Assembly: GCF_000971235.1 (NCBI RefSeq)
Contig: NZ_BBMB01000002.1
Span: 1-64,000 of the forward strand
Length of the DNA stretch: 64,000 nt
Origin: Demequina subtropica
Lineage (GTDB): Bacteria > Actinomycetota > Actinomycetes > Actinomycetales > Demequinaceae
Reading direction: 5' to 3'
In this document: positions 1 to 64,000 of the stretch, in pieces
How positions within the stretch are numbered: position 1 is the stretch's first letter
Layout: the number at the start of each line of letters is the position of its first letter
Made by a program: the position numbers and the translations under genes
Notes under the pieces: generated by a model
What the model was told of the DNA's origin: nothing
Database searches by the model: none
The model's input: only the letters and a program-made list of their open reading frames with translations

Positions 1-80
1 GGCGTGATCGGGCGCTGCGCGCCTCGCGAGGCGTTCCAGCGAGTCCTCTCACCGGCGCCAACCGGGCTACGGTGGGAGCC

Positions 81-1067
81 ATGAGGACGACGATGGTGCC
101 GAACCTGGGACGTGAGATCTCGCTGGTGGGTTTGGGGACCTGGCAGCTGGGTGGTGACTGGGCCACCGTGGGCGACGACGCCGCGCAGGAGGTCCTGAAC
201 GCCGCTGCCGATGCGGGCACGCGGCTCTTCGACACGGCGGACGTCTACGGCGACGGCCGCTCCGAGAAGGCGATCGGCCGCTTCCTCGCCGGGCGCGAGG
301 ACCGCGACGACTTCGTGGTCTTCACCAAGATGGGCCGCCGCGCCGACCCGCATGTCCCCGAGGCGTACACGCTCGACGCCTTCCGGCGCTGGACGGACCG
401 CTCGCGGGAGAACCTGGGCGTCGAGACGCTCGACCTGGTGCAGCTGCACTGCCCGCCCACGCCCGTGTTCTCCGACGGCCGGGTCTACGACGATCTCCGC
501 ACGCTGGTCGACGAGGGACGCATCGCGCGCTGGGGCGTGAGCGTCGAGCTGGTGGACGAGGCCCTCGCGGCGCTCGAGCAGCCGGACCTCGCGACCATCC
601 AGATCATCGTCAACATCTTCCGCCGCAAGCCGCTCGAGCGCGTGCTGCCGCTCGCGGCGGAGAGGGGCGTCGGCATCATCGCGCGCCTGCCGCTCGCCTC
701 GGGGCTCCTCTCCGGCAAGTACGACGAGCACACCACCTTCGCCCCCGAGGACCACCGCACGTGGAACCGCGACGGCTCGAAGATGAACATCGGCGAGACG
801 TTCTCGGGCATCCCGTTCGAGGTCGGGGTCCAGGCGGCCCGCGAGGTCGCGGCGCTCACCCCGGAGGGCTGGACCACGGCGCAGATGGCGCTCGGCTGGC
901 TCAAGCAGATCGGCGTCGCGACGATGATCCCCGGCGCTTCGAAGGTGTCGCAGGCCCAGTCCAACGCCGCGGCCGCCGAGTTCCCGGAGCTTCCTGCGGA
1001 GACCATGGACCGGCTCGAGCAGATCTACGAGACGTACTGCCGGGAGCACGTGCACGGCGTGTTCTGA
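81..1067 (+). CDS. Aldo/keto reductase
   Basis: A 328-residue NAD(P)H-dependent oxidoreductase of the aldo/keto reductase superfamily; a cytoplasmic TIM barrel that reduces aldehydes or ketones. The catalytic tetrad is readable as D51 and Y56 (FDTADVYGDG), K83 (VFTKMG) and H123 (LVQLHCPP). The C-terminal half has the expected cofactor-binding stretch (IPGASKVSQAQSN). Length is normal for the family. ATG at 81 is chosen over a GTG at 72 because a TACGGT -10-like box at 68-73 lies 7 nt before the ATG, suggesting a leaderless transcript. It stands alone before tRNA-Arg, so no pathway can be assigned. Family assignment is firm; the substrate is unknown. Confidence 0.93.
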   Translation: MRTTMVPNLGREISLVGLGTWQLGGDWATVGDDAAQEVLNAAADAGTRLFDTADVYGDGRSEKAIGRFLAGREDRDDFVVFTKMGRRADPHVPEAYTLDAFRRWTDRSRENLGVETLDLVQLHCPPTPVFSDGRVYDDLRTLVDEGRIARWGVSVELVDEALAALEQPDLATIQIIVNIFRRKPLERVLPLAAERGVGIIARLPLASGLLSGKYDEHTTFAPEDHRTWNRDGSKMNIGETFSGIPFEVGVQAAREVAALTPEGWTTAQMALGWLKQIGVATMIPGASKVSQAQSNAAAAEFPELPAETMDRLEQIYETYCREHVHGVF

Positions 1068-1198
1068 GCCGCGGCGCGCAGGTGACGGTCCCGCATGACA
1101 CGGCGAGGTCCGAGCACGCCAGGTGAGCGTCCCGACCGGTGAGGGTGGGAGGGGGCGCGGCATGCAGCCGGTACCCTGGTGTGCGCACCCCGTTGCAG

Positions 1199-1274
1199 GC
1201 GCCTGTAGCTCAGGGGATAGAGCACCGCTCTCCTAAAGCGGGTGTCGCGCGTTCGAATCGCGCCAGGCGCACCA
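1199..1274 (+). tRNA. tRNA-Arg (anticodon CCT), CCA encoded
   Basis: Full cloverleaf: acceptor GCGCCTG (1199-1205) pairs with CAGGCGC (1264-1270), D stem GCTC/GAGC (1208-1211, 1220-1223), anticodon stem CCGCT/AGCGG (1225-1229, 1237-1241) with loop CTCCTAA giving anticodon CCT at 1232-1234, T stem GCGCG/CGCGC around TTCGAAT. Discriminator A1271 is followed by genomic CCA (1272-1274). The tRNA reads AGG arginine codons. A TACCCT -10-like box lies at 1172-1177. Confidence 0.97.
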
Positions 1275-1319
1275 CACCAGGCCGTTGTCCGCCGGACGCG
1301 CCCGCGCTACCGTCGCCGC

Positions 1320-1694
1320 ATGGATCGGCGCACACGCGTGGTGACCGCGGCGCTCGTGCTCGTGCTCGCGAGCGGGTGCCGGCCCGAGGGGGGCGAGGCG
1401 CAGCTGGTGAACGAATCCGGCAGGGAGGACCTCAGGCTGGTCGTCGTCGACGCGCAGGGCAGAGACCGGGTGTCGCTGGCGATCGGCGAGAAGGCCTACC
1501 TCGACACGCAGTTCATGGATCGCGAGCTGCAGTGCTACGTGGCGGAGGACGGGCGCTTCGAGGTGCGTGACCCCGAGGGCGAGGTGTTCGCGGTCAACGA
1601 CTTCGGTGAGGACGCGGTCTGCGACGGGGACGTCATCGTGCTCGGCCAGGATGGGTCGTTGACCTGGCAGGTGCAGCACACGCCTCGTCCGTGA
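1320..1694 (+). CDS. Small putative lipoprotein of unknown function
   Basis: A 124-residue protein with a short basic N-terminus, a hydrophobic stretch and a lipobox ending at C20 (VLASGC), so it is probably exported and lipid-anchored. The mature part is short, acidic and beta-rich in appearance, with two further cysteines (in QCYVAED and AVCDGD) that could form a disulfide. I recognise no family. ATG at 1320 is supported by a TACCGT box at 1308-1313, 6 nt upstream, typical of a leaderless transcript here; a longer frame would start inside the tRNA. It is a single gene between tRNA-Arg and a metal ATPase; nothing links it to either. Confidence 0.75.
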   Translation: MDRRTRVVTAALVLVLASGCRPEGGEAQLVNESGREDLRLVVVDAQGRDRVSLAIGEKAYLDTQFMDRELQCYVAEDGRFEVRDPEGEVFAVNDFGEDAVCDGDVIVLGQDGSLTWQVQHTPRP

Positions 1695-1740
1695 CCTTCG
1701 CCCCGGCGCGCGCGCCGATCCGCGCCATAACGTGGTTGTC

Positions 1741-4044
<2,304 letters not shown>

Positions 4045-4050
4045 CGGGGA

Positions 4051-5202
4051 GTGGACGTCGCGCGTGTGGACATCGCCGTGCTGGGCGGCGGTGCCGCCGG
4101 CCTGTCGCTCGTGTGCCACCTGGCACGAACCGGCTGGCACGGCTCGCTGGTGCTCGTCGACGACGGCGCGCACCCCGCCGCCGGGCGCGCATGGGCGTGG
4201 TGGTCGCGCGGCGACGCGCTGCTCGACCCGCGGGCCGCTACCGCGCTGAGCTGCGCCACGGTGGCCGGGCCGGGGTGGCGCCGCCGCATGGATCTCTCGC
4301 CCTACGCGTACCGCGTGCTGCCCGGTGCCGCGCTCGACGCCGCCGCCGAGGCCGCGCTCGCGTCGCGTGCCGCATGGCGGCGCCTCTGGGGTCGGGCGAC
4401 GACGGTCGTGCCGGACGATGCGGGCGCGAGCGTCACGGTCGAGACCGACGCGGGGCCGGTCGAGGTGAGGGCGCGGTGGGTGCTCGACTCCGTGGGGCCC
4501 GGCGAGGACCGCCCGGACACCTCGTCGCTCGACTTCCTGGGCCTGCGGCTGCGGGCGCGGGAGCCGGTGTTCGACCACGGCGCCGTCACGCTCATGGACT
4601 TCCGCACCGGGCAGGACGATGGCGTCGCGTTCATGTACGTGCTGCCGGTCTCCGCACGGGAGGCCCTGGTCGAGCGCACCGTGTTCTCCGCCCCGGGGGC
4701 CTCGCCCGACCACGCACCGCATCTCGCGCAGTACATCGGGGAGATCGGGGCCGCTGCCGCGGTCGAGACGGGGCGGGAGCACGGGCGCATCCCGCTCCTG
4801 GCCCGCGCGCCCACGCGGGCGGAGGGCGCCGTGGTCCCCATCGGCGCGCGTGCGGGCCTGGTGCGGGAGAGCACCGGGTACGGGTTCGCGCGAATCCAGC
4901 GCCACAGCGCCGCGCTCGCGCGTGCCCTCGCGGGAGGAGAGGACCCGGCGGGGGCGGCGCCGGCCCGGCGATGGGCTCGCGCCCTCGACGCATCGCTCAT
5001 GCGCCTGATCCGCGACGATCCCGACGGCGCGCGCGAGGTCCTGGGCGCCCTGCTGCGGCGCAACCCGCCGGAGCGCATCCTCGCGTTCCTCGACGAGGAC
5101 GCCTCGCCGCTCGCGCAGGCACGGCTCTTCGCGTCGCTCCCCGAGTTCGCGCGCGCGACGCTCGTCACGCGCCTGAGGGGCGCGGGCGCGCGGCGACGAT
5201 GA
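4051..5202 (+). CDS. Lycopene cyclase, CrtY/CrtL type
   Basis: A 383-residue FAD/NAD(P)-binding flavoprotein of the lycopene beta/epsilon-cyclase family, which closes ionone rings on lycopene at the membrane. Evidence: N-terminal dinucleotide motif GGGAAGLS (from G12), the central block LMDFRTGQDDGVAFMYVLP followed by ALVERTVFS (the family's acidic catalytic region), and the C-terminal block GARAGLVRESTGYGFARIQR. The GTG start lies 6 nt after the ATPase stop, so the two may be co-transcribed, although no functional link is apparent. No other carotenoid genes (crtE, crtB, crtI) are in the window, so this is an orphan. Family call is confident; beta versus epsilon activity cannot be read from the sequence. 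Confidence 0.85.
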   Translation: MDVARVDIAVLGGGAAGLSLVCHLARTGWHGSLVLVDDGAHPAAGRAWAWWSRGDALLDPRAATALSCATVAGPGWRRRMDLSPYAYRVLPGAALDAAAEAALASRAAWRRLWGRATTVVPDDAGASVTVETDAGPVEVRARWVLDSVGPGEDRPDTSSLDFLGLRLRAREPVFDHGAVTLMDFRTGQDDGVAFMYVLPVSAREALVERTVFSAPGASPDHAPHLAQYIGEIGAAAAVETGREHGRIPLLARAPTRAEGAVVPIGARAGLVRESTGYGFARIQRHSAALARALAGGEDPAGAAPARRWARALDASLMRLIRDDPDGAREVLGALLRRNPPERILAFLDEDASPLAQARLFASLPEFARATLVTRLRGAGARRR

Positions 5203-5238
5203 GGCGTGTCGCGGCGGCGCGCCGCTACCCTGCTCCCC

Positions 5239-6555
5239 ATGGGTGACGTGCCTGATGCGCGCCGCGGCGCTCCCGCGCGCGGTGGCGCACGCCCGGCGGT
5301 GGCGCCCGGACACCTCCCGGGGGAGGCAGCCGCGGACCTGTCGACGCTGCGCTCGCACAACCTCGGCATCGTGCTGCGCATGCTGCGGGATCACGGCACG
5401 CTGACCCGCAAGGACATCGAGCATGCGACCGGCCTGGTGCCGGCCTCCGTCACCAACCTGGTCGCGGACCTGGCGGCGCGCGGACTCGTGAGGGACCAGC
5501 GCGGCGGCTTCGGGGAGGCCAGGGGGCGCGGCCGGCCGCGCGTCACGGTCGAGCAGGTGCCCGACCGGGTGCTGGGCCTCGCGGTCCGCATCGAGCGTGC
5601 GCGGCTCACCGCGGAGCTCCACTCGAGCGCGGGCCTGCTGCTGGACTCCGCGTCGCGGACGGTGACGCACGGCTGGGGTCAGCCCGGCGACGTCGCGGAG
5701 GCGATCGCGGCGCTCATCGCGCGCGCCGCAACCCTCGCCGATGCGCACGGCGGCATCCTGCTGGCCTGCACCGTCACGGTGCCGGGCCCCGTGGGCTCCG
5801 ACAACCGGATCGCCGACACGCTCGAGTTCGGCTGGGGTCACCTCGACCTCGTGGGCCTCATCCGTGCCGCGGGTGCGCCGGAGTCCCTGCGGCTCGACGT
5901 GGTGAGCGACTCGTGCGCCGCGGCGCTCGCCGAGCACTGGGCGCTGCCGCGGCCGCGACCCGGGGTGACCCTGTACATCGGCACGGGCTCGGGCCCCAGC
6001 CTCGTCGGCGGGCTCGTCGCCGACGGGCGCATCCTCGCCGGCGGGCGGGGGTACGCCGGTGCGATCGGGCACATCACCGTGGACTGGAGGGGACGGTCCT
6101 GCGAGTGCGGGTCGATCGGCTGCGTCTCGACGTATGTGGGTCCCGATGCGCTGCTCGCCTCGGCGCGGCTCATGGACCTGGCCCACATGGCGGGACGCGC
6201 CGCGGCGCTCGACGAGCTCCGCGCGCGGCTCGACCGTGGCGAGAAGCGCGCGCTCGACGTCGCGCTGCGAGCGGGCGACATCCTCGGTGCCGCGCTGCGC
6301 AGCGCGTACGACGTGGTCAACCCGTCCGCCGTGGTCCTGGGGGGCTACCTTGCCAGCCTGCGGCGCTGGCTCGAGCCCGGCATCCAGATGCAGCTCGCGC
6401 CGCGCAGCGAGAAGCTCGCGCCCCTGACCATCGAGTCGGGCCGGCTCGGGAGCCGCGCGGGGATGGTCGGCGCGGCGCGGCATGGGCTCCAGCCGGTCTT
6501 CGACGACCCCACGATCGTCCCGCTCCTGCGCGCCGACGATGCTGCCGTGGGCTGA
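5239..6555 (+). CDS. ROK-family transcriptional regulator
   Basis: A 438-residue NagC/XylR-type regulator. Residues about 35-95 form a winged helix-turn-helix (LRSHNLGIVLRMLRDHG, ASVTNLVADLAARGLV); the rest is a ROK sugar-kinase fold. H278 (AIGH) and the cysteine cluster C288, C290, C295 (CECGSIGC) are the ROK zinc site. Such proteins usually repress carbohydrate genes and respond to a sugar or sugar phosphate. The start at 5239 rather than 5206 is preferred because TACCCT (5226-5231) lies 7 nt before the ATG, again a leaderless layout. No sugar genes are adjacent; the nearest carbohydrate genes are more than 20 kb away, so its target is unknown. Confidence 0.88.
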   Translation: MGDVPDARRGAPARGGARPAVAPGHLPGEAAADLSTLRSHNLGIVLRMLRDHGTLTRKDIEHATGLVPASVTNLVADLAARGLVRDQRGGFGEARGRGRPRVTVEQVPDRVLGLAVRIERARLTAELHSSAGLLLDSASRTVTHGWGQPGDVAEAIAALIARAATLADAHGGILLACTVTVPGPVGSDNRIADTLEFGWGHLDLVGLIRAAGAPESLRLDVVSDSCAAALAEHWALPRPRPGVTLYIGTGSGPSLVGGLVADGRILAGGRGYAGAIGHITVDWRGRSCECGSIGCVSTYVGPDALLASARLMDLAHMAGRAAALDELRARLDRGEKRALDVALRAGDILGAALRSAYDVVNPSAVVLGGYLASLRRWLEPGIQMQLAPRSEKLAPLTIESGRLGSRAGMVGAARHGLQPVFDDPTIVPLLRADDAAVG

Positions 6556-6599
6556 GCCCTTCTCCGCGCGGTTGCCGCCGGCTCGCCCCGGGTACCTGT

Positions 6600-6620
6600 A
6601 TTGTCAACAATATTGTCGAT
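6600..6620. promoter_or_regulatory. Probable GntR operator in front of its own gene
   Basis: ATTGTCAACAAT (6600-6611) is an inverted repeat (ATTGT/ACAAT) directly followed by a second ATTGTC (6612-6617). Such TTGT/ACAA dyads are typical of FCD-type GntR regulators. The same 12-mer recurs at 7384-7395 before the operon. In this very G+C-rich DNA the AT-rich match stands out. Autoregulation is inferred. Confidence 0.6.
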
Positions 6621-6687
6621 GACTCGCGGGCGCGGCAGCGTGGCCGTCCCGCCGGTTGCGGCGCTTCGGCGTCAGGGGAGGAGAACC

Positions 6688-7314
6688 ATGGTGGCGGACG
6701 CCCGGGTGACCGAGGAGCTCAAGGCCGCGATCCTGCGGGGCGAGTTCGCGCCGCGTCAGCGCCTCGTGGAGATCGAGCTGTGCGAGCAGTTCGACGCGAG
6801 CCGCTTCGCGGTCCGGGCGGCGCTCCAGGCGCTCGAGGCCGACGGGCTGGTCGAGCGTCAGCGCAACCGCGGCGCGCGCATCCGCGAGATCGGCATCGAC
6901 GAGGCCGTCGAGATCACCCAGGTGCGCGAGGTGGTCGAGGGGCTCATCGCGCGTCGCGCCGCCGAGCGCGTCGACGACGCCGAGGCGGAGGCGCTCGCGG
7001 AGATCGGGCGCGCGATGCACGCCGCCGTCGCGGCGGGGGAGGTCGGCGAGTACAGCGACCTCAACGCGCGCCTGCATGCGCTGCTGCGGGACATCGCGCG
7101 CCACGACAAGGCGAACGGCATCATCGCGCACCTGCACGGCCAGATGGTGCGTCACCAGTTCGCGCTGTCGCGCGTGCCGGGGCGCTCCAAGGTGTCCGTG
7201 CACCAGCATCAGGCGATCATCGACGCCGTGATCGCACGCGACGCCGATGCGGCCGAGGCGGCCATGCGCGCGCACATCGTCTCCGTGATCGAGGCGCTCC
7301 GGGCGATCGTCTGA
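6688..7314 (+). CDS. GntR-family transcriptional regulator, FCD (FadR/VanR-like) subfamily
   Basis: A 208-residue regulator: N-terminal winged helix (VTEELKAAILRGEFAPRQRLVE, then FDASRFAVRAALQALEADGLVERQRNRGARI) and an all-alpha FCD effector domain. ATG at 6688 is preferred over TTG at 6601 because a strong ribosome-binding site (GGGGAGGAG, about 6674-6682) precedes it and the upstream alternative would overlap the operator. FCD regulators normally repress catabolic operons and are released by an acidic metabolite. The gene precedes an ABC importer/meta-cleavage operon, and both share an identical palindrome, so it is very likely the local repressor. The effector is unknown; an aromatic acid or pathway intermediate is my inference. 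Confidence 0.9.
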   Translation: MVADARVTEELKAAILRGEFAPRQRLVEIELCEQFDASRFAVRAALQALEADGLVERQRNRGARIREIGIDEAVEITQVREVVEGLIARRAAERVDDAEAEALAEIGRAMHAAVAAGEVGEYSDLNARLHALLRDIARHDKANGIIAHLHGQMVRHQFALSRVPGRSKVSVHQHQAIIDAVIARDADAAEAAMRAHIVSVIEALRAIV

Positions 7315-7383
7315 ACGTCAACTTCGCTGGTAGATCACCATTCGAAGGCTCGTGACACAAACGTTGCCAATTTCGTCTACAGA

Positions 7384-7395
7384 ATTGTCAACAAT
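7384..7395. promoter_or_regulatory. Probable GntR operator controlling the aromatic-acid operon
   Basis: ATTGTCAACAAT, identical to 6600-6611, lies 62 bp before the first gene of the ABC/meta-cleavage operon. A weak promoter may sit just upstream (GTGACA at 7352-7357, TCTACA at 7376-7381, 18-bp spacer), which would place this dyad at the transcription start, a typical repressor position. Confidence 0.6.
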
Positions 7396-7457
7396 CTTGC
7401 TAACGTGACGCATGCGGCGCCCTCAAAGGTGAGGGTGCTGGTCTCAAGGAGGAGCCC

Positions 7458-8480
7458 ATGCAGATCAAGTCCCCGACGCTCCGCGTGCGCGCCGCGTTCG
7501 GCGCGGTGGCCGCCCTCGGCGTCCTCGCGCTCGCCGCGTGCAGCTCGGACAGCCCGGCCGAGACGACCACGTCCCCGGCCACCGAGCCCACCACGGGCGA
7601 CACCGCCATGGAGGAGCCCATGGAGATCACCGACGTCACGGTCGGTCTCATCCCGATCCTCGACGTGGGGCCCATCTACCTCGGTGTCGAGAAGGGCTTC
7701 TTCGAGGAGGAGGGCCTCAACCTCTCGCTCGAGCTCGCCCAGGGCGGCGCCTTCATCATCCCCTCGGTCAGCCAGGGGGACTACGAGTTCGGGTTCAGCA
7801 ACGTCACCTCGCTGATCCTTGCCACCGCCAACGGCGTGGGGCTCGAGGCCGTCGGCCCCGGCGCCTCGACCAACGGCACCGAGGAGGACATGGCCGCGGT
7901 GCTCACCACCGCCGACTCCGGCATCTCCTCCGCCAAGGACCTCGAGGGCAAGAAGGTCGGCGTCAATGCGCTCGCCAACGTCAACACCGCCACCATCAAC
8001 CAGATGGTGCGCGACGACGGCGGCGACCCCACCACGATCACCTACGTCGAGCTGCCGTTCCCGGACATCGTCCCCGCGATCGTGTCGGGAGACATCGACG
8101 CGGGCCAGGTGGTCGAGCCCTTCCGCACGGCCGGCGTGAACCAGGACCTGGTGAGCATCGGATCGAACTTCCTGGCGATGAGCCCGACGTTCATGATCGC
8201 CGAGTACTTCACCTCGTCCGACTACGCGGCCGAGAACCCCGAGGTCGTCGCAGCCTTCGAGGCCGCGCTCGCAAAGTCGTTCGAGTACGCCACCGCGCAC
8301 CCCGACGAGGTTCGCGCGATCGTGCTCGAGTACACCCAGATGGATGAGGAGACGGCCAACGCCGTGCGGCTCCCGGGCTGGCCGAGCGAGATCGACGCCG
8401 CGTCGGTCGACCTCCAGGCCGAGCTCGCCGTGACGGACGGGACGCTCACCGAGATCCCGGACCTGTCCAACCTCAAGTAG
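7458..8480 (+). CDS. ABC transporter substrate-binding lipoprotein, SsuA/NMT1-like
   Basis: A 340-residue exported binding protein. Signal peptide with lipobox ending at C28 (ALAACSSD), a Thr/Glu-rich linker, then a type II periplasmic-binding fold of the SsuA/TauA/ThiY (NMT1-like) class (VGLIPILDVGPIYLGVEKGFFEEEGL; KKVGVNALANVNT; PAIVSGDIDAGQVVEPF). A strong ribosome-binding site (AAGGAGGAG) precedes ATG 7458. It is the first gene of the operon, followed by a hairpin and two permeases. Relatives bind sulfonates, nitrate, pyrimidines or aromatic acids such as phthalate; the catabolic genes behind it make an aromatic carboxylate the best guess. Expression is probably repressed by the GntR protein at 6688. 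Confidence 0.88.
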   Translation: MQIKSPTLRVRAAFGAVAALGVLALAACSSDSPAETTTSPATEPTTGDTAMEEPMEITDVTVGLIPILDVGPIYLGVEKGFFEEEGLNLSLELAQGGAFIIPSVSQGDYEFGFSNVTSLILATANGVGLEAVGPGASTNGTEEDMAAVLTTADSGISSAKDLEGKKVGVNALANVNTATINQMVRDDGGDPTTITYVELPFPDIVPAIVSGDIDAGQVVEPFRTAGVNQDLVSIGSNFLAMSPTFMIAEYFTSSDYAAENPEVVAAFEAALAKSFEYATAHPDEVRAIVLEYTQMDEETANAVRLPGWPSEIDAASVDLQAELAVTDGTLTEIPDLSNLK

Positions 8481-8486
8481 CGGGAC

Positions 8487-8517
8487 CGGGGCCGCGGCAT
8501 CCCACGCCGCGGCCCCG
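8487..8517 (+). terminator. Intra-operon G+C hairpin after the binding-protein gene
   Basis: CGGGGCCGCGGC (8487-8498) pairs perfectly with GCCGCGGCCCCG (8506-8517) around a 7-nt loop, starting 6 nt after the stop codon. There is no T-tract. It probably acts as an attenuator or 3'-end stabiliser, raising binding-protein levels over the permeases, rather than as a complete terminator. Confidence 0.5.
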
Positions 8518-8593
8518 GGTCATCCCCGGCATCGTCCGCCTTCCCCCCCCTCTCATCCCCAACCGACGGTCCGCCGTCGGATCGGAGGCCCGT

Positions 8594-9433
8594 GTGTCCT
8601 CGAGCCCATCCACGCTGGCACCGCCCGCCCGACCGCGGGCCGGCGCTCGCCCTCGCCGGCCGCGCCGCAGCCGTGATCTCTGGCTAGGCGTCGTCGGCGT
8701 CGTCATCGTCCTCGCGGGTGCCGAGACCCTGTCGCGCACCGGCATCGTCAACCCCGACTTCCTCCCGCCCGTCACCGCGATGTACGCGGCGCTCTTCGAG
8801 ATGCTCCGCGAGGGCTGGTTCTGGGAGGCGTTGTGGCTCACCGTGCGCGGCTGGGCGATCGGCCTGGCGGCGGCCATGACGCTCGGCATCGTGGTCGGCT
8901 TCGTGATCGGCTCCGTCCCGTTCCTGCGCAAGTTCACCAGCTCGACGATCGAGTTCCTGCGCCCGATCCCCTCGGTCGCGCTGATCCCGCTGGTGATCCT
9001 GCTGTTCGGCGCGCAGCCGCAGTCGGCGTTCGTGCTGGTCGTCTACGCCGCCTTCTGGCAGGTGCTGGTCCAGGTCCTCTACGGCGTCGCCGACGTCGAC
9101 CCGGTGGCCCGCGACACGGCGCGCTCGTACCAGTTCGGGCCCCTCCGCGTCGCGCGATCCGTCATCTACCCCACGGCGCTGCCCTACATCATGACGGCCT
9201 TCAGGCTCGGGGCCGCGGTGGCGCTCATCCTCGAGATCACCGCGGAGCTGGTGATCGGCGTGGATGGCCTGGGCCGCGAGCTCGGCATCGCGCAGAGCTC
9301 CAACGCGGTCCCCGAGACCTACGCGCTCGTGATCGCCATCGGTCTCATCGGCGTGGCCGTCAACCTGCTCGCACGGTTCGTCGAGCGCAAGGCCCTCTGG
9401 TGGCACCCCTCGGTGAGGAGCGAGAACTCATGA
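8594..9433 (+). CDS. ABC transporter permease, SsuC/TauC-like (first)
   Basis: A 279-residue inner-membrane permease of the BPD-transport family used by sulfonate/nitrate/taurine-type importers. About six membrane segments follow an arginine-rich cytoplasmic N-terminus; the EAA loop that contacts the ATPase is visible at VDPVARDTARSYQFGPLRVA. GTG at 8594 follows a GGAGG site. Its stop overlaps the start of the second permease (ATGA), showing translational coupling. With the second permease and the ATPase at 10212 it forms a heteromeric channel fed by the binding lipoprotein. Confidence 0.88.
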   Translation: MSSSPSTLAPPARPRAGARPRRPRRSRDLWLGVVGVVIVLAGAETLSRTGIVNPDFLPPVTAMYAALFEMLREGWFWEALWLTVRGWAIGLAAAMTLGIVVGFVIGSVPFLRKFTSSTIEFLRPIPSVALIPLVILLFGAQPQSAFVLVVYAAFWQVLVQVLYGVADVDPVARDTARSYQFGPLRVARSVIYPTALPYIMTAFRLGAAVALILEITAELVIGVDGLGRELGIAQSSNAVPETYALVIAIGLIGVAVNLLARFVERKALWWHPSVRSENS

Positions 9434-10209
9434 CCAGGTTCCTCAAGGCGGCGGGCTACGCCGTCGGGCTCCCGGCGATCCTGCTGACCGCGTGGTGGTT
9501 CGGCTCGGCGAACTCCACGGACCCCTTCTGGCCGCCGCTGTCCACGATCATCGAGACGTTCCCCACCACGTGGACCTGGGACCGCATCGTCGCCGACGTG
9601 TTCCCGTCGCTCGCCCGTCTGGGCATCGGCTTCGGCATCGCCGTGGTGGTCGGCATCGTCCTCGGCACCGCGATCGGCCTGTCGCCGACCCTGCGTGCCC
9701 TGTCGGAGCCGGTCCTCGAGTTCTTCCGCGCCGTGCCGCCCCCGGTGCTGGTCCCGATCATCGCGCTGTTCGCCGGCTACACCGGCTGGCTCGGCAAGAT
9801 CATCACCATCGCGCTCGGTTGCCTCTGGCCCATCCTCCTCAACACGGTCGAGGGCGTCCGCGGGCTCGAGCCGGTGCTGGGCGACACGGCACGCAGCTAT
9901 CACCTGAGCAGGTGGCGCCGCCTCGTGTTCGTGGTCCTTCCCGGGGCGAGCCCGCGCATCTTCACGGGTGCCCGTCAGGCCCTGTCCATCGGCGTGATCC
10001 TCATGGTCATCTCGGAGCTGTTCGGGGCCAACCGCGGCCTCGGTGCCGCGATCGTCCAGTTCCAGAGGAGCTTCGCCATCCCCCAGATGTGGACGGGCGT
10101 GATCCTGCTCGGCCTCATCGGTGTCCTGCTCGCCGCCGTGTTCAAGGTGGTCGAGAACCGGATGCTCGCCTGGTACCTGGGCCAGCGTCAGATCGAGCGA
10201 GGAGAGTAA
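9430..10209 (+). CDS. ABC transporter permease, SsuC/TauC-like (second)
   Basis: A 259-residue BPD-type permease paralogous to the preceding gene. The N-terminal helix (VGLPAILLTAWWF) is followed by about five more hydrophobic segments; the EAA-like loop is EPVLGDTARSYHLSRWRRLV. ATG 9430 overlaps the upstream stop by four bases. The gene ends 2 nt before the ATPase start. Having two different permeases instead of one homodimer is a variant also seen in phthalate- and pyrimidine-type systems. The substrate is inferred from context only. Confidence 0.88.
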   Translation: MTRFLKAAGYAVGLPAILLTAWWFGSANSTDPFWPPLSTIIETFPTTWTWDRIVADVFPSLARLGIGFGIAVVVGIVLGTAIGLSPTLRALSEPVLEFFRAVPPPVLVPIIALFAGYTGWLGKIITIALGCLWPILLNTVEGVRGLEPVLGDTARSYHLSRWRRLVFVVLPGASPRIFTGARQALSIGVILMVISELFGANRGLGAAIVQFQRSFAIPQMWTGVILLGLIGVLLAAVFKVVENRMLAWYLGQRQIERGE

Positions 10210-10211
10210 GC

Positions 10212-11105
10212 ATGTCCATCACCACCCATCTGACGTCACGTCTCAAGGCCGACGCCCCGGCGGCCGCGCCGCGGGACCAGGCGGTCGCGCTCGACCTGCG
10301 CGCCGTGCAGAAGACCTACGACACCCCTGGGCGTCCTCAGGTGGAGGCGATCCGTCACCTCGACTTCTCGATCCGCAAGGGCGAGCTCGTGTGCGTCGTC
10401 GGCCCCTCGGGCGCCGGCAAGACCACGCTGCTGCGCTCGATCGCGGGCCTGCTCGACCTCACCGCCGGCGAGGTGGTCCTCGACGGCACCGTGGTGACGG
10501 GGCCGCCGCAGGGCATGGCCGTCGTGTTCCAGGAGTACGGGCGCAGCCTCTTCCCGTGGATGACGGTGCGTCAGAACGTCGAGCTGCCCCTCAAGGAGAA
10601 GGGCCTCGACAAGGCCGCGCGCCGTGAGAAGGTCAACCGCGCTCTCGAGGAGGTGGGCCTCACCGAGGCCTCCGAGCAGCACCCGTGGCAGCTCTCGGGA
10701 GGCATGCAGCAGCGCGTCGCGATCGCCCGCGCCATCGCGTTCGAGCCGACCGTGCTGCTCATGGACGAGCCCTTCGCGGCCGTCGACGCGCAGACCCGCG
10801 CCGAGCTCGAGGACCTGGTGCGCTCGCTGTGGAAGCACCTGGGCGTCACGGTGCTCTTCGTGACCCACGACATCGACGAGGCGGTCTACCTGGGCGAGCG
10901 CGTCATCGTCCTGTCCAACCGCCCCACCGTGCTCATGGAGGACGTCAACGTCGATCTGCCCGTCGAGCGCGACCAGCTCACCACGCGGTCGCACCCGCGG
11001 TTCGGCGAGCTGCGCGGCCACGTGTACTCGCTCATCCAGCGCGCGAAGCGCGGCGACCGTCCCGACGCCCCGATGCCGGGCTCGCACGGCGCGACGGAGG
11101 CGTGA
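10212..11105 (+). CDS. ABC transporter ATP-binding protein, SsuB/TauB-like
   Basis: A 297-residue nucleotide-binding subunit that energises the importer at the cytoplasmic face. Walker A GPSGAGKT starts at G64, signature LSGGMQQR at L161, Walker B VLLMDEPF with D185, and a switch histidine in FVTHDIDEAV. A roughly 30-residue N-terminal extension precedes the core. Start ATG 10212 follows a GAGGAG site inside the end of the permease gene. It ends 1 nt before the GTG of the aldolase gene, tying transport and catabolism together. Confidence 0.93.
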   Translation: MSITTHLTSRLKADAPAAAPRDQAVALDLRAVQKTYDTPGRPQVEAIRHLDFSIRKGELVCVVGPSGAGKTTLLRSIAGLLDLTAGEVVLDGTVVTGPPQGMAVVFQEYGRSLFPWMTVRQNVELPLKEKGLDKAARREKVNRALEEVGLTEASEQHPWQLSGGMQQRVAIARAIAFEPTVLLMDEPFAAVDAQTRAELEDLVRSLWKHLGVTVLFVTHDIDEAVYLGERVIVLSNRPTVLMEDVNVDLPVERDQLTTRSHPRFGELRGHVYSLIQRAKRGDRPDAPMPGSHGATEA

Positions 11106-11106
11106 C

Positions 11107-11802
11107 GTGGAGACCGTGATCCTCACCGACCCCCCGCGCCCCGCGCGCGAGACGGTCGAGGCGTTCGCGAGCATCGGCGTCGCGACCGTCCACGAGGCGA
11201 TGGGGCGCACCGGCTCGATCTCCGCGCTGCGCCCCATCCAGCAGGGCGTGCGCGTGGCCGGCACCGCGGTGACGGTCATGAGCTGGCCCGGCGACAACCT
11301 CATGATCCACGCGGCCATCGAGCAGTGCGGTCCGGGCGACATCCTGGTGGTCACCACGCGCGAGCCGTCCTCGCACGGGATGTTCGGCGAGCTGTTCGCG
11401 ACCGGCCTTCAGAGGCGCGGGGTGGTGGGTGCGCTCATCGACGCGGGTGCGCGCGACACGCAGGAGATGCGTGACATGGGCTTCCCCGTGTGGTCGCGGC
11501 ACGTCAACGTCATGGGCACCGTCAAGAGCACGCCCGGCGCGATCAACGTGCCGATCGTCGTGGGCGGCCAGGTGATCGACGCCGGCGACATCATCGTCGC
11601 CGACGACGACGGCGTGGTCGTGGTCCCGCGGGCCGGGGCGGACGATGCGCTGGTCAAGTCGCGCGCGCGGCTCGACAAGGAGGAGGCGACGCGCCAGGCG
11701 TTTCTGGGCGGCGAGCTGGGCCTCGACCGCTACGGGATGCGTCCCGTGCTCGCGGACCTGGGCGTGACCTACCGGCGGCACCCGGAGGCCGACGCGTCAT
11801 GA
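11107..11802 (+). CDS. 4-carboxy-4-hydroxy-2-oxoadipate aldolase/oxaloacetate decarboxylase, LigK/GalC-like
   Basis: A 231-residue class II aldolase of the RraA-like fold. In the protocatechuate 4,5-cleavage and gallate pathways this enzyme splits 4-carboxy-4-hydroxy-2-oxoadipate into pyruvate and oxaloacetate and can decarboxylate oxaloacetate. Diagnostic blocks are GVATVHEAMGRTG near the N-terminus, GELFATGLQRRGVVGALIDAG, and the RD motif in ARDTQEMRDMGFPVWSR that lies beside the divalent-metal and substrate site. Length matches LigK/GalC. The GTG start is 1 nt after the ATPase stop, and its own stop overlaps the next start. It would catalyse the last step of the local pathway. Confidence 0.9.
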   Translation: METVILTDPPRPARETVEAFASIGVATVHEAMGRTGSISALRPIQQGVRVAGTAVTVMSWPGDNLMIHAAIEQCGPGDILVVTTREPSSHGMFGELFATGLQRRGVVGALIDAGARDTQEMRDMGFPVWSRHVNVMGTVKSTPGAINVPIVVGGQVIDAGDIIVADDDGVVVVPRAGADDALVKSRARLDKEEATRQAFLGGELGLDRYGMRPVLADLGVTYRRHPEADAS

Positions 11803-12851
11803 CCGGCATCCCGTGCGCGCTCATGAGGGGAGGGACGTCGAAGGGCGGGGTCTTCCTCGCCTCGGACCTCCCCGCCGACGAGGCCGCCCGGGACGATCTG
11901 CTGCTGCGCATCATGGGCAGCCCGGACCTGCGGCAGATCGATGGGCTCGGCGGCGCGCACCCGCTCACCAGCAAGGTCGGCGTCGTGAGCCTCTCCGAGG
12001 ACCCGCAGGCGGACATCGACTACCTGTTCCTGCAGGTGGCTGTGGACCAGCCGGTCGTGTCGACCTCGCAGACGTGCGGCAACATCCTCGCGGCCGTCGC
12101 GCCGTTCGCGATCGAGCGCGGGCTGGTGCCGGCGCTCGAGGGGCGCACCGTGGTGCGCGTCCGCATGGTCAACACCGGGACGATCGCGGCCCTCACCGTC
12201 CGCACCCCCGGCGGCGAGGTGACGTACCAGGGCGATGCCGGGATCTCCGGCGTGCCAGGGACCGCCGCGCCCATCGAGGTCGCGCTCGATCCCGCCGCGG
12301 GCGCGCTGCTGCCCACCGGCAACGTGATCGACAAGGTCGCGGGCGTCGAGGCCACGCTCATCGACAACGGCATGGCGTCCGTGCTCGTGCGGGCCGAGGA
12401 CCTGGGCCTCACCGGCGGCGAGATCCCCGCGAACCTCGAGGGCGATCCCGAGGTGGTGCGCCGGATCGCCGAGATCCGTGCGGCCGCGTTCCCCCTCATG
12501 GGCATCGCGGGCACCCCGGAGACGACCACCACGCCCAAGATCGTGCTGCTGTCCCCGCCCGCGGAGGGCGGGACGCTGCGCACGCGGAGCTTCATCCCGT
12601 ACCGCGTGCACGAGGCGATCGGCGTGCTCGGCGCGGCCTCGGTCGCGGCCGGCGCCCGCCTCGCCGGCACCGTGGCGGACGGCCTGGCCCGGCTGCCGGC
12701 GGACGATGCGCCGCTGAGGATCGAGCACCCCACCGGCTTCCTCGACCTGTACGTCGACCCGGTGCCGGGCGACCCTTCGCGGGTGGGGGAGTCCCGTGTG
12801 GTCCGCACCGCGCGGATGATCATGGACGGCAAGGTCCATCCCCGTCCCTGA
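11799..12851 (+). CDS. 4-oxalomesaconate tautomerase, GalD-like (PrpF family)
   Basis: A 350-residue PrpF-family isomerase with the two-domain diaminopimelate-epimerase fold. The N-terminal MRGGTSKGGVF block and STSQTCGNILAAVAPFA (with the conserved catalytic-type cysteine) identify the family. GalD converts the keto or enol product of gallate ring cleavage to the form used by the hydratase. Start ATG 11799 overlaps the aldolase stop (ATGA). The presence of GalC/LigK-like, GalD-like and LigJ-like genes together supports this assignment over other PrpF functions such as methylaconitate isomerase. Confidence 0.85.
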   Translation: MTGIPCALMRGGTSKGGVFLASDLPADEAARDDLLLRIMGSPDLRQIDGLGGAHPLTSKVGVVSLSEDPQADIDYLFLQVAVDQPVVSTSQTCGNILAAVAPFAIERGLVPALEGRTVVRVRMVNTGTIAALTVRTPGGEVTYQGDAGISGVPGTAAPIEVALDPAAGALLPTGNVIDKVAGVEATLIDNGMASVLVRAEDLGLTGGEIPANLEGDPEVVRRIAEIRAAAFPLMGIAGTPETTTTPKIVLLSPPAEGGTLRTRSFIPYRVHEAIGVLGAASVAAGARLAGTVADGLARLPADDAPLRIEHPTGFLDLYVDPVPGDPSRVGESRVVRTARMIMDGKVHPRP

Positions 12852-12881
12852 ACGCCACCGACCTTCGGAAGGAGTCCCCGC

Positions 12882-13901
12882 ATGACGATGCCGCAGGGGC
12901 ACATCGCCCACCTCGGCTACGCGCAGCTCGACACCCCCGACCTCGACGCGACCGTGTGGTTCTTCGAGAACATCCTGGGGATGACGGAGACCCGTCGCGT
13001 GGACGGCATGTCCTTCCTGCGCGCGTACGACGACTACGAGGAGTGCTCGATCATCGCGACGCAGGCGCCGAGGGCCGGAGTGGGGCGGACCGCGCTGCGC
13101 GCGTCGAGCGAGCGTGCCCTCGAGGAGCGCGTGGTCGCGATCCAGGACGCGGGTCGCGGCGGGCGGTGGGAGGACGGGATCGCGGGCCGCGGGCGCACGT
13201 TCGTCACCACGGACCCCGACGGCCACGAGCTCGCGCTGTACTACGACACCGTCTGGTACGAGGCGCCGGAGCATCTGGCCGCCGGTCTCAAGAACCAGGC
13301 GCAGGCGAAGCCCAACCGCGGCATCGGCGTGCGCCGCCTCGACCACATCAACTTCCTCGCGGCCGACCCGTCGGAGAACGCGGACTTCCACAGTGGCGTG
13401 CTCGGTGCCCGTCCCACGGAGCAGATCCGGATGGAGGACGGGCGCATCGCGGCCACGTGGCTGACCTTCGGCCAGAAGTCCTACGACGTGGTCTACACCG
13501 AGGACTGGACGGGCGGCAGCGGCCGCCTCCACCACCTCGCGTTCGCGACCGACACGCGCGAGGAGATCCTGCGCGCCGCGGACCTGTGCCTCGACCTGGG
13601 CGTGCACATCGAGACGGGCCCTCACAAGCATGCGATCCAGCAGACGTTCTTCCTCTACGTGTTCGAGCCCGGCGGCAACCGCATCGAGATGTGCAACCCG
13701 CTCACGCGCCTGGTGCTCGCCCCGGACTGGCCGGTGGTGACCTGGACGCAGACCGAGCGCCTGCGCGGCCAGGCGTGGGGGCTGGGCACCATCGAGACGT
13801 TCCACACGCACGGGACGCCGCCGCTGGAGGGCCAGGACACGCAGGTCTACCGTCCGACGGGGATGCTCGGCACGCGTCCCAGCGGGGACGCACGACGATG
13901 A
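12882..13901 (+). CDS. Extradiol ring-cleavage dioxygenase (VOC superfamily, HPCD-like)
   Basis: A 339-residue type I extradiol dioxygenase with paired VOC modules, resembling homoprotocatechuate 2,3-dioxygenase. The 2-His-1-carboxylate metal triad is visible as H155 (RLDHINF), H218 (RLHHLAFA) and E269 (NRIEMC), close in spacing to HPCD. The block from 214 to 272 matches HPCD well. The active-site acid/base histidine of HPCD (H200) appears to align with Y201 (KSYDVV), which would alter catalysis. A GGAAGGAG site precedes ATG 12882. It is predicted to open the ring of the imported aromatic acid; the operon's later enzymes need a product that becomes 4-oxalomesaconate, so gallate or a related acid is my inference. 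Confidence 0.85.
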   Translation: MTMPQGHIAHLGYAQLDTPDLDATVWFFENILGMTETRRVDGMSFLRAYDDYEECSIIATQAPRAGVGRTALRASSERALEERVVAIQDAGRGGRWEDGIAGRGRTFVTTDPDGHELALYYDTVWYEAPEHLAAGLKNQAQAKPNRGIGVRRLDHINFLAADPSENADFHSGVLGARPTEQIRMEDGRIAATWLTFGQKSYDVVYTEDWTGGSGRLHHLAFATDTREEILRAADLCLDLGVHIETGPHKHAIQQTFFLYVFEPGGNRIEMCNPLTRLVLAPDWPVVTWTQTERLRGQAWGLGTIETFHTHGTPPLEGQDTQVYRPTGMLGTRPSGDARR

Positions 13902-14797
13902 GCGCGCGGGTGGCCCTCATCGGGCTGGGCGAGGTGGGGCGGGTGTTCGTCGAGGAGCTCCGGGCCGTGGGGATCACGGACCTCGCGGCGTGGGACACGG
14001 CGTTCGCCGACCGGGAGTCGAGGGCGCGCCGCAACGCCCGGGAGCTGGGTCTCGAGCCCGCGGGATCGGCGGCGGACGCCGTCGCGGGCGCGGACCTCGT
14101 CGTGTCGGCGGTGACCGCGATGAACTGCGTCGACGCGGCATCGTCCGCCGCCGCGGGCATCGAGACCGGGGCGTACTTCTTCGATCTCAACTCGAGCTCG
14201 CCGGGCCACAAGCGCGAGGCGGCGGCCGCGATCGACGGCGCCGGCGGCCGCTACGTCGAGGCGGCGCTCATGTCGCCGATCGAGCCGCGCAGGCTCGCCT
14301 CCCCGTTCCTGCTCGGCGGACCTCACGCGGAGGCCTTCGGTGCGGCGGCGGGGCGATACGGCATGGCCGGCGCCCGCGTGGGCTCGCCCGAGGTGGGCGT
14401 GGCCGCCGCGACCAAGCTGTGCCGCTCGGTGGTGGTGAAGGGACTCGAGGCGCTCATGTCCGAGTCGCTCCTCGCGGCGCGGTCCTACGGCGTCGAGCGC
14501 GAGGTGCTCGCCTCGCTGTCGAACATCCTTCCCGAGGCGGACTGGGAGGCGGTCGCGGGCTACTTCATGTCGCGCTCGCTCGAGCACGGCGGCCGTCGCG
14601 CGGAGGAGATGGAGGAGGCCGCGGCCACCGTGGCCGATGCCGGGGTCGAGCCCTGGATGGCGCGCGCCACCGTCGAGCGCCAGCGGTGGGCCGCGCAGTT
14701 CAGGGACGTGCTCCCCCAGGAGACGACGCTCGCGTTGGTCGATGCGGTGAGAGAGGCGGCGGGGCTCGGCTCCGCGGCGGAGGAGGAGCAAGGATGA
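13898..14797 (+). CDS. NAD(P)-dependent dehydrogenase, 6-phosphogluconate-dehydrogenase-like with DUF1932-type C-terminus
   Basis: A 299-residue beta-hydroxyacid-dehydrogenase-like protein. N-terminal Rossmann motif GLGEVG (residues 9-14), a serine-rich active-site region (DLNSSSPGHKREAA), the block YVEAALMSPIEP and an all-helical C-terminal domain containing the lysine motif AATKLCRSVVVKGLEAL. The domain layout fits the DUF1932 group often annotated as putative phosphogluconate dehydrogenase. ATG 13898 overlaps the dioxygenase stop. Classical gallate degradation needs no dehydrogenase and protocatechuate 4,5-cleavage uses the unrelated LigC, so its step here is unclear; oxidation of a semialdehyde or reduction of a keto intermediate are both possible. 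Confidence 0.8.
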   Translation: MSARVALIGLGEVGRVFVEELRAVGITDLAAWDTAFADRESRARRNARELGLEPAGSAADAVAGADLVVSAVTAMNCVDAASSAAAGIETGAYFFDLNSSSPGHKREAAAAIDGAGGRYVEAALMSPIEPRRLASPFLLGGPHAEAFGAAAGRYGMAGARVGSPEVGVAAATKLCRSVVVKGLEALMSESLLAARSYGVEREVLASLSNILPEADWEAVAGYFMSRSLEHGGRRAEEMEEAAATVADAGVEPWMARATVERQRWAAQFRDVLPQETTLALVDAVREAAGLGSAAEEEQG

Positions 14798-15810
14798 TCA
14801 TCGACTGCCACGGGCACTACACCACGGCCCCCGCGGCGCACGCCTCCTGGCGCACGGCGCAGCTCGAGGCGTGGGAGGCGGGGACCGCCGCGCCCGCCTA
14901 TCCCGAGATCTCGGACGACGAGATCCGCGAGACCATCGAGTCCAACCAGCTGCGTCTCATCCGCGAGCGCGGCGCGGACGTCACGATCTTCTCGCCGCGC
15001 GCGTCCGTCATGGGCCACCATCAGGGCGACCTCGCGACGTCGATCGCGTGGACCGCGGCGTGCAACGACCTCATCGGCCGCGTCGTGGACCTGTTCCCGG
15101 GGACCTTCGTGGGCGTGGGGCAGCTGCCGCAGTCGCCGGGCGCTCCGCTCGACGCGTCGCTGCGCGAGATCGACCGTCGCGTGGCCGAGGGCTTCATCGG
15201 CTTCAACCTCAACCCCGATCCGAGCGGTGGCCACTGGACCTCGCCGCCGCTCACGGACCGCCACTGGTACCCGGTCTACGAGAAGCTGGTCGAGCACGAC
15301 GTCCCCGCGATGATCCACGTGTCCGCGTCCGCGAACCCCGCGTTCCACGCGACGGGCGCGCACTACATGAACGCGGACACGACCGCGTTCATGCAGCTGC
15401 TCCAGGGCGACCTGTTCGCGGACTTCCCGACGCTGCGCCTGGTGATCCCGCACGGCGGGGGAGCGGTGCCGTACCACTGGGGCCGCTACCGGGGCCTCGC
15501 GGACATGCTGGGGCAGCCGGCGCTGTCCTCCCACCTGATGCAGAACGTGTTCTTCGACACGTGCGTGTACCACCAGCCGGGCATCGACCTGCTGCTGTCG
15601 GTGATCGACCACCGCAACATCCTGTTCGGGTCGGAGATGGTGGGCGCCGTGCGCGGGATCGACCCGGAGACGGGGCACTTCTTCGACGACACGCTGCGGT
15701 ACGTCGAGGCGGCGGCGCTCTCCGCGGAGGACCGCGAGGCGATCCTGTCGGGCAACGCCCTGCGGGTGTACCCGCGGCTCGCGGCGGCGCTGGAGCGCGC
15801 GGCGGCCTGA
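14794..15810 (+). CDS. 4-oxalomesaconate hydratase, LigJ-like amidohydrolase-family protein
   Basis: A 338-residue TIM-barrel protein of the amidohydrolase superfamily. The N-terminus MIIDCHGHYTTAP carries the HxH metal motif exactly as in LigJ; further metal or substrate histidines appear in MIHVSASANP, VIPHGGGAVPYHWGR and the late FGSEM block. LigJ hydrates 4-oxalomesaconate to 4-carboxy-4-hydroxy-2-oxoadipate, the substrate of the aldolase at 11107. Related ACMSD-type decarboxylases are the main alternative, but the start motif and the neighbours favour LigJ. ATG 14794 overlaps the dehydrogenase stop. It is the last gene of the operon. Confidence 0.88.
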   Translation: MIIDCHGHYTTAPAAHASWRTAQLEAWEAGTAAPAYPEISDDEIRETIESNQLRLIRERGADVTIFSPRASVMGHHQGDLATSIAWTAACNDLIGRVVDLFPGTFVGVGQLPQSPGAPLDASLREIDRRVAEGFIGFNLNPDPSGGHWTSPPLTDRHWYPVYEKLVEHDVPAMIHVSASANPAFHATGAHYMNADTTAFMQLLQGDLFADFPTLRLVIPHGGGAVPYHWGRYRGLADMLGQPALSSHLMQNVFFDTCVYHQPGIDLLLSVIDHRNILFGSEMVGAVRGIDPETGHFFDDTLRYVEAAALSAEDREAILSGNALRVYPRLAAALERAAA

Positions 15811-15822
15811 CCCCGTCCCGCT

Positions 15823-15940
15823 GCGGCTCCGCCACACCGATCCGCGGCTCCGCCACACCGCGCCCGGCGTGTCGTCGGCGTGTCGCGCCTGAAGTGCCCC
15901 GATCAGCACCGCACGGACGCGCGGCGTGTGGCGGAGCCGC
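15823..15940. repeat. Intergenic direct and inverted repeats
   Basis: GCGGCTCCGCCACACCG occurs twice in direct orientation (15823-15839 and 15844-15860), and its inverted form GTGTGGCGGAGCCGC is at 15926-15940. The inverted pair could form a long-range stem after the LigJ-like gene, possibly the 3' end of the operon transcript. A related GCGGCTCCG core recurs at 41478 and 41516. Confidence 0.6.
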
Positions 15941-16015
15941 GAGCGGGGCGGGCGGGGCGGGTCGGGTCTGGGTGGCACAGCGCGGGATACTGGGCTCCCA
16001 CCCCCGAGGAGTCCC

Positions 16016-17311
16016 ATGCTCGACGCGCGACCGCCCCGTGCTGCGTGGCTCGTCTACGCCGCGGCGCTCGCGGCCTACTTCGTCGCGATCGTCAACCGTA
16101 CGGTGCTCGGCGTCGCCGGCGTCGAGGCGATCGAGCGCTTCGACCTCCAGGCGACGGGCCTCGCGGTCGTGTCGGTGACGCAGGTCGCGGCGTACGCAGG
16201 CCTCCAGGTGCCCGCCGGCCGGCTGCTCGACCGCTTCGGCGCGCGCACCGTGATGACGGCGGGGCTCGTGGTGATGGCTCTCGGCCAGGTGCTGCTCGGC
16301 GTCACCCACTCGATGACCGTCGCGGTGCTCGCGCGCGTGCTCATCGGGGCGGGCGATGCGCCGATCTTCATCGGCGCCAACCGGCTCATCGCGTTGTGGT
16401 TCCCGCCTCGGCAGGCGCCCGTGCTGGTGCAGGTGACGGGGCTGGTGGGCCAGGCCGGCCAGCTCGCGACCGCCATCCCGGTCGCCGCGCTGCTGCACGC
16501 CGCGGGCTGGACCATCACGTTCTCCGTCATCGCAGCCTTCGGGGTCGCGGTGGCGGTCGCGGCGGGCTTCGGGCTCCGCGCGCCCGTCGTGGACGATGCG
16601 CCGGTCGAGCGCGAGAGCATGTGGGCCGCGGTGCGGGGCACCACCGGCACCGCGGGCGCGCGGCTGGGCTTCTGGGTGCACTTCGTCACCCTGTTCCCCG
16701 TCAACACGCTCGCGCTCGTGTGGGCCGTGCCGTTCTTCATCACGGCTCAGGACAAGTCCCCGCGGGAGGCGAGCGCGCTCCTCACGTGCCTCACCGTATC
16801 GGCGATGGCGGGCGGCCCGATCATCGGCTGGCTCACGGGCCGCCACCCGCTGCGGCGCTCATGGCTCGCGCTCGGATCGGCCGGCCTGTCCTTCGCGGCC
16901 TTCGCGGTGCTCCTCGTCTTCGACACCCCGCGCCCGATGTGGCAGCTGGTGGTGTTCATGGTGGCGGTGGGGCTCGGCGGGCCCGCGTCCGCGGTGGGCT
17001 TCGACTTCGCGCGGACGTTCTCGCTGCGTCATCGGCTCGGGACCGCGAGCGGCTTCGTCAACGTGGGCGGCTTCGGGGCGACCATCGTCGCGGTCCTCAT
17101 GGTGGGCGCGGTGCTCCAGCTGACCTCTCCGGCGGGCGCGACCGTGTACACGCTCGACGAGTACCGGGTCGCGTTCGGCTCGCTCCTGATCCTCTGGGTG
17201 ATCGGCACCGTCGGTGTGCTCGCGTCGCGCGCCCGCACCCGCGAGGACATGGCGCGCGAGGGTGTGGTGGTGCCCCCGCTGCGCGAGGTCATGCGGCGCC
17301 GTCGGCGCTGA
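16016..17311 (+). CDS. MFS transporter
   Basis: A 431-residue major facilitator superfamily permease with about 12 hydrophobic segments. The loop 2-3 motif appears as GRLLDRFGARTV, and the helix-4 region VLARVLIGAGDAPIFIGANRLIALWFPPRQ is typical of anion:cation-symporter-like and sugar-acid-like MFS members. ATG 16016 has GAGGAG about 7 nt upstream. The adjacent gene at 17469 is a clear paralogue (shared YFVAIVNRT, GVAGV, LIGAGDAPIFI, LVGQAGQLAT, PLREV/PLREA near the end). It may move a substrate or product of the aromatic operon, but that rests on position only. Confidence 0.88.
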   Translation: MLDARPPRAAWLVYAAALAAYFVAIVNRTVLGVAGVEAIERFDLQATGLAVVSVTQVAAYAGLQVPAGRLLDRFGARTVMTAGLVVMALGQVLLGVTHSMTVAVLARVLIGAGDAPIFIGANRLIALWFPPRQAPVLVQVTGLVGQAGQLATAIPVAALLHAAGWTITFSVIAAFGVAVAVAAGFGLRAPVVDDAPVERESMWAAVRGTTGTAGARLGFWVHFVTLFPVNTLALVWAVPFFITAQDKSPREASALLTCLTVSAMAGGPIIGWLTGRHPLRRSWLALGSAGLSFAAFAVLLVFDTPRPMWQLVVFMVAVGLGGPASAVGFDFARTFSLRHRLGTASGFVNVGGFGATIVAVLMVGAVLQLTSPAGATVYTLDEYRVAFGSLLILWVIGTVGVLASRARTREDMAREGVVVPPLREVMRRRRR

Positions 17312-17468
17312 CCCGCGCGCGGTGGCGGGCGCCGGCCATGCCCTTGGCTCTCGCCCAGAACCGACACTGGCCTGCCACTTTCCGGGCGGGGCGAGGGGGT
17401 GCCTGGGCCGGAGGTCCGGAGCGGCCGCAGCGTCGACCGCTTAGCGTGAACCGACCCTGGGAGGACCC

Positions 17469-18809
17469 ATGACCACGCGCGCGCAGCCTCACGCCCGCGC
17501 GTCGCGTGCGGCCTGGATGGTCCTCATCGCCGGCATGGCGCTCTACTTCGTGGCGATCGTCAACCGCACCGCGCTCGGCGTCGCGGGCGTCGCCGCGCTC
17601 GACCGGTTCGGCATCGAGGCGGCATGGCTGTCGATGCTCGCGATCGCGCAGGTCGCCACCTATGCGGCGCTGCAGCTCCCGGCCGGGGCGCTCCTGGACC
17701 GCTGGGGCGCGAGGCGGCTCATGGTGGGCGGCGCGGTGCTCATGGCCGTCGGCACCGCGATGCTCGCGGTCACCACGAGCCTCCCGGTCGCGATCGCCGC
17801 GCGCGTGCTCATCGGCGCCGGCGACGCGCCCATCTTCATCTCGGCCTGCCGGCTCATCCCGCTGTGGTTCCCCGCGCGTCGGGTGCCGGTGCTCGTGCAG
17901 GTCACCGGGCTCGTGGGCCAGGCGGGCCAGCTCGCCACCTCGGTGCCGGTGGCGTGGCTGCTGCGCGACCTGGGCTGGGCCTGGACGTTCGGCGCGCTCG
18001 CGGTCGCCACCGTAGCTGTCGGCGCGCTCGCGGCACGCAGCATCCGCGTGCCGTCGCCGCCCACAGGGGCGGCTCCGGGTGCGCCACCCGCGCCACCCCG
18101 CCCAGCGCCCGCATCGTCCCTGCGCGCTTCGATCCGGACCGCGACCCGCCCCGCCGGCACCCGGCTGGGCTTCTGGACGCACTTCCTGTCGCTGTGCTCG
18201 GCCAACACGGTCGCGCTGCTGTGGGGCGTGCCCTTCTTCGTGAGCACGCAGGGACTCGACCTCGGCGAGGCGAGCGCGCTGCTCATGATCATCACGCTGA
18301 CCAAGATGGCGGCAGGCCCGCTCGCCGGCGCGTTCACCGCGCGGCACCCGCTGCGGCGCAGCTGGCTGGTCCTGGGCTCGGCGGTCGCGACGGCGGTCGC
18401 ATGGGCCGCGATCCTGGTGCCGTCCACGCCGCGGCCCGTGTGGGAGCTGGGCGTCCTCATGGCGGTCATCGGCGCCGGCGGGCCCGTCTCGCTCATCGCG
18501 CTCGACTATGCGCGCACCTTCGGCCCGGAGGAGGCGATGGGCACCGCGACGGGGTTCGTCAACGTGGGCGGCTTCGCGTCGACCATCCTCGGCATCGCGC
18601 TCGTGGGCGTGACGCTGCAGCTGGTGTCGCCCGCGGGCGCCTCGACCTACACGCTCGACGAGTACCGGATCGCGTTCGCCACGCTGCTCATCCCGTGGGC
18701 GATCGGGGTGGCCGGGGTGCTGCGCAACAGGCGTCGCACCCGCGCCGACATGGCGGCCGCGGGCGTGGTGGTCCCGCCGCTGCGCGAGGCGCTCAGGCGC
18801 CCCCGATAA
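17469..18809 (+). CDS. MFS transporter, tandem paralogue of the preceding gene
   Basis: A 446-residue, 12-helix major facilitator permease paralogous along its whole length to the protein at 16016. The second copy has a longer proline/alanine-rich central loop (about residues 195-220, PPTGAAPGAPPAPPRP) between the two six-helix bundles. Start ATG 17469 follows GGGAGG. The 157-bp gap to its partner suggests separate promoters or a relaxed operon. Tandem duplication followed by divergence in the central loop is the simplest reading. The substrate is unknown. Confidence 0.88.
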   Translation: MTTRAQPHARASRAAWMVLIAGMALYFVAIVNRTALGVAGVAALDRFGIEAAWLSMLAIAQVATYAALQLPAGALLDRWGARRLMVGGAVLMAVGTAMLAVTTSLPVAIAARVLIGAGDAPIFISACRLIPLWFPARRVPVLVQVTGLVGQAGQLATSVPVAWLLRDLGWAWTFGALAVATVAVGALAARSIRVPSPPTGAAPGAPPAPPRPAPASSLRASIRTATRPAGTRLGFWTHFLSLCSANTVALLWGVPFFVSTQGLDLGEASALLMIITLTKMAAGPLAGAFTARHPLRRSWLVLGSAVATAVAWAAILVPSTPRPVWELGVLMAVIGAGGPVSLIALDYARTFGPEEAMGTATGFVNVGGFASTILGIALVGVTLQLVSPAGASTYTLDEYRIAFATLLIPWAIGVAGVLRNRRRTRADMAAAGVVVPPLREALRRPR

Positions 18810-18838
18810 GGGGCGATGATGACGTTCACAACACCGGT

Positions 18839-18868
18839 TTGACGCGGGTGCCTGCGTGGTCCCACAAT
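18839..18868 (+). promoter_or_regulatory. Candidate sigma-70-type promoter
   Basis: TTGACG (18839-18844) and CACAAT (18863-18868) with an 18-bp spacer lie in a 242-bp intergenic region that is less G+C-rich than its surroundings. It would give a leader of about 175 nt to the gene at 19052. A second, nearer -10 box, TACCGT at 19040-19045, is 6 nt before that gene's GTG and would give a leaderless transcript instead. Confidence 0.35.
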
Positions 18869-19051
18869 CCTGCCAACAGTGCGTGTCGGCTGCACAAGTC
18901 GGCGCGCACTGTCTCTTTTCCGGGCGCCTCCGCAGTCCCGTCGGCGTTCGTCCTGGTTGGTCCGGATCGTCCCCCTCCGGCACGCGCCCGCACCCCTGGG
19001 GAGGCGGCGTGGTGCATCGAGTCGCCGTGACCTGACCGTTACCGTAGGACG

Positions 19052-22000
19052 GTGGTCGACTACATCGGGCGCGCGCTCGTCGCGGACGCCTTGCGCGAAT
19101 GGAGGGAGCAGCTCCAGCAGCTGGCGACCGTCTCACCCCTGCGCGATCTCGCGGCGAGCGAGGCCACGATCGTCGACCTGCGCGGCTCCCACCCGGGCGG
19201 TCTCGCCCCGTTGTTCGCCGGCCGCGCGACCGCGATCTCGTCGCTGATCCGCGATCCGGAGCAGTACGCCCAGGCGCTGCACCGGGTCCGCGTGATCCGC
19301 GAGAGCGCCGATCGCGTCAAGGCGGCGACCGGCGTGTGGACAGCCGCGATGGTGATCGGCACCGTCGTGTGGACCGACGACGGCAGGCGGCGCGAGCTCC
19401 CGCTTCTCATGCGCCCCGTGCACTTCGAGCCCGCGCGTCAGGGCGACGTGCTCGTGACGATGCTCGACGAGGTCGCGCTCAATCCGGTGTTCATCTCCGA
19501 GGCGCGCGAGCGCGGCGCATCCGCGGGGCTCACGGGCGTCACGCCCGCCGCCGGACCCGGTGTCGAGTTCGATCCGAGGCCGCTGTGGCAGCACGTGCGA
19601 TCGCTCGACGCAGCGTTCCCGGGGATCGAGGTGGTCGACCGCCTGTTCGTCGGCGTGTTCGACGACCCCGAGCAGCGCCTCCTGGACGACCTCGACGACA
19701 TGGACGCGGTGATCGGCGCCTCCGACGTGCTCGCGGCCACCGCGGGCGATCGGGAGGCCCAGGCGATGCTCGCGCAGCCGCTGCCGGCGTTCCCGGTGGG
19801 CGACCGCGACCCGTTCGCCGAGCGCGGCGTGGGCGACCTCGACGACGCCGGCTTCGCGGCCCTCGACCTCATCGCGACCGGACGGTCGGTGTTCCTGCAG
19901 GCGCCTCCGGGATCCGACCCCGCGGGAACGGTCGCCGCGATCGTGGCCGATGCGGCGGCCTCGGGCCGCGCCGTCATGGCGGTGGGCGGCACCGAGCAGG
20001 CCGTGCGCGCCGTGGCGCGCAGGCTCGACAGGGTCGGCGCCTCGGACGCCTTCATCTCGGGCGCGGTCGGCTCGTGGAACGAGACCGCCCGACGCAGGCT
20101 CCTCACGTCGATGACCATGGGCGTCGAGGACGTCGACGACGAGGCGCTGCGCAGCTCCGGCGAGAGCCTGCTCACCGCCCGCCACGAGCTCCAGGCGCGG
20201 CTCGACGCCCTCCACCGCCCGCATCGTCCGTGGGACGTGAGCGCCTACGACGCCGTGCAGGCCGTGGTGCGGCTCATCTCGACCCCGCCCGCGCCGCAGA
20301 CGCAGCTGCGTCTCGGAGCCGAGGCGGCGGCGCTCGTCGCGGAGCACGGGTTCTCCTCGGTGGCGCACGCGATGGTCGAGCGGCTCCGCCCCGATGCGCC
20401 CGAGGACGAGCCCGCACCGGCGCCCGAGCCCGAGCAGACCACGCTCGTGCCGTGGTGGTCCACCGTGACGGACGACCCGGCGGAGGGCGCGAAGCTCGAC
20501 GAGGCGCTCGCCACGCTCGTGGTGAGGCACCTGCCCAAGATGCGCGCCGAGGCCCAGATCGCGGCGCACGAGACGGGCATGGACGAGGCCCCGACGATCT
20601 CCGCCTGGGCGGACCAGGTGGGGCTCTTCACCGACCTGCGCGTGACGCTCGAGATCTTCTCGCCGGCGGTGTTCCACCGCTCGTTGCACGACCTGGTCGC
20701 GGCGACCGCTCCCCCGGGGACGCCCCAGGCGGGCGAGCTCGCGCGTCGCGATCGCCGTGCGCTGCGCCGCCGCGCCGTCGAGCTGCTGCGCCCCGGCCGC
20801 TCCAAGGACGATCTTCACGAGAACCTCGTGGCGGCCCACGCGCAGGCCCTGCGCTGGCGCGCGCACTGCTCGGCCGGCGGCTGGCCGCTGGTGCCCGACG
20901 ACTTCGACCTGTACGCGGACCGCGTCGAGCAGGCGATCCGCCTGTGGTCGCGGATCGCGATCCCCGTCGCGACCGTCTCGGGCGAGAGCGAGCTGCTGGA
21001 CCAGCCCTGGGACCGCGTCCGCGAGATCCTCGAGAAGCTCGCCGAGGGCGTGCCCGGGACCCTCGAGGCCGCCGAGGCCATGCCGATCGAGCGGGATCTC
21101 GAGTCCGCGGGCCTGGGCAAGCTGCTGGAGGAGCTGCGCGACCGCGACGCCGCGCCCGAGCAGGTCCGGCGGGACCTCGAGTTCGCATGGTGGGCCTCGG
21201 CCTTCGACGCCGTCGTCTCGGCGGACCCCCGCCTCACCGAGGAAGGCGCGATGGGCCGGGTGGTCGAGCGCTTCCTCGTGTGCGACCGCGAGTTCGCCGA
21301 GTCGCGCGTGGGTCCCCTCATGCGGGCCGTCGCGGAGCGACGCCGCCTCGCGATCGCACGCCACCCCGAGTCCGCGCGCGACCTCTTCGCGACCCTGGTC
21401 GAGGGGGCCGATGCGCCGTACCGCGACCTGTGGCGCGCGCATCCGGCGCTCGTCACCGCCCTGCGCCCCGCGGTCCTCGCGACCGCGGAGCAGGTGTCGC
21501 GCCTCGCGCCGCCGTCACGATGCGTCGACCTGGCCATCGTGTTCGGCGCCGAGTCGCTGGCTCTCGCGGAGACCGTGCCCACGCTGGCCCGCGCACGCCA
21601 GGTGGTCGTGGTGGGCGACGGCGAGGCCGCGACCCGCGGCGCCGTGACCGCGCTGTCCCGCCTGCTGCCCCGCGTGCCGCTGCACGCGATCCCGCAGCCG
21701 CGCGACCCCCGCGTGACGAGCGTGCTCGGGACGCTGGCGTACGGTCGCGCGCTCAGCTCGCTGCCGTCCGCCGGAGAGCCGCATGCGCTCGCCGTCACGG
21801 TGCTCGACGCGCAGGGCGCCCCCGTCGCGGGCTCGCGCACGGTCGAGTCGACGCGCGCCGAGGTCATGGCCGTGGTCGAGCACGCCGACCGCCTGGTGCA
21901 CGAGATGCCGCGCCGCACGCTGGCCATCGTCGCGGGCAACGAGCTTCACGCCGCCCGGATGCGGGACGCGCTCGAGGAGCGCGGCGCGCGGCTCGCGGAG

Positions 22001-23218
22001 ACGGTCGCCGTCGTGACGCTCGGCAACGCCGCGGGTCTCGACGTGGACGAGGTCATCCTCACGCTCGGCTACGCACGCGACGCCGAGGGCACGCTGCCCG
22101 CGCGCCTCGGCGTGCTGTCGGAGGACTGGGGTGCGCACGCGCTCGCGCAGGCGCTCGTCGCGACGCATGAGCGCCTCACGGTGGTCACGGCGCTCGGCGT
22201 CGACCACCTGGGAGCCATCGCCGAGGGCGTCGACGCCGAGGGCGTCGACGGCCTGCGCGACCTGCTGGTCGCCTCCGCGACCGAGCCCGTCCCGGCGGAG
22301 CGCCCCGAGCCGGCGCCGGGGGACTGGCTGCTCGCGGACATCGCGGGCCGGCTGCGCGCCGAGGGCTATGCGGTCCACGTGCGGTACGGCGCCGGCGCGG
22401 ACGCGATCCCGCTCGTCGTGGGCGGGCGTCACGACCGCGGCTACAGCGTCGCGGTGGTGACCGACGAGGCGGCGCGCCTCGGAGGCGCCAGCGTGCGCGA
22501 TCGCATGCGGCACCAGTACGCGAGCCTCGAGGCGCTCGGCTGGTCCGTGGTGTCGCTGTGGACGCTCGACGTGTTCATGGACCCGGACGCCGCGGTCGCG
22601 TCGATCGTCGATGCGGTCGAGGGGCGGCGCGAGCCGCTCGTGTGGGAGCAGCCCGCGCTCGACCTGGGCGTGGAGACCTCCGCCATCCGTGTGCCGCTCG
22701 AGGACGTGTTCGATGTCGACACGGTGGCCGATGTCACGGCCGACGCCGACGAGCCCGACGCGGAGCCGCTCCTCGAGGTCCCCGCGCAGCCCGCGACCGA
22801 GCCCCTGGTCGAGGCGCCCGACATCACGCTCGGCATCTCCGTGATGCTCGCGGAGCAGATCCTCGCCGACAAGGTCGAGACGAGGGCGCTCGCCGTGCAG
22901 CAGGAGCTCGACCTCGACGCGCTCGCGATCGAGGCGGAGGATGAGCAGATGACCGACGAGCCCACCGAGGAGGACGGCGCGGAGCCCGAGACCGACGCCG
23001 CGCCCGAGGAGGCCGAGGACGCGCCCGAGGAGGGCGACGCCGAGGCTGAAGCCGCCCCCGCATCGTCCGAGCCGGTCATCCGGCCCGCCTCGCGCACCGC
23101 CGGGCGCCCGCTCATCCCCACGCGCTCGAGCGAGGACCTCGACGAGGGCTGGGGCGGCGGCTACGGGGGGTCGAGCCGCGACGACGAGATCAAGAGGGAG
23201 AGGCCCCCGCACTGGTGA
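19052..23218 (+). CDS. Catalytically degenerate DUF4011/SF1 helicase-nuclease-like protein
   Basis: A 1388-residue cytoplasmic protein with the architecture of DUF4011 superfamily I helicases, but without their active sites. N-terminus (about 1-160; ELPLLMRPVHF, VALNPVF) matches DUF4011. The expected P-loop GPPGTGKT reads APPGSDPAGT (from residue 284, no Lys). The Walker B DEAS reads FGAES (831-835) before the otherwise conserved VPTLARARQVVVVGD. The late VQGDE motif reads NAAGL (992-996) and the NVAITRAR motif reads AQALVATHE (1032 on). The C-terminal Vsr/restriction-like domain (about 1090-1190; LEALGWSVVSLWTLDVFMDP) lacks the nuclease acidic residues. An acidic Glu/Asp tail follows. The frame is intact, so it seems maintained as a pseudoenzyme, perhaps a scaffold. 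GTG start is supported by TACCGT 6 nt upstream. Function unknown. Confidence 0.72.
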   Translation: MVDYIGRALVADALREWREQLQQLATVSPLRDLAASEATIVDLRGSHPGGLAPLFAGRATAISSLIRDPEQYAQALHRVRVIRESADRVKAATGVWTAAMVIGTVVWTDDGRRRELPLLMRPVHFEPARQGDVLVTMLDEVALNPVFISEARERGASAGLTGVTPAAGPGVEFDPRPLWQHVRSLDAAFPGIEVVDRLFVGVFDDPEQRLLDDLDDMDAVIGASDVLAATAGDREAQAMLAQPLPAFPVGDRDPFAERGVGDLDDAGFAALDLIATGRSVFLQAPPGSDPAGTVAAIVADAAASGRAVMAVGGTEQAVRAVARRLDRVGASDAFISGAVGSWNETARRRLLTSMTMGVEDVDDEALRSSGESLLTARHELQARLDALHRPHRPWDVSAYDAVQAVVRLISTPPAPQTQLRLGAEAAALVAEHGFSSVAHAMVERLRPDAPEDEPAPAPEPEQTTLVPWWSTVTDDPAEGAKLDEALATLVVRHLPKMRAEAQIAAHETGMDEAPTISAWADQVGLFTDLRVTLEIFSPAVFHRSLHDLVAATAPPGTPQAGELARRDRRALRRRAVELLRPGRSKDDLHENLVAAHAQALRWRAHCSAGGWPLVPDDFDLYADRVEQAIRLWSRIAIPVATVSGESELLDQPWDRVREILEKLAEGVPGTLEAAEAMPIERDLESAGLGKLLEELRDRDAAPEQVRRDLEFAWWASAFDAVVSADPRLTEEGAMGRVVERFLVCDREFAESRVGPLMRAVAERRRLAIARHPESARDLFATLVEGADAPYRDLWRAHPALVTALRPAVLATAEQVSRLAPPSRCVDLAIVFGAESLALAETVPTLARARQVVVVGDGEAATRGAVTALSRLLPRVPLHAIPQPRDPRVTSVLGTLAYGRALSSLPSAGEPHALAVTVLDAQGAPVAGSRTVESTRAEVMAVVEHADRLVHEMPRRTLAIVAGNELHAARMRDALEERGARLAETVAVVTLGNAAGLDVDEVILTLGYARDAEGTLPARLGVLSEDWGAHALAQALVATHERLTVVTALGVDHLGAIAEGVDAEGVDGLRDLLVASATEPVPAERPEPAPGDWLLADIAGRLRAEGYAVHVRYGAGADAIPLVVGGRHDRGYSVAVVTDEAARLGGASVRDRMRHQYASLEALGWSVVSLWTLDVFMDPDAAVASIVDAVEGRREPLVWEQPALDLGVETSAIRVPLEDVFDVDTVADVTADADEPDAEPLLEVPAQPATEPLVEAPDITLGISVMLAEQILADKVETRALAVQQELDLDALAIEAEDEQMTDEPTEEDGAEPETDAAPEEAEDAPEEGDAEAEAAPASSEPVIRPASRTAGRPLIPTRSSEDLDEGWGGGYGGSSRDDEIKRERPPHW

Positions 23219-23228
23219 GCCGGTGAAG

Positions 23229-23251
23229 GCGGGGGTGCGTCGCACCCCCGC
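23229..23251. terminator. Bidirectional hairpin terminator
   Basis: GCGGGGGTGC (23229-23238) pairs with GCACCCCCGC (23242-23251) around a 3-nt loop, between the convergent genes ending at 23218 (+) and 23255 (-). Confidence 0.65.
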
Positions 23252-23254
23252 GTG

Positions 23255-23461
23255 TCACGAGGCGCTCGACGAGGCCTTCGACTCGGAGCGCGAGTCCGTG
23301 CGGTAGAAGCCCGATCCCTTGAAGGTCACGCCGACGGCGCCGAAGCGCTTGCGGACGGGCGCGGTGCACTCGGGGCACTCGGTGAGCGCGGGATCGTGGA
23401 TGGACTGCACGGCATCGAACGCGTGGTCGCACGCGGTGCACGCGTAGGAGTACGTAGGCAT
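23255..23461 (-). CDS. FmdB-family zinc-ribbon protein, Ruc-like
   Basis: A 68-residue zinc-ribbon protein beginning MPTYSYACTACDH with two CxxC pairs (C8/C11 and C29/C32), followed by VTFKGSGFYRTD and a short serine-rich tail. This is the FmdB family; the mycobacterial member in the same neighbourhood (Ruc, Rv0991c) is a redox-regulated chaperone, and the serine-rich tail here is reminiscent of it. The start at 23461 (MPTY) rather than 23470 is supported by a TAGAAT box on the minus strand (23469-23474), 7 nt upstream. It is followed on the same side by the 5-formyl-THF cyclo-ligase gene upstream, the usual actinobacterial order. Confidence 0.88.
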   Translation of the reverse strand: MPTYSYACTACDHAFDAVQSIHDPALTECPECTAPVRKRFGAVGVTFKGSGFYRTDSRSESKASSSAS

Positions 23462-23471
23462 GCGGGCCATT

Positions 23472-24110
23472 CTACGCGGGAAGCGAGTGGGCCCCTTCTG
23501 GGGTGATCACCATGTCGACACCGAGGTCGTGGCTCTCGCGAGGAAGCGGGTCGCTCGCGCCGTCACGCACCTCGTTCGCGAAGGTGAGCGCGATGACCGG
23601 GCTGCTGGGTCGCGCCTCCATCAGCGCGCGGTCGTACCAGCCGCCTCCCTGGCCCAGGCGCGTGCCGCTCGTGTCCACCGCAAGCGCGGGCACGATGATG
23701 ACGTCGGCCTCGGCGAGCGCGCCCGACGGGAGGAAGTCGCCGCTGGGCTCGGGCGGACGGCCCGGGGCACGCTCGATGAGGTCCTCGACGCCGCGGTACA
23801 CGCCCCAGCCGCGCTGCAGCCCATCGCCGAGGAGCGGGATCAGCACGCGCACACCGCGACGATGCAGGGCCTCGATCAGCGGCCCCGTGCCGGGCTCGTG
23901 CGGGCGGGAGGCGTAGACGGACACGCAGCGCGCGGACTGGATCGCGGTGAGCGCGAGCACATGGTCGCGGAAGGCGGCGGCCGCCTCGTGGCGCCGCCGC
24001 TCGCTCCGTTGGAGCCTCTCGCGTCGGATGACTGCCCTGAGGTGCGCCTTCGCCTCGTCCGGTTCGAGCGATCGCACTGAGCTGTCGGACATCGGCGTCA
24101 TGGGCTCCAT
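23472..24110 (-). CDS. 5-formyltetrahydrofolate cyclo-ligase
   Basis: A 212-residue ATP-dependent enzyme that converts 5-formyl-THF to 5,10-methenyl-THF in folate salvage. Recognisable blocks: an N-terminal Arg/Lys-rich helix (LRAVIRRERLQRSERRR), VSVYASRPHEPGTGPLIEAL, and the ATP/substrate motif GTRLGQGGGWYDRAL. Length is normal. The start is uncertain: ATG 24110, 24101 and 24092 are in frame; GGAG before 24101 and a CACAAT box 7 nt before it make 24101 a real alternative. It sits between the FmdB-like gene and the divergent MoeA/Glp-like gene, as in mycobacteria, except that galU is absent. Confidence 0.92.
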   Translation of the reverse strand: MEPMTPMSDSSVRSLEPDEAKAHLRAVIRRERLQRSERRRHEAAAAFRDHVLALTAIQSARCVSVYASRPHEPGTGPLIEALHRRGVRVLIPLLGDGLQRGWGVYRGVEDLIERAPGRPPEPSGDFLPSGALAEADVIIVPALAVDTSGTRLGQGGGWYDRALMEARPSSPVIALTFANEVRDGASDPLPRESHDLGVDMVITPEGAHSLPA

Positions 24111-24168
24111 TGTGCCAAAGTTCGGTAAATCTTTGTTCCACCCTCGGGCATGTCCCTAGGCTTCCCCC

Positions 24169-25401
24169 ATGCATCAGCCTGGAGGAGAGCTGCTCACCCG
24201 CACCCTTGACGAGCATCGCGCGGCGGTGTCCCAGGCGCTCGCTCCCATCCCGCCGCTCACCGTGCTGGTCGGGGACGCTGCCGGCGCCACCCTGGTGGAG
24301 CCCCTCGTGGCAGGGTCGGCCCTCCCCGCGCACGATGTGGCGGCATGCGACGGCTACGCGGTGCGGTCCGCCGACCTCGCGCACGTCCCGGTCATGCCCG
24401 TCGCGCACGAGGTCTCCTTCGCGGATCGCGGGCCGCGCCGCCATCTTCCCGGCACGGCCGCGAGGCTGTCCTCGGGCATGGCGGTCCCGTCCGGTGCCGA
24501 TGCGGTGGTTCCGCTGGCGTCCACCGATCGCGGCGTGGCGCGCGTCGCCATCCACGCCGAGGTGGCGCCGGGCTCCGGCATCCGGGCGGCGGGTGCCGAT
24601 GCGGAGGCCGGGCGGCTGCTGGTGCCCGCGGGACGCAGGCTTGGCGGGCGCGAGCTCGCCCTCGCGGCCTCGCTCGGGCATGCGCGCCTCACGGTGCGCC
24701 CCGTGCCCCGCGTCGTGGTCGTCGCGACCGGCGGGGAGCTGGTCGACGCCGGCTCGGGGCGGCCGGGCGTGCCCGAGGCCACCGCGCACCTCGTCGCGGT
24801 CGCGGCGCGCAACGCCGGAGCGCAGGCCTTCCGCGTGGGACCCGTCCCGGACGACCGCACCGCGCTGCGCACCGCTCTTGAGGACCAGCTGGTGCGCGCC
24901 GACCTGCTCATCGTCACCGGGGGCCTGAGCGAGGGGGAGAACGACACGGTCGTGTCCGTCCTCCGCGAGCTCGGCGCGGTCGACGATGTCGAGCTCGCGT
25001 TCTCGCCGGGTTCCCACCACGCGTTCGCGATGCTGGGCGAGGAGGGCTCGCGAAGCGTCCCCACCATCGCGCTGCCGGGCGCGCCCGCCGCGGCCGCGCT
25101 CGCGTTCGAGGCCTACGTGCGGCCCGCGCTGCGCCGCATGTGCGGCTTCTCCGAGGCGGTGCGGCCCGGCGTGCGCGCCCGCTTCGACCATGGCTGGTCC
25201 TCGCCCGTGGGGATCACCCAGGCGGTGCCGGTGCGGCTGGGGCTCGACGCCTCCGGCGCGGTCACGGCCACGCCTGCGTGCGATCCCGGTGACGTCACGC
25301 TCGCCGCGCTCGGCGATGCGGACGGGATCGCGTGGGTCGATCCGTCCGTCACATCGGTGAGCCCGGGCGACGTGATGCGTTGCACCGTCTGGGACGACTG
25401 A
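24169..25401 (+). CDS. MoeA-family protein, probable Glp (gephyrin-like cell-division factor)
   Basis: A 410-residue protein with the four-domain MoeA/gephyrin layout: HDVAACDGYAV, SSGMAVPSGADAVVPL, VVVVATGGELVDAG, LLIVTGGLSEGEND, IALPGAPAAAALAF and a beta-rich C-terminal domain. Compared with molybdotransferases, TGDEL reads TGGEL, the GGVSVG/D block reads GGLSEGENDT and LPGNPVS reads LPGAPAA, so molybdenum-cofactor activity is doubtful. In corynebacteria the MoeA paralogue next to rimJ and glpR is Glp, which binds FtsZ and the membrane receptor GlpR. The same order occurs here (25401, 26032). TAGGCT (24157-24162) lies 6 nt before the ATG. I infer a Glp role; a true MoeA is the alternative. 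Confidence 0.8.
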   Translation: MHQPGGELLTRTLDEHRAAVSQALAPIPPLTVLVGDAAGATLVEPLVAGSALPAHDVAACDGYAVRSADLAHVPVMPVAHEVSFADRGPRRHLPGTAARLSSGMAVPSGADAVVPLASTDRGVARVAIHAEVAPGSGIRAAGADAEAGRLLVPAGRRLGGRELALAASLGHARLTVRPVPRVVVVATGGELVDAGSGRPGVPEATAHLVAVAARNAGAQAFRVGPVPDDRTALRTALEDQLVRADLLIVTGGLSEGENDTVVSVLRELGAVDDVELAFSPGSHHAFAMLGEEGSRSVPTIALPGAPAAAALAFEAYVRPALRRMCGFSEAVRPGVRARFDHGWSSPVGITQAVPVRLGLDASGAVTATPACDPGDVTLAALGDADGIAWVDPSVTSVSPGDVMRCTVWDD

Positions 25402-25979
25402 TGGCGCGCGACCCGGAGCTCGTCGCGCCCGGGCTGCGCCTGCGCGTGCTGCGGCCCCGGGACGAGTCCGAGTGGCTCGCGCTGCGGTCGCGCAACCGCG
25501 ACTGGCTCCGGCCGTGGGAGGCCACGCTGCCGCCCGAGGCGCATGCGCCCGACATGACGTTCCGCGCGTTCACGCGGCTCGAGCGGCGGCAGCGGCGCGA
25601 GCTCTCGGCGCTGCCGTTCGCGATCGAGGTGGACGGCGCCCTGCAGGGGCGTGTGGCGGTCGCGGGGATCCAGTGGGGCGCGCAGCGCTCGGCCTCGCTC
25701 GGCTACTGGATCGACGAGTCCCACGCCGGGCGGGGGATCGTCACCCGCGCCGCCGCGCTCGCCGCGGAGCACGCGTTCGCGATCGGGCTGCATCGTCTCG
25801 AGATCGCGATCCGCCCGGAGAACGCCGCGAGCCGACGCATCGCGGAGAAGCTCGGGTTCACCGAGGAGGGGCTCCGGCGCTCCTACCTCTTCATCGACGG
25901 CGGGTGGCGCGACCACATCGTGTTCGCCCGCACTCAAGACGAGCCGCGCATCGGTCGATATTGGGGAGGCGACGGCTGA
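25401..25979 (+). CDS. GNAT-family N-acetyltransferase, RimJ-like
   Basis: A 192-residue acetyltransferase of the RimJ/RimL branch, using acetyl-CoA to modify an N-terminus or small amine. The fold is readable from LRLRVLRPRDESEWLALR through ASLGYWIDESHAGRGIVTRAA, which includes the acetyl-CoA pyrophosphate loop (HAGRGIVT), to RLEIAIRPENAASRRIAEKLGF near the end. ATG 25401 overlaps the TGA of the upstream gene by one base, so the two are translationally coupled. A rimJ-type gene between moeA/glp and glpR is the conserved actinobacterial order. The substrate is not predictable. Confidence 0.9.
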   Translation: MARDPELVAPGLRLRVLRPRDESEWLALRSRNRDWLRPWEATLPPEAHAPDMTFRAFTRLERRQRRELSALPFAIEVDGALQGRVAVAGIQWGAQRSASLGYWIDESHAGRGIVTRAAALAAEHAFAIGLHRLEIAIRPENAASRRIAEKLGFTEEGLRRSYLFIDGGWRDHIVFARTQDEPRIGRYWGGDG

Positions 25980-26031
25980 CACGCCGCGCGCCCTCCGCGG
26001 GTGCGGGCCTGCGCGGCCGTACCGTCGTGCC

Positions 26032-26976
26032 ATGCCTCCCGCTGGACTGCTCGCGATCATCGCCCTCGGCATGGTGCTCGCCTATGTCATCCCCCAGCGG
26101 ATCCGTGAGCGCGCGGACTACGCGCTGGTCCGCACCGAGGACCGCTACTCCGCCGAGATGCGCGTGGTGAAGACCACCGCCGAGCGCGTCAAGCGCGCCG
26201 TCTCGCGCGCCTCGTCCGACGCGGCCGACGTTCCCCTTCTGGTGACGGGCGCGGCTCGGGCCACCATCGCGCGCCTCGGCGCCGACTCGATGTCCCGTCC
26301 CGCGGGTCCCATCGACAAGGCGGCGACGTCGGCGCAGCGCCAGTACCTCGCGATGCGCAAGGACCGTGCCGTCGCGATCGCCGAGCGCAAGGCCCGGGCG
26401 CGTCGGCGCGCCCGTGTCGCCCTCGCCGCCGCCGCGCTCGCGGTTGCGACGTGGGTCCTGGTGCCGTTCACCGCGCTTCCCGCGGCTGTCGCCGCGGTCA
26501 CCACCGCGCTGTTCGCGGGCGTGCTGGTCCTCGGAGCGCGCGCCGCTGCGGCCCAGCGCCGTGTCGACGCGCGTCTGGCCATGGTGGCGCGTGAGGTCGG
26601 CGCGGCCGCGACCGCGACGCAGGCGCTGCGCACGGTGACCCGCGAGCGTGCCGCCGGCATCGACTCGCAGCCCTCCGACGTGGCGACCCAGGCGATCAAG
26701 GTCGTGACGGCCAAGGACATCGCGCCGCTCTCGGTGCCGGTGCCCGTGATCACGCACGCCGCGCCCGTGGCCGAGGAGCCCGCGGTGGAGGAGTCCGCCG
26801 CGTGGAGCCCGCGCGAGCTGCCGGCCCCGAGCTACACGCTCAAGGCCGAGGTCCGCCAGGCGCAGGCGCGTCCGCTCGAGGACGGCGACATCGCCGCGGC
26901 CTCGTACCGCGAGGAGCGTCCGGCGACCGGTGCGCTCGACTCGATCCTCGAGCGTCGCCGCAGCGCCTCCGCGTGA
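26032..26976 (+). CDS. GlpR/SepX-like cell-division membrane protein
   Basis: A 314-residue membrane protein: a single N-terminal helix (LLAIIALGMVLAYVIPQRI, about residues 5-23), a basic cytoplasmic segment, a two-helix hairpin at about 127-172, and a disordered Pro/Glu-rich C-terminus. The block YVIPQRIRERADYALVRTEDRYS fits the SepX/GlpR family (helix, VP, Arg-rich, then a DRxS-like motif). In Streptomyces SepX is a septation protein; in corynebacteria GlpR is the receptor for Glp. Location directly after glp-like and rimJ-like genes supports the call. TACCGT (26020-26025) is 6 nt before ATG 26032, suggesting a leaderless transcript. Confidence 0.78.
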   Translation: MPPAGLLAIIALGMVLAYVIPQRIRERADYALVRTEDRYSAEMRVVKTTAERVKRAVSRASSDAADVPLLVTGAARATIARLGADSMSRPAGPIDKAATSAQRQYLAMRKDRAVAIAERKARARRRARVALAAAALAVATWVLVPFTALPAAVAAVTTALFAGVLVLGARAAAAQRRVDARLAMVAREVGAAATATQALRTVTRERAAGIDSQPSDVATQAIKVVTAKDIAPLSVPVPVITHAAPVAEEPAVEESAAWSPRELPAPSYTLKAEVRQAQARPLEDGDIAAASYREERPATGALDSILERRRSASA

Positions 26977-27064
26977 GCTGACGCCGGCGCCGTCGCGGCG
27001 TTGCCGTCGCCGGCGCCCCCACGCCATGCGTGCGGATGGTGTGGCGTAGAGGTGCCGTGGCGCA

Positions 27065-27146
27065 TCAACGGGTGCTGACACGATCCGCACCCGTTGACCC
27101 CTCGCTTCGCGAGACAACGACACGATCCGCACCTGTTCCAGGTGCG
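27065..27146. repeat. Two hairpins built on a 15-bp direct repeat
   Basis: GACACGATCCGCACC occurs at 27077-27091 and 27119-27133. Each copy supplies an arm of a perfect hairpin: TCAACGGGTGC/GCACCCGTTGA (27065-27075 with 27087-27097) and CGCACCT/AGGTGCG (27128-27134 with 27140-27146). They lie after the glpR-like gene and before a secreted-protein gene. No T-tract follows, so they may be Rho-type 3' ends or a regulatory RNA structure. Confidence 0.55.
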
Positions 27147-27216
27147 ACGCGGCGCGGGCGTCGGGGCATCCGTCCCTGTTGCACCGCTTCCTCCCATTGG
27201 TTACCGTCTGGTCAGT

Positions 27217-27236
27217 AATGGACAACGCCGTCCATT
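27217..27236. promoter_or_regulatory. Dyad upstream of the secreted beta-helix gene
   Basis: AATGGAC (27217-27223) and GTCCATT (27230-27236) form a perfect 7-bp inverted repeat with a 6-bp spacer, 8 bp before the ribosome-binding site of the gene at 27262. It is a plausible operator. Its right part, CGTCCATTGCGC, recurs at 32868-32879 in the GH92/GH43 divergent region. Confidence 0.4.
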
Positions 27237-27261
27237 GCGCCTCAAGGAGGAGGACACCCGC

Positions 27262-29154
27262 ATGACGCACACGCATGCCGGTCGGACGGGGCGCGCCATC
27301 GCGCTCGCCGCCGGCCTCACGCTCGCCATCGGGGCGGCGGTCGCAGCACCGGCCGCCGCCGCATGCCCGCAGCATCACGACCCCACGGCGCCGGACCTGG
27401 GACCGAACGTCACCATCCTCGACCCGAGCATGTCCACCGAGGAGATCCAGGGCATCGTGGACGGCCTCGCGGACCAGCAGCGCGACGCCGAGATGACCAC
27501 CGCGCGCCACGCGGTGCTGTTCCTGCCCGGCGAGTACGGGGAGCCCGGCGCGCCCCTGCACGTCGAGGTCGGCTACTACACGGAGGTCGCCGGCCTGGGC
27601 GCCCAACCCGACGACGTCACGCTCACCGGCACGGTCGAGGTCTACAACCGCTGCCTCGGCGACGACGCGAACCCCAACTGCATCGCGCTCGTCAACTTCT
27701 GGCGCACGCTGTCCAACCTCGCGATCCACGTCGACGGCACGGGCCAGGACGGCTGCCGCGCGAGCGCCAACATCTGGGCCGTGTCGCAGGCGGTGTCGAT
27801 GCGCCGTCTCGACATCTCGGGCGGCAACCTCTCGCTCATGGACTACTGCACGGCGGGGCCGCAGTACGCGAGCGGCGGATTCATCGCCGACTCGCGCCTG
27901 CCGTACACGATCAACGGCTCGCAGCAGCAGTGGCTGGTGCGGGACTCCGAGGTCGCCGGCTGGAGCAACGGGGTGTGGAACCAGGTGTTCTCCGGCGTGG
28001 AGGGGGCGCCCAGCGAGGCGGCCTTCCCCGCCGAGACCTACACGACGCTCGACACCACCTCGGTGAGCCGCGAGAAGCCCTACCTCTACGTCGACGACGA
28101 CGGCCGCTACCTGGTCCGCGTGCCGGCGGCGCAGCGCGACACCAGCGGCGTGAGCTGGGCCGACGGCATGACACCGGGGCGTGACATCCCGATCGGCGAC
28201 TTCTTCATCGCCAAGCCCGGCGACTCCGTCAAGGACATCAACAACGCGCTGGCGCGCGGCAAGCACCTGCTGCTCACGCCCGGCGTCTACGACGTCGACC
28301 GGCCCATCGAGGTCAAGCGCGCGGACACCGTGGTGCTCGGGCTGGGGCACGCGACCCTCACGGCGCACCGCGGCGCGACGGCGATGAAGGTCGCCGACGT
28401 GCCGGGCGCCGTGATCGCCGGCCTCACCATCGACGCGGGCGAGCAGGAGTCGGCGGTGCTCCTCGAGGTCGGCAAGCGGAACGGCAACCACGGCCACCAC
28501 GCGCGCGCCGCGCGCAGCAACCCGACCACGCTCTCGGACGTCTACTTCCGCGTCGGCGGGCCCCACATCGGCAAGGCGGACACCGCGCTGGTGGTCAACA
28601 GCGACGACGTGCTCATCGACCACACGTGGGTGTGGCGCGGCGACCACGGCGTCGAGGGCTTCACCGAGGGGGTCAACGGCGACACGGAGCGGTGGGCCAC
28701 CAACACGGGTCGCAACGGCGTGATCGTCAACGGCGATCGGGTGACCGCGACGGGCCTGTTCGTCGAGCACTTCCAGCGGTACAACCTGCAGTGGAACGGC
28801 GAGGACGGCTCGGTCACGCTCTACCAGAACGAGCTGCCCTACGACCCCCCGACGCAGGCGGACTGGACCCAGCCCGACGGCACGCTCGGCTACCCGGGCT
28901 ACAAGGTCGCGGACGATGTCGCGAGGCACCACCTCTACGGCGCGGGCGTCTACGTGTTCAACCAGAACAACCCGTCGATCGTCACGGCCAACGGCTTCGA
29001 GGTGCCCGAGGCCGCGGGCGTGCAGCTGCACCACATCATGACGGTCAACCTCAGCGCGGGGACCATCGAGCACGTGGTCAACGGCGTGGGCGGGACGGCC
29101 GACAACACGAACACGGGGACCCCGCAGTTCGTGATCGACTACCCGGCGCCGTAG
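27262..29154 (+). CDS. Secreted right-handed parallel beta-helix protein
   Basis: A 630-residue exported protein. The signal peptide (about 1-33) has a basic N-region, a hydrophobic core (AIALAAGLTLAIGAAVA) and an AAAA cleavage region. The mature protein shows pectate-lyase/GH55-like beta-helix rungs, such as VEVYNRCLGDDANPN followed by CIALVNFWRTLSNLAIHVDG, VMRRL-type turns, VVLGLGHATL, AGLTIDAGEQES and LSDVYFRVGG, with GLFVEHFQRYNLQWNGEDG late on. It may be a polysaccharide-degrading enzyme, possibly a two-helix GH55-like glucanase, but I see no assignable catalytic pair. A strong AAGGAGGAGG site precedes ATG 27262, and a dyad lies just upstream of that. It ends at a strong bidirectional terminator. 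Confidence 0.75.
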   Translation: MTHTHAGRTGRAIALAAGLTLAIGAAVAAPAAAACPQHHDPTAPDLGPNVTILDPSMSTEEIQGIVDGLADQQRDAEMTTARHAVLFLPGEYGEPGAPLHVEVGYYTEVAGLGAQPDDVTLTGTVEVYNRCLGDDANPNCIALVNFWRTLSNLAIHVDGTGQDGCRASANIWAVSQAVSMRRLDISGGNLSLMDYCTAGPQYASGGFIADSRLPYTINGSQQQWLVRDSEVAGWSNGVWNQVFSGVEGAPSEAAFPAETYTTLDTTSVSREKPYLYVDDDGRYLVRVPAAQRDTSGVSWADGMTPGRDIPIGDFFIAKPGDSVKDINNALARGKHLLLTPGVYDVDRPIEVKRADTVVLGLGHATLTAHRGATAMKVADVPGAVIAGLTIDAGEQESAVLLEVGKRNGNHGHHARAARSNPTTLSDVYFRVGGPHIGKADTALVVNSDDVLIDHTWVWRGDHGVEGFTEGVNGDTERWATNTGRNGVIVNGDRVTATGLFVEHFQRYNLQWNGEDGSVTLYQNELPYDPPTQADWTQPDGTLGYPGYKVADDVARHHLYGAGVYVFNQNNPSIVTANGFEVPEAAGVQLHHIMTVNLSAGTIEHVVNGVGGTADNTNTGTPQFVIDYPAP

Positions 29155-29165
29155 CGCCGGGAACG

Positions 29166-29204
29166 ACGATGCGCGGGTCCCGCCCCCCGGGACCCGCGCA
29201 TCGT
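29166..29204. terminator. Strong bidirectional terminator
   Basis: A perfect 17-bp stem (29166-29182 with 29188-29204) closes a CCCCC loop between the convergent genes ending at 29154 (+) and 29218 (-). Both arms carry the ACGATGCG/CGCATCGT core of the over-represented 10-mer described in the findings. Confidence 0.85.
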
Positions 29205-29217
29205 CCTGCGTGGTCGG

Positions 29218-30552
29218 CTAGATCCGCACCCGCCGCGGGCTCGCGATGAGCGTCGGCACCCCCGCGGTGTCGGGCGCGGCGACGGGCTCGAGCCGCGCGA
29301 ACAGCCGGTCGAACACGTTGACGCGGTCGAACTGCATCGCGTGCTCGCGCGCCCGGTGCTCCCACCACTCGCGGTCCGCGTCGTCCATGCCCGCGGCGCA
29401 CACGTTGAGCGCGACGGTGAGCGCGGACGGGTCTCCGGACGGCACCACCACCGCGGTGTCGCCCACGGCCTCGAGGATGCCGCCGGTGTCGCACGTGATG
29501 ACCGGTCCGCCGCCCGCGAGCATCTTCTCGACCAGGGCGATGCCGAACGTCTCCGTGAACTCCGGGGCGGGCCTCGACGGCAGCGCGTACGCGCTGCACG
29601 CGGCCATGAGGTGCGGCTTCTCCTCGTCCCCCACGTCCTGCAGGAAGACGATGCGGTCCGCGGCCGCCGTGCGCTTCGCGACCCGCTGGAAGTACGGCAG
29701 GTCGGGGCCGCGCCCCGCGATCACCAGCGTCTGGCCCTCGCAGCCCTCCGCTGCGGCGAAGCCGCGGATGAGGTCGTCCACCCCCTTGGCCTTCTGGAGG
29801 CGCGACAGGTACAGGACGTACTCGCCGCGCCGCAGCCCGCGCGCCTCGAGCACGCGGTCCGTCTCGGAGCCGTCGAGGTCCAGGTAGGCCGACGTGTCGA
29901 TCGCCGGGTACGAGATCTCGACGCGCGCCTCGCACTGCGCTGCGAAGGCGGTGCCGTACATCGCGTCGAGCTCGGCGGCGGACTCGACGATGACGCGCTT
30001 GGTGTAGTCGGAGACCGCGACGCAGCAGTCCTGGGACAGGTAGGTCGAGAGGACGGCGGCCGCGGCGCCGAACTCGCCGTGGTCCACCGCGGAGCGCACC
30101 ACGTCGGTGACGTCCGAGCCCACCGCCTCGGCGATGGTGGTGACGTTCACCGGCAGCCCCGTGGAGCGGGCGATGCGGAGCGCATCGGCCACCGCCGTGG
30201 TGTGCGGGTGGAGGTACAGCGACATCGCGACCGTGGGGACGCCGTCGGTGAAGAGCTCGACCAGACGGCCGGTCATGCCGGCGAGGTAGCGGCCGTCGGG
30301 GATCTTGTAGCCCCCCACCGGGCCCGGACGCTCGACGGTGATGCCCGGCGAGTAGGGAAGGACGGTGTCGAGGGGCTTGAGAGGCAGCCCGGTCTCCTCG
30401 AGGCGTTCGAGCGGCCACGTGACGATGCGCACATCGTCGAAGCCGCGCGTGAGCGCGACCTCGGCCAGGTTGCGCGCCTCGCCGCTGTGCCCGCAGATGA
30501 CGGGATCGGCCCTGACGATGATGACGAGCCTGCGGTTGACCTCGGTGTTCAT
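29218..30552 (-). CDS. Family 4-type glycosyltransferase
   Basis: A 444-residue GT-B glycosyltransferase. The N-terminal acceptor domain begins RRLVIIVRADPVICGHSGEARNLAEVA, with a donor-independent glycine/serine loop; the C-terminal nucleotide-sugar domain has VLYLSRLQKAKGVDDLIRGF, LVIAGRGPDLPYFQ and the family's EX7E-type motif region (PEFTETFGIALVEKMLAGGGPVITC). ATG 30552 is preceded by GGAGGTGTC. It lies 10 nt downstream of the GH92 gene and is probably co-transcribed with it. Donor and acceptor are unknown. No signal peptide, so it works in the cytoplasm. Confidence 0.88.
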   Translation of the reverse strand: MNTEVNRRLVIIVRADPVICGHSGEARNLAEVALTRGFDDVRIVTWPLERLEETGLPLKPLDTVLPYSPGITVERPGPVGGYKIPDGRYLAGMTGRLVELFTDGVPTVAMSLYLHPHTTAVADALRIARSTGLPVNVTTIAEAVGSDVTDVVRSAVDHGEFGAAAAVLSTYLSQDCCVAVSDYTKRVIVESAAELDAMYGTAFAAQCEARVEISYPAIDTSAYLDLDGSETDRVLEARGLRRGEYVLYLSRLQKAKGVDDLIRGFAAAEGCEGQTLVIAGRGPDLPYFQRVAKRTAAADRIVFLQDVGDEEKPHLMAACSAYALPSRPAPEFTETFGIALVEKMLAGGGPVITCDTGGILEAVGDTAVVVPSGDPSALTVALNVCAAGMDDADREWWEHRAREHAMQFDRVNVFDRLFARLEPVAAPDTAGVPTLIASPRRVRI

Positions 30553-30562
30553 GACACCTCCT

Positions 30563-32773
30563 TCACGGGAGCAGCCCCACGGTGGGGCGAGGGGTGGACG
30601 GGGGACGGTGCTCGCGTCCCCAATCGCTCGGGGAGTCCCCGAGCACGTAGCGCAGCTCGCCACCTTGGTGGAGCTCGGAGCCGCTGATCCAGGAGGACTC
30701 GACGGGCGAGCCGTCGAGCGTGACGGACCGGATGTACTGGACCGGTCCGCCTGGCCGGGGCTCGACGAACCCTTCGGCCACGATGTGGAGTTCTCCGCGT
30801 GCCATGCGCATCGTCGCTGATGCGAAGGCCGGGGGATGGAGCAGGAACACGTTCTGCCCTGCGACGGGGAACAGGCCCAGGCTGGCCCAGACGTACCACG
30901 ACGATAACCCGCCCGAGTCGTCGTTTCCAGGGAGGCCCCCGCGACCCGGGCCGAACATCTGGTGGACGATGCCGTGGACCACCTCGGCGGTCCGGTCCGG
31001 ACGGCCGGCGTAGTGGTAGGCCCACGGCGCCTCCATGTCCGGCTCGTTGTTGAGGCCCTCGAAGCGGCCCAGCGAGTAGCCGGCGATCATCTCCTCCGCC
31101 GAGGGACGCTCGGCGGGCTGCATGACGGGCTCCGCACCGAAGCCGAAGAAGGCGTCGAGCAGCGCGACGAAGGCGTCGTCGCCGCCGGCGAGCGCGATCC
31201 GGGCCGCCATGTCGTGCAGCAGGCGGAACGAGTAGTTGTAGCGCGTGCCCTCGTAGTACGTGGACTCCTTGAGCAGCCCGGTCGAGGCGTCGAAGGCGTT
31301 GCGCCACCGCGACGCGAGCTCGACATTCTCGTTGAGCTGCGTGCGGTCGCCGAGCAGCTCCGCGACCACGCCCGTGCACCAGTAGCCGTAGGCGAGGTCG
31401 AGCGTGTGGCTCATCGGCTGCGCGTGGCCCTGGAGCAGGAACTCCTCGCCGTAGGCCCGCCGCAGGTCGGTCTGCATGTGGACCAGCGCCCAGTCCCAGT
31501 CGATGCCGTGCGCGCCCAGGTGCGCGAGGTCCGCGAGCAGCGTGTGGACCAGGGCGCTGCCCTGGCGGCTGAAGCGGTCGGAGCCGCGCGCCATGCGGTA
31601 GCCGATGGGGAGGTTGCCCTCCTGCTCGGCGATGGTGAGCATCGCGTTGGCGAACTCCACGGCGCGGTGGGGCAGCAGCGCGGTGAGCAGCGGCAGCTGC
31701 GTCCGGTAGATGTCCCACATGGTCGACACATCGAAGACGAAGGGGCCCTTCTGAGACCAGAACGGGCTCTCGTCGGGGGCGAAGCACGGCTTGATGAGCG
31801 AGTGGTAGAGCGCGCTTGCGAACACCTGGCGGCGCGACTCGTCCTCGGTCTCGACCCTGATGGCGCCCAGCAGGCTTCGCCAGGTCTCGCGTGTGCCCGC
31901 CAGGCGGCTCGCGAACGTGCCGAGCTCGCCCAGGTCCGCGCGGAGGTTCCTGCGGGCCTGGTCCACGCCGCGCAGGGAGAAGCCGATGCGGAGCTCGACC
32001 TGCTTGCCGGGAGCCGCGGGGCCCTTCCACATGAGGCCGAACGGGCGCAGCGTGCTCGGCCGGATGGAGTCGAGGTCGAGCCTCGTGCCCGCAGGCATGA
32101 GGCGCGAGTCGTACCAGAGCATCTGGCGCCAGTCCTCGGCGTCGCACTCGATGTAGACCGCGAGCGGCACGCCCTCGACCACGATCTCGCCTTGGACCAC
32201 GCCGGGCTCGACCGACTCGAGGCGGGCGCGCAGCGGCAGCGTCGCACCGTAGGGGATCTCGAGGCCGCCGAGCGAGAAGTCGACCACCAGGCGCGCGGAC
32301 GGGTGCTCCGGGAACGTGTAGCGGTGCACCACCGACTTGGGGCCCGCGGCGAGCTCGGCCTCGATCCCGTTCTCGAGGACCGCGTGGTAGTAGCCCGGGT
32401 GGGCCTCCTCGTCGAGGATCTCCCATGCGCGGTCCAGCTCGTCGAGCGGCTCGAGCATCGGCGTGACGCGGAAGTAGTTGTAGTACTTGCGGATCGCTCC
32501 GGTACCCGACTGCTGGAAGTGGGTGAAGCCGGAGGCGACGTTGCGGTCGTGGAGACGCGTGGGGACGCCCTCGGTCGAGAGGTCGTAGAGGCCGTATCCC
32601 GTGGGGTACGCGCCCGAGTAGGCGCAGGCGGAGACCATGCCGAGCGGGAAGCACGCACCGGGGTGGGTGTTGCCCACCTGGGGCTTGGGCCACCACCACG
32701 TGGCGGCGATCCCCGTCGGGGCGGGGAGCGAGGTCGCCTCGGTTCCGATGAACGGATCGACGTCGTCGTACAC
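30563..32773 (-). CDS. Glycoside hydrolase family 92, putative alpha-mannosidase
   Basis: A 736-residue GH92 protein; the family consists of calcium-dependent exo-acting alpha-mannosidases, mainly alpha-1,2. The N-terminus DDVDPFIGTE with GNTHPGACFPLGMVS, the central STMWDIYRTQLPLLTALLP and GSALVHTLLADLAHLGAHGIDWDW, and the C-terminal GNDDSGGLSSWYVWASLGLFPV are the family's conserved blocks, including the acidic catalytic region. There is no signal peptide, whereas many GH92 enzymes are secreted, so an intracellular oligosaccharide substrate is implied. GTG 32773 is preceded by GGGAGGTG. It leads a two-gene operon with the GT4 gene and is divergent from the GH43 gene. Confidence 0.9.
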   Translation of the reverse strand: MYDDVDPFIGTEATSLPAPTGIAATWWWPKPQVGNTHPGACFPLGMVSACAYSGAYPTGYGLYDLSTEGVPTRLHDRNVASGFTHFQQSGTGAIRKYYNYFRVTPMLEPLDELDRAWEILDEEAHPGYYHAVLENGIEAELAAGPKSVVHRYTFPEHPSARLVVDFSLGGLEIPYGATLPLRARLESVEPGVVQGEIVVEGVPLAVYIECDAEDWRQMLWYDSRLMPAGTRLDLDSIRPSTLRPFGLMWKGPAAPGKQVELRIGFSLRGVDQARRNLRADLGELGTFASRLAGTRETWRSLLGAIRVETEDESRRQVFASALYHSLIKPCFAPDESPFWSQKGPFVFDVSTMWDIYRTQLPLLTALLPHRAVEFANAMLTIAEQEGNLPIGYRMARGSDRFSRQGSALVHTLLADLAHLGAHGIDWDWALVHMQTDLRRAYGEEFLLQGHAQPMSHTLDLAYGYWCTGVVAELLGDRTQLNENVELASRWRNAFDASTGLLKESTYYEGTRYNYSFRLLHDMAARIALAGGDDAFVALLDAFFGFGAEPVMQPAERPSAEEMIAGYSLGRFEGLNNEPDMEAPWAYHYAGRPDRTAEVVHGIVHQMFGPGRGGLPGNDDSGGLSSWYVWASLGLFPVAGQNVFLLHPPAFASATMRMARGELHIVAEGFVEPRPGGPVQYIRSVTLDGSPVESSWISGSELHQGGELRYVLGDSPSDWGREHRPPSTPRPTVGLLP

Positions 32774-32993
32774 GGCGGCACCTCCCTTCCCCGAAGCCTG
32801 CTCCTGACGAGCGGGGGACGCACGTCGGTGTGCGTCCTTGAGGAGAACCTAGGCGGGCCTCGTGTCGCGTCCATTGCGCAAATGTGACGGACTCTTTAAC
32901 TTTCGCCGCGAGATCGCTCGGAGCCCGGTGGTCTCGCCGCCCCGCGGCGCGCCCTACAGTGGGTTCCGACCATGAATGTTGGGAGACGCAACA
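32774..32993. promoter_or_regulatory. Divergent control region between GH92 and GH43 genes
   Basis: This 220-bp region is locally AT-richer (32880-32915). TTGCGCAA at 32875-32882 is a perfect palindrome of the kind bound by LacI-type sugar repressors, and CGTCCATTGCGC (32868-32879) matches the region before the beta-helix gene at 27262. Promoter elements for either gene are not certain. Confidence 0.35.
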
Positions 32994-34454
32994 ATGACGA
33001 TGCCCATCCTCGCCGGCTTCTACCCGGACCCGTCGATCTGCCGCGTGGGGGAGTGGTACTACCTTGCGAGCTCGACCTTCGAGTACGTCCCAGGTGTGCC
33101 GATCCACCGCTCGACGGATCTGGTGACGTGGGAGCTCGTCGGGCATGCGCTGACCGACGCCGCGGTGATCAACGCGCCCACGGGGATCGACGGGGCGAGC
33201 TCGGGCATCTTCGCACCTACGCTGCGCCACCACGATGGGCTGTTCTGGATGGTGACCACGAGCATCCGCGACGCGGGCCGCGGGCAGCTCATCGTCCACG
33301 CGTCCGATCCCGCCGGCCCATGGTCGACGCCGGTGTACGTGCCCGACACCGACGGCATCGATCCCGATCTTGCGTGGCTCGACGATGGCACGTGCGTCAT
33401 GACGTGGTGCGGGCACCACCCGCCCGCGATCTATCAGGTCGAGGTGGATCCTCGCACGGGTGCGCGGCTCACGGACCGCGTCGAGCTGTGGCGCGGCACG
33501 GAGATGAAGGACACGGAGGGGCCGCACCTTTTCGAGAAGGACGGCTGGTGGTACCTCACGGTCGCCGAGGGCGGCACGCACGTGGGTCACGGCGTCTCGG
33601 TCGCGCGCTCGCGCGACCCGCGCGGCCCGTTCGCGTCGCATCCCGTCAACCCGATCTTCAGCCACCGCAGCCTGCCGCACCCGGTCCAGGCCACGGGGCA
33701 TCCGGACCTGATCGAGCTGGCCGACGGCGGCTGGGCGATGGTCTACCTGGGCACACGCCCGTCCGGCGCGTATCCAGGCTTCCACGTCAACGGGCGCGAG
33801 ACCTTCATCGCCGGCATCGACTGGGTGGACGGCTGGCCCGTGGTGGTCGAGGACCGTTTCGCGGTGCCCGATCGCGACCTTTCCTGGGACGATGCTTTCG
33901 CGGGGTCCGCGCTCCACCCGCGATGGGTCGCTCCGGGGGTCTTTCCCGGCGCGCTGGCCGCCGTGCTCGGCGATGGGATCGCGCTGGCCGCGGGGCGTGG
34001 TCCTGCGAGCGGGGAGCAGATCGCCCCGCTGTGCGCCCGCATCCCTGCCGTGGGCTTCCTCGCGACCGCCGAGGTGCTCGAGGGCGACGCGTGCCTGAGC
34101 GTGCGGATGGATGCGCGCGCGTGGGTCGGCGTCGAGCGTGTGGGCGAGGTGGTGCAGGGACGTGCGGTCTCGGGCCCGTTCGACCAGCGGCTCGACTCGC
34201 TCCCGCTGCTTCCTGGCGACCTGCTGGCCGTGCGCTCGACCCCGTCCCGTGAACTGTACGGCCGGCTGGGTCCCGACCTGCTCGAGCCGGGCATCGTCCG
34301 TGACGGCCGGTTCGTGCCCCTCGGCGCCATCGACGGGCGCTACGTGTCCACCGAGGTCGCGGGCGGGTTCACCGGGCGCATGCTGGCGGTCGAGGCGCTC
34401 GGCGGAACCGCTGTGGTCGTGCGGGTCGCGTACGAGGAGGACCCCCGCGACTGA
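32994..34454 (+). CDS. Glycoside hydrolase family 43 (beta-xylosidase/arabinofuranosidase-like)
   Basis: A 486-residue GH43 enzyme: a five-bladed beta-propeller (about 1-300) followed by a beta-sandwich of the GH43 C-terminal type. The catalytic triad is visible: general base D12 (FYPDPSICRV), pKa-modulating D123 (GIDPDLAW) and general acid E175 (KDTEGPHLF). The N-terminal motif and STFEYVPGVPIHRSTDLVTWE are typical of exo-acting beta-xylosidase/arabinofuranosidase subfamilies. There is no signal peptide, so it acts on imported oligosaccharides. ATG 32994 with GGGAGA upstream is preferred over TTG at 32976. Divergent from GH92/GT4, hinting at shared control. Substrate specificity cannot be read. 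Confidence 0.9.
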   Translation: MTMPILAGFYPDPSICRVGEWYYLASSTFEYVPGVPIHRSTDLVTWELVGHALTDAAVINAPTGIDGASSGIFAPTLRHHDGLFWMVTTSIRDAGRGQLIVHASDPAGPWSTPVYVPDTDGIDPDLAWLDDGTCVMTWCGHHPPAIYQVEVDPRTGARLTDRVELWRGTEMKDTEGPHLFEKDGWWYLTVAEGGTHVGHGVSVARSRDPRGPFASHPVNPIFSHRSLPHPVQATGHPDLIELADGGWAMVYLGTRPSGAYPGFHVNGRETFIAGIDWVDGWPVVVEDRFAVPDRDLSWDDAFAGSALHPRWVAPGVFPGALAAVLGDGIALAAGRGPASGEQIAPLCARIPAVGFLATAEVLEGDACLSVRMDARAWVGVERVGEVVQGRAVSGPFDQRLDSLPLLPGDLLAVRSTPSRELYGRLGPDLLEPGIVRDGRFVPLGAIDGRYVSTEVAGGFTGRMLAVEALGGTAVVVRVAYEEDPRD

Positions 34455-34474
34455 CATGGCCGCGGACGGTGTAC

Positions 34475-34504
34475 TTGCGGCGCTCCCGGAGGTGCTAATC
34501 TATT
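34475..34504 (+). promoter_or_regulatory. Candidate promoter of tRNA-Ala
   Basis: TTGCGG (34475-34480) and TCTATT (34499-34504) with an 18-bp spacer lie immediately upstream of the tRNA, giving a short 5' leader for RNase P removal. TAATCT at 34496-34501 is an alternative -10. Confidence 0.4.
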
Positions 34505-34513
34505 CAGGCACTT

Positions 34514-34589
34514 GGGGCTGTGGCGCAGTTGGTAGCGCGTCTCGTTCGCAATGAGAAGGTCAGGGGTTCGATTCCCCTCAGCTCCACCA
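34514..34589 (+). tRNA. tRNA-Ala (anticodon CGC), CCA encoded
   Basis: Acceptor GGGGCTG (34514-34520) pairs with CAGCTCC (34579-34585), including the G3:U70 wobble that is the alanine identity element. D stem GCGC/GCGC, anticodon stem TCTCG/TGAGA with loop TTCGCAA (anticodon CGC), T stem AGGGG/CCCCT around TTCGATT. Discriminator A34586 and CCA 34587-34589 are encoded. Confidence 0.97.
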
Positions 34590-34592
34590 GTG

Positions 34593-34624
34593 AGAAGGGG
34601 CCCGCCGGTCGGCGGGCCCCTTCT
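34593..34624 (+). terminator. tRNA-Ala terminator
   Basis: AGAAGGGGCCCGCCG (34593-34607) and CGGCGGGCCCCTTCT (34610-34624) form a perfect 15-bp stem around a 2-nt gap (the inner pairs will open to a small loop), directly after the tRNA. Confidence 0.85.
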
Positions 34625-34706
34625 GCTATGTCCAGGTCTTGTCGTCGCGCCGCGCTCGGGCTGACACTGCAGTTGGCAGCCCGCCCATAGTCGGCTGCCC
34701 CCGGGG

Positions 34707-35585
34707 GTGCGCATGGGATCAGATGCGAGCGTGCTGCTCGGATTCTTGGTGGGCATCCTCGGCACCATCGGCGCCTTCGCGGGGAAGTACATCTTCGACT
34801 ACCGGTTGGCGAAGCGCCGCCTCGAACTCGACGAACGGGCCGCGATCACGACCGTGCTGGGCAACGGTCCCGGACAGCTCCGACGTTCTGCGCTCAGGTT
34901 GACGGACCGGGTCGACGGCTTCTTCCGGGACCAGGACAGGCTCCGGCGGTGGCTGCTGGCCGAGGACGAACCTCAGCATGACCGCTACTTCCTCACCTCG
35001 TCGGTGCAACGGGTATTCGCCTTCGTCGCGTGGGGTGCGGCGCTTCAGCAGAACCTCGACGCCCTTCCTCCCGAGACGCTCGCGGCGCGGCGCGACCTGC
35101 GCCGCCAATACGCCCTCATCGAGCTGTGCGGGGAGGTGCTGACGGACACGAAGGTGTTGCTGGACCTCCCGGGATATGTCACCGAGCGCGAGGGCTTCCA
35201 TCTGTTCACCGGGACCGTCGACGAGCTCGCTGACCTCGGGACTGTTGCGCGCCACGAGCATGGCGGAACGATTCCGAACGAGGCCTTCGCAGACGCGTAC
35301 GGGCGGGACCGTGCGCTCCTCGCCCTGCGCACCTGGCTCGGCGCGGCGGGCCAGGCCGGGTCCGGCGAGCCGCGCGGGATCGTCGTGATGGCCCGGTTGG
35401 CATGCCTGGGTGCGGTCGCCGACATGATTGTGCGTCCCGACCTCGAAGAGCCGTTCGTGGACGGGACGGTGCTACGGACACGTTTGGAGCAGCTCGAGTC
35501 GGGGCTCGCCTACCCCCTGTCCCAGGTCCTCCCGGCGTGGATGGACAGCCAGCTGGCGCAGTCACGGAACCGGTGGACGGAGTGA
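34707..35585 (+). CDS. Membrane-anchored protein of unknown function
   Basis: A 292-residue protein with one N-terminal membrane helix (VLLGFLVGILGTIGAFAGKYIF, about residues 8-30) and a long, mostly helical, charged cytoplasmic part containing a possible coiled coil (YRLAKRRLELDERAA) and repeated Arg/Asp-rich helices. No family recognised. Starts at GTG 34707 or ATG 34713. Codon choice differs from neighbours: GAA, TTG, GGA and TCA appear in the first 40 codons, while flanking genes use almost only GAG, CTG/CTC and GGC. It is the first gene after tRNA-Ala, a common insertion point, so horizontal acquisition is plausible. Confidence 0.7.
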   Translation: MRMGSDASVLLGFLVGILGTIGAFAGKYIFDYRLAKRRLELDERAAITTVLGNGPGQLRRSALRLTDRVDGFFRDQDRLRRWLLAEDEPQHDRYFLTSSVQRVFAFVAWGAALQQNLDALPPETLAARRDLRRQYALIELCGEVLTDTKVLLDLPGYVTEREGFHLFTGTVDELADLGTVARHEHGGTIPNEAFADAYGRDRALLALRTWLGAAGQAGSGEPRGIVVMARLACLGAVADMIVRPDLEEPFVDGTVLRTRLEQLESGLAYPLSQVLPAWMDSQLAQSRNRWTE

Positions 35586-35596
35586 AGACCTTCCGC

Positions 35597-36319
35597 CTAG
35601 AGCTTGAAGCGGGAGAGCAGCGAATCGTAGGCCGCGTCGGTGCCTGGTCCCCAGACCGAGTCGACACGGCCCTTGTAGAGACCCGCGTCGTGCCAGACGC
35701 GTTGCAGCGCCGCCACGGTGGCATCGTGCGCGGCGCGGGACTTCGCGTCCCAGTCGCCACCGGTCGCGACGCCGACCGCCCGTTGGGCGCGCTCGAGGCC
35801 GGCATCGAACTTCTCGCCGCCGAAGACCGAGGCGTCGCGCACCGCTGCGAGGTCGCCGGCCGTCGTGTCGCCGAGGAGGTTGTCGCGCATCGCGGGCGGC
35901 TGATGGAGCGCCACCTGGGTATCCACCACCGCGGTCGAGCCGCGCCCGTGCTTGACGGGTCCGTCGCCGAAGTTCGAGTACGAGCCCACGTCGATATGCC
36001 CGTGGTCGCGGTGGGCGCGCGCGACGGCCACGCCGTTCCCCGTGTAGTCGTAGAGGACGCTCAGGCCGAGCGACTCGAACACGCGCCGGCACGCGACCAT
36101 GAGTGCGCGCTCGCTCGCCGGTGCGCCGGCGGTGCCCACGTTGAGGTCTGCGGCCTGGCCGTAGACCCCGTCCGTGTCGTAGTGGAAGGAGGTCGAGCTG
36201 TGGCCCTTGTGGACCTCGCCGTACGGCTGCATCTCGGTGACGCGGCCGCCTTTCGCGATCCAGTAGTCGCACGCCGCGACGAGTGCGTGGGTGGTGGCGA
36301 GCTTCGCGCTAGCGCCCAT
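35597..36319 (-). CDS. M15-like zinc peptidase with C-terminal peptidoglycan-binding motif (endolysin-like)
   Basis: A 240-residue protein. The N-terminal half has the zinc-site pattern of M15-type D,D-peptidases: SSTSFHYDTDGVYGQAADLNV (His ... Asp) and HRDHGHIDVG (HxH with Asp). The last about 35 residues (GLYKGRVDSVWGPGTDAAYDSLLSRF) look like a peptidoglycan_binding_1 repeat. This pairing is common in phage endolysins and in cell-wall hydrolases. ATG 36319 is preceded by GAGGAGAAG. No signal peptide is visible, which suits an endolysin released by other means. It lies in the accessory-looking stretch after tRNA-Ala; no holin is adjacent. Confidence 0.6.
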   Translation of the reverse strand: MGASAKLATTHALVAACDYWIAKGGRVTEMQPYGEVHKGHSSTSFHYDTDGVYGQAADLNVGTAGAPASERALMVACRRVFESLGLSVLYDYTGNGVAVARAHRDHGHIDVGSYSNFGDGPVKHGRGSTAVVDTQVALHQPPAMRDNLLGDTTAGDLAAVRDASVFGGEKFDAGLERAQRAVGVATGGDWDAKSRAAHDATVAALQRVWHDAGLYKGRVDSVWGPGTDAAYDSLLSRFKL

Positions 36320-36891
36320 GATGTTCTTCTCCTCGGAAGGTGCTGACGCGCACGGAGTGGGCGACCAGGTCGCGTTCGCCGGGCTCCGCGGGACCGGCGC
36401 TGGTGCCCGGGGTCCCGGGGCTGGGGACGGTGCGGGGCCGCGACGCGCGTCAGGAGACCTTCGTGGCCACGCGAGTCCCATGCGGCGGAACTCATCGAAC
36501 GGCTCGGTGGCCCCGTCGCACGGGGCTGACCCGCTCAGTGTCCGTCGCACAAGCGACACGGGCAACACGGACGCCGCGCAACGCACGATTCCCGCGAGAG
36601 TCCCCACCCGTGCTGCGTCAGGGGACGTCGGGGCGCCATCGATCTTGGGTGTGAGCGCCAGCCGAGAGTGGCGTCGAGGTTGCACAAGGTCGTGAGATCG
36701 GACGCGCCCCAGGCAGCGTCGAGCAGGTCGATGGCTCGGTGGAGGAATCCCCATCCTGCGAGACCTCGAACTCCACCCCGCCACCGGCCCACACCCACAA
36801 CCGCGACAAGCCATTCATCTGCGTCCGCTGTGGAAAGGGCCACCGCCGAGAAGGGCCAGTCGGGGATGGCGGCGCCCTGCTGTGCGAGCGC
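36320..36891. other. 572-bp gap without a convincing gene
   Basis: Several open frames exist on both strands but none has a ribosome-binding site, a recognisable motif or the expected codon pattern. The minus-strand frame of the M15-like gene stays open upstream to 36814 without family signal. The gap starts just beyond the abrupt end of the fascin-like gene and may contain decayed sequence. Confidence 0.5.
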
Positions 36892-37986
36892 CTACTGCAC
36901 GCTCACGTAGGTGCCGTGGACGAAGGTCTTGAGCGCGTAGGCGCCCGACTCCTGCGGCTCCAGCCAGAACTTCTCCCACTCCTCGGCCTTGGTCCGATCC
37001 CAGTTGCAGACCGAGCCTGAGCCCCCGCCGTGCTCGGCGGTGAGGAAGAAGCCACGGGTGGACCTGAGGCTCACCGATCCGTCGCCGTGAGCGACCACCG
37101 TGATGGTCTCCCATTCCTGGACGGCACCGCGGTTGGCATGCACCGCACCCCCGCCGCCGTCCTCGGCGCTGAAGAACCCGCGCCACGAGCTCAGCGCGAT
37201 TCGCGACGGGACCACCGGCGGGGGTGCTGGCGCAGGTGCGGGGGGTGCAGCCGGCTCGGCCGCGCCAAGGCGGCCTATGCCCGCCTCGGCGGGCGTGGTC
37301 CGCAATCCGCCGACCAGCGACGCGCCTGGGAGCCCGGCCGGCCGTGCCGCGGCAGGATCGAACTCGTCCCGCACCTTCTCGGCGAGGGTGCTGTTCGCGC
37401 GGACGTCGTCGACGTGCCCTGCGACGAACGGGCGGTGCTTCTCGTCGGCGACGGATCGCCGGGGAACCACGGGTGCGTCGAGATCCAGGAGCACGAAGGT
37501 CTCCCAGGGGCCCACGCGGTCGCGGTCCGCGAAGACATCGCCGGGTCGGGTGTCGTCGGAGTCGAGGAGCGCCGCGCCAAGCGCTCCGGCGATCCCGCCG
37601 ACCACCACGCCGCCCGGTCCCGCGGCGAGGAAGGCGAGGCCGGCGCCCAAGCCGGCGCCGATCGCCTCGTCCGGGAGCCCCGTCGCGTCCTGGAGCGCCT
37701 CGGCGAACGTCGCGATCAGGGCGACCGGCGAGATTCCGCGCGGAGTGACCGTGGTGAACGGAGCGCCGACGACGCCGACCACGTTGACGCCTTCGTTGCC
37801 GCCGATCGCGCCGACCACCTTGAGGGTGCCGGAGATGGCGTCCAGCACCACCGCGACGAACACGCCGGGCGGGCCGAACGTCGACGTGATCTTCGACGCG
37901 CCGTCGACGCCGTCGGTGACCGTCTGCACCTCGCCGTGCGACAGCTGGACCTGCCACACTGCGGCATCCATCGAGAAATCTGCCAT
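36892..37986 (-). CDS. Hydrophobic-glycine protein with truncated fascin-like beta-trefoil C-terminus
   Basis: A 364-residue protein. Residues about 30-135 are rich in Gly/Val/Ala with long hydrophobic stretches (VFVAVVLDAISGTLKVVGAIGG; LGAGLAFLAAGPGGVVVGGIAGALGAALL) that could insert in membranes, as in toxin-like or channel-forming proteins. A Pro/Ala linker follows (about 245-260), then fascin-like trefoil repeats: GFFSAEDGGGGAVHANR ... WETITVV, GFFLTAEHGGGSGSVCNWDR ... WEKFWLE, and a third that stops at TFVHGTYVSVQ. A complete trefoil needs more sequence, so the C-terminus appears cut short. ATG 37986 follows GGAGGGG. Function unknown; a sugar- or actin-type binding module is the family hint only. 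Confidence 0.6.
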   Translation of the reverse strand: MADFSMDAAVWQVQLSHGEVQTVTDGVDGASKITSTFGPPGVFVAVVLDAISGTLKVVGAIGGNEGVNVVGVVGAPFTTVTPRGISPVALIATFAEALQDATGLPDEAIGAGLGAGLAFLAAGPGGVVVGGIAGALGAALLDSDDTRPGDVFADRDRVGPWETFVLLDLDAPVVPRRSVADEKHRPFVAGHVDDVRANSTLAEKVRDEFDPAAARPAGLPGASLVGGLRTTPAEAGIGRLGAAEPAAPPAPAPAPPPVVPSRIALSSWRGFFSAEDGGGGAVHANRGAVQEWETITVVAHGDGSVSLRSTRGFFLTAEHGGGSGSVCNWDRTKAEEWEKFWLEPQESGAYALKTFVHGTYVSVQ

Positions 37987-38169
37987 GACCCCTCCCCGCG
38001 GCGGCGCGGGGCCCGGGGATGTCCCCGCCCGTCGTCCTCCATGCTCGGCCCGTGGCAGCGGGCCGGTCAAGCATGCGAACAGACTCGCGAGAATCGCTCG
38101 CGATACGGTCGAGATGTCGCGGATGAGACTGCCCACGACCGGCGTGACGCTCGATGCGAGGCCCACCGG

Positions 38170-39015
38170 CTACATCAGCGCCGACTCGAGCTCCTCGAGC
38201 GTCTCCGAGGTGCCGGCGTCGATCTTGACGGCCGCACGGCGGTCCCCTTTGGTGGCACCCCGGTTGATGATGACGATGGGGACCCCCCGGCGATGAGTGC
38301 GCTCCACGAGCCGCATTCCCGAGTTCACCGCCAGCGACGAGCCGGCGACCAGGAGCGCCTCGGCACGGTCGACGAAGCGTTCAGCGGCCTGGGTCTGCGA
38401 GGCGGGCACCAGCTCCCCGAAGAAGACGACATCGGGCTTGAGGATGCCGCCGCACACCGTGCAGGCGGGAACGGCGACGTGCTCCCAGGACTCCGGAAGC
38501 ACGTCGCCGTCGGGTCCCAGCCGGACCCCATCGGCGAGCACGAGGGCCGGGTTGTCGCTCTCGAGGCGTGCGGCGACCTCCTCGCGGGAGAATCGGGCGC
38601 GGCACGCGAGGCACGTCACGCCGCGCATGTTCCCGTGCAGCTCGACCACCTCGCGCGAGCCGGCCTGGAGGTGGAGACCGTCGACGTTCTGCGTGACCAG
38701 GCCGGTGACCACGCCCGCGGCCTCGAGCGCCGCGAGGGCACGGTGTCCCGCGTTCGGGTGCGTGGCGGAGAAGGTCTTCCATCCCAGGTGCGAGCCGACC
38801 CAGTATCGCCGTCGCTTGGCCTCGTCGCCCACGAAGTCCTGGAAGGTCATCGGCGTGCGGCGCGGCGAGCTCTCGCCCCGGTAGTCGGGGATGCCGGAGT
38901 CCGTCGACAGACCGGCGCCCGTGAGGACCGCGATGGTTCGGCCCGCGAGGAGCTCGAGCGCCCGCGAGACCGACGGCGCTGCGGGCTCAGTGCCCGATGA
39001 TTCCACCGTGGTCAC
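38170..39015 (-). CDS. SIR2-family NAD-dependent protein deacylase (sirtuin)
   Basis: A 281-residue sirtuin that removes acyl groups from lysines using NAD+. Visible motifs: GAGLS (33-37) with STDSGIPDYRG, TQNVDGLH, the catalytic histidine in VELHGNMRG, two zinc CxxC pairs (CLAC, CTVC), and the NAD-binding VVFFGE and GSSLAVNSG. GTG 39015 is chosen because GGGAGGAG lies just upstream; no suitable ATG is near. The gene is divergent from the Pif1-like helicase gene with a 99-bp shared control region. Confidence 0.93.
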   Translation of the reverse strand: MTTVESSGTEPAAPSVSRALELLAGRTIAVLTGAGLSTDSGIPDYRGESSPRRTPMTFQDFVGDEAKRRRYWVGSHLGWKTFSATHPNAGHRALAALEAAGVVTGLVTQNVDGLHLQAGSREVVELHGNMRGVTCLACRARFSREEVAARLESDNPALVLADGVRLGPDGDVLPESWEHVAVPACTVCGGILKPDVVFFGELVPASQTQAAERFVDRAEALLVAGSSLAVNSGMRLVERTHRRGVPIVIINRGATKGDRRAAVKIDAGTSETLEELESALM

Positions 39016-39114
39016 GCGTCTCCTCCCTGCGATGCTCAGCGCGATGCCGTGACCACGATGGTCGCACGACGGCCGCGCTCGGGCGTCTGCGCCCCTGGGT
39101 AGGCTCTCTCCACG

Positions 39115-41475
39115 ATGAGCGAGCAGCGCGCGCGGCGCCCCTGGGAGGGCATCACCCTCACCGAGGACTTCGAGCGCGCGCTGGAGATCCTCCATGGCGG
39201 CGACCACCTGTTCCTCACCGGCCGCGCGGGGACCGGGAAGTCCACCCTCATCAGGCACTTCCTGGCCACCACGGACCGCACGACGGTCACCGTCGCGCCC
39301 ACGGGCATCGCCGCGCTCAACGTCGACGGCTACACCATCCACCGCCTGTTCTCCTTCCCCATGGGGGTCAACGAGGACATGGTGCGCGGGCCCGGCTACT
39401 ACCCCGGGCGCTTCGCGAGCACCCTCGCCGGGCTCGACACCCTCATCGTCGACGAGGCGTCCATGGTGCGCGCGGACCTGTTCGACGCCCTGGTGGCCGC
39501 GCTCGAGCGTTTCGGGCCCCGGCAGGGCGAGCCGTTCGGCGGCGTGCAGCTGGTGCTGGTGGGGGACCTCCACCAGCTCCCGCCCGTGGTGCGCGACGAC
39601 GAGGTCGACTTCTTCGACGAGCGTTACGGCACCCCGTACTTCTTCTCCGCGCGCCGCTTCGAGCGAGGCACGTTCCCCGTGGTCGAGCTCACCACCGTGT
39701 TCCGCCAGGTGGGCGACACCCAGCTGGTCGACATCCTCAACGCGGTGCGCGACGGCGCGCTGCTCGAGGGCGCGCGGGCGGCCCTCAACGCGCGCACCCA
39801 TCCCGGCTTCGATCCTCCCGCTGACGAGTTCTGGCTCACGCTCGCCACCACCAACCGCATCGTCCGCTCGCGCAACCGGCGCGAGCTCGAGAGGCTTCCG
39901 AGCCCGGTGCTGTCCTACGAGGCGACGCTCACCGGAGAGACCGACGGTTTCGAGCTGCCCGCCGAGGTCAGCCTCGACCTCGCGGTGGGCGCGCAGGTGA
40001 TGCTGCTCAACAACGACCCTGCCGACCGCTGGGTCAACGGCACGCTCGGCCGCGTCGTCCTGCTGCAGCGCGACGAGGACGGACCCGTCGCGACCGTGCT
40101 GCTGCGCGACGGCCGCCAGGTGCGGGTGCGGCCGTACACCTTGGAGGTCACCCGCCCGGTGGTCGAGCACGGCGGCCTGGGGCGCGAGGTGGTCGGCACC
40201 TTCACCCAGCTGCCCATGAAGCTCGCCTGGGCCATCACCATCCACAAGGCGCAGGGCCAGACGCTCGACCGCGTGGTGGTGGACCTCACCGGCGGCACCT
40301 TCGCGAACGGCCAGCTCTACGTCGCGCTCAGCCGCTGCACGTCCCTCGACGGCCTGGTGCTCCGGCGCGACGTGCTGCCGCGCGACCTCAAGACGGACGG
40401 CCGGATCCGCCGCTTCCTCGCCGCGTCCCGCGCCGGCGCGGGGGACGATGCGCGGTCCGGGCACGTCTACCTCAGCGCCCTGACCGTGGGGACCGTGGGG
40501 GACCGGTACCGGCCGCGTCCGGTGGAGATCGCGGTCGTGACGGACGAGGGCGACGAGGCCACCACGGTGGTCAACCCCACGAGCGACCTCTACGAGGCGC
40601 ATACCGAGTACGGCCTGACCACGCGGGACGTGCAGCTCGCGCCCGTCCTCGCCGAGGCGTGGGCGTGCCTGTCGCCGCTGCTCGCGGGCCGCGTCCCGGT
40701 GGGGGTCGGGATCGATCGGACGCTCGGATGGATCGACTTCGAGCTCAAGCGCAACGGCGTGGTCGAGCCGATGGCGCTCGGCGCGGAGCTGCCGGCGGCG
40801 GCGTTCGACGCGGGGGCGCGGGAGGCGCTGGCGGCGCCGACGGCGCTCGAGCGCGCGCGTGCGCTCCGCGAGGCCGGCGAGCGGTGGCTCGAGCGGCACG
40901 GGGACGATGCGCTCGCGGCGGGTACCCCGTTCGCGTCGTGGCCACGCGGGCGAGGCTTCCTGCAGGCGCGGGTCGACAGCGCCGGGCCCGAGGGCTTCGT
41001 GGTGGGAGGGAACCTCTCGGCCGAGGACGACCCGGGCGCGGTGCTCGGTGAGCTGCTCGCCCTCGCCTGGGGGCGCGTGATCGACAAGGACGCCGCGGCG
41101 CTCGCGCGCGTGCGCGCCGCTGAGCGGCACTTCGGGGTCGACGTCCTGCCTGGGGATCTGGTGCTCGCCGGGCCTGCTGATCCCGCCGTGGTGCTGGTGC
41201 CGGGCGCGCGCGTGTGCTTCACCGGGACCGTGGTGGCCGCGGGGCGCGGCGTGGTGGACCGCGAGCGGATGACGCGGCTCGCGGTGGAGGCGGGGTTGGT
41301 CCCGGTTCCGAGCGTGACCAAGACGCGCACCGACGTGCTCGTCGTCGCGGAGCGAGGCACGCAGTCGGGCAAGGCGCGCAAGGCCCTCGAGTGGGGCAAG
41401 CCCGTGATCGCCGCGGAGGACTTCCTCGCATGGCTGGATATGGGCGCAGGCGGGGCGACGACGGTCCAGGCCTGA
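39115..41475 (+). CDS. Pif1-like helicase fused to a degenerate exonuclease-like domain and a BRCT domain
   Basis: A 786-residue DNA helicase. Residues about 1-440 are a Pif1/RecD-type SF1 core: Walker A GRAGTGKST with K42, Walker B LIVDEASM, VLVGDLHQLPPV, and the C-terminal IHKAQGQTLDRVVVDL and YVALSRCTSLDGL. Residues about 450-560 resemble a DnaQ/DEDD exonuclease (EIAVVTDEGDEATTVVNP), but the expected DxE at the start reads as YLSAL, so it is probably inactive. Residues about 697-780 form a BRCT module (ARVCFTGTVVAAGRG, TKTRTDVLVVAE, KPVIAAEDFLAWL) like that of NAD ligases. TAGGCT (39100-39105) precedes the ATG by 9 nt. A role in resolving secondary structure or repair is inferred. Confidence 0.88.
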   Translation: MSEQRARRPWEGITLTEDFERALEILHGGDHLFLTGRAGTGKSTLIRHFLATTDRTTVTVAPTGIAALNVDGYTIHRLFSFPMGVNEDMVRGPGYYPGRFASTLAGLDTLIVDEASMVRADLFDALVAALERFGPRQGEPFGGVQLVLVGDLHQLPPVVRDDEVDFFDERYGTPYFFSARRFERGTFPVVELTTVFRQVGDTQLVDILNAVRDGALLEGARAALNARTHPGFDPPADEFWLTLATTNRIVRSRNRRELERLPSPVLSYEATLTGETDGFELPAEVSLDLAVGAQVMLLNNDPADRWVNGTLGRVVLLQRDEDGPVATVLLRDGRQVRVRPYTLEVTRPVVEHGGLGREVVGTFTQLPMKLAWAITIHKAQGQTLDRVVVDLTGGTFANGQLYVALSRCTSLDGLVLRRDVLPRDLKTDGRIRRFLAASRAGAGDDARSGHVYLSALTVGTVGDRYRPRPVEIAVVTDEGDEATTVVNPTSDLYEAHTEYGLTTRDVQLAPVLAEAWACLSPLLAGRVPVGVGIDRTLGWIDFELKRNGVVEPMALGAELPAAAFDAGAREALAAPTALERARALREAGERWLERHGDDALAAGTPFASWPRGRGFLQARVDSAGPEGFVVGGNLSAEDDPGAVLGELLALAWGRVIDKDAAALARVRAAERHFGVDVLPGDLVLAGPADPAVVLVPGARVCFTGTVVAAGRGVVDRERMTRLAVEAGLVPVPSVTKTRTDVLVVAERGTQSGKARKALEWGKPVIAAEDFLAWLDMGAGGATTVQA

Positions 41476-41539
41476 GGCGCGGCTCCGTGCGGTGAGCTCG
41501 CCCTGGTGGGTCGCCGCGGCTCCGTGCGAGGATGCGTCG

Positions 41540-42331
41540 GTGAGACGCGACGTGACCAGCTCCCTGACCCTCGACGTCGCCGGGCCGGCGCGCCTGGTGC
41601 TCGCCATCGCCGTCGCCGAGGGGCTCGCCCTGGACGAGTCCCTCTCCGTCACGCAGGACGGCTCGCCGCTCGACGCGACCGAGCTCGCGGATCAGCACGG
41701 CACACGGCTCCACTCCGTCGACGCGACCGGTGGCCGCGTCGAGGTGCGGTACGCCGCGCGGCTGGAGGGGCGCGCCGAGGCCGCCCCGGTCGACGAGATC
41801 GATCGCGTCCGCTACCTGCGTCCCAGCCGCTACTGCGAGTCGGACACCCTCGCCGCCGTGGCGGCGGCGGAGTTCGCGGGTCTCGAGGGAGCCGAGGTGC
41901 TCGCGGCGGTCTCGAGCTGGGTGGGTACGCGCCTCACGTACGACGGCACCTCCACGGATCCGACGGACGGTGCCGCTGCGACCCTGCTGTCGAGGCGCGG
42001 CGTGTGCCGCGACTTCGCACACCTGGTGGTCGCGCTCCTGCGCGCGCTCGACGTGCCCGCGCGCGTGGTCGCCGTCTATGCGCCCGGACTCGCACCCATG
42101 GACTTCCACGCCGTCGCCGAGGCGCTCGTCGGTGACCGCTGGCTCGTGGTCGACGCGACCACCCTCGCGCCGCGGTCCACCCTCGTGCGCATCGCCACCG
42201 GTCGCGACGCCGCAGACACGGCGTTCCTCACCACGATCGGCGAGGCCGTCGAGCTGGTCGCGATGGAGGTCTCCGCGACGGCGGATGCGCTGCCGGAGGA
42301 CGACGTCCGCACGCCCGTCGCGCTCGGCTGA
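41540..42331 (+). CDS. Transglutaminase-like cysteine peptidase-fold protein
   Basis: A 263-residue protein with an N-terminal beta-domain (bacterial transglutaminase N-terminal type, VTSSLTLDVAGPARLVLAIAVA) and a transglutaminase-like core whose catalytic triad is C156 (RGVCRDFAH), H190 (MDFHAVAE) and D205 (VVDATT). Such bacterial proteins often act as proteases or amide-cleaving enzymes and are cytoplasmic. GTG 41540 fits the family's usual N-terminus better than a frame opening at 41492. A CGCGGCTCCGTGCG direct repeat (41477, 41515) lies in the gap after the helicase gene. Substrate unknown. Confidence 0.87.
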   Translation: MRRDVTSSLTLDVAGPARLVLAIAVAEGLALDESLSVTQDGSPLDATELADQHGTRLHSVDATGGRVEVRYAARLEGRAEAAPVDEIDRVRYLRPSRYCESDTLAAVAAAEFAGLEGAEVLAAVSSWVGTRLTYDGTSTDPTDGAAATLLSRRGVCRDFAHLVVALLRALDVPARVVAVYAPGLAPMDFHAVAEALVGDRWLVVDATTLAPRSTLVRIATGRDAADTAFLTTIGEAVELVAMEVSATADALPEDDVRTPVALG

Positions 42332-42479
42332 CCCGCGCGGCCCGGGCGCGGTCATGCGCCGCGCCGCCCCCCCGGGTCGGGTGCGCGGAGCGTACGGCGA
42401 TCGGAGCGCCATCCCGAGGCGGGCGGGTTACGGTGAGCACCGGGGGCGCGTCGCCGCAGGTCCCCGCGGGGGTGGGGTC

Positions 42480-43787
42480 ATGAGCGCATCGGTGTCCGTG
42501 CGTCGCGACGGAGGCGCGCCTCCTCGACGCGTCCATCGCGCGTGGATCGTCGCCGGCGTGACATTCCTGGTGCTCCTCGCCTCGGCTGCCTTCCGGTCGA
42601 GCCTCGGCGTGCTGCTGGTCCCCATCGAGGAGGACCTCGGCTGGTCCCGCACCGACACGTCGCTCGCCGTCTCGGTCAACCTCATCGTCTACGGCGTCGC
42701 GGCGCCGTTCGCCGCCGCCATCCTCGAGCGCGCGGGGGTGCGGCGCACCGCCATCGTGGCGCTCGCGCTCATCGCCGCGGGCTGCCTGGTCACGGTCGTG
42801 ATGGTGGAGCCGTGGCCGCTGTGGGTGGCATGGGGGATCGTGATCGGCCTCGGGACCGGAGCCGTCGCGCTCGTGTTCGGCGCGATCGTCGTGAACCGGT
42901 GGTTCGCCGAGCGGCGCGGCCTGGTGCTCGGCATCATCGGCGCCGCGTGGGCGACCGGGCAGCTCGTGTTCCTGCCGCTGCTCGCCGCGGCGGCCGAGGC
43001 ATGGGGCTGGCGCGCCGCATCGCTCCTCATCGCGGTCTGGTGCGCCGTGCTCGTGCCGCTCGTCGCGTTGGTGCTCCGCGACCGGCCCGCGGACGTCGGG
43101 CTCCTGCCGTACGGGGCCGTGGAGGCGCCCGAGCAGGAGGACACGCCGCCGAGCGCCCGCGCCGCCGTCGCGCGCGCCGTCGTCGTCCTGCGCGCGGCGG
43201 CTCCCACCCGGCCGTTCCTGCTGCTCGCGGGGACGTTCTTCATCTGCGGCTGGACCACCAACGGCATCATCAGCAGCCACTTCGTGCCCGCGGCGCATGA
43301 CCACGGCATGTCGGCGACGGTCGCGGCGGGGCTGCTCGCGGTCGTCGGCGTCTTCGACATCGTCGGCACCATCGGCTCCGGATGGCTCACCGACAGGTTC
43401 GAGCCCCGGGTGCTGCTCGCCGTCTACTACGGGCTGCGCGGGACGGCTCTGCTCGCGGTACCGGCGCTGCTCGGCACCGAGGTGGAACCCCCCATCCTCG
43501 TGGTGGTCGCGCTGTTCGGGCTGGACTGGGTCGCGACCGTGCCGCCGACGGTGATCCTGTGCCAGGCCGCCTTCGGGCCCGAGCGCGGGGGCATCGTGTT
43601 CGGCTGGGTGTTCGCCGCGCACATGGTCGGCGCCGGGGCGGCGGCCGCGGTGAGCGGCGCGATGCGCTCCGCCTCGGGCTCGTACACCTCCGCCTGGCTG
43701 CTCGCGGGGGCGCTCGCGGTCGCGGCCGCCGCGGCCAGCACCGTGCTGCCGCGGGTCCGTGGGCGGGCGGTCGCGCCTACCGCGTGA
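42480..43787 (+). CDS. MFS transporter, monocarboxylate/oxalate-formate-like
   Basis: A 435-residue major facilitator with 12 predicted helices. The start of the first helix region (AFRSSLGVLLVPIEEDLGWSRTDTSLAVSVNLIVYGVAAPFAAAILERAGVRR) and the block VVNRWFAERRGLVLGIIGAAWATGQL fit the oxalate:formate antiporter/monocarboxylate branch. The second half has FDIVGTIGSGWLTDRFEPR. ATG 42480 follows GGGGGTGGGG-type purine-rich sequence. It is a single gene; a short-chain organic acid is the likely cargo, inferred from the subfamily. Confidence 0.87.
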   Translation: MSASVSVRRDGGAPPRRVHRAWIVAGVTFLVLLASAAFRSSLGVLLVPIEEDLGWSRTDTSLAVSVNLIVYGVAAPFAAAILERAGVRRTAIVALALIAAGCLVTVVMVEPWPLWVAWGIVIGLGTGAVALVFGAIVVNRWFAERRGLVLGIIGAAWATGQLVFLPLLAAAAEAWGWRAASLLIAVWCAVLVPLVALVLRDRPADVGLLPYGAVEAPEQEDTPPSARAAVARAVVVLRAAAPTRPFLLLAGTFFICGWTTNGIISSHFVPAAHDHGMSATVAAGLLAVVGVFDIVGTIGSGWLTDRFEPRVLLAVYYGLRGTALLAVPALLGTEVEPPILVVVALFGLDWVATVPPTVILCQAAFGPERGGIVFGWVFAAHMVGAGAAAAVSGAMRSASGSYTSAWLLAGALAVAAAAASTVLPRVRGRAVAPTA

Positions 43788-43871
43788 GCGCGACGAGGCG
43801 TGCCCGCGCCCGCGCGATAGCCGACGCCGTGTGACCCCCGCATTTCGGGACGCGTCCGCACATGTCTGCGG

Positions 43872-43916
43872 GGTTAACGGTGGCCCATGCCTCCCGCGCA
43901 GGAGTGGCGCTTACCG
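43872..43916 (+). promoter_or_regulatory. Shared two-part control element upstream of the DHA2-type MFS gene
   Basis: GGTTAACGGTGGCCC (43872-43886) is followed, 32 bp start-to-start, by GTGGCGCTTACCG (43904-43916). Both strings and the same 32-bp phasing recur at 45624-45668 before the peptide-type ABC operon. The second string may contain the -10 box (TACCGT at 43912-43917), which would put the first just upstream of -35, an activator-like position. Confidence 0.65.
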
Positions 43917-43983
43917 TGCGGACACTCCTCGGGAACGATCGATCTCATCCACCGCTGTCGATCGACCCCGGGGAGGGGACGCC

Positions 43984-45459
43984 ATGAGCAAGGCATCATC
44001 CGCGCTGCCGAAGGGTGCGCGCGCGACCGCCGGGGGCGCCGTCGGGCTCCTCGTCGCGACCGAGGTCGGCAGCGGCCTGCTCCAGGGGTGGTACGGGCCG
44101 CTGCTCGCCACCATCGGCGAGCGGTACGAGGCGAGCGCGGCGTCGCTCAACCTGGTCGCGGTCGCGTACCTGCTCTCGTCGGTGGTGTTCGTGCCGCTGC
44201 TCACGAAGCTCGGCGACAAGCATGGTCACAAGAAGCTCCTCCTGGTCGCGGTCGCGATCACCGCCGCGGGCTCGTTCATCGTGACGTTCGCGCCGAGCTT
44301 CGGCGTGCTGCTGCTCGGGCGGGTGCTGCAGGGCGCGCTCGTCGCGTTCCTGCCGCTGGAGTTCGCGATCGTGCGCCAGCGTTCGCCCGAGACGGTGGAC
44401 CGCAGCATCGGCGCCCTCATCGCCTCGCTCGCGATCGGTGCCGTCATCGGCGCGGTCGGCGCAGGGCTCCTCGTCACCGCGGCGGGCCTGACCGTCGCGC
44501 TCGCGGTTCCCGGGATCTACTTCACGCTGTGCTTCGTGCTCATCGCCGTGTTCGTGCCCGAGACCGAGACCTCGGGGACCGGGAGCATCGACTGGGCGGG
44601 GATCGGCCTGCTGGGCCTGGGTGTGGCCTCCGTCCTCGGCGGCATCTCCCTGGGCGGACAGATCGGCTGGGGGAACGCGCTCGTCTCGGCGCTGATCGTC
44701 GTCGGGCTCGCCGCCCTCGCGGCCTTCGTGGCCGTCGAGCGGCGCGTCGCCGAGCCGTTCATCGACTTCGACGTCCTGCTGCGCGGAGGCATCGGGCTGC
44801 CGATCGTCATCGGGCTGGTCTTCAGCTCGCAGTCGCTCGGTGCCGCGACCCTGGCCGCGCTGTACGTGCGCGTGGATCCCGAGGTCTACGGGTTCGGGCT
44901 GGGTCTCGACGCCGCTCAGGCGGGTCTCACCCTGTCGGGCATGGCGCTCGCGGGCTTCATGGGATCGCTCGTCGGCGCGCGCGCCGTCGCGCGGTGGGGC
45001 TACCGTCCCACGATGGTCGCAGGCTCGCTGTCCTCGGCAGCCGGGTACCTGCTCATGATCCTCGCGCCCGGATCCGTCGGCCCGTTCACGGTGTGGCTCG
45101 TGCTCTGCGGCATCGGCATCGGCGTCATGACCGCGGTCCTGCCTGCGATCGTGGTCAAGCGAGCGCGACCCGACGCCGTGGCCGTCGTCTCGGGCCTGTA
45201 CAACACGCTGCGCACCGCGATGGGAGCGGCCGCGGGCGCCGCCTTCACCGCGGTGATGGCGGCCTTCCTGGTCGAGGGCACGGGTACCGGCTCGACCGCC
45301 GGCGTCACCTCGTTCACGGGCTACGCCGTGGTGTGGGGATGCGCGGTGGTCCTGTCGCTCGTCGTCGTGGCGCTCGTGCTCCGCCTGCCGAAGGACGTGA
45401 GCGCGCCGGCGTCGGCGGCGACCTCCGACGAGCCGGAGCCCGAGCTCGTGACCGCCTGA
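43984..45459 (+). CDS. MFS transporter, DHA2 (EmrB/QacA-like) type
   Basis: A 491-residue permease with about 14 hydrophobic segments, as in drug:H+ antiporter family 2. The loop 2-3 motif reads LLTKLGDKHGHKKL, the helix-4 RVLQGALVAFLP, and helix 5 has the long small-residue motif SLAIGAVIGAVGAGLLV. ATG 43984 follows GGGGAGGGGAC. It ends at a strong terminator but shares its upstream control element with the following ABC operon, so it may export a product of, or a compound related to, the substrate of that operon. No regulator is adjacent. Confidence 0.87.
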   Translation: MSKASSALPKGARATAGGAVGLLVATEVGSGLLQGWYGPLLATIGERYEASAASLNLVAVAYLLSSVVFVPLLTKLGDKHGHKKLLLVAVAITAAGSFIVTFAPSFGVLLLGRVLQGALVAFLPLEFAIVRQRSPETVDRSIGALIASLAIGAVIGAVGAGLLVTAAGLTVALAVPGIYFTLCFVLIAVFVPETETSGTGSIDWAGIGLLGLGVASVLGGISLGGQIGWGNALVSALIVVGLAALAAFVAVERRVAEPFIDFDVLLRGGIGLPIVIGLVFSSQSLGAATLAALYVRVDPEVYGFGLGLDAAQAGLTLSGMALAGFMGSLVGARAVARWGYRPTMVAGSLSSAAGYLLMILAPGSVGPFTVWLVLCGIGIGVMTAVLPAIVVKRARPDAVAVVSGLYNTLRTAMGAAAGAAFTAVMAAFLVEGTGTGSTAGVTSFTGYAVVWGCAVVLSLVVVALVLRLPKDVSAPASAATSDEPEPELVTA

Positions 45460-45469
45460 TCGCGTGCGT

Positions 45470-45509
45470 CGACGGAGGGGCCGGACCGCGAGGTCCGGCC
45501 CCTCCGTCG
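45470..45509 (+). terminator. Strong terminator with GNRA tetraloop
   Basis: An 18-bp perfect stem (45470-45487 with 45492-45509) closes a GCGA loop, 11 nt after the MFS stop codon. It separates the MFS transcript from the ABC operon despite their shared control motifs. Confidence 0.88.
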
Positions 45510-45572
45510 TGTGCTCCCCGGCACAGCGCGCACGCAGGGCCGGACCGGGAGGCGGCACCGTGTGTCGGGCGC

Positions 45573-45668
45573 GTTAACGCTGGCACCACCGCCGTGACAC
45601 ATGCGACACGCAGGTGTCGTGCCGGTTAACGGTGGCCCGGACCTAACCCCGGTCCGTGGCGCTTACCG
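45573..45668 (+). promoter_or_regulatory. Control region of the dipeptide-type ABC operon with repeated GTTAAC elements
   Basis: Contains GTTAACGCTGGC (45573-45584), GGTTAACGGTGGCCC (45624-45638) and GTGGCGCTTACCG (45656-45668). The last two are identical in sequence and 32-bp phasing to 43872-43916; the first is an extra copy of the left half, 52 bp upstream. Together they look like binding sites for one regulator, probably an activator, 66 bp or more before the start at 45734. Confidence 0.65.
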
Positions 45669-45733
45669 GGCCAGCCCCCGCCTAGCAGGATCGATGTCGT
45701 CACAGAAGTCGACAACGAACCGAGGAGGTGACT

Positions 45734-46678
45734 GTGGCGAAGTATCTGGCCAAGCGGCTCGGGTCGGCGCTGCTCGTGCTCTTCGCGCTCTCCCTGCTGT
45801 CCTTCGGGATGGTGCGGATGATGCCCGGCGACCCCGCGCTGCAGTACCTGAACATCGACAACCCGGATCCGAACCAGCTCGCCGAGGTGCGCGCCGAGCT
45901 CGGGCTCGACCGGCCCTGGACCACGCAGTACCTCGAGTGGGCGGGCGGCGTCCTCACCGGCGACTTCGGCTCCTCGATGACCAAGTCTCAGGAGATCGGG
46001 ACGATGCTCGGGGACCGCTTCCCGGTCTCGCTGCAGCTCGCGATCATCGCGGTCATCGTCGGCCTCGTCATCGGGTTGCCGAGCGGCGTGGTCTCCGCGG
46101 TGCGCCAGGGCACGCCCCTCGACGCGGTGATCCGCGGAGGATCCTTCCTGGCGCTGTCGATCCCGGCCTTCGCGATCGGCGCCGTGCTCATCATGGTCAA
46201 CGCGCTCACGCTCAAGCTTCCGCTCATCGGCTACACGCCGTGGGCGCAGGACCCGCTCGGGTCGATCCTGTCGCTCCTGGTGCCGGCGCTCGTGCTGTCG
46301 CTCGCCATGTCCGCGGTGATCTCGCGCTACTCGCGCGGCACCGTGCTCGACACCCTCTCCCAGGACTACATCCGCACGGCCCGCTCCAAGGGCGTGCCCA
46401 CCGGGCGCATCGTCCGCGGCCACGCGCTGCGCAACGCGCTCATCCCCGTGACCACCGTGGTCGGCATCCAGCTCGCCGCGCTCATCGGCGGCACCGTGGT
46501 GATCGAGAGCATCTTCACCATCCCCGGCATGGGCTCGATGCTCATCGAGGCGATCAACAGCTCCGACTACCCGACCATCCAGGCATGTGTGCTGGTGCTC
46601 GGCGCGTGCTTCGTGATCATCAACCTCATCGTCGACCTTCTCTACCCCGTCATCGACCCCCGGGTGCGTGCCTCATGA
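45734..46678 (+). CDS. ABC transporter permease, DppB/OppB-like
   Basis: A 314-residue permease of peptide/nickel-type importers: N-terminal helix (LGSALLVLFALSLLSFGMVRMMPGDPA), the conserved MPGDPA loop, about six helices, and the EAA loop DYIRTARSKGVPTGRIVRGHALRNALIPV. GTG 45734 is chosen over GTG 45728 because AGGAGG at 45723-45728 is correctly spaced 5 nt before it. First gene of a seven-gene operon. The cytoplasmic EAA loop docks the ATPases at 49340 and 50344. Ligands of this class include di- and oligopeptides but also many amides and sugars. Confidence 0.92.
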   Translation: MAKYLAKRLGSALLVLFALSLLSFGMVRMMPGDPALQYLNIDNPDPNQLAEVRAELGLDRPWTTQYLEWAGGVLTGDFGSSMTKSQEIGTMLGDRFPVSLQLAIIAVIVGLVIGLPSGVVSAVRQGTPLDAVIRGGSFLALSIPAFAIGAVLIMVNALTLKLPLIGYTPWAQDPLGSILSLLVPALVLSLAMSAVISRYSRGTVLDTLSQDYIRTARSKGVPTGRIVRGHALRNALIPVTTVVGIQLAALIGGTVVIESIFTIPGMGSMLIEAINSSDYPTIQACVLVLGACFVIINLIVDLLYPVIDPRVRAS

Positions 46679-47631
46679 TCAAGCTGAAGAAGAACGGCGC
46701 CCTCATCGGCGGAGCCGCGATCCTCGCGCTCCTCACCGTGTACGCGCTCCTCGGCCCGCTCGTCGGCGGCTACGACCCCAACCTCACCACCGGCGGCCCG
46801 TTCGAGGGCCCGTCGGGGGAGCACTGGCTCGGCACCGACAACATCGGCCGCGACAACTTCGTCCGCCTCGCCATCGCGACGCGGTACGCGATCGTGATCT
46901 CGCTGGTGTCCTCAGTCATCTCGATGGTGATCGGCACCGCGATCGGCCTCGTCGCCGGGTACGCGGGCGGCCGCCTCGACAACGTGCTCATGCGCGGCAC
47001 CGAGATCATCATGGCGATCCCCGCGATCCTGTTCGCGCTGGTGATCCGCGTCATCATCGGCCCCGGCTTCATCCCGCTCATCATCGCGATGGCGATCATC
47101 GGGGCGCCGGGCTTCGCCCGCATCATGCGGTCGCCCATCCTGGTGCTGCGCGACCGCGACTTCGTGGTCGCCGCGGAGATCGCTGGCGTGCGCAAGCCGT
47201 TCATCGCGCTCAGCCACCTGCTGCCGAACGCGACCACGCCGATGCTGGTGAACTTCGCCTCGACCGCCTCGCTCGCGGTGCTCATCGAGTCGAGCCTCAG
47301 CTTCCTGGGCCAGGGCGTGCAGGCACCCGACCCGAGCGCGGGCCGCATGATCTCCGAGTCCATGCGCTACATGCAGCTGGACCCGCTGCTCATCGTGCTC
47401 CCCGCGATCCTCATCACGCTGCTCACCGTGGCGTGGAACCTGCTGGCCGACGGCGTCCAGCTGGCGCTGTCCCCGAAGGCCGGCAACCTCGCCGTGCCGA
47501 CCCGGGGTCGGCGGCGGAAGAAGACGTCCGGCGCGGCTGGCAGTGCCGCCGCCGGCACGACGGTGGTGGCGGGCGAGGGACCCGTGCCCGCCGACACCCC
47601 CCAGGACGAGGCATCCCCGGCCCGGGTCTGA
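46675..47631 (+). CDS. ABC transporter permease, DppC/OppC-like
   Basis: A 318-residue second permease. The N-terminal helix is followed by HWLGTDNIGRDNFVRLAIATRYAIVISL, diagnostic of DppC/OppC proteins, then about five helices and the EAA loop DFVVAAEIAGVRKPFIALSHLLPNATTPMLV. A basic and Ala/Gly/Pro-rich cytoplasmic tail of about 45 residues is unusual for the family and may be disordered. ATG 46675 overlaps the stop of the first permease by four bases. Confidence 0.92.
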   Translation: MIKLKKNGALIGGAAILALLTVYALLGPLVGGYDPNLTTGGPFEGPSGEHWLGTDNIGRDNFVRLAIATRYAIVISLVSSVISMVIGTAIGLVAGYAGGRLDNVLMRGTEIIMAIPAILFALVIRVIIGPGFIPLIIAMAIIGAPGFARIMRSPILVLRDRDFVVAAEIAGVRKPFIALSHLLPNATTPMLVNFASTASLAVLIESSLSFLGQGVQAPDPSAGRMISESMRYMQLDPLLIVLPAILITLLTVAWNLLADGVQLALSPKAGNLAVPTRGRRRKKTSGAAGSAAAGTTVVAGEGPVPADTPQDEASPARV

Positions 47632-47674
47632 CCCGCCGCGCACCGTCCACCCATCCAAGGAGGAGACCCGCATC

Positions 47675-49255
47675 ATGAGGACCATCACCCGAGGGATCGG
47701 AGCAGCGGCCGCCGTCGCCATGCTCGGCCTCACGCTCGCCGCATGCTCCAGCGGCACGGTGGACACCGGCGCCACCGAGTCGTCCGAGCCGCTGCCCGCG
47801 GTCGAGGGCGGCGCGCTCGTCTACGCGAGCGACGTCCAGCCGCTCGCCGGCGGCCTCGACCCGTACGTCGCGCAGGCCTTCGCGAACTCGAACGCGCTCG
47901 TCCAGATCTACGAGCCCCTGCTCGCCAAGGACGCCGACGGCACCATCATCCCGTGGCTCGCCGAGTCGTGGGAGCAGGTCGACGACCTCACCTACACGTT
48001 CACCCTCCGCGAGGGCGTCACGTTCTCGGACGGCACGCCGCTGACGGTCGATGACGTGGTCTTCTCTCTCGAGCAGATCCGCGCCTCGTCCGCCGGTGCG
48101 AGCTACTTCCCCACGGTGGACCAGATCACGGCGCTCGACGAGGCGACGGTGCAGCTCACCACGCTCGTCCCCGACGCCACGATCCTCAACATCCTGTCCT
48201 ACCGCGCCATGGCGATCGTCAACCAGGCCTGGTACGAGTCCACCTCCGAGGAGGACCGCCAGACCACCGCGCTCGGCACCGGCCCGTTCGTGCTCGACGA
48301 GTGGCAGGACCAGGTCTCGATGACCTTCACCGCCAACGAGGTCTACTGGGGCGAGGGCCCCGACGTCGACACGCTAGAGTTCGACTTCATCGGCGACGAG
48401 AACGCGCGTGCCGCGCAGCTGCGCCAGGGCTCGGGCACCGACATGGCGTGGTTCCGCGACCCGATCCAGGTCCAGTCGCTCGAGTCCGAGGGCTACACCG
48501 TCGGTGAGAACGCCGAGACCCGTTCGCTCACCATGTACGTCAACGCCTCGGACGGCCCGCTCGCGGACGTCAAGGTGCGCCGGGCCGTCTCGAAGGCCAT
48601 GGACCGCCAGGCGCTGATCGACTTCGCGATGGGCGGCATGGCCGAGCCCAGCCTCGTGGTCCCGGTCGGCGACCCGTGGGGCATCGCGCCCGACGAGTCG
48701 ACCCCGAACTACGCGCACGACGTCGAGGGCGCCAAGGCGCTGCTCGCCGAGGCTGGCCAGGAGAGCCCGACCATCACGCTGACCTACGCGTCGGACGCGG
48801 CCTTCGCGCTCGACGTGCCGATGGTCGAGGTCCTCAAGCAGCAGCTCGCCGAGGCGGGCATCACCCTCGAGCTCGTGGGCAAGCCCTGGACCGAGGTGCT
48901 GCAGTCGTACATCGGCGGCACCTGGACCGACCTGGTGCTCGTGCCCGGCGTCTACATGCCGGACCCGTCGGCGTACTTCGCCACCGTGCTCACCCCCGGT
49001 CTGCCGATGGTGACCACCGTGACCGCCGAGTCGCCCGAGGTCGCGCTGTACATGCAGCTGCGCTCCACGTTCGACGAGGCCGAGCGTGCCGAGGTCCTCG
49101 CGCAGCTCGAGACCGCCGTCGCGGAGAACGTCAACGTGCTGGTGGCGTACACCGGCCCCCAGCGCTACGAGGTCTGGGGCGACACGGTCACCGGCTACGA
49201 GGTCGACCCGTACACCTACCGCGAGGGCCTCGCCACCACGGCGAAGACCTCCTGA
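47675..49255 (+). CDS. ABC transporter substrate-binding lipoprotein, DppA/OppA-like (SBP family 5)
   Basis: A 526-residue exported solute-binding protein with lipobox ending at C24 (TLAACSSG). Family 5 blocks are clear: ALVQIYEPLLAKDADGTIIPWLAESWEQVDDLTYTFTLREGVTFSDGTPLTVDDVVFSLE, and the later DVKVRRAVSKAMDRQALI. It has the expected length for dipeptide, nickel or amide binders. A strong AAGGAGGAG site precedes ATG 47675. It captures the operon's substrate outside the membrane. The downstream amidohydrolase and aminotransferase suggest a compound with an amide and an amino group. Confidence 0.93.
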   Translation: MRTITRGIGAAAAVAMLGLTLAACSSGTVDTGATESSEPLPAVEGGALVYASDVQPLAGGLDPYVAQAFANSNALVQIYEPLLAKDADGTIIPWLAESWEQVDDLTYTFTLREGVTFSDGTPLTVDDVVFSLEQIRASSAGASYFPTVDQITALDEATVQLTTLVPDATILNILSYRAMAIVNQAWYESTSEEDRQTTALGTGPFVLDEWQDQVSMTFTANEVYWGEGPDVDTLEFDFIGDENARAAQLRQGSGTDMAWFRDPIQVQSLESEGYTVGENAETRSLTMYVNASDGPLADVKVRRAVSKAMDRQALIDFAMGGMAEPSLVVPVGDPWGIAPDESTPNYAHDVEGAKALLAEAGQESPTITLTYASDAAFALDVPMVEVLKQQLAEAGITLELVGKPWTEVLQSYIGGTWTDLVLVPGVYMPDPSAYFATVLTPGLPMVTTVTAESPEVALYMQLRSTFDEAERAEVLAQLETAVAENVNVLVAYTGPQRYEVWGDTVTGYEVDPYTYREGLATTAKTS

Positions 49256-49260
49256 CCGGC

Positions 49261-49298
49261 GGTCCCCGGCGGGCGGCGCACACCGCCCGCCGGGGACC
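49261..49298 (+). terminator. Intra-operon hairpin after the binding-protein gene
   Basis: GGTCCCCGGCGGGCGG (49261-49276) pairs perfectly with its complement at 49283-49298 around CGCACA, 5 nt after the stop codon and 41 nt before the next start. It probably stabilises the upstream message or partly terminates, lowering ATPase expression. The first ABC operon has the same arrangement at 8487. Confidence 0.6.
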
Positions 49299-49339
49299 CG
49301 CACCCCACACCCACCCGCTTCACGAACGAGGAGGACGCC

Positions 49340-50347
49340 ATGACCGCGACGATCGCCACCACCGACGCGCTCGCCGTCGAGGACCTCACCATCAGCTACG
49401 GCGGCGGCACCCCGGTCGTCTCGGGGGTCGACCTGCGCGTCGGCCCCGGCGAGATCCTGGGCGTGATCGGCGAGTCGGGCTGCGGGAAGTCGAGCATCGG
49501 CTTCGCGGTGCTGGGCCTGCTGCCCGCGAGCGCGCGCGTCGACGCCGACCGGCTCGACGTCGGCGAGCACGGGATGCTCGACGCCGACGAGTCCGACTGG
49601 AACCAGGTCCGCGGCCGCGTCGCGTCGATGGTGTTCCAGGAGCCGATGTCCGCGCTCAACCCGTGCATGCGGGTGGGGGCGCAGATCGCCGAGGTGCTGC
49701 TGGTGCACGGCCTCGCCGACAAGAAGGCGGCCCACGCCCGCGCGCTCGACCTGCTCCGCCTGGTGCAGGTGCCCGAGCCCGAGCTGCGCGCCAAGCAGTT
49801 CCCCCACCAGATGTCCGGCGGCATGCGACAGCGCATCGTCATCGCCATGGCGATGGCCGCCAACCCCCAGCTCCTGGTCGCCGACGAGCCCACGACGGCG
49901 CTCGACGTCACGGTCCAGGCGCAGATCCTCGACCTGCTCGACCGCATGCGGCGCGAGACCGGCGCCGGCGTGCTGCTCATCAGCCACGACCTGGGCGTCA
50001 TCGCGCAGACGTGCGACCGCGTCGTCGTGATGTACGCCGGCGAGATCGTCGAGGAGGGCGTCCCGACGGAGGTCCTCGCGAACCCGTCGCATCCCTACAC
50101 CGCGGCGCTCGTCGCCTCGATCCCGACCACCACCACCGCCGCGCGCGAGGACCTGCCGATGATCCCCGGCGGCGTCCGTGACGCCGATCGGGAGACCTCC
50201 GGCTGCCGCTTCGCCGCACGATGCGCGTTCGCGGTCGAGACCTGCTCCTCGCCTCAGGCGCTGGTCGAGGTGGAGCCATCGCACACGGCGCGCTGCTGGC
50301 GCAGCACCGAGCTCGATCTCACCGCACTCACGGAGGTGACGGCATGA
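49340..50347 (+). CDS. ABC transporter ATP-binding protein, DppD/OppD-like
   Basis: A 335-residue nucleotide-binding subunit. Walker A GESGCGKS starts at G44, Q-loop VFQEPMSALNP, signature MSGGMRQR, Walker B LLVADEPTTALD, switch LLISHDLGVI, and the oligopeptide-transporter C-terminal extension with clustered cysteines (GCRFAARCAFAVETC) that in some relatives binds an iron-sulfur cluster. ATG 49340 follows GAGGAGG. Its stop overlaps the start of the partner ATPase (ATGA), consistent with heterodimer formation. Confidence 0.94.
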   Translation: MTATIATTDALAVEDLTISYGGGTPVVSGVDLRVGPGEILGVIGESGCGKSSIGFAVLGLLPASARVDADRLDVGEHGMLDADESDWNQVRGRVASMVFQEPMSALNPCMRVGAQIAEVLLVHGLADKKAAHARALDLLRLVQVPEPELRAKQFPHQMSGGMRQRIVIAMAMAANPQLLVADEPTTALDVTVQAQILDLLDRMRRETGAGVLLISHDLGVIAQTCDRVVVMYAGEIVEEGVPTEVLANPSHPYTAALVASIPTTTTAAREDLPMIPGGVRDADRETSGCRFAARCAFAVETCSSPQALVEVEPSHTARCWRSTELDLTALTEVTA

Positions 50348-51393
50348 CCCTCACGGACCTCGACATCACGCCCCGGCCGCGCCCGGTCGACGATCCCCTG
50401 ATGGTCCTCAACGGCGTCCGCCAGGAGTTCCCCGCCGCCGGGGGCCGCACGGTCCACGCGCTCGACGGCGTCACCCTCGAGGTGCAGCGCGGCGAGACGC
50501 TCGGCATCGTGGGGGAGTCCGGCTGCGGCAAGTCGACCCTCGCACGCGCCGCGCTCCTGCTGCGGAAGCCCACGGCCGGGGAGATCCGCTTCGACGGCAA
50601 GGACGCGCTCGCGATGCGCGGCGGGCGGCTCCGCGCGCATCGTCGCCGCGCCCAGATGGTCTTCCAGGATCCCAACGACTCGCTCGACCCGCGCTACAAG
50701 GTGCTGCGCTCCGTCATGGAGCCCCTGCTGGCGGCCGGCGTCCCGCGCGGCGAGGCCCGGGCCAAGGCGCTCGAGGCGCTCGAGGCCGTGGGCGCGCCCG
50801 ACGGCGCCGCCGGTCGCTTCCCGCACGAGTTCTCGGGCGGTCAGCGCCAGCGCATCGCGATCGCCCGCGCGATCGCGACCGAGCCCGAGCTGGTGGTGCT
50901 CGACGAGCCGACCAGCGCGCTCGACGTCTCGATCCAGGCGCAGATCCTCAACCTGCTCCTCGAGCTGCAGGAGAGCAAGCAGCTCACCTACATGTTCATC
51001 TCGCACAACCTCGCGGTGATCCGCCACCTCTCGCACCGCGTGGCGGTCATGTACCTGGGCCGCATCGTCGAGGTCGGGCCCGCGTCGCAGGTGCTCGCGG
51101 ACCCGCTGCACCCGTACACCGCGGCGCTGCTGTCCGCGGTGCCCGACCCGGACGCCGGCAAGCGTGAGCGCATCATCCTCCAAGGCGACCCGCCCAGCCC
51201 CACCCAGCGCGCCGCCGGTTGCGCGTTCGCGAGCCGCTGCTGGCTCGCGACCGAGCAGTGCCGGACGGAGGCGCCGCCGCTGGTCCGCACCGATGTCGCG
51301 GCCAACCCCACCGGGGGCCACCTGGTCGCCTGCCACCGTCCCGGCGAGGGCCAGGAGGCGCTGCGCCTCGGCCTGACCCCCGCATCGTCCTGA
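50344..51393 (+). CDS. ABC transporter ATP-binding protein, DppF/OppF-like
   Basis: A 349-residue nucleotide-binding subunit pairing with the previous protein. Walker [10 protein letters not shown] from G57, Q-loop [11 protein letters not shown], signature FSGGQRQR, Walker [13 protein letters not shown], switch FISHNLAVI, and the C-terminal oligopeptide-transporter module with [18 protein letters not shown] 50344 overlaps the upstream stop. The last codons before the stop contain the recurrent CGCATCGTCC 10-mer (51381-51390). Confidence 0.94.
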
Positions 51394-51412
51394 AAGAACC
51401 GAAGGAGAAGTC

Positions 51413-53083
51413 ATGACCGACACCGTCACCATCCTCACCGCGAAGCTGGTCCGCACGCTCGACGACGCCGTGCCGACCGGGACCGCGGTCGCGATCCGCG
51501 GCGACAAGATCCTCGCCGTGAGCGACGTCGAGCAGCTGCTCTCCGCGTACCCGGGCGCCGAGGTCGACGACCGCTACGCCGACCAGGTCCTCACGCCCGG
51601 CTTCGTCGAGGCCCACTCCCACATGGGCGCGGGCATGGACAGCCCGTTCTACCTGGGGTACTTCCCGCGCACGATGCCCGACGGCACCCCGCTTCCCGGC
51701 GCGCAGACGTGGCAGGGCGTGCTCGACGCGCTCAAGGCGTGGGACGCCGAGCTGCCCGAGGGCGAGGTGCTCAACGCGCGCGGCCTGGACATGCTCTTCT
51801 TCCCCGGCGAGGCACTCGACCGTCACGCGCTCGACTCCGTCAGCTCGACCCGCGGCGTCTACGTCATCCACGCGAGCGGCCACGTCGCGACCGCCAACTC
51901 GGTGCTCCTCGAGAAGGCCGGCTACGGTGCAGACACCGACATCGAGGGCGTGGTCAAGGGCGAGGACGGGCTGCCCACGGGCGAGCTGCAGGAGATGGGC
52001 GCGATGATGCCCGTGATGGCGGCGCTCGGCATGGACTTCAGCAAGGGCATGACCAGCGAGAAGGGGATGTACGACTTCGCCGCGGACGCCCGGAACCACG
52101 GCTGCACCACCGCGACCGATCTCGCGAGCTTCGACGCGGTCCGCCCCGGCGGCCTGGGCCTGCTCACCGAGGTCACCTCGCGCGAGGACTTCTCCCTCCG
52201 CCTGGTCCCCGCGACCTTCGGCGGCATGACCAAGTCCGCCGAGGAGGCCCAGCAGATGGCCGGCCTGGTCAAGTCGATCCAGGACAAGGGCAACGCCAAG
52301 CTCCACCTCGGCACGGTCAAGCTCATGCTCGACGGCTCGATCCAGCAGCACACCGCCAAGCTGCAGGACCCCGGCTACGTCTGCGGCCACGATGACGGCA
52401 TCTGGAACACCGACGCCGACACCTTCCGCGCGCAGGTGAGCGCCTTCCACAAGGCGGGGCTCAACATCCACGTGCACTGCAACGGCGACGAGGCCACGGA
52501 GGTCTTCTGCGACGCCGTCGAGTCCGTGCTCGCGGAGGCCCCGCGCTGGAACCACCGCCACACGGTCACCCACTCGCAGCTCACCACCCGTGCGCAGTAC
52601 AAGCGCATGGCGGAGCTCGGCATGTGCGCCAACATCTTCTCCAACCACATCTGGTACTGGGGCGACCAGCACATCGACCTCACCGTCGGCCAGGACCGCG
52701 TCCAGCGCATGAACGCGGCCCGCACGGCGCTCGACGCCGGCGTGAAGATCGCGCTGCACTGCGACACCCCGGTGACGCCGCTCGACCCGCTGGCCACCGC
52801 CTCGTACGCGGCGGAGCGTCGCACCCCGACGGGACGCTCGTGGGGCGACGCGGAGCGGATCTCCGTCAAGGAGGCCCTCGAGGCGATCACCATCGGCCCG
52901 GCGTACGTCCTCAAGCTCGACCACCTCGTCGGCTCGATCGTCCCTGGCAAGTTCGCGGACTTCGCGGTGCTCGACCGCGACCCGTTCGAGGTCGCGGAGC
53001 CCCAGGAGCTGCGCGACATCACCGTCCTCGGCACCGTCGTCGGCGGCGTCCACTTCCCGTCGCCGGTCCCCGCGACCGTCTGA
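51413..53083 (+). CDS. Amidohydrolase family 3 (YtcJ-like) metal-dependent hydrolase
   Basis: A 556-residue cytoplasmic enzyme with a small beta-sandwich (VTILTAKLVRTLDD; GKFADFAVLDRDPFEV) flanking a TIM barrel. Metal-binding positions are visible as HSH (VEAHSHMG), a barrel histidine in IHVHCNGDEA, another in HRHTVTHSQ and a late aspartate in LHCDTPVTPLDP. The YtcJ-like group hydrolyses N-substituted amides, formamides or N-acyl amino acids. AAGGAG precedes ATG 51413. Placed after the ABC genes, it probably hydrolyses the imported substrate, releasing an amine for the aminotransferase. Confidence 0.9.
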   Translation: MTDTVTILTAKLVRTLDDAVPTGTAVAIRGDKILAVSDVEQLLSAYPGAEVDDRYADQVLTPGFVEAHSHMGAGMDSPFYLGYFPRTMPDGTPLPGAQTWQGVLDALKAWDAELPEGEVLNARGLDMLFFPGEALDRHALDSVSSTRGVYVIHASGHVATANSVLLEKAGYGADTDIEGVVKGEDGLPTGELQEMGAMMPVMAALGMDFSKGMTSEKGMYDFAADARNHGCTTATDLASFDAVRPGGLGLLTEVTSREDFSLRLVPATFGGMTKSAEEAQQMAGLVKSIQDKGNAKLHLGTVKLMLDGSIQQHTAKLQDPGYVCGHDDGIWNTDADTFRAQVSAFHKAGLNIHVHCNGDEATEVFCDAVESVLAEAPRWNHRHTVTHSQLTTRAQYKRMAELGMCANIFSNHIWYWGDQHIDLTVGQDRVQRMNAARTALDAGVKIALHCDTPVTPLDPLATASYAAERRTPTGRSWGDAERISVKEALEAITIGPAYVLKLDHLVGSIVPGKFADFAVLDRDPFEVAEPQELRDITVLGTVVGGVHFPSPVPATV

Positions 53084-53108
53084 CCCGGTACCTCCGAAGG
53101 AGACTGAG

Positions 53109-54476
53109 ATGCCCATCCCGAACAGCCCCGCCGGGCAGGAGACCTACACCCTGGACCGTTCCCACGTGTTCCACTCGTGGTCCGCGCAGAAGGCGCTCGA
53201 CCCCATGGTGATCACCGCGGGCGAGGGCTCGTACCTGTGGGACGCGGACGGCAAGCGCTACCTCGACTTCTCGTCGCAGCTGGTCTACACGAACGTGGGT
53301 CACCAGCACCCCAAGGTGGTCGCGGCGATCCAGGAGCAGGCGGCGACGCTCGCGACCATCGCCCCGGCCCACGCCAACGACAAGCGCTCGCTCGCGGCGA
53401 AGCTCATCACCGATCTCGCGCCCGAGGGCATGAACAAGGTGTTCTTCACCAACGGCGGCGCCGAGTCGATCGAGAACGCGATCCGCATGGCGCGCCTGCA
53501 CACCGGCCGCACCAAGGTGATGTCGCAGTACCGCAGCTACCACGGGTCCACCGCGACGGCCATCCAGGTCACGGGCGACCCCCGCCGCTTCCCGAACGAG
53601 TTCGTGCCGGCCGGCACCGTCCACTTCTTCGGGCCCTTCCTGTACCGCACGGTCTTCAACGCGACCACCGAGCAGGAGGAGTGCGAGCGTGCGCTCGAGC
53701 ACCTCGAGCAGATGATCACGTTCGAGGGGCCTGGCACCATCGCGGCCATCGTCCTCGAGACCGTGCCGGGCACGTCGGGCATCATGCCGCCGCCCCCGGG
53801 CTACCTCGCGGGCGTGCGGGAGCTGTGCGACCGCTTCGGGATCGTGATGATCTGCGACGAGGTCATGGCCGGCTTCGGGCGCACCGGCGCGTGGTTCGCG
53901 ATCGACCACTACGGGATCACGCCCGATCTCATCACGTTCGCCAAGGGCGTCAACTCCGGCTACGTGCCCATGGGCGGCGTCATCATCCGCGACGAGATCG
54001 CGGCGACGTTCGACGAGCGTGCGTTCCCGGGCGGCCTCACCTACTCGGGCCACCCGCTCGCGGCCGCCGCCGCGGTCGCGACCATCACCGCGATGCATGA
54101 GGAGCAGGTGGTCGAGAACGCCGCCCGCATCGGCTCCGAGGTGTTCGGGCCCGAGCTGCGCGCGATGGCCGAGCGCCACCCCTCCGTGGGCGACGTCCGC
54201 GGCCTGGGCGTGTTCTGGGCGCTCGACCTGGTCAAGGACCGCGAGACCAAGGAGCCGCTCGCGCCGTACGGCGGCGCCGCACCGGCGGTGACCGGCGTCC
54301 TGGCCGCTGCGAAGGAGGCAGGGCTGCTGCTCTTCAACCAGTTCCACCGCATCCACATCTGCCCCCCGTGCAACCTCTCCGACGAGGAGGCGCGTGAGGG
54401 CCTGGCGATCCTCGACCAGGCGCTCGAGGTGGCCGATGCCGCATACGAGGGCGTGCGGGAGCCCGTGCTCGTCTAG
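53109..54476 (+). CDS. Class III PLP-dependent aminotransferase, omega-amino acid:pyruvate type
   Basis: A 455-residue fold-type I aminotransferase. The PLP lysine is K279 (LITFAKGVNSG), with ICDEVMAGFGRTG as the cofactor-ring aspartate block and VFFTNGGAESIENAIRMAR as the phosphate-binding region. The N-terminus (DRSHVFHSWSAQKALDPMVIT) and C-terminus resemble taurine:pyruvate and beta-alanine:pyruvate aminotransferases. GAAGGAG precedes ATG 53109. Last gene of the operon; it should transfer an amino group from the hydrolysis product to pyruvate or 2-oxoglutarate. The exact donor is unknown; taurine-like omega-amino compounds are a reasonable guess given the neighbouring MocR/TauE pair. Confidence 0.88.
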   Translation: MPIPNSPAGQETYTLDRSHVFHSWSAQKALDPMVITAGEGSYLWDADGKRYLDFSSQLVYTNVGHQHPKVVAAIQEQAATLATIAPAHANDKRSLAAKLITDLAPEGMNKVFFTNGGAESIENAIRMARLHTGRTKVMSQYRSYHGSTATAIQVTGDPRRFPNEFVPAGTVHFFGPFLYRTVFNATTEQEECERALEHLEQMITFEGPGTIAAIVLETVPGTSGIMPPPPGYLAGVRELCDRFGIVMICDEVMAGFGRTGAWFAIDHYGITPDLITFAKGVNSGYVPMGGVIIRDEIAATFDERAFPGGLTYSGHPLAAAAAVATITAMHEEQVVENAARIGSEVFGPELRAMAERHPSVGDVRGLGVFWALDLVKDRETKEPLAPYGGAAPAVTGVLAAAKEAGLLLFNQFHRIHICPPCNLSDEEAREGLAILDQALEVADAAYEGVREPVLV

Positions 54477-54488
54477 CCGCGGTCCAGG

Positions 54489-54521
54489 CGAAGGGGGTCG
54501 GCGCGACGCCGGCCCCCTTCG
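54489..54521. terminator. Operon terminator
   Basis: CGAAGGGGGTCGGCG (54489-54503) pairs with CGCCGGCCCCCTTCG (54507-54521) with one G-U pair and a 3-nt loop, 13 nt after the aminotransferase stop and facing the convergent MocR gene. Confidence 0.8.
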
Positions 54522-54628
54522 TGCATCCCCACCCTGACAGCCGCAACGGATCTCGCGGCGACACGCCGGTGGGACGGGACGATGCGCGGGTGGCGACCGG
54601 CGTGTCGGGCCGAGCTCCGTTGGCAGTG

Positions 54629-56185
54629 TCAGGAAGGTGAGGGCGGCTCCGCCAGCTGCTCGCGGATGGCCTCCGCCAGGAGCTCGACGCCCCGCGGGAT
54701 GGCCTGGAGGGCGATCGCGTTGAAGCCGATGCGGATCGCGTCGCGGCGGGCGTCCTGCAGGTAGAAGCGCTCGCCGGCGTCGACGATCACGCCGCGTCGA
54801 CGCGCGAGCTCCGTCACGCGGGTCCCATCGAAGCCCTCGGGGCCGTTGAGCCAGACGCTCAGGCCGCCCGCGGGGACCGGCGGCAGCTCGAACGGCAGGT
54901 GGCGCTCGAGCTCCTCCATGAGCGTCTCGTACTTCCGCGCCAGGTGACGGCGATGCTGACGCAGGGCGCGGTGGTACTCGCCGGACTCGATGAAGAGGCC
55001 GAGCGCGCGCTGGAGATGCCCGGACGGATGCTTGGTGAGGTAGCGCCGGCGCTCGCGCAGCGCGCTGATGAGCGCCGCATCGGCCACCACGAACCCGAGC
55101 CGCAGGCCCGGCGCCACGAACTTCGAGAAGGTGCCGACGTAGATGACGCGGCCGGTGCGGTCGAGCGACTTGAGCGACGGCGTGGGGCGGCCCTTGAACC
55201 GCACCTCCGAGTCGAAGTCGTCCTCGATCACGAGCGCGTCCTCGCTCTGCGCGGCACGCAGGATCGCGGCGCGACGCGCGTACGTCGTGGTGACCGCGGT
55301 CGGGTGGTGGTGGCTCGGCGTGAGGTACACGAACTCGGACCGCGCCGCGTCGGCGCGCGAGACGCGTGCGCCTCCGCTGTCGACCTCGAGGGGGTGCAGC
55401 GTCGCGCCGGCGTTCCTGAAGATGTGCCACGCGTCGACGTAGCCGGGGTTCTCCACGCTCACGGTGTCGCCCTCGTGGATCAGCAGATCGGCGAGCAGCG
55501 AGAGCGCCTGCTGCGCGCCGTTGGTGATGATGACCTCGGACGGCGTCACCGACATCCCGCGCGGCGGCAGGATCTCGCGGCACAGGGCCTGCACCAGGAG
55601 CTCGTCGTCGCCGTCGACCGAGTCGCGGAGGCTCGGCGCGAGGTGCGGGCCCGCGAGCGCATCGTTGAGCGAGCGCAGCCAGGCCCGCGCGGGGAAGGTC
55701 GCCAGCTCGGGCTGACCCGGCAGGAACGGGAAGGGGTAGCGGTGCCAGTCGGCGTGCGCGGCGGCGTGCTGGAGGTCCTCGCCGAGCGGCCGCGGCAGCC
55801 GGGCGGCCCAGTCGACCTGCCCGGTGGGGACCGGCCGCGAGCGCGAGGGGCGCGCCGGGGCCGCCGATGCCGGCCCGCTCACCGGCGCCGCGGTGATCCG
55901 CTCGGTGGCGGGGTACAGCCCGGACCGCGGACGCGACTCGATGAGCCCCAGCGCCGTGAGCTCCTGGTACGCGGCGGAGACGGTGTTGCGCGACACCCCG
56001 AGGACGCCCGCGAGGTGGCGGGACGAGGGAAGCGGGCGGTTGGGCTTGAAGCGACCCTCGAGCAGGGACTGCTCGAGGAACCGTCGCACCTGCTGGAACA
56101 GCGGCTCGCGGCTGTCCGGGTCGATGTACTGGCGAGCGCGCGCGCCGATCGCGGCGTCGGTCTCGCCGTGCAGGTCGTCGATCAC
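54629..56185 (-). CDS. MocR-family (GntR HTH plus aminotransferase-like) transcriptional regulator
   Basis: A 518-residue PLP-dependent regulator. N-terminal GntR-type winged helix (EPLFQQVRRFLEQSLLEGRF, then SRHLAGVLGVSRNTVSAAYQELTALGLIESRPRSGLYP) joined by a linker to a class I aminotransferase fold. The PLP lysine is K355 (GTFSKFVAPGLRLGF). Relatives (GabR, PdxR, TauR) sense amino compounds that form aldimines with PLP. GTG 56185 is chosen because AGGAGG (plus-strand 56193-56198) lies 7 nt upstream; an ATG at 56218 would overlap the upstream gene. It faces the aminotransferase operon, which it may control, and follows the exporter gene by 29 nt. Confidence 0.92.
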   Translation of the reverse strand: MIDDLHGETDAAIGARARQYIDPDSREPLFQQVRRFLEQSLLEGRFKPNRPLPSSRHLAGVLGVSRNTVSAAYQELTALGLIESRPRSGLYPATERITAAPVSGPASAAPARPSRSRPVPTGQVDWAARLPRPLGEDLQHAAAHADWHRYPFPFLPGQPELATFPARAWLRSLNDALAGPHLAPSLRDSVDGDDELLVQALCREILPPRGMSVTPSEVIITNGAQQALSLLADLLIHEGDTVSVENPGYVDAWHIFRNAGATLHPLEVDSGGARVSRADAARSEFVYLTPSHHHPTAVTTTYARRAAILRAAQSEDALVIEDDFDSEVRFKGRPTPSLKSLDRTGRVIYVGTFSKFVAPGLRLGFVVADAALISALRERRRYLTKHPSGHLQRALGLFIESGEYHRALRQHRRHLARKYETLMEELERHLPFELPPVPAGGLSVWLNGPEGFDGTRVTELARRRGVIVDAGERFYLQDARRDAIRIGFNAIALQAIPRGVELLAEAIREQLAEPPSPS

Positions 56186-56214
56186 CGGGGAACCTCCTGA
56201 GGGACGTGCCGGCG

Positions 56215-56949
56215 TCATGCCGCCACCCCTCGCGCCGCGAGCACGATGCCCGACACGAGCGACAGCACCAGCGCACCGGTCCGCACCACGCCGGGGGGCA
56301 GCCGCCGCACGAGCGGCGCCGACACGAGCGCGCCCACGATCACGGCGGGCGTCAGTGCGAGCCCGGAGAGCGCATCGGCTCCCAGGGTGACGGCGCCCTC
56401 GCCGGCTCGCGCCAAGGATAGCGACGCGAGCGACAGTGCCGACGTCACCGCGAAGTACGCGGACAGGGTCGAGCGCATCGTCCGTACGTCGTCGGGCCGG
56501 TAGACCACGGCCATCGGGGGACCCGGCAGCGCGGCGATCGGGGTGAGCGCCCCGCCGAGCGCGCCGGCCGCCGCGACGGACGCGGGGGTCATGCGCGCCT
56601 TCCAGGCGAGCAGCGAGAGGGCCGATGCGGCGGCGACGACCGCTCCGACCGTCACCTGGGTCGCGGCCTCAGGGGTCACGCGTGCGACCGCGGTCCCGAC
56701 GAGGATGCCGGGGACCGCGGCGACGGAGGTGCGCACCAGGTCGGGGACGCTCAGCCATCGGCGCTCCGTCCAGGCCACCGCGCACATCACCACCACCGTG
56801 ACGGCGAGCACCGCGCCGATGCCCAGCTCGGGCGCGACGAGCACGAGCAGCGGCACCGCGACGATCCCGAACCCCATCCCCGTCGCGGCCTGTACCACGG
56901 TGGCCAGCACGACGATGAGCGAGGCGGCCGCCCAGGCCAACGCCGTCAT
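56215..56949 (-). CDS. TauE/SafE (TSUP) family transporter
   Basis: A 244-residue membrane protein with about seven or eight hydrophobic segments. The N-terminal VVQAATGMGFGIVAVPLLVLVAPELGIGAVLAVTVVV, containing the Gly-rich repeat, and the repeated half near ALGGALTPIAALPGPPMAVVY are typical of the family, which exports sulfite, sulfoacetate or related anions. It heads a two-gene operon with the MocR regulator. In other bacteria TSUP exporters accompany taurine or sulfonate breakdown; a taurine-like aminotransferase is nearby, but no sulfoacetaldehyde acetyltransferase is present, so the link is tentative. Confidence 0.87.
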   Translation of the reverse strand: MTALAWAAASLIVVLATVVQAATGMGFGIVAVPLLVLVAPELGIGAVLAVTVVVMCAVAWTERRWLSVPDLVRTSVAAVPGILVGTAVARVTPEAATQVTVGAVVAAASALSLLAWKARMTPASVAAAGALGGALTPIAALPGPPMAVVYRPDDVRTMRSTLSAYFAVTSALSLASLSLARAGEGAVTLGADALSGLALTPAVIVGALVSAPLVRRLPPGVVRTGALVLSLVSGIVLAARGVAA

Positions 56950-57179
56950 CGTGCCTCTCCGGGCGGCGGGCAGGGGAAGTGGAGCATGTCAGGCATCGTC
57001 CTGGACCCGCGTCCTGCCGGCCAGGTCCACGTCGAGGCGAAGACGGCGGCCAGAAGTTACGTCGGGGAAACACGGTGGCACCCGGGCTGTGGCATCGTCT
57101 GGACCTGGCTCCCGGGGCGGGGGCCAGCCAGGCTTGAGGGGTACGCCGCGCATCCGGCGCGGCCCGACAGGAGGTAGAG

Positions 57180-57914
57180 ATGTCACAGCGCACGGCGGTC
57201 GTCACGGGAGCCAGCAGCGGGATCGGCGCGGCCAGCGCGCGCGCCCTCGCGGCCGACGGATGGCACGTGGTGATCGGAGCCCGTCGCGTGGACCGTCTCG
57301 AGGAGCTCGCGGCGGAGATCGGCGGCACGGCCATCGCTCTCGACGTCACGGATCAGGCGTCGGTGGACGCGTTCGCCGCGCAGATCGAGTCCTGCGACCT
57401 GCTCCTCAACAACGCCGGCGGCGCGCTCGGCACCACCTCGATCGCCGAGGGCGACATCGACGAGTGGCAGTGGATGTACGACGTGAACGTGCTCGGCACG
57501 CTCCGCGTGACCAAGGCGCTCCTGCCCAAGCTCGTCGAGTCCGGCGACGGCCAGGTCATCAACATCGGCTCGATCGCCGCGCGCGAGCCGTACAAGGGCG
57601 GCGGCGGGTACAACGCCGCCAAGCACGCGGTCGCCGCGATGACGCGCGTGCTGCGCATCGAGCTGCTGGGCCAGCCGGTCCGCGTGAGCGAGATCGACCC
57701 CGGCATGGTCGAGACCGAGTTCTCGCTCGTGCGCTTCGGTGGCGATGCCGACAAGGCCGCGAAGGTCTACGAGGGCGTCACGCCCATGAGCGCCGACGAC
57801 ATCGCGGACGCGGTGCGGTGGGTCGCGTCGCGCCCCAAGCACGTCAACATCGACCAGATCCTCATGCTCGCGACCGCGCAGACCTCCGCGCAGGTGGTGC
57901 ATCGCGAACTCTGA
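57180..57914 (+). CDS. SDR-family NADP-dependent oxidoreductase, YdfG-like
   Basis: A 244-residue classical short-chain dehydrogenase. Cofactor motif TGASSGIG (9-16), Arg-Arg after the second strand (GARRVDRLEE) indicating NADP preference, NNAGG, the catalytic serine in NIGSIAAREP and YxxxK as YNAAK, then DPGMVETEF. This pattern resembles YdfG-type 3-hydroxy acid (serine, 3-hydroxypropionate) dehydrogenases. AGGAGGTAGAG precedes ATG 57180. Divergent from the TSUP gene across 230 bp; a metabolic link to the amino-compound operon is possible but unproven. Confidence 0.9.
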   Translation: MSQRTAVVTGASSGIGAASARALAADGWHVVIGARRVDRLEELAAEIGGTAIALDVTDQASVDAFAAQIESCDLLLNNAGGALGTTSIAEGDIDEWQWMYDVNVLGTLRVTKALLPKLVESGDGQVINIGSIAAREPYKGGGGYNAAKHAVAAMTRVLRIELLGQPVRVSEIDPGMVETEFSLVRFGGDADKAAKVYEGVTPMSADDIADAVRWVASRPKHVNIDQILMLATAQTSAQVVHREL

Positions 57915-57970
57915 GCAAACTCCCAGGCGCACAGGCGAGGGGCCCATCGGGGGCCGGGTACCCTGAACGG

Positions 57971-58099
57971 GTGCCCGCGAACGGGGTCACGGCCGCACCA
58001 GGACGCGGCCTGACCGGGAACCCTCGCGGACGCCCATCGGTTCCCATGGCGAACCCGCACGCCCGTCCAGGGCGTGCACGCCCTGGACACCCCCCGTGA
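57971..58099 (+). CDS. Possible small leaderless reading frame upstream of the FKBP gene
   Basis: A 42-codon frame begins with GTG 57971, 6 nt after a TACCCT -10 box (57959-57964), the same spacing as other probable leaderless genes here. It is Pro/Arg/Gly-rich with no recognisable family and ends 8 nt before the FKBP start, its stop overlapping the FKBP ribosome-binding site. It could be a translated leader that couples or modulates FKBP translation, or simply an unread 5' leader. Evidence is positional only. Confidence 0.25.
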   Translation: MPANGVTAAPGRGLTGNPRGRPSVPMANPHARPGRARPGHPP

Positions 58100-58107
58100 G
58101 GAGATCC

Positions 58108-59055
58108 ATGAAGAAGAACACGCTGGCCGCTGTCGCGCTCGGCTCGGTGGCCATGCTCGGCCTCGCCGCATGCAGCCCCGCCTCGGACGCGGACCCGTCG
58201 CCCTCGGCGTCGGCGGCCGCGGAGTCGCAGACGTCCGAGGCGGACCTCGCCGCGCTCGCGTCGATCGAGTGGGCCGAGACCGACGGCATCCCCGAGCTGA
58301 CCTTCGAGAGCCCGCTGACGGTCGGCGACACCGCGCTCCTGCACGTGGCCGACGGTGACGGCGAGGTCATCGAGGAGGGCCAGCAGGTGGTGCTCGACTA
58401 CGTGGTCTACACGGGCTCGGACGCCTCCGTCTACTACTCGACGTACGACACGGGCATGCCCGAGGCCGTCCCGATGGAGGAGGGCCAGGTCATCGACGAG
58501 CTCTTCACCGAGATCGTGGGCGCGAACGTGGGCGATCAGTTCCTCTACGCCTTCCCGGACACCTCCTCGGAGGACGTCCCGACGCGCGTCATGGCCGTCA
58601 CGGCCTCCGCCGCGGTGTCCCCGCTCGACCGTGCCGAGGGCGCGTCGGTCGACGCGGTCGAGGGCCTGCCGACGGTGACGCTCGACGACACGGGCGCGCC
58701 GAGCATCGACTTCACGGACGCGAAGAAGCCCTCGGAGCTGGTGTCGCAGACCCTCATCGAGGGCGATGGCGAGACCGTCGAGAAGGGCGACCTCGTGTGG
58801 GTCAACTACAGCGGCTGGGTGTGGAAGGGCGAGGAGACCTTCGACTCCTCGTGGAGCACCGGCTCGTCGGCGATGTTCCGCCTCACCTCGGACCAGCTCA
58901 TCGAGGGCTGGGTCCAGGGCCTCGAGGGCGTGACGGTCGGCAGCCAGGTGCTCGTCATCGTCCCGCCGGACCTCGGCTACGGCGACCAGGACCTCGACGC
59001 GATCCCCGCGGGCTCGACGCTCGCCTTCGTGGTGGACGTGGTCGCGGCCGCCTGA
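58108..59055 (+). CDS. FKBP-type peptidyl-prolyl isomerase lipoprotein
   Basis: A 315-residue exported lipoprotein with lipobox ending at C22 (GLAACSPA) and a Ser/Ala linker. Two FKBP-like modules are visible: a divergent one at about 75-170 (VIEEGQQVVLDYVVYTG, VIDELFTEIVGANVGDQFLYAFP) and a canonical C-terminal one (VEKGDLVWVNYSGWVWKGEETFDSSW, EGWVQGLEGVTVGSQVLVIVPPDLGYGDQ, LAFVVDVVAA). It should catalyse proline isomerisation of exported proteins at the outer face of the membrane. GTGAGGAG precedes ATG 58108. A long terminator follows. The first module has lost several active-site aromatic residues and may be structural. Confidence 0.9.
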   Translation: MKKNTLAAVALGSVAMLGLAACSPASDADPSPSASAAAESQTSEADLAALASIEWAETDGIPELTFESPLTVGDTALLHVADGDGEVIEEGQQVVLDYVVYTGSDASVYYSTYDTGMPEAVPMEEGQVIDELFTEIVGANVGDQFLYAFPDTSSEDVPTRVMAVTASAAVSPLDRAEGASVDAVEGLPTVTLDDTGAPSIDFTDAKKPSELVSQTLIEGDGETVEKGDLVWVNYSGWVWKGEETFDSSWSTGSSAMFRLTSDQLIEGWVQGLEGVTVGSQVLVIVPPDLGYGDQDLDAIPAGSTLAFVVDVVAAA

Positions 59056-59067
59056 CAGGCACGCTTC

Positions 59068-59104
59068 ACGACGAGGGCCCCGGCGATGCCGGGGCCCTCG
59101 TCGT
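59068..59104. terminator. Bidirectional terminator
   Basis: A perfect 17-bp stem (59068-59084 with 59088-59104) with a GAT loop separates the convergent FKBP gene and the AI-2E-family gene, ending exactly at the latter's stop codon. Confidence 0.88.
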
Positions 59105-60304
59105 CTATCCGTCCTCGCCCGCCGGGGGCGGCGGCGCATCCTCCGCGGCCGCGCTCCGCGCGTCGATCTCGATGACCTCGTACTTGCGGCCCGAGTTCTT
59201 GACGATCGCGGTGATGAGGGCCGCGACAGGGAGCGCCATGAACGCGCCGAGCGGGCCCGCGATCGCGCCGCCCGCGAGCGCGCCGCCGAACGCGATCGCG
59301 CCGTTGAGCTCCATGGTCTGGGACGAGAACCTGGGGCTCAGCCAGTAGTTCTCCGCCTGCTGGTAGACGAGCACCCACGCGAGCAGCACGAGCGCGGGCA
59401 CCAGGCCCTGGACCGCCAGGATGATCACGATGGGCAGCGCCGCGCCGATGTAGGTGCCGATGAACGGGATGAACTCCGAGACGAAGCCCATGAAGAGCGC
59501 GAGCGGGATCGCGTACACGAGCGGCAGCCCGACCAGGAGCATCACGACGAACGCGAGGCCGCCGCACACCCCCATGAGCAGCAGGCGCGAGTAGAAGTAG
59601 CCGCCCGTCTGCTCGATCGAGGTGTCCGCGATCCACGCGAACGTGCGTTGCCGCTCGGGGGGCATGCGCGACATGAGGGCGCGCATGATCTGCGGCCACT
59701 GCGCGGCGATGTAGAACGCGAAGGTGGCGACCGTGAAGAGGTCGAAGACCAGGCCGATGCCCGAGGTCACCAGGCCGAGCGCCTCGTCCGCCCAGCTGCT
59801 CAGGTCGAGCGACAGGCTCGACAGCGCGCTGTCCGCGCCCGAGGTGTCGATCGGGACGCCGAGCACGCGTTGGCTCCACTCGGTGAGGGACGACGACCAC
59901 TCGGGCAGCGACTCGCGGACCGAGTCGGCGAATCGTGCGATCGCGGGGATGAGGACGCCGATCATGAACACGGAGAGGACCACGGCGGCGAGGTACATGA
60001 GTCCCACCGCCGCGCCACGGCGGATGCCGTAGCGCCGATGCAGGCCCGTGACGCCGGGCAGCATCGCGAGGGCGATGAAGAGCGCGAACACGATGAGGCC
60101 GAGCAGGTGGCGCATCTGGAAGCCGATCCAGATCGCGAGCACCACGACGAGCACCACGCGCACGGCTCTCCAGAGCGCGCGCTTGATGGCCGCGTCGAGC
60201 CACGGCGGGGGAGGCTGCTCCTCGGCGAGCGCGGCCTCGGCCGCCATGGCGCGCGCGACGTCCTCGGGTACCGGCTCGACCCCGGGCGCGTCCTGCGCGC
60301 TCAC
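59105..60304 (-). CDS. AI-2E family transporter (PerM/UPF0118)
   Basis: A 399-residue membrane protein with the family's eight hydrophobic segments in two groups (RVVLVVVLAIWIGFQMRHLLGLIVFALFIALAML near the N-terminus; a dense block from GGLAFVVMLLVGLPLVYAIPLALFMGFVSEFIPFIGTYIGAALPIV on) around an extracytoplasmic loop. Motifs EFIPFIGTYIG and AENYWLSPRF are diagnostic. Members export autoinducer-2 or act as Na+/H+ antiporters; the role here is unknown. GTG 60304 overlaps the stop of the upstream DUF308 gene (GTGA), so both are translated together. Confidence 0.9.
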   Translation of the reverse strand: MSAQDAPGVEPVPEDVARAMAAEAALAEEQPPPPWLDAAIKRALWRAVRVVLVVVLAIWIGFQMRHLLGLIVFALFIALAMLPGVTGLHRRYGIRRGAAVGLMYLAAVVLSVFMIGVLIPAIARFADSVRESLPEWSSSLTEWSQRVLGVPIDTSGADSALSSLSLDLSSWADEALGLVTSGIGLVFDLFTVATFAFYIAAQWPQIMRALMSRMPPERQRTFAWIADTSIEQTGGYFYSRLLLMGVCGGLAFVVMLLVGLPLVYAIPLALFMGFVSEFIPFIGTYIGAALPIVIILAVQGLVPALVLLAWVLVYQQAENYWLSPRFSSQTMELNGAIAFGGALAGGAIAGPLGAFMALPVAALITAIVKNSGRKYEVIEIDARSAAAEDAPPPPAGEDG

Positions 60305-60897
60305 AGGGCCGCCTCCAGCTCGCGGCCGAAGGTGAACGCGCGGACCAGCCCCACGACGCCGAGCACCACGAAGACGGCCGCCGCGATCCACACGAGCACG
60401 GTCGCGGTGATCGCCGGGAAGGCGATTACCGCGATGCCCGCGAGCAGGCCCACGATGCCGTAGGCGAGGGCCCACGCGCGCGAGCGTGCCTTCCCCGACT
60501 CGAGGATCACCATGATCCCGTCGATGATCCAGCCGATCCCGACGGTGAGCGCGACCACGATGAGCAGCACCGCGGTCGAGGCCTCGAGGTTGCGGAGCAT
60601 CACCACGCCGGCGATGAGCATGAGCACGCCCATGACGATCGACAGCGAGCGCAGGCCCGCGGAGACCGCCGCGCCGAGGACGCCCATCGCGATGCGCGCG
60701 ACGCCCGCGATCACGAAGTACACGCCGGCGAGCGCCGCGCCGACCGCGAGCGTCCGCCCGGGCCACACGATCAGCGCGACCCCGACCGCGAGCGCGACCG
60801 CGCCCAGCACCGCGAACATGACCCTGACCAAGGTGATCGCGCGCGCGGTCAGCGCGCGTGCGTCCAGCTCGAACCCCAGGTGTCTCTGCTCCTGCAT
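60301..60897 (-). CDS. HdeD-like DUF308 membrane protein
   Basis: A 198-residue protein made almost entirely of six short membrane helices arranged as three similar pairs (VMFAVLGAVALAVGVALIVWPGRTLAVGAALAGVYFVIAGVARI; SIVMGVLMLIAGVVMLRN; YGIVGLLAGIAVIAFPAITATVLVWIAAAVFVVLGVVGLVRAF). This matches the DUF308/HdeD family, sometimes linked to acid stress. ATG 60897 follows GAGAGGAG. It shares an operon and overlaps with the AI-2E-type transporter. No catalytic or binding residues can be named. Confidence 0.87.
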   Translation of the reverse strand: MQEQRHLGFELDARALTARAITLVRVMFAVLGAVALAVGVALIVWPGRTLAVGAALAGVYFVIAGVARIAMGVLGAAVSAGLRSLSIVMGVLMLIAGVVMLRNLEASTAVLLIVVALTVGIGWIIDGIMVILESGKARSRAWALAYGIVGLLAGIAVIAFPAITATVLVWIAAAVFVVLGVVGLVRAFTFGRELEAAL

Positions 60898-61108
60898 CAC
60901 CGGCTCCTCTCGCGCCTCGGCCCTGCGAGGCGGCTGCTCACACGCTACTGCGGCGCAGGTGCCGGCGCACGGGTCACGTCGCGTGTGCCGTCGTCTGCGA
61001 TGCCGAACAGCCTTGATCGGCAGAAATCGCTGGCAGGTGGTGTCTGATCCGGCGAATACGTGCGAGACTGGCCGTCCTGGTGCAGGTTGCTTGCGAGGGG
61101 GGAGAAGA

Positions 61109-61552
61109 ATGTCGCTCGACGACCTGGACCGACGGATCATCGACGAGCTGCGGCTCGACGGGCGTGCGTCCTACGCGGAGATGGGACTGCGCATCGGCCT
61201 GTCGCCCTCGGCGGTGAAACGTCGGGTCGACCGCATGCTTGCGGACAAGGTGATCCAAGGCTTCCGTGTCCGCCTCGACCCCGCGCTCGACGCCGGGGGC
61301 ACCGAGGCCTATGTGGAGGTGTTCTGTCGCGGCACCGTCGCGCCCGAGGAGCTGCGGCGCATCCTTGCGTCGATCCCCAACGTGGTCGAGGCGTTCACCG
61401 TCACGGGTCAGGCCGATGCGATCGTCCGGCTGCGCGCCGCGACGATGCCCGACCTCGAGCTCGCGCTCGAGCAGGTGCGCCTCGCGCCCCAGGTGGACAA
61501 GACGCGCAGCGCCATCGTGCTCTCGCGGTTGGTGGAGAGCCGCGACTACTGA
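61109..61552 (+). CDS. Lrp/AsnC-family transcriptional regulator
   Basis: A 147-residue regulator: N-terminal helix-turn-helix (LDDLDRRIIDELRLDGRASYAEMGLRIGLSPSAVKRRVDRMLADKVI) and a RAM ligand-binding domain (TEAYVEVFCRG; NVVEAFTVTGQADAIVRLRA). Such proteins form octamers and respond to amino acids. ATG 61109 follows GGGGGGAGAAG. It is divergent from the DUF308/AI-2E operon across 211 bp, which it could regulate, and convergent with the mannosyltransferase gene only 4 bp away. Confidence 0.93.
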   Translation: MSLDDLDRRIIDELRLDGRASYAEMGLRIGLSPSAVKRRVDRMLADKVIQGFRVRLDPALDAGGTEAYVEVFCRGTVAPEELRRILASIPNVVEAFTVTGQADAIVRLRAATMPDLELALEQVRLAPQVDKTRSAIVLSRLVESRDY

Positions 61553-61556
61553 CGCG

Positions 61557-63074
61557 TCAGACCCAGCTGGGCAGCCACATGTGGGCCTGCCAGTACTGGA
61601 ACGGGATGGGTGTGCCCACCCACAGGGGCACGAAGAATCCCGAGATCACGAGGATCGCCGCCAGGACCAGGCCCACGCCGAAGGTGCCGCGCCGCGACCA
61701 TCCGCCCTCGAGGTGATCGGGTTGCGCGATCCTGCGCATCGCCCACACGAGGGTGAGCACCATGAAGGGCGCGAACGCGACCGTGTAGAAGGTGAAGATG
61801 GTGCGGTACGCGTACGGGAGCCACGGCACCCAGCCCGCGAGCACGCCCAGCGACACCGTCAGCGCGAGAATGTCGCGGTGGCGGATCACGCGCCAGAGCG
61901 CCCAGGCGAGCGCGGCGGTCGCGAGCCACCAGACGAAGGGGTTCCCGAGCGCGTGGATCGCGCTCACGCAACGGTCGGCGCCGCACGCGGCGTCCGGGGC
62001 GTCCTCGAAGTAGAAGGCCGTGGGCCTCCACTGCACCAGCCACGTCCACGGGTTCGACATGTAGTTGTGCTCGGACGTGAGGCCCGTGTGGAAGGTCCAC
62101 ATCTGCTGGTGGTAGTGGACCAGGGAGTTGAGCGCATCCGGGAGCCACGTGATCCCCTCGCCCGGGTGCTGCTGCGCCCACGAGCGGTCGTACGAGCCGT
62201 CGGTGAGGAACCAGTTCGCCCACGTGGCGACGTAGATCACGGGGACCAGGACGACGGTGGCGAGGGCGGCCGGGATCGCGCGCACGAAGGCGCCGACGGG
62301 CCACAGGTCCCACCCCAGCCAGCGGCGTGCGAGGGCGTCCCACACCACCGACAGCACCAGGAAGGCGGCGGCGAAGTACAGGCCGTTCCACTTGGTCGAG
62401 GCGGCGAGGGCGAAGGCGACGATCGCCGCGAGACGCCACCACCGGATGCCGGTGCTCGGCCCGGCGCCGGCGAGGGGCGCGTCGTCCGCGAGGCCGGCGC
62501 GGGCGCGATGCTCGGCGGTGCGCCGCTCGAGCAGCGCGAAGGTGCGGTCGCGGTCGACCACCAGCAGCCAGAAGCCGAGCACCACGAAGAACGCGAGGAA
62601 CCCGTCGAGCAGCGCGGTGCGCGACAGGACGATGAGCTCGCCGTCGATCGCGACGAGCACGCCCGCGACGGCGCCCCAGACCGTCGAGCGGAACAGTCGA
62701 CGCGCGGTGAGCGCGACGAGCACGGCGAGCAGCGAGCCGAGCACCGCTCCCACGACGCGCCACCCGAAGGGCTCGTTCCCGAAGAGCTCGATGCCGAGCG
62801 CGATGAGCAGCTTGCCCACCATGGGGTGGACCACGAAGTCGCCCTCGGTGCTCAGCCCCGACGTGTCGCCGGTGGCGAAGGCACCGTCGTCGCCCTCCCA
62901 ATCGCCCTCGTAGCCGAGCTCGGTGAGCGAGTACGCGCCGCGCGCGTAGAAGACCTCGTCGAAGACCAGCGCGTGAGGGTCGGCGAGCGACGCGAGCCGC
63001 AGGAGGCCCGCGAGCAGGCCCACGCCGACGGCCATGAGGGTGGCGCGCCAGCGCCAGAGCGTCGCGAGATTCAC
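61557..63074 (-). CDS. Protein O-mannosyltransferase (GT39, PMT family)
   Basis: A 505-residue GT-C glycosyltransferase with about ten to eleven membrane segments. The first outer loop has the catalytic-type motif FDEVFYARGAYS and HPMVGKLLIALGIELFG; later blocks SSTKWNGLYFAAAFL and the aromatic-rich loop with WLVQWRPTAFYFED are typical of bacterial PMT. It transfers mannose from polyprenyl-phosphate mannose to Ser/Thr of exported proteins, possibly including the Ser/Thr-rich linkers of lipoproteins encoded nearby. GTG 63074 is the start. Actinobacterial PMTs usually stand beside rsmI; that neighbour is not visible here. Confidence 0.92.
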   Translation of the reverse strand: MNLATLWRWRATLMAVGVGLLAGLLRLASLADPHALVFDEVFYARGAYSLTELGYEGDWEGDDGAFATGDTSGLSTEGDFVVHPMVGKLLIALGIELFGNEPFGWRVVGAVLGSLLAVLVALTARRLFRSTVWGAVAGVLVAIDGELIVLSRTALLDGFLAFFVVLGFWLLVVDRDRTFALLERRTAEHRARAGLADDAPLAGAGPSTGIRWWRLAAIVAFALAASTKWNGLYFAAAFLVLSVVWDALARRWLGWDLWPVGAFVRAIPAALATVVLVPVIYVATWANWFLTDGSYDRSWAQQHPGEGITWLPDALNSLVHYHQQMWTFHTGLTSEHNYMSNPWTWLVQWRPTAFYFEDAPDAACGADRCVSAIHALGNPFVWWLATAALAWALWRVIRHRDILALTVSLGVLAGWVPWLPYAYRTIFTFYTVAFAPFMVLTLVWAMRRIAQPDHLEGGWSRRGTFGVGLVLAAILVISGFFVPLWVGTPIPFQYWQAHMWLPSWV

Positions 63075-63214
63075 ACGCGAAGCCTAGTGGCGAGCCTTCG
63101 CGGAGCCTGCGGGGACGCGCGTGACGACTGTGGCGGCACCGGGTGCCGAAGCGCGGGATCCGGCTGTGCTAGCCTCCGGACCGACTCACTACTGCGCATG
63201 GGGCTGGGGGCTCG

Positions 63215-64000
63215 ATGAGGACATGTAGCAGGTGCGGCGCGTCCTTCGACGCCGCGCAGACCGGGGCGTGCCCCGCATGCGGAGCGCCCGCGGAGGCGCC
63301 TCAGACCGTCTTCGGCGCACCGCGCGTGCGCGAGCCTCGTCGCAAGCGCGCGCCGCGCGCCGATGCGATCCCTCCGACCCCCACGCCTGAGAGCGCCGCG
63401 CCGGCCGTCCCGGCTGCCCCGGCTGCCGCCGCACCCCAGACGCCCGCCCCCCAGGTCTCCGCCGCATCCCAGGCGCCGGCGCCCGCGACCGCCTTCCCGG
63501 TGCCGGCCGCTCCCGTCGCCCCCGCGCCCGTCGCCGCGGACGTCGCCCCCGGCGACGTCGAGCCTGCAGCGCATCCTCGCGCTCGCGGCGGCCGGGCCTC
63601 GCTCGTGACGTTCACGGTCGTCGCCGTGGTGGCCGCGATCGTCGCGGCCGGTGCCTTCGGCGCCGTCGCCGGCTGGTCTGTCGCCAACCGCACCGTGGTG
63701 AGCGGCGAGGCGGTCGGCACCACCAAGGTCGTCGCCGTCGACGTGCCCGCCTACGCTGCCGACGTCGTCGCGCTCATGCCGGACGTGCGCGGCCTCGACG
63801 AGGATCGCGCGCTTCAGACCATCGCCGATGCGGGTATCCCGGTCGATGCGGTGTCCGTGGCCACGCGCCCCGCGGCGGGCGGCAGCGGCCGGGTGGTCGA
63901 GCAGACGCCGGTCTTCGGGTCCACCAACCCGAGCGCGGTGCAGATCATCGTCTCCGAGGCGGCGACCGTGCCCGAGTACGAGGGACGCGACGCCGTCGAC
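63215..64000 (+). CDS. Zinc-ribbon, single-pass membrane protein with PASTA domain (partial, runs off the window)
   Basis: An open frame of 262 codons with no stop before the window edge. Start ATG 63215. Residues 1-25 form a zinc ribbon (C4, C7, C19, C22), then a long Pro/Ala-rich linker, one membrane helix at about 128-152 (LVTFTVVAVVAAIVAAGAFGAVAGWSV), and an outer part containing at least one PASTA repeat (MPDVRGLDEDRALQTIADAGIPV ... VVEQTPVFGSTNPSAVQIIVS) with a second beginning at VPEYEGRDAVD. PASTA domains bind peptidoglycan fragments or lipid II. There is no kinase domain in the part seen, so it is not a PknB-type kinase; it may be a wall sensor or scaffold. Confidence 0.75.
   Translation, partial: MRTCSRCGASFDAAQTGACPACGAPAEAPQTVFGAPRVREPRRKRAPRADAIPPTPTPESAAPAVPAAPAAAAPQTPAPQVSAASQAPAPATAFPVPAAPVAPAPVAADVAPGDVEPAAHPRARGGRASLVTFTVVAVVAAIVAAGAFGAVAGWSVANRTVVSGEAVGTTKVVAVDVPAYAADVVALMPDVRGLDEDRALQTIADAGIPVDAVSVATRPAAGGSGRVVEQTPVFGSTNPSAVQIIVSEAATVPEYEGRDAVD

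Follow-up and report, generated by a model that had tools for sequence, protein, structure and literature searches.

A phased motif pair in Demequina subtropica as the probable core of composite GlnR/MocR-type promoters in a putative taurine gene cluster

The window analysed here is the whole 64,000-nucleotide stretch at positions 1 to 64,000 of Demequina subtropica contig NZ_BBMB01000002.1. In it, two promoters carry the same phased pair of motifs, one upstream of an MFS transporter gene and the other upstream of an opp operon. The features of the surrounding region are:

43984..45459, plus strand: MFS transporter (Pfam MFS_1, 4.4e-37)
45470..45509: 18-bp perfect hairpin lying after the MFS gene and ahead of the opp promoter; lacks a T-run, not scored as a terminator
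45734..54476, plus strand: operon oppB-oppC-SBP-oppD-oppF-amidohydrolase-class III aminotransferase (from Pfam)
51413-53083, plus strand: amidohydrolase, 556 aa, PF07969, last but one gene of the operon
53109-54476, plus strand: class III aminotransferase, final gene of the operon
54629..56218, minus strand: MocR-type regulator with a GntR wHTH and an aminotransferase-like domain, the proposed pathway regulator
56215..56949, minus strand: TauE/SafE-family exporter (Pfam TauE, 8.6e-21), overlapping the MocR start
57180..57914, plus strand: SDR, possibly a sulfoacetaldehyde reductase (IsfD-like, by PDB match)

Judged by similarity, the closest solved relative of the aminotransferase is Toa, the taurine:2-oxoglutarate aminotransferase 6jix (388.8 bits; next match 263.5). 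For the SDR, sulfoacetaldehyde reductase 6ixj ranks second in the PDB (173.6 bits), behind the probable short-chain dehydrogenase 2nwq (180.4). A taurine aminotransferase relative, tauE and transporter genes lie beside the regulator, which is the gene content of TauR/TauR2 regulons, with regulation itself putative, and both motif-bearing targets apparently belong to one taurine nitrogen-scavenging cluster. The initial annotation called the MFS protein an exporter, a direction that is unproven. In four loci, two of Demequina and two of Agromyces, the MFS gene follows the amidohydrolase and aminotransferase genes, and in three of the four no Opp relative was found within the examined stretch, so import would be at least as likely. 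In D. pelophila, TauABC-like genes stand in place of Opp and the amidohydrolase. The hairpin is possibly an insulator or a terminator.

The phased pair described in the initial annotation is real. Its left-hand member, GGTTAACGGTGGCCC, occupies 43872-43886 and 45624-45638 and its right-hand partner, GTGGCGCTTACCG, 43904-43916 and 45656-45668, with 32 bp from start to start in both pairs; a third copy of the left motif, CGTTAACGCTGGCAC, previously taken as a half-copy at 45573, spans 45572-45586. Chance is indeed an improbable source, as GGTTAACGSTGGCCC with at most 2 mismatches matches the window 3 times against 0.21 expected, a count reached by 0 of 100 shuffles. The right motif alone is less special (8 matches with at most 2 mismatches, 2.7 expected, 1 of 100 shuffles reaching 8), and 2 of its matches in the window are exact. 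Across the 3,075,577-base genome, GTTAACGSTGGCNC has 3 copies (reversed control, 0), every one in the taurine cluster, which rules out a common intergenic or dispersed repeat. A genome search for the pair as GTTAACNNTGGC, 10-30 bases and GGCGCTTACC likewise returned 2 matches, in this cluster only (reversed control, 0).

When aligned over 88 bp, the two promoters are identical at 55 positions: 39 of 42 in the core columns, which were picked after inspecting the alignment, and 16 of the 46 remaining columns. Ungapped identity over the 150 bp upstream is 37%, and the distance from CTTACC to the start codon is 72 bp for oppB (GTG, 45734) and 74 bp for the MFS gene (ATG, 43984). Because the cluster is duplicated in D. 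mangrovi (G014), with amidohydrolase-aminotransferase-MFS ahead of the opp operon, the two promoters may descend from one. That duplication also speaks for a promoter copied without shared regulation, but this reading, or that of a chance repeat, is scarcely credible given the low identity outside the core against that within it, and given conservation that extends to Agromyces. Of the earlier claim that the pair controls the exporter and the ABC operon, what stands is that each pair is part of a promoter and that the two promoters belong to one small putative regulon; control itself is presumptive. The elements of these promoters and of the divergent promoter downstream, with ranks in the GlnR profile described below, are:

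43861..43877, minus strand: MFS-promoter box TTAAC-n6-GACATG, rank 12 (4.0 bits), weaker than the opp boxes
43880..43886, plus strand: TGG box GTGGCCC of the MFS promoter
43903..43916, plus strand: right-hand motif in the MFS promoter; its -35 TTACCG is at 43911-43916
43934..43939, plus strand: predicted -10 AACGAT of the MFS promoter
45561..45577, minus strand: distal GlnR-type box TTAAC-n6-GACACA of the opp promoter, rank 2, including part of the third half-copy
45580..45586, plus strand: distal direct TGG box CTGGCAC, putative MocR box
45594..45610, plus strand: middle GlnR-like box GTGAC-n6-GACAC, rank 18, at the same place in opp promoters, weak alone
45613..45629, minus strand: proximal GlnR-type box TTAAC-n6-GACACC, rank 3, overlapping the first letters of the left-hand motif
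45632..45638, plus strand: proximal direct TGG box GTGGCCC, forming the latter half of the left-hand motif, putative MocR box
45655..45668, plus strand: right-hand motif CGTGGCGCTTACCG of the opp promoter, a TGG box over the -35 region with 17-bp spacing, role putative
45663-45668, plus strand: -35 TTACCG of the opp promoter, inside the right-hand motif
45686..45691, plus strand: predicted -10 CAGGAT of the opp promoter, no consensus-scan match
57056..57072, plus strand: perfect GlnR-type box GTTAC-n6-GAAACA in the divergent TauE-MocR/SDR promoter, rank 1

The right-hand motif had been read as a possible -10 element. Because a 17-bp spacing from its hexamer to an xAnnnT is kept in 15/15 related sites, it fits the -35 region instead. 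The hexamer is TTAYCG or TTAYCC in 13 of the 15 and TTCTCG and TTCACG in the remaining two; of sigma-70-type features, only the spacing and the xAnnnT are conserved. The assignment as -35 rests on conservation, since a sigma-70 consensus scan of 43780-45760 gave 0 matches and thus no near-consensus -35/-10. A spacing of 32 bp is incompatible with a sigma -35/-10 pair, which rules out the two motifs as the -35 and -10 of a sigma-factor promoter. It also weighs against recognition of the pair by an alternative sigma factor or, as originally proposed, by an unlinked transcription factor, as does the finding that MocR is the sole regulator present in all 12 motif loci (10 Demequina, 2 Agromyces) among the 15 window genes compared, a set outside which an AsnC-type regulator at 60512 falls. 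A factor of either kind would be compatible with box assignments that, like ours, were made from sequence, and we regard this reading as very unlikely.

The left-hand motif appears to overlap an activator-type site, as had been suggested: a minus-strand GlnR-type box, TTAAC-n6-GACAC. A plus-strand reading of the left unit with n10 spacing was replaced by this minus-strand AC-n9-AC arrangement. Published GlnR boxes are given as gTnAc-n6-GaAAc and t/gTAAC-n6-Gc/aAAC (PMC10704036) and as AC/T-n9-AC (PMC3662644). We derived a GlnR profile from the amtB promoters of 30 family genomes (30 of the 55 matches listed, one per genome), seeded with the window genome's own amtB and glnA boxes and then refined on the same 30 loci, with n6 neutral and no site from this cluster included; the orientation of four loci (L190, L207, L210, L215) was set on weak similarity. 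These upstream regions yield [GT]TnAC-n6-GAAACA, with GTnAC-n6-GAAACA in 23/30 loci and scores >18 bits in 28/30, an indirect sign of a glnR gene in these genomes. Over 127,966 window positions the profile places 57056(+), 45561(-) and 45613(-) at ranks 1-3 and 43861(-) at rank 12, the third rank being a narrow one (7.2 bits, against 6.5 for rank 4). Among the cluster boxes only that at 57056 matches the GlnR consensus exactly; in opp-type boxes GACAC or GTCAC takes the place of GAAAC as the b-site. Genome-wide, GTNAC-n6-GAAAC occurs at 5 sites (reversed control, 0), among them one upstream of amtB, one upstream of glnA and one in the TauE/SDR promoter. Because base composition predicts about five, the number of sites proves nothing and only their places do.

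The same arrangement recurs in relatives. The TauE/SDR promoter is the top GlnR match in 10/11 Demequina and Agromyces loci, a scan in which one locus (L044) has this region cut off by the locus end, and the opp boxes fall within the top five in 6/7 opp loci. In 11/15 related promoters the best upstream copy stands exactly 52 bp away from the proximal unit. Some of these distal copies are weak: 12 promoters have one at 51 or 52 bp, of which 11 score above the 95% level of random maxima (-0.05 bits) and 7 above the 99% level (5.2). The proximal box scores negative in G032 (-3.9), G029 (-7.4) and one Agromyces (-5.3).

The other half of the motif points to a second protein, so that the single regulator assumed at first gives way to an apparently composite motif of a GlnR-type box and TGG boxes. 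There are three STGG-type boxes in 45560-45735, GTGGCCC is exact in 13/15 related promoters with a variant in the two Agromyces, and the letters that never vary in the first 12 promoters include GTGGCC(C) and TGG..CTT. In predicted MocR regulons, most boxes contain TGG or TGT, operators comprise two to four helically spaced boxes, and 59% have two direct and one inverted box or two or three direct boxes (PMC5320631). The PdxR consensus, AAAGTGGW(-/T)CTA, likewise has a GTGG core (PMC4494728).

The regulator had been thought not to be encoded next to either gene, yet MocR (54629-56218, minus strand) lies next to the last gene of the operon and converges on it across a 152-bp gap. Its Pfam domains, GntR (6.6e-15, residues 42-102) and Aminotran_1_2 (1.3e-21, 210-499), are those of the MocR subfamily, and its closest PDB match is GabR. 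PdxR is its best NCBIfam model, with a score above the cut-off (342.4 against 320 bits), and no TauR model is among the 25 NCBIfam matches listed. PdxR controls pdxST, which is usually adjacent. Here pdxS is on contig C12 and MocR on C22, with no PdxR-model match on C12 among the 13 listed, a context that does not support a PdxR function. Autoregulation of MocR through the same motif had seemed strong from the alignment and was downgraded because the 88-bp profile missed the TauE-MocR promoter (E = 6.8), whose conserved part is the GlnR-type box. A segment profile ranks this promoter 12th of 127,820, with segments chosen after inspection and gaps set after seeing the TauE-MocR promoter itself. 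Autoregulation is only suggested.

The distribution of the motif follows MocR. Sites of the 88-bp profile at E <= 1.1e-8 occur in 10/10 family genomes with MocR (presence threshold E <= 1e-60) and in 0/37 without it, the next best match having E = 0.0031; these are related genomes, not independent ones, and the stricter filters of this search lose weak matches. The strict pair pattern finds 3 of the 47 family genomes and the 88-bp profile 10. One search of relatives used a 59-genome sample without some of the 47 (G014 among those missing). Held-out sites lie upstream of Toa and TauCBA-like genes in D. pelophila (7.3e-10) and upstream of the amidohydrolase in two Agromyces with the same MocR (1.1e-9 and 1.3e-9). 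Because strong sites are confined to MocR genomes and include the held-out Agromyces sites, MocR, encoded at the end of the cluster, is the likely regulator. Of the first 16 MocR loci listed, 15 carry a relative of Toa with 60% identity or more, as against 0 of the 63 others listed; one of those 63 (L109) has an E-value no worse than that of the last of the 16, and some of the loci compared are short, at contig ends. In Mycolicibacterium and Gordonia loci, where MocR has 51% identity, neither the 88-bp profile (best E = 0.36) nor the GlnR profile gave a site, and the motif was not extended to them.

This distribution bears on two simpler readings. If GlnR alone controlled the cluster, the TGG boxes would be an extended -35 or other promoter letters and MocR would regulate something else. 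GlnR boxes do account for the left motif's upstream half and for the TauE/SDR site, and in the glnA promoter, too, GTGGCAC stands only a few bases away from the GlnR box. We nevertheless think this unlikely, given the invariant TGG letters, the lack of another strong genome copy of the full arrangement and its confinement to MocR genomes, whereas amtB, a GlnR target, is found in 46/47 family genomes. Conversely, MocR alone might read the whole motif, with the GTGTC-N6-GTTAAC-GTGGCCC units and the -35 box as its half-sites and the likeness to GlnR boxes coincidental. The co-occurrence with MocR, the 52-bp tandem, the helically spaced boxes of predicted MocR operators (PMC5320631) and the low GlnR scores of the boxes from G032, G029 and one Agromyces would all fit. 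The independent amtB-derived profile, however, puts the same sites on top in the window and most relatives, and the TauE/SDR box is an exact GlnR consensus; we hold this reading to be quite unlikely.

We consider it probable that the motif pair forms the centre of a composite promoter that depends on activators and on which GlnR and a TauR-like MocR act jointly in taurine scavenging; the promoter anatomy, its conservation and its distribution among genomes are observed, whereas the box-protein assignments, activation and the substrate are what we infer. Read downstream, each promoter has a minus-strand GlnR-type box, TTnAC-n6-GnnAC or close to it, followed 2 bases on by the direct TGG box GTGGCCC and, 24 bp beyond that, by a second direct TGG box, GTGGCGC, over a poor -35 (TTACCG) with the xAnnnT -10 hexamer 17 bp later. 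The opp promoter adds a second GlnR-type box and TGG box copy exactly 52 bp upstream, about five helical turns away. Under nitrogen limitation GlnR would bind the AC-n9-AC boxes, the MocR/TauR-like protein, sensing taurine or a PLP adduct, would occupy the direct TGG boxes, and together they would bring RNA polymerase to a promoter that is too weak to act unaided. The substrate would be taurine, probably as conjugates: a taurine conjugate may be imported via Opp or MFS and hydrolysed by the amidohydrolase, after which Toa would transfer the amino group to 2-oxoglutarate, the SDR would convert sulfoacetaldehyde to isethionate and TauE would export the isethionate. More tentatively, and at somewhat less than even confidence, this may be a two-input promoter of Demequina and Agromyces in which interleaved, helically phased GlnR and MocR boxes restrict use of conjugated taurine to conditions in which nitrogen is scarce and taurine is detected, with the amidohydrolase as a cytoplasmic N-acyl-taurine amidase fed by a peptide-type ABC transporter.

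An anonymous motif thus becomes a testable regulon with candidate regulators for both parts and a likely promoter geometry that is corrected. Genes otherwise annotated as "peptide ABC transporter" and "exporter" gain a probable role in taurine nitrogen scavenging, and one member of PF07969, a large and mostly uncharacterised amidohydrolase family, gains a suggested substrate. A GlnR-type motif is now available for Demequina and its family.

The PF07969 metallo bile salt hydrolases of Bilophila free taurine from taurine-conjugated bile acids and cleave other N-acyl taurines less efficiently; BwBSH1, a secreted protein of 101 kDa, carries an additional C-terminal domain, and the short relatives (482-572 aa) have much weaker or undetectable activity (PMC13081902). 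The window amidohydrolase belongs to the same Pfam family as these enzymes, and its length of 556 aa argues against the extra domain. It also shares PF07969 with the COG1574 protein, named YtcJ (PMC13081902). TauR2 regulons include tauE, oppABCDF and COG1574 genes, and TauR/TauR2 regulons resemble the present cluster in linking such genes to a MocR-type regulator (PMC5320631). TauR regulons also hold taurine aminotransferase genes and TGG-group boxes, as here, whereas TauR2 regulons as described there list no aminotransferase (PMC5320631). The TauR consensus consists of direct CTGGACYTAA repeats (PMC5320631), in contrast to the STGGMSC boxes here, which match part of that consensus only and lie at 24 and 52 bp, with GlnR-type boxes next to them. 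The GlnR regulon of actinomycetes likewise has AC/T-n9-AC boxes upstream of nitrogen-scavenging genes (PMC10704036, PMC3662644), and the GTNAC-n6-GAAACA sites at the amtB, glnA and TauE/SDR promoters conform to it; the opp-type boxes differ in their GACAC or GTCAC b-site and their TGG-box partners, and taurine genes are not among the GlnR targets in the literature searched (PMC10704036, PMC3662644). Toa-IsfD-IsfE and Toa-TauF clusters (PMC6616044) have TauABC where the present cluster has Opp and an amidohydrolase, and share with it relatives of Toa and of an SDR-type sulfoacetaldehyde reductase, together with a putative exporter.

The initial annotation described two exact copies of a motif pair, with the left-hand motif starting at 43872 and 45624 and the right-hand motif at 43904 and 45656, and a further left-hand copy near 45572; all are present at these places with 32-bp spacing. 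The genome-wide search that it had suggested, run on the complete genome (3,075,577 bases, 23 contigs), recovered the pair twice, both times in one putative taurine cluster, and members of the left-hand motif family at three sites, all within that cluster; the reversed controls gave no match in either case. Pfam matches identify the genes concerned:

43984-45459: MFS protein
45734-54476: oppB, oppC, family 5 binding protein, oppD, oppF, Amidohydro_3 protein and class III aminotransferase, in that order (opp operon)
56949-54629, strand opposite to the opp operon: TauE and a GntR-plus-aminotransferase (MocR-type) regulator
57180, divergent from TauE/MocR: SDR

The closest solved relative of the aminotransferase is taurine:2-oxoglutarate aminotransferase (Toa; 6jix, 388.8 bits, runner-up 263.5), and sulfoacetaldehyde reductase 6ixj ranks second for the SDR (173.6 bits versus 180.4 for the first); according to the available text of PMC6616044, both Toa and IsfD, itself an SDR, belong to the route by which taurine nitrogen is assimilated, with isethionate as product. 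Among 79 loci with MocR relatives, 15 of the 16 first listed also contain a protein related to Toa at 60% identity or more; none of the other 63 does. The D. pelophila operon adjoining MocR (L097:11720-16087) has the same promoter type and comprises an aminotransferase and three TauABC-like ABC genes, which take the place of Opp and the amidohydrolase; the top NCBIfam models of its ABC genes are all taurine transporters, at scores under the equivalog cut-offs. MocR of Mycolicibacterium canariasense is likewise adjoined by a Toa relative, an SDR and three ABC genes with taurine-transporter models. This co-location and gene content tie this MocR group to taurine. The regulator (54629-56218) scores above the NCBIfam PdxR equivalog cut-off, yet pdxS maps to another genomic location; for MocR proteins linked to taurine, the PdxR model may be overly broad.

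The amidohydrolase belongs to Pfam family PF07969. The available text of PMC13081902 reports that enzymes of this family release taurine from N-acyl taurines, taurine-conjugated bile acids among them, and that short relatives in Bilophila, closer in length to the protein in the window, act on taurocholate far more weakly or to no detectable extent. The predicted substrate of the amidohydrolase is likely a taurine-amide, because its operon also encodes Opp and Toa. In one family genome (G029) and in two loci from Agromyces, amidohydrolase, Toa and MFS are grouped, and the fetched stretches yielded no relative of Opp, so that the MFS protein is as likely to be an importer as an exporter. D. mangrovi (L048:1681-6190) carries a second amidohydrolase-Toa pair, then MFS, directly upstream of the opp operon and with its own promoter copy; in the window, the promoter ahead of MFS may thus be a remnant left after loss of such a pair.

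Upstream regions of the cluster in nine genomes yielded 12 related promoters, and D. pelophila and two Agromyces loci brought the set to 15. All 15 keep a fixed register of GTGwC-like letters, n6, GTnAAC, GTGGCCC, n16 and TGGnnCTT; the GTGGCCC box is unchanged in 13 and altered in the two promoters from Agromyces. A further copy of the first half was sought upstream, and the best match stands at a distance of exactly 52 bp in 11 promoters, at 51 bp in one and at other places in three. A hexamer (TTAYCG or TTAYCC in 13 of 15, TTCTCG in one, TTCACG in D. pelophila) precedes a downstream xAnnnT by 17 bp throughout. Since this arrangement is kept in all 15, the right-hand motif, judged from sequence, is best read as a -35 region, despite a consensus sigma-70 scan with zero matches there, and fits this better than the -10 element first suggested. 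A perfect 18-bp hairpin without a T-run (window 45470-45509) separates the MFS gene from the opp promoter; by eye, D. rhizosphaerae has a similar hairpin ahead of opp.

We used a sequence-only profile of the 88-bp promoter segment to evaluate its distribution across 47 family genomes. Thirteen sites had E <= 1.1e-8, all in the 10 genomes encoding this MocR (E <= 1e-60) and none in the 37 without it, a co-occurrence among related genomes and hence not of independent events. The next site had E = 0.0031, and matches at E <= 1 occur in every genome, the chance level. Twelve of the 13 sites had served as training; the thirteenth, upstream of the D. pelophila aminotransferase, was held out, as were two Agromyces loci with sites upstream of the amidohydrolase (1.1e-9 and 1.3e-9). 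An unlinked amidohydrolase relative in D. pelophila has no strong profile site upstream.

The left unit reads TTAAC-n6-GACAC on the minus strand, near published GlnR boxes (available text of PMC10704036 and PMC3662644). We derived a GlnR profile from upstream regions of amtB, which is present in 46 of the 47 family genomes (30 loci taken). amtB is a standard GlnR target; GTnAC-n6-GAAACA occurs in 23 of these 30 regions, and 28 exceed 18 bits.

Table. GlnR profile matches on both strands of the window (127,966 positions, six spacer columns neutral)
Rank 1: 57056, TauE-MocR/SDR promoter, 20.2 bits
Rank 2: 45561, third copy of the left-hand motif, 15.1 bits
Rank 3: 45613, left-hand motif at opp, 7.2 bits
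Rank 4: elsewhere, 6.5 bits
Rank 12: MFS site, 4.0 bits
Rank 18: 45594, plus strand, box

When 11 loci from Demequina and Agromyces were searched with this profile, the TauE/SDR promoter was the top match in 10; in two more distant loci (L102, L103) no cluster promoter stood out, and the proximal boxes of G032, G029 and one Agromyces are weak cases scoring below 0. The strict pattern GTNAC-n6-GAAAC has five sites genome-wide (reversed control 0), about the number expected from base composition by our arithmetic; one lies upstream of glnA, one upstream of amtB and one inside the putative taurine cluster. We assign the AC-n9-AC elements to GlnR with fairly high confidence. Two more GTNAC-n6-GAAACA boxes lie outside the window (L180, C13:287065; L181, C18:51323). 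In the glnA promoter (L182, C19:94508), GTGGCAC and the GlnR box stand only a few bases apart, resembling the taurine promoters; either chance or an extended GlnR module would account for this placement.

GlnR boxes would account for the left-hand motif in its upstream half, leaving GTGGCCC, the right-hand GTGGCGC and the confinement of the full promoter to MocR-bearing genomes unexplained. Predicted MocR operators typically contain TGG boxes, often as direct repeats, and proteobacterial TauR2 regulons unite tauE, oppABCDF and COG1574 genes (available text of PMC5320631); Sinorhizobium meliloti TauR is a taurine-dependent activator of PtauA (PMC4254191, in part). We lean towards the TGG boxes being read by MocR. 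This incomplete account by GlnR boxes, the MocR-like TGG boxes and the TauR precedents lead us to propose that the cluster would be jointly controlled by GlnR and a TauR-like MocR. The bound regulators would activate rather than repress, because the boxes lie upstream of and over the -35 region.

Among the 13 papers found to contain both GlnR and taurine, neither word appears in the titles or the beginnings of the abstracts. MocR/TauR regulons, GlnR boxes and taurine nitrogen assimilation are already known; the unusual feature here would be the combined GlnR and MocR architecture.
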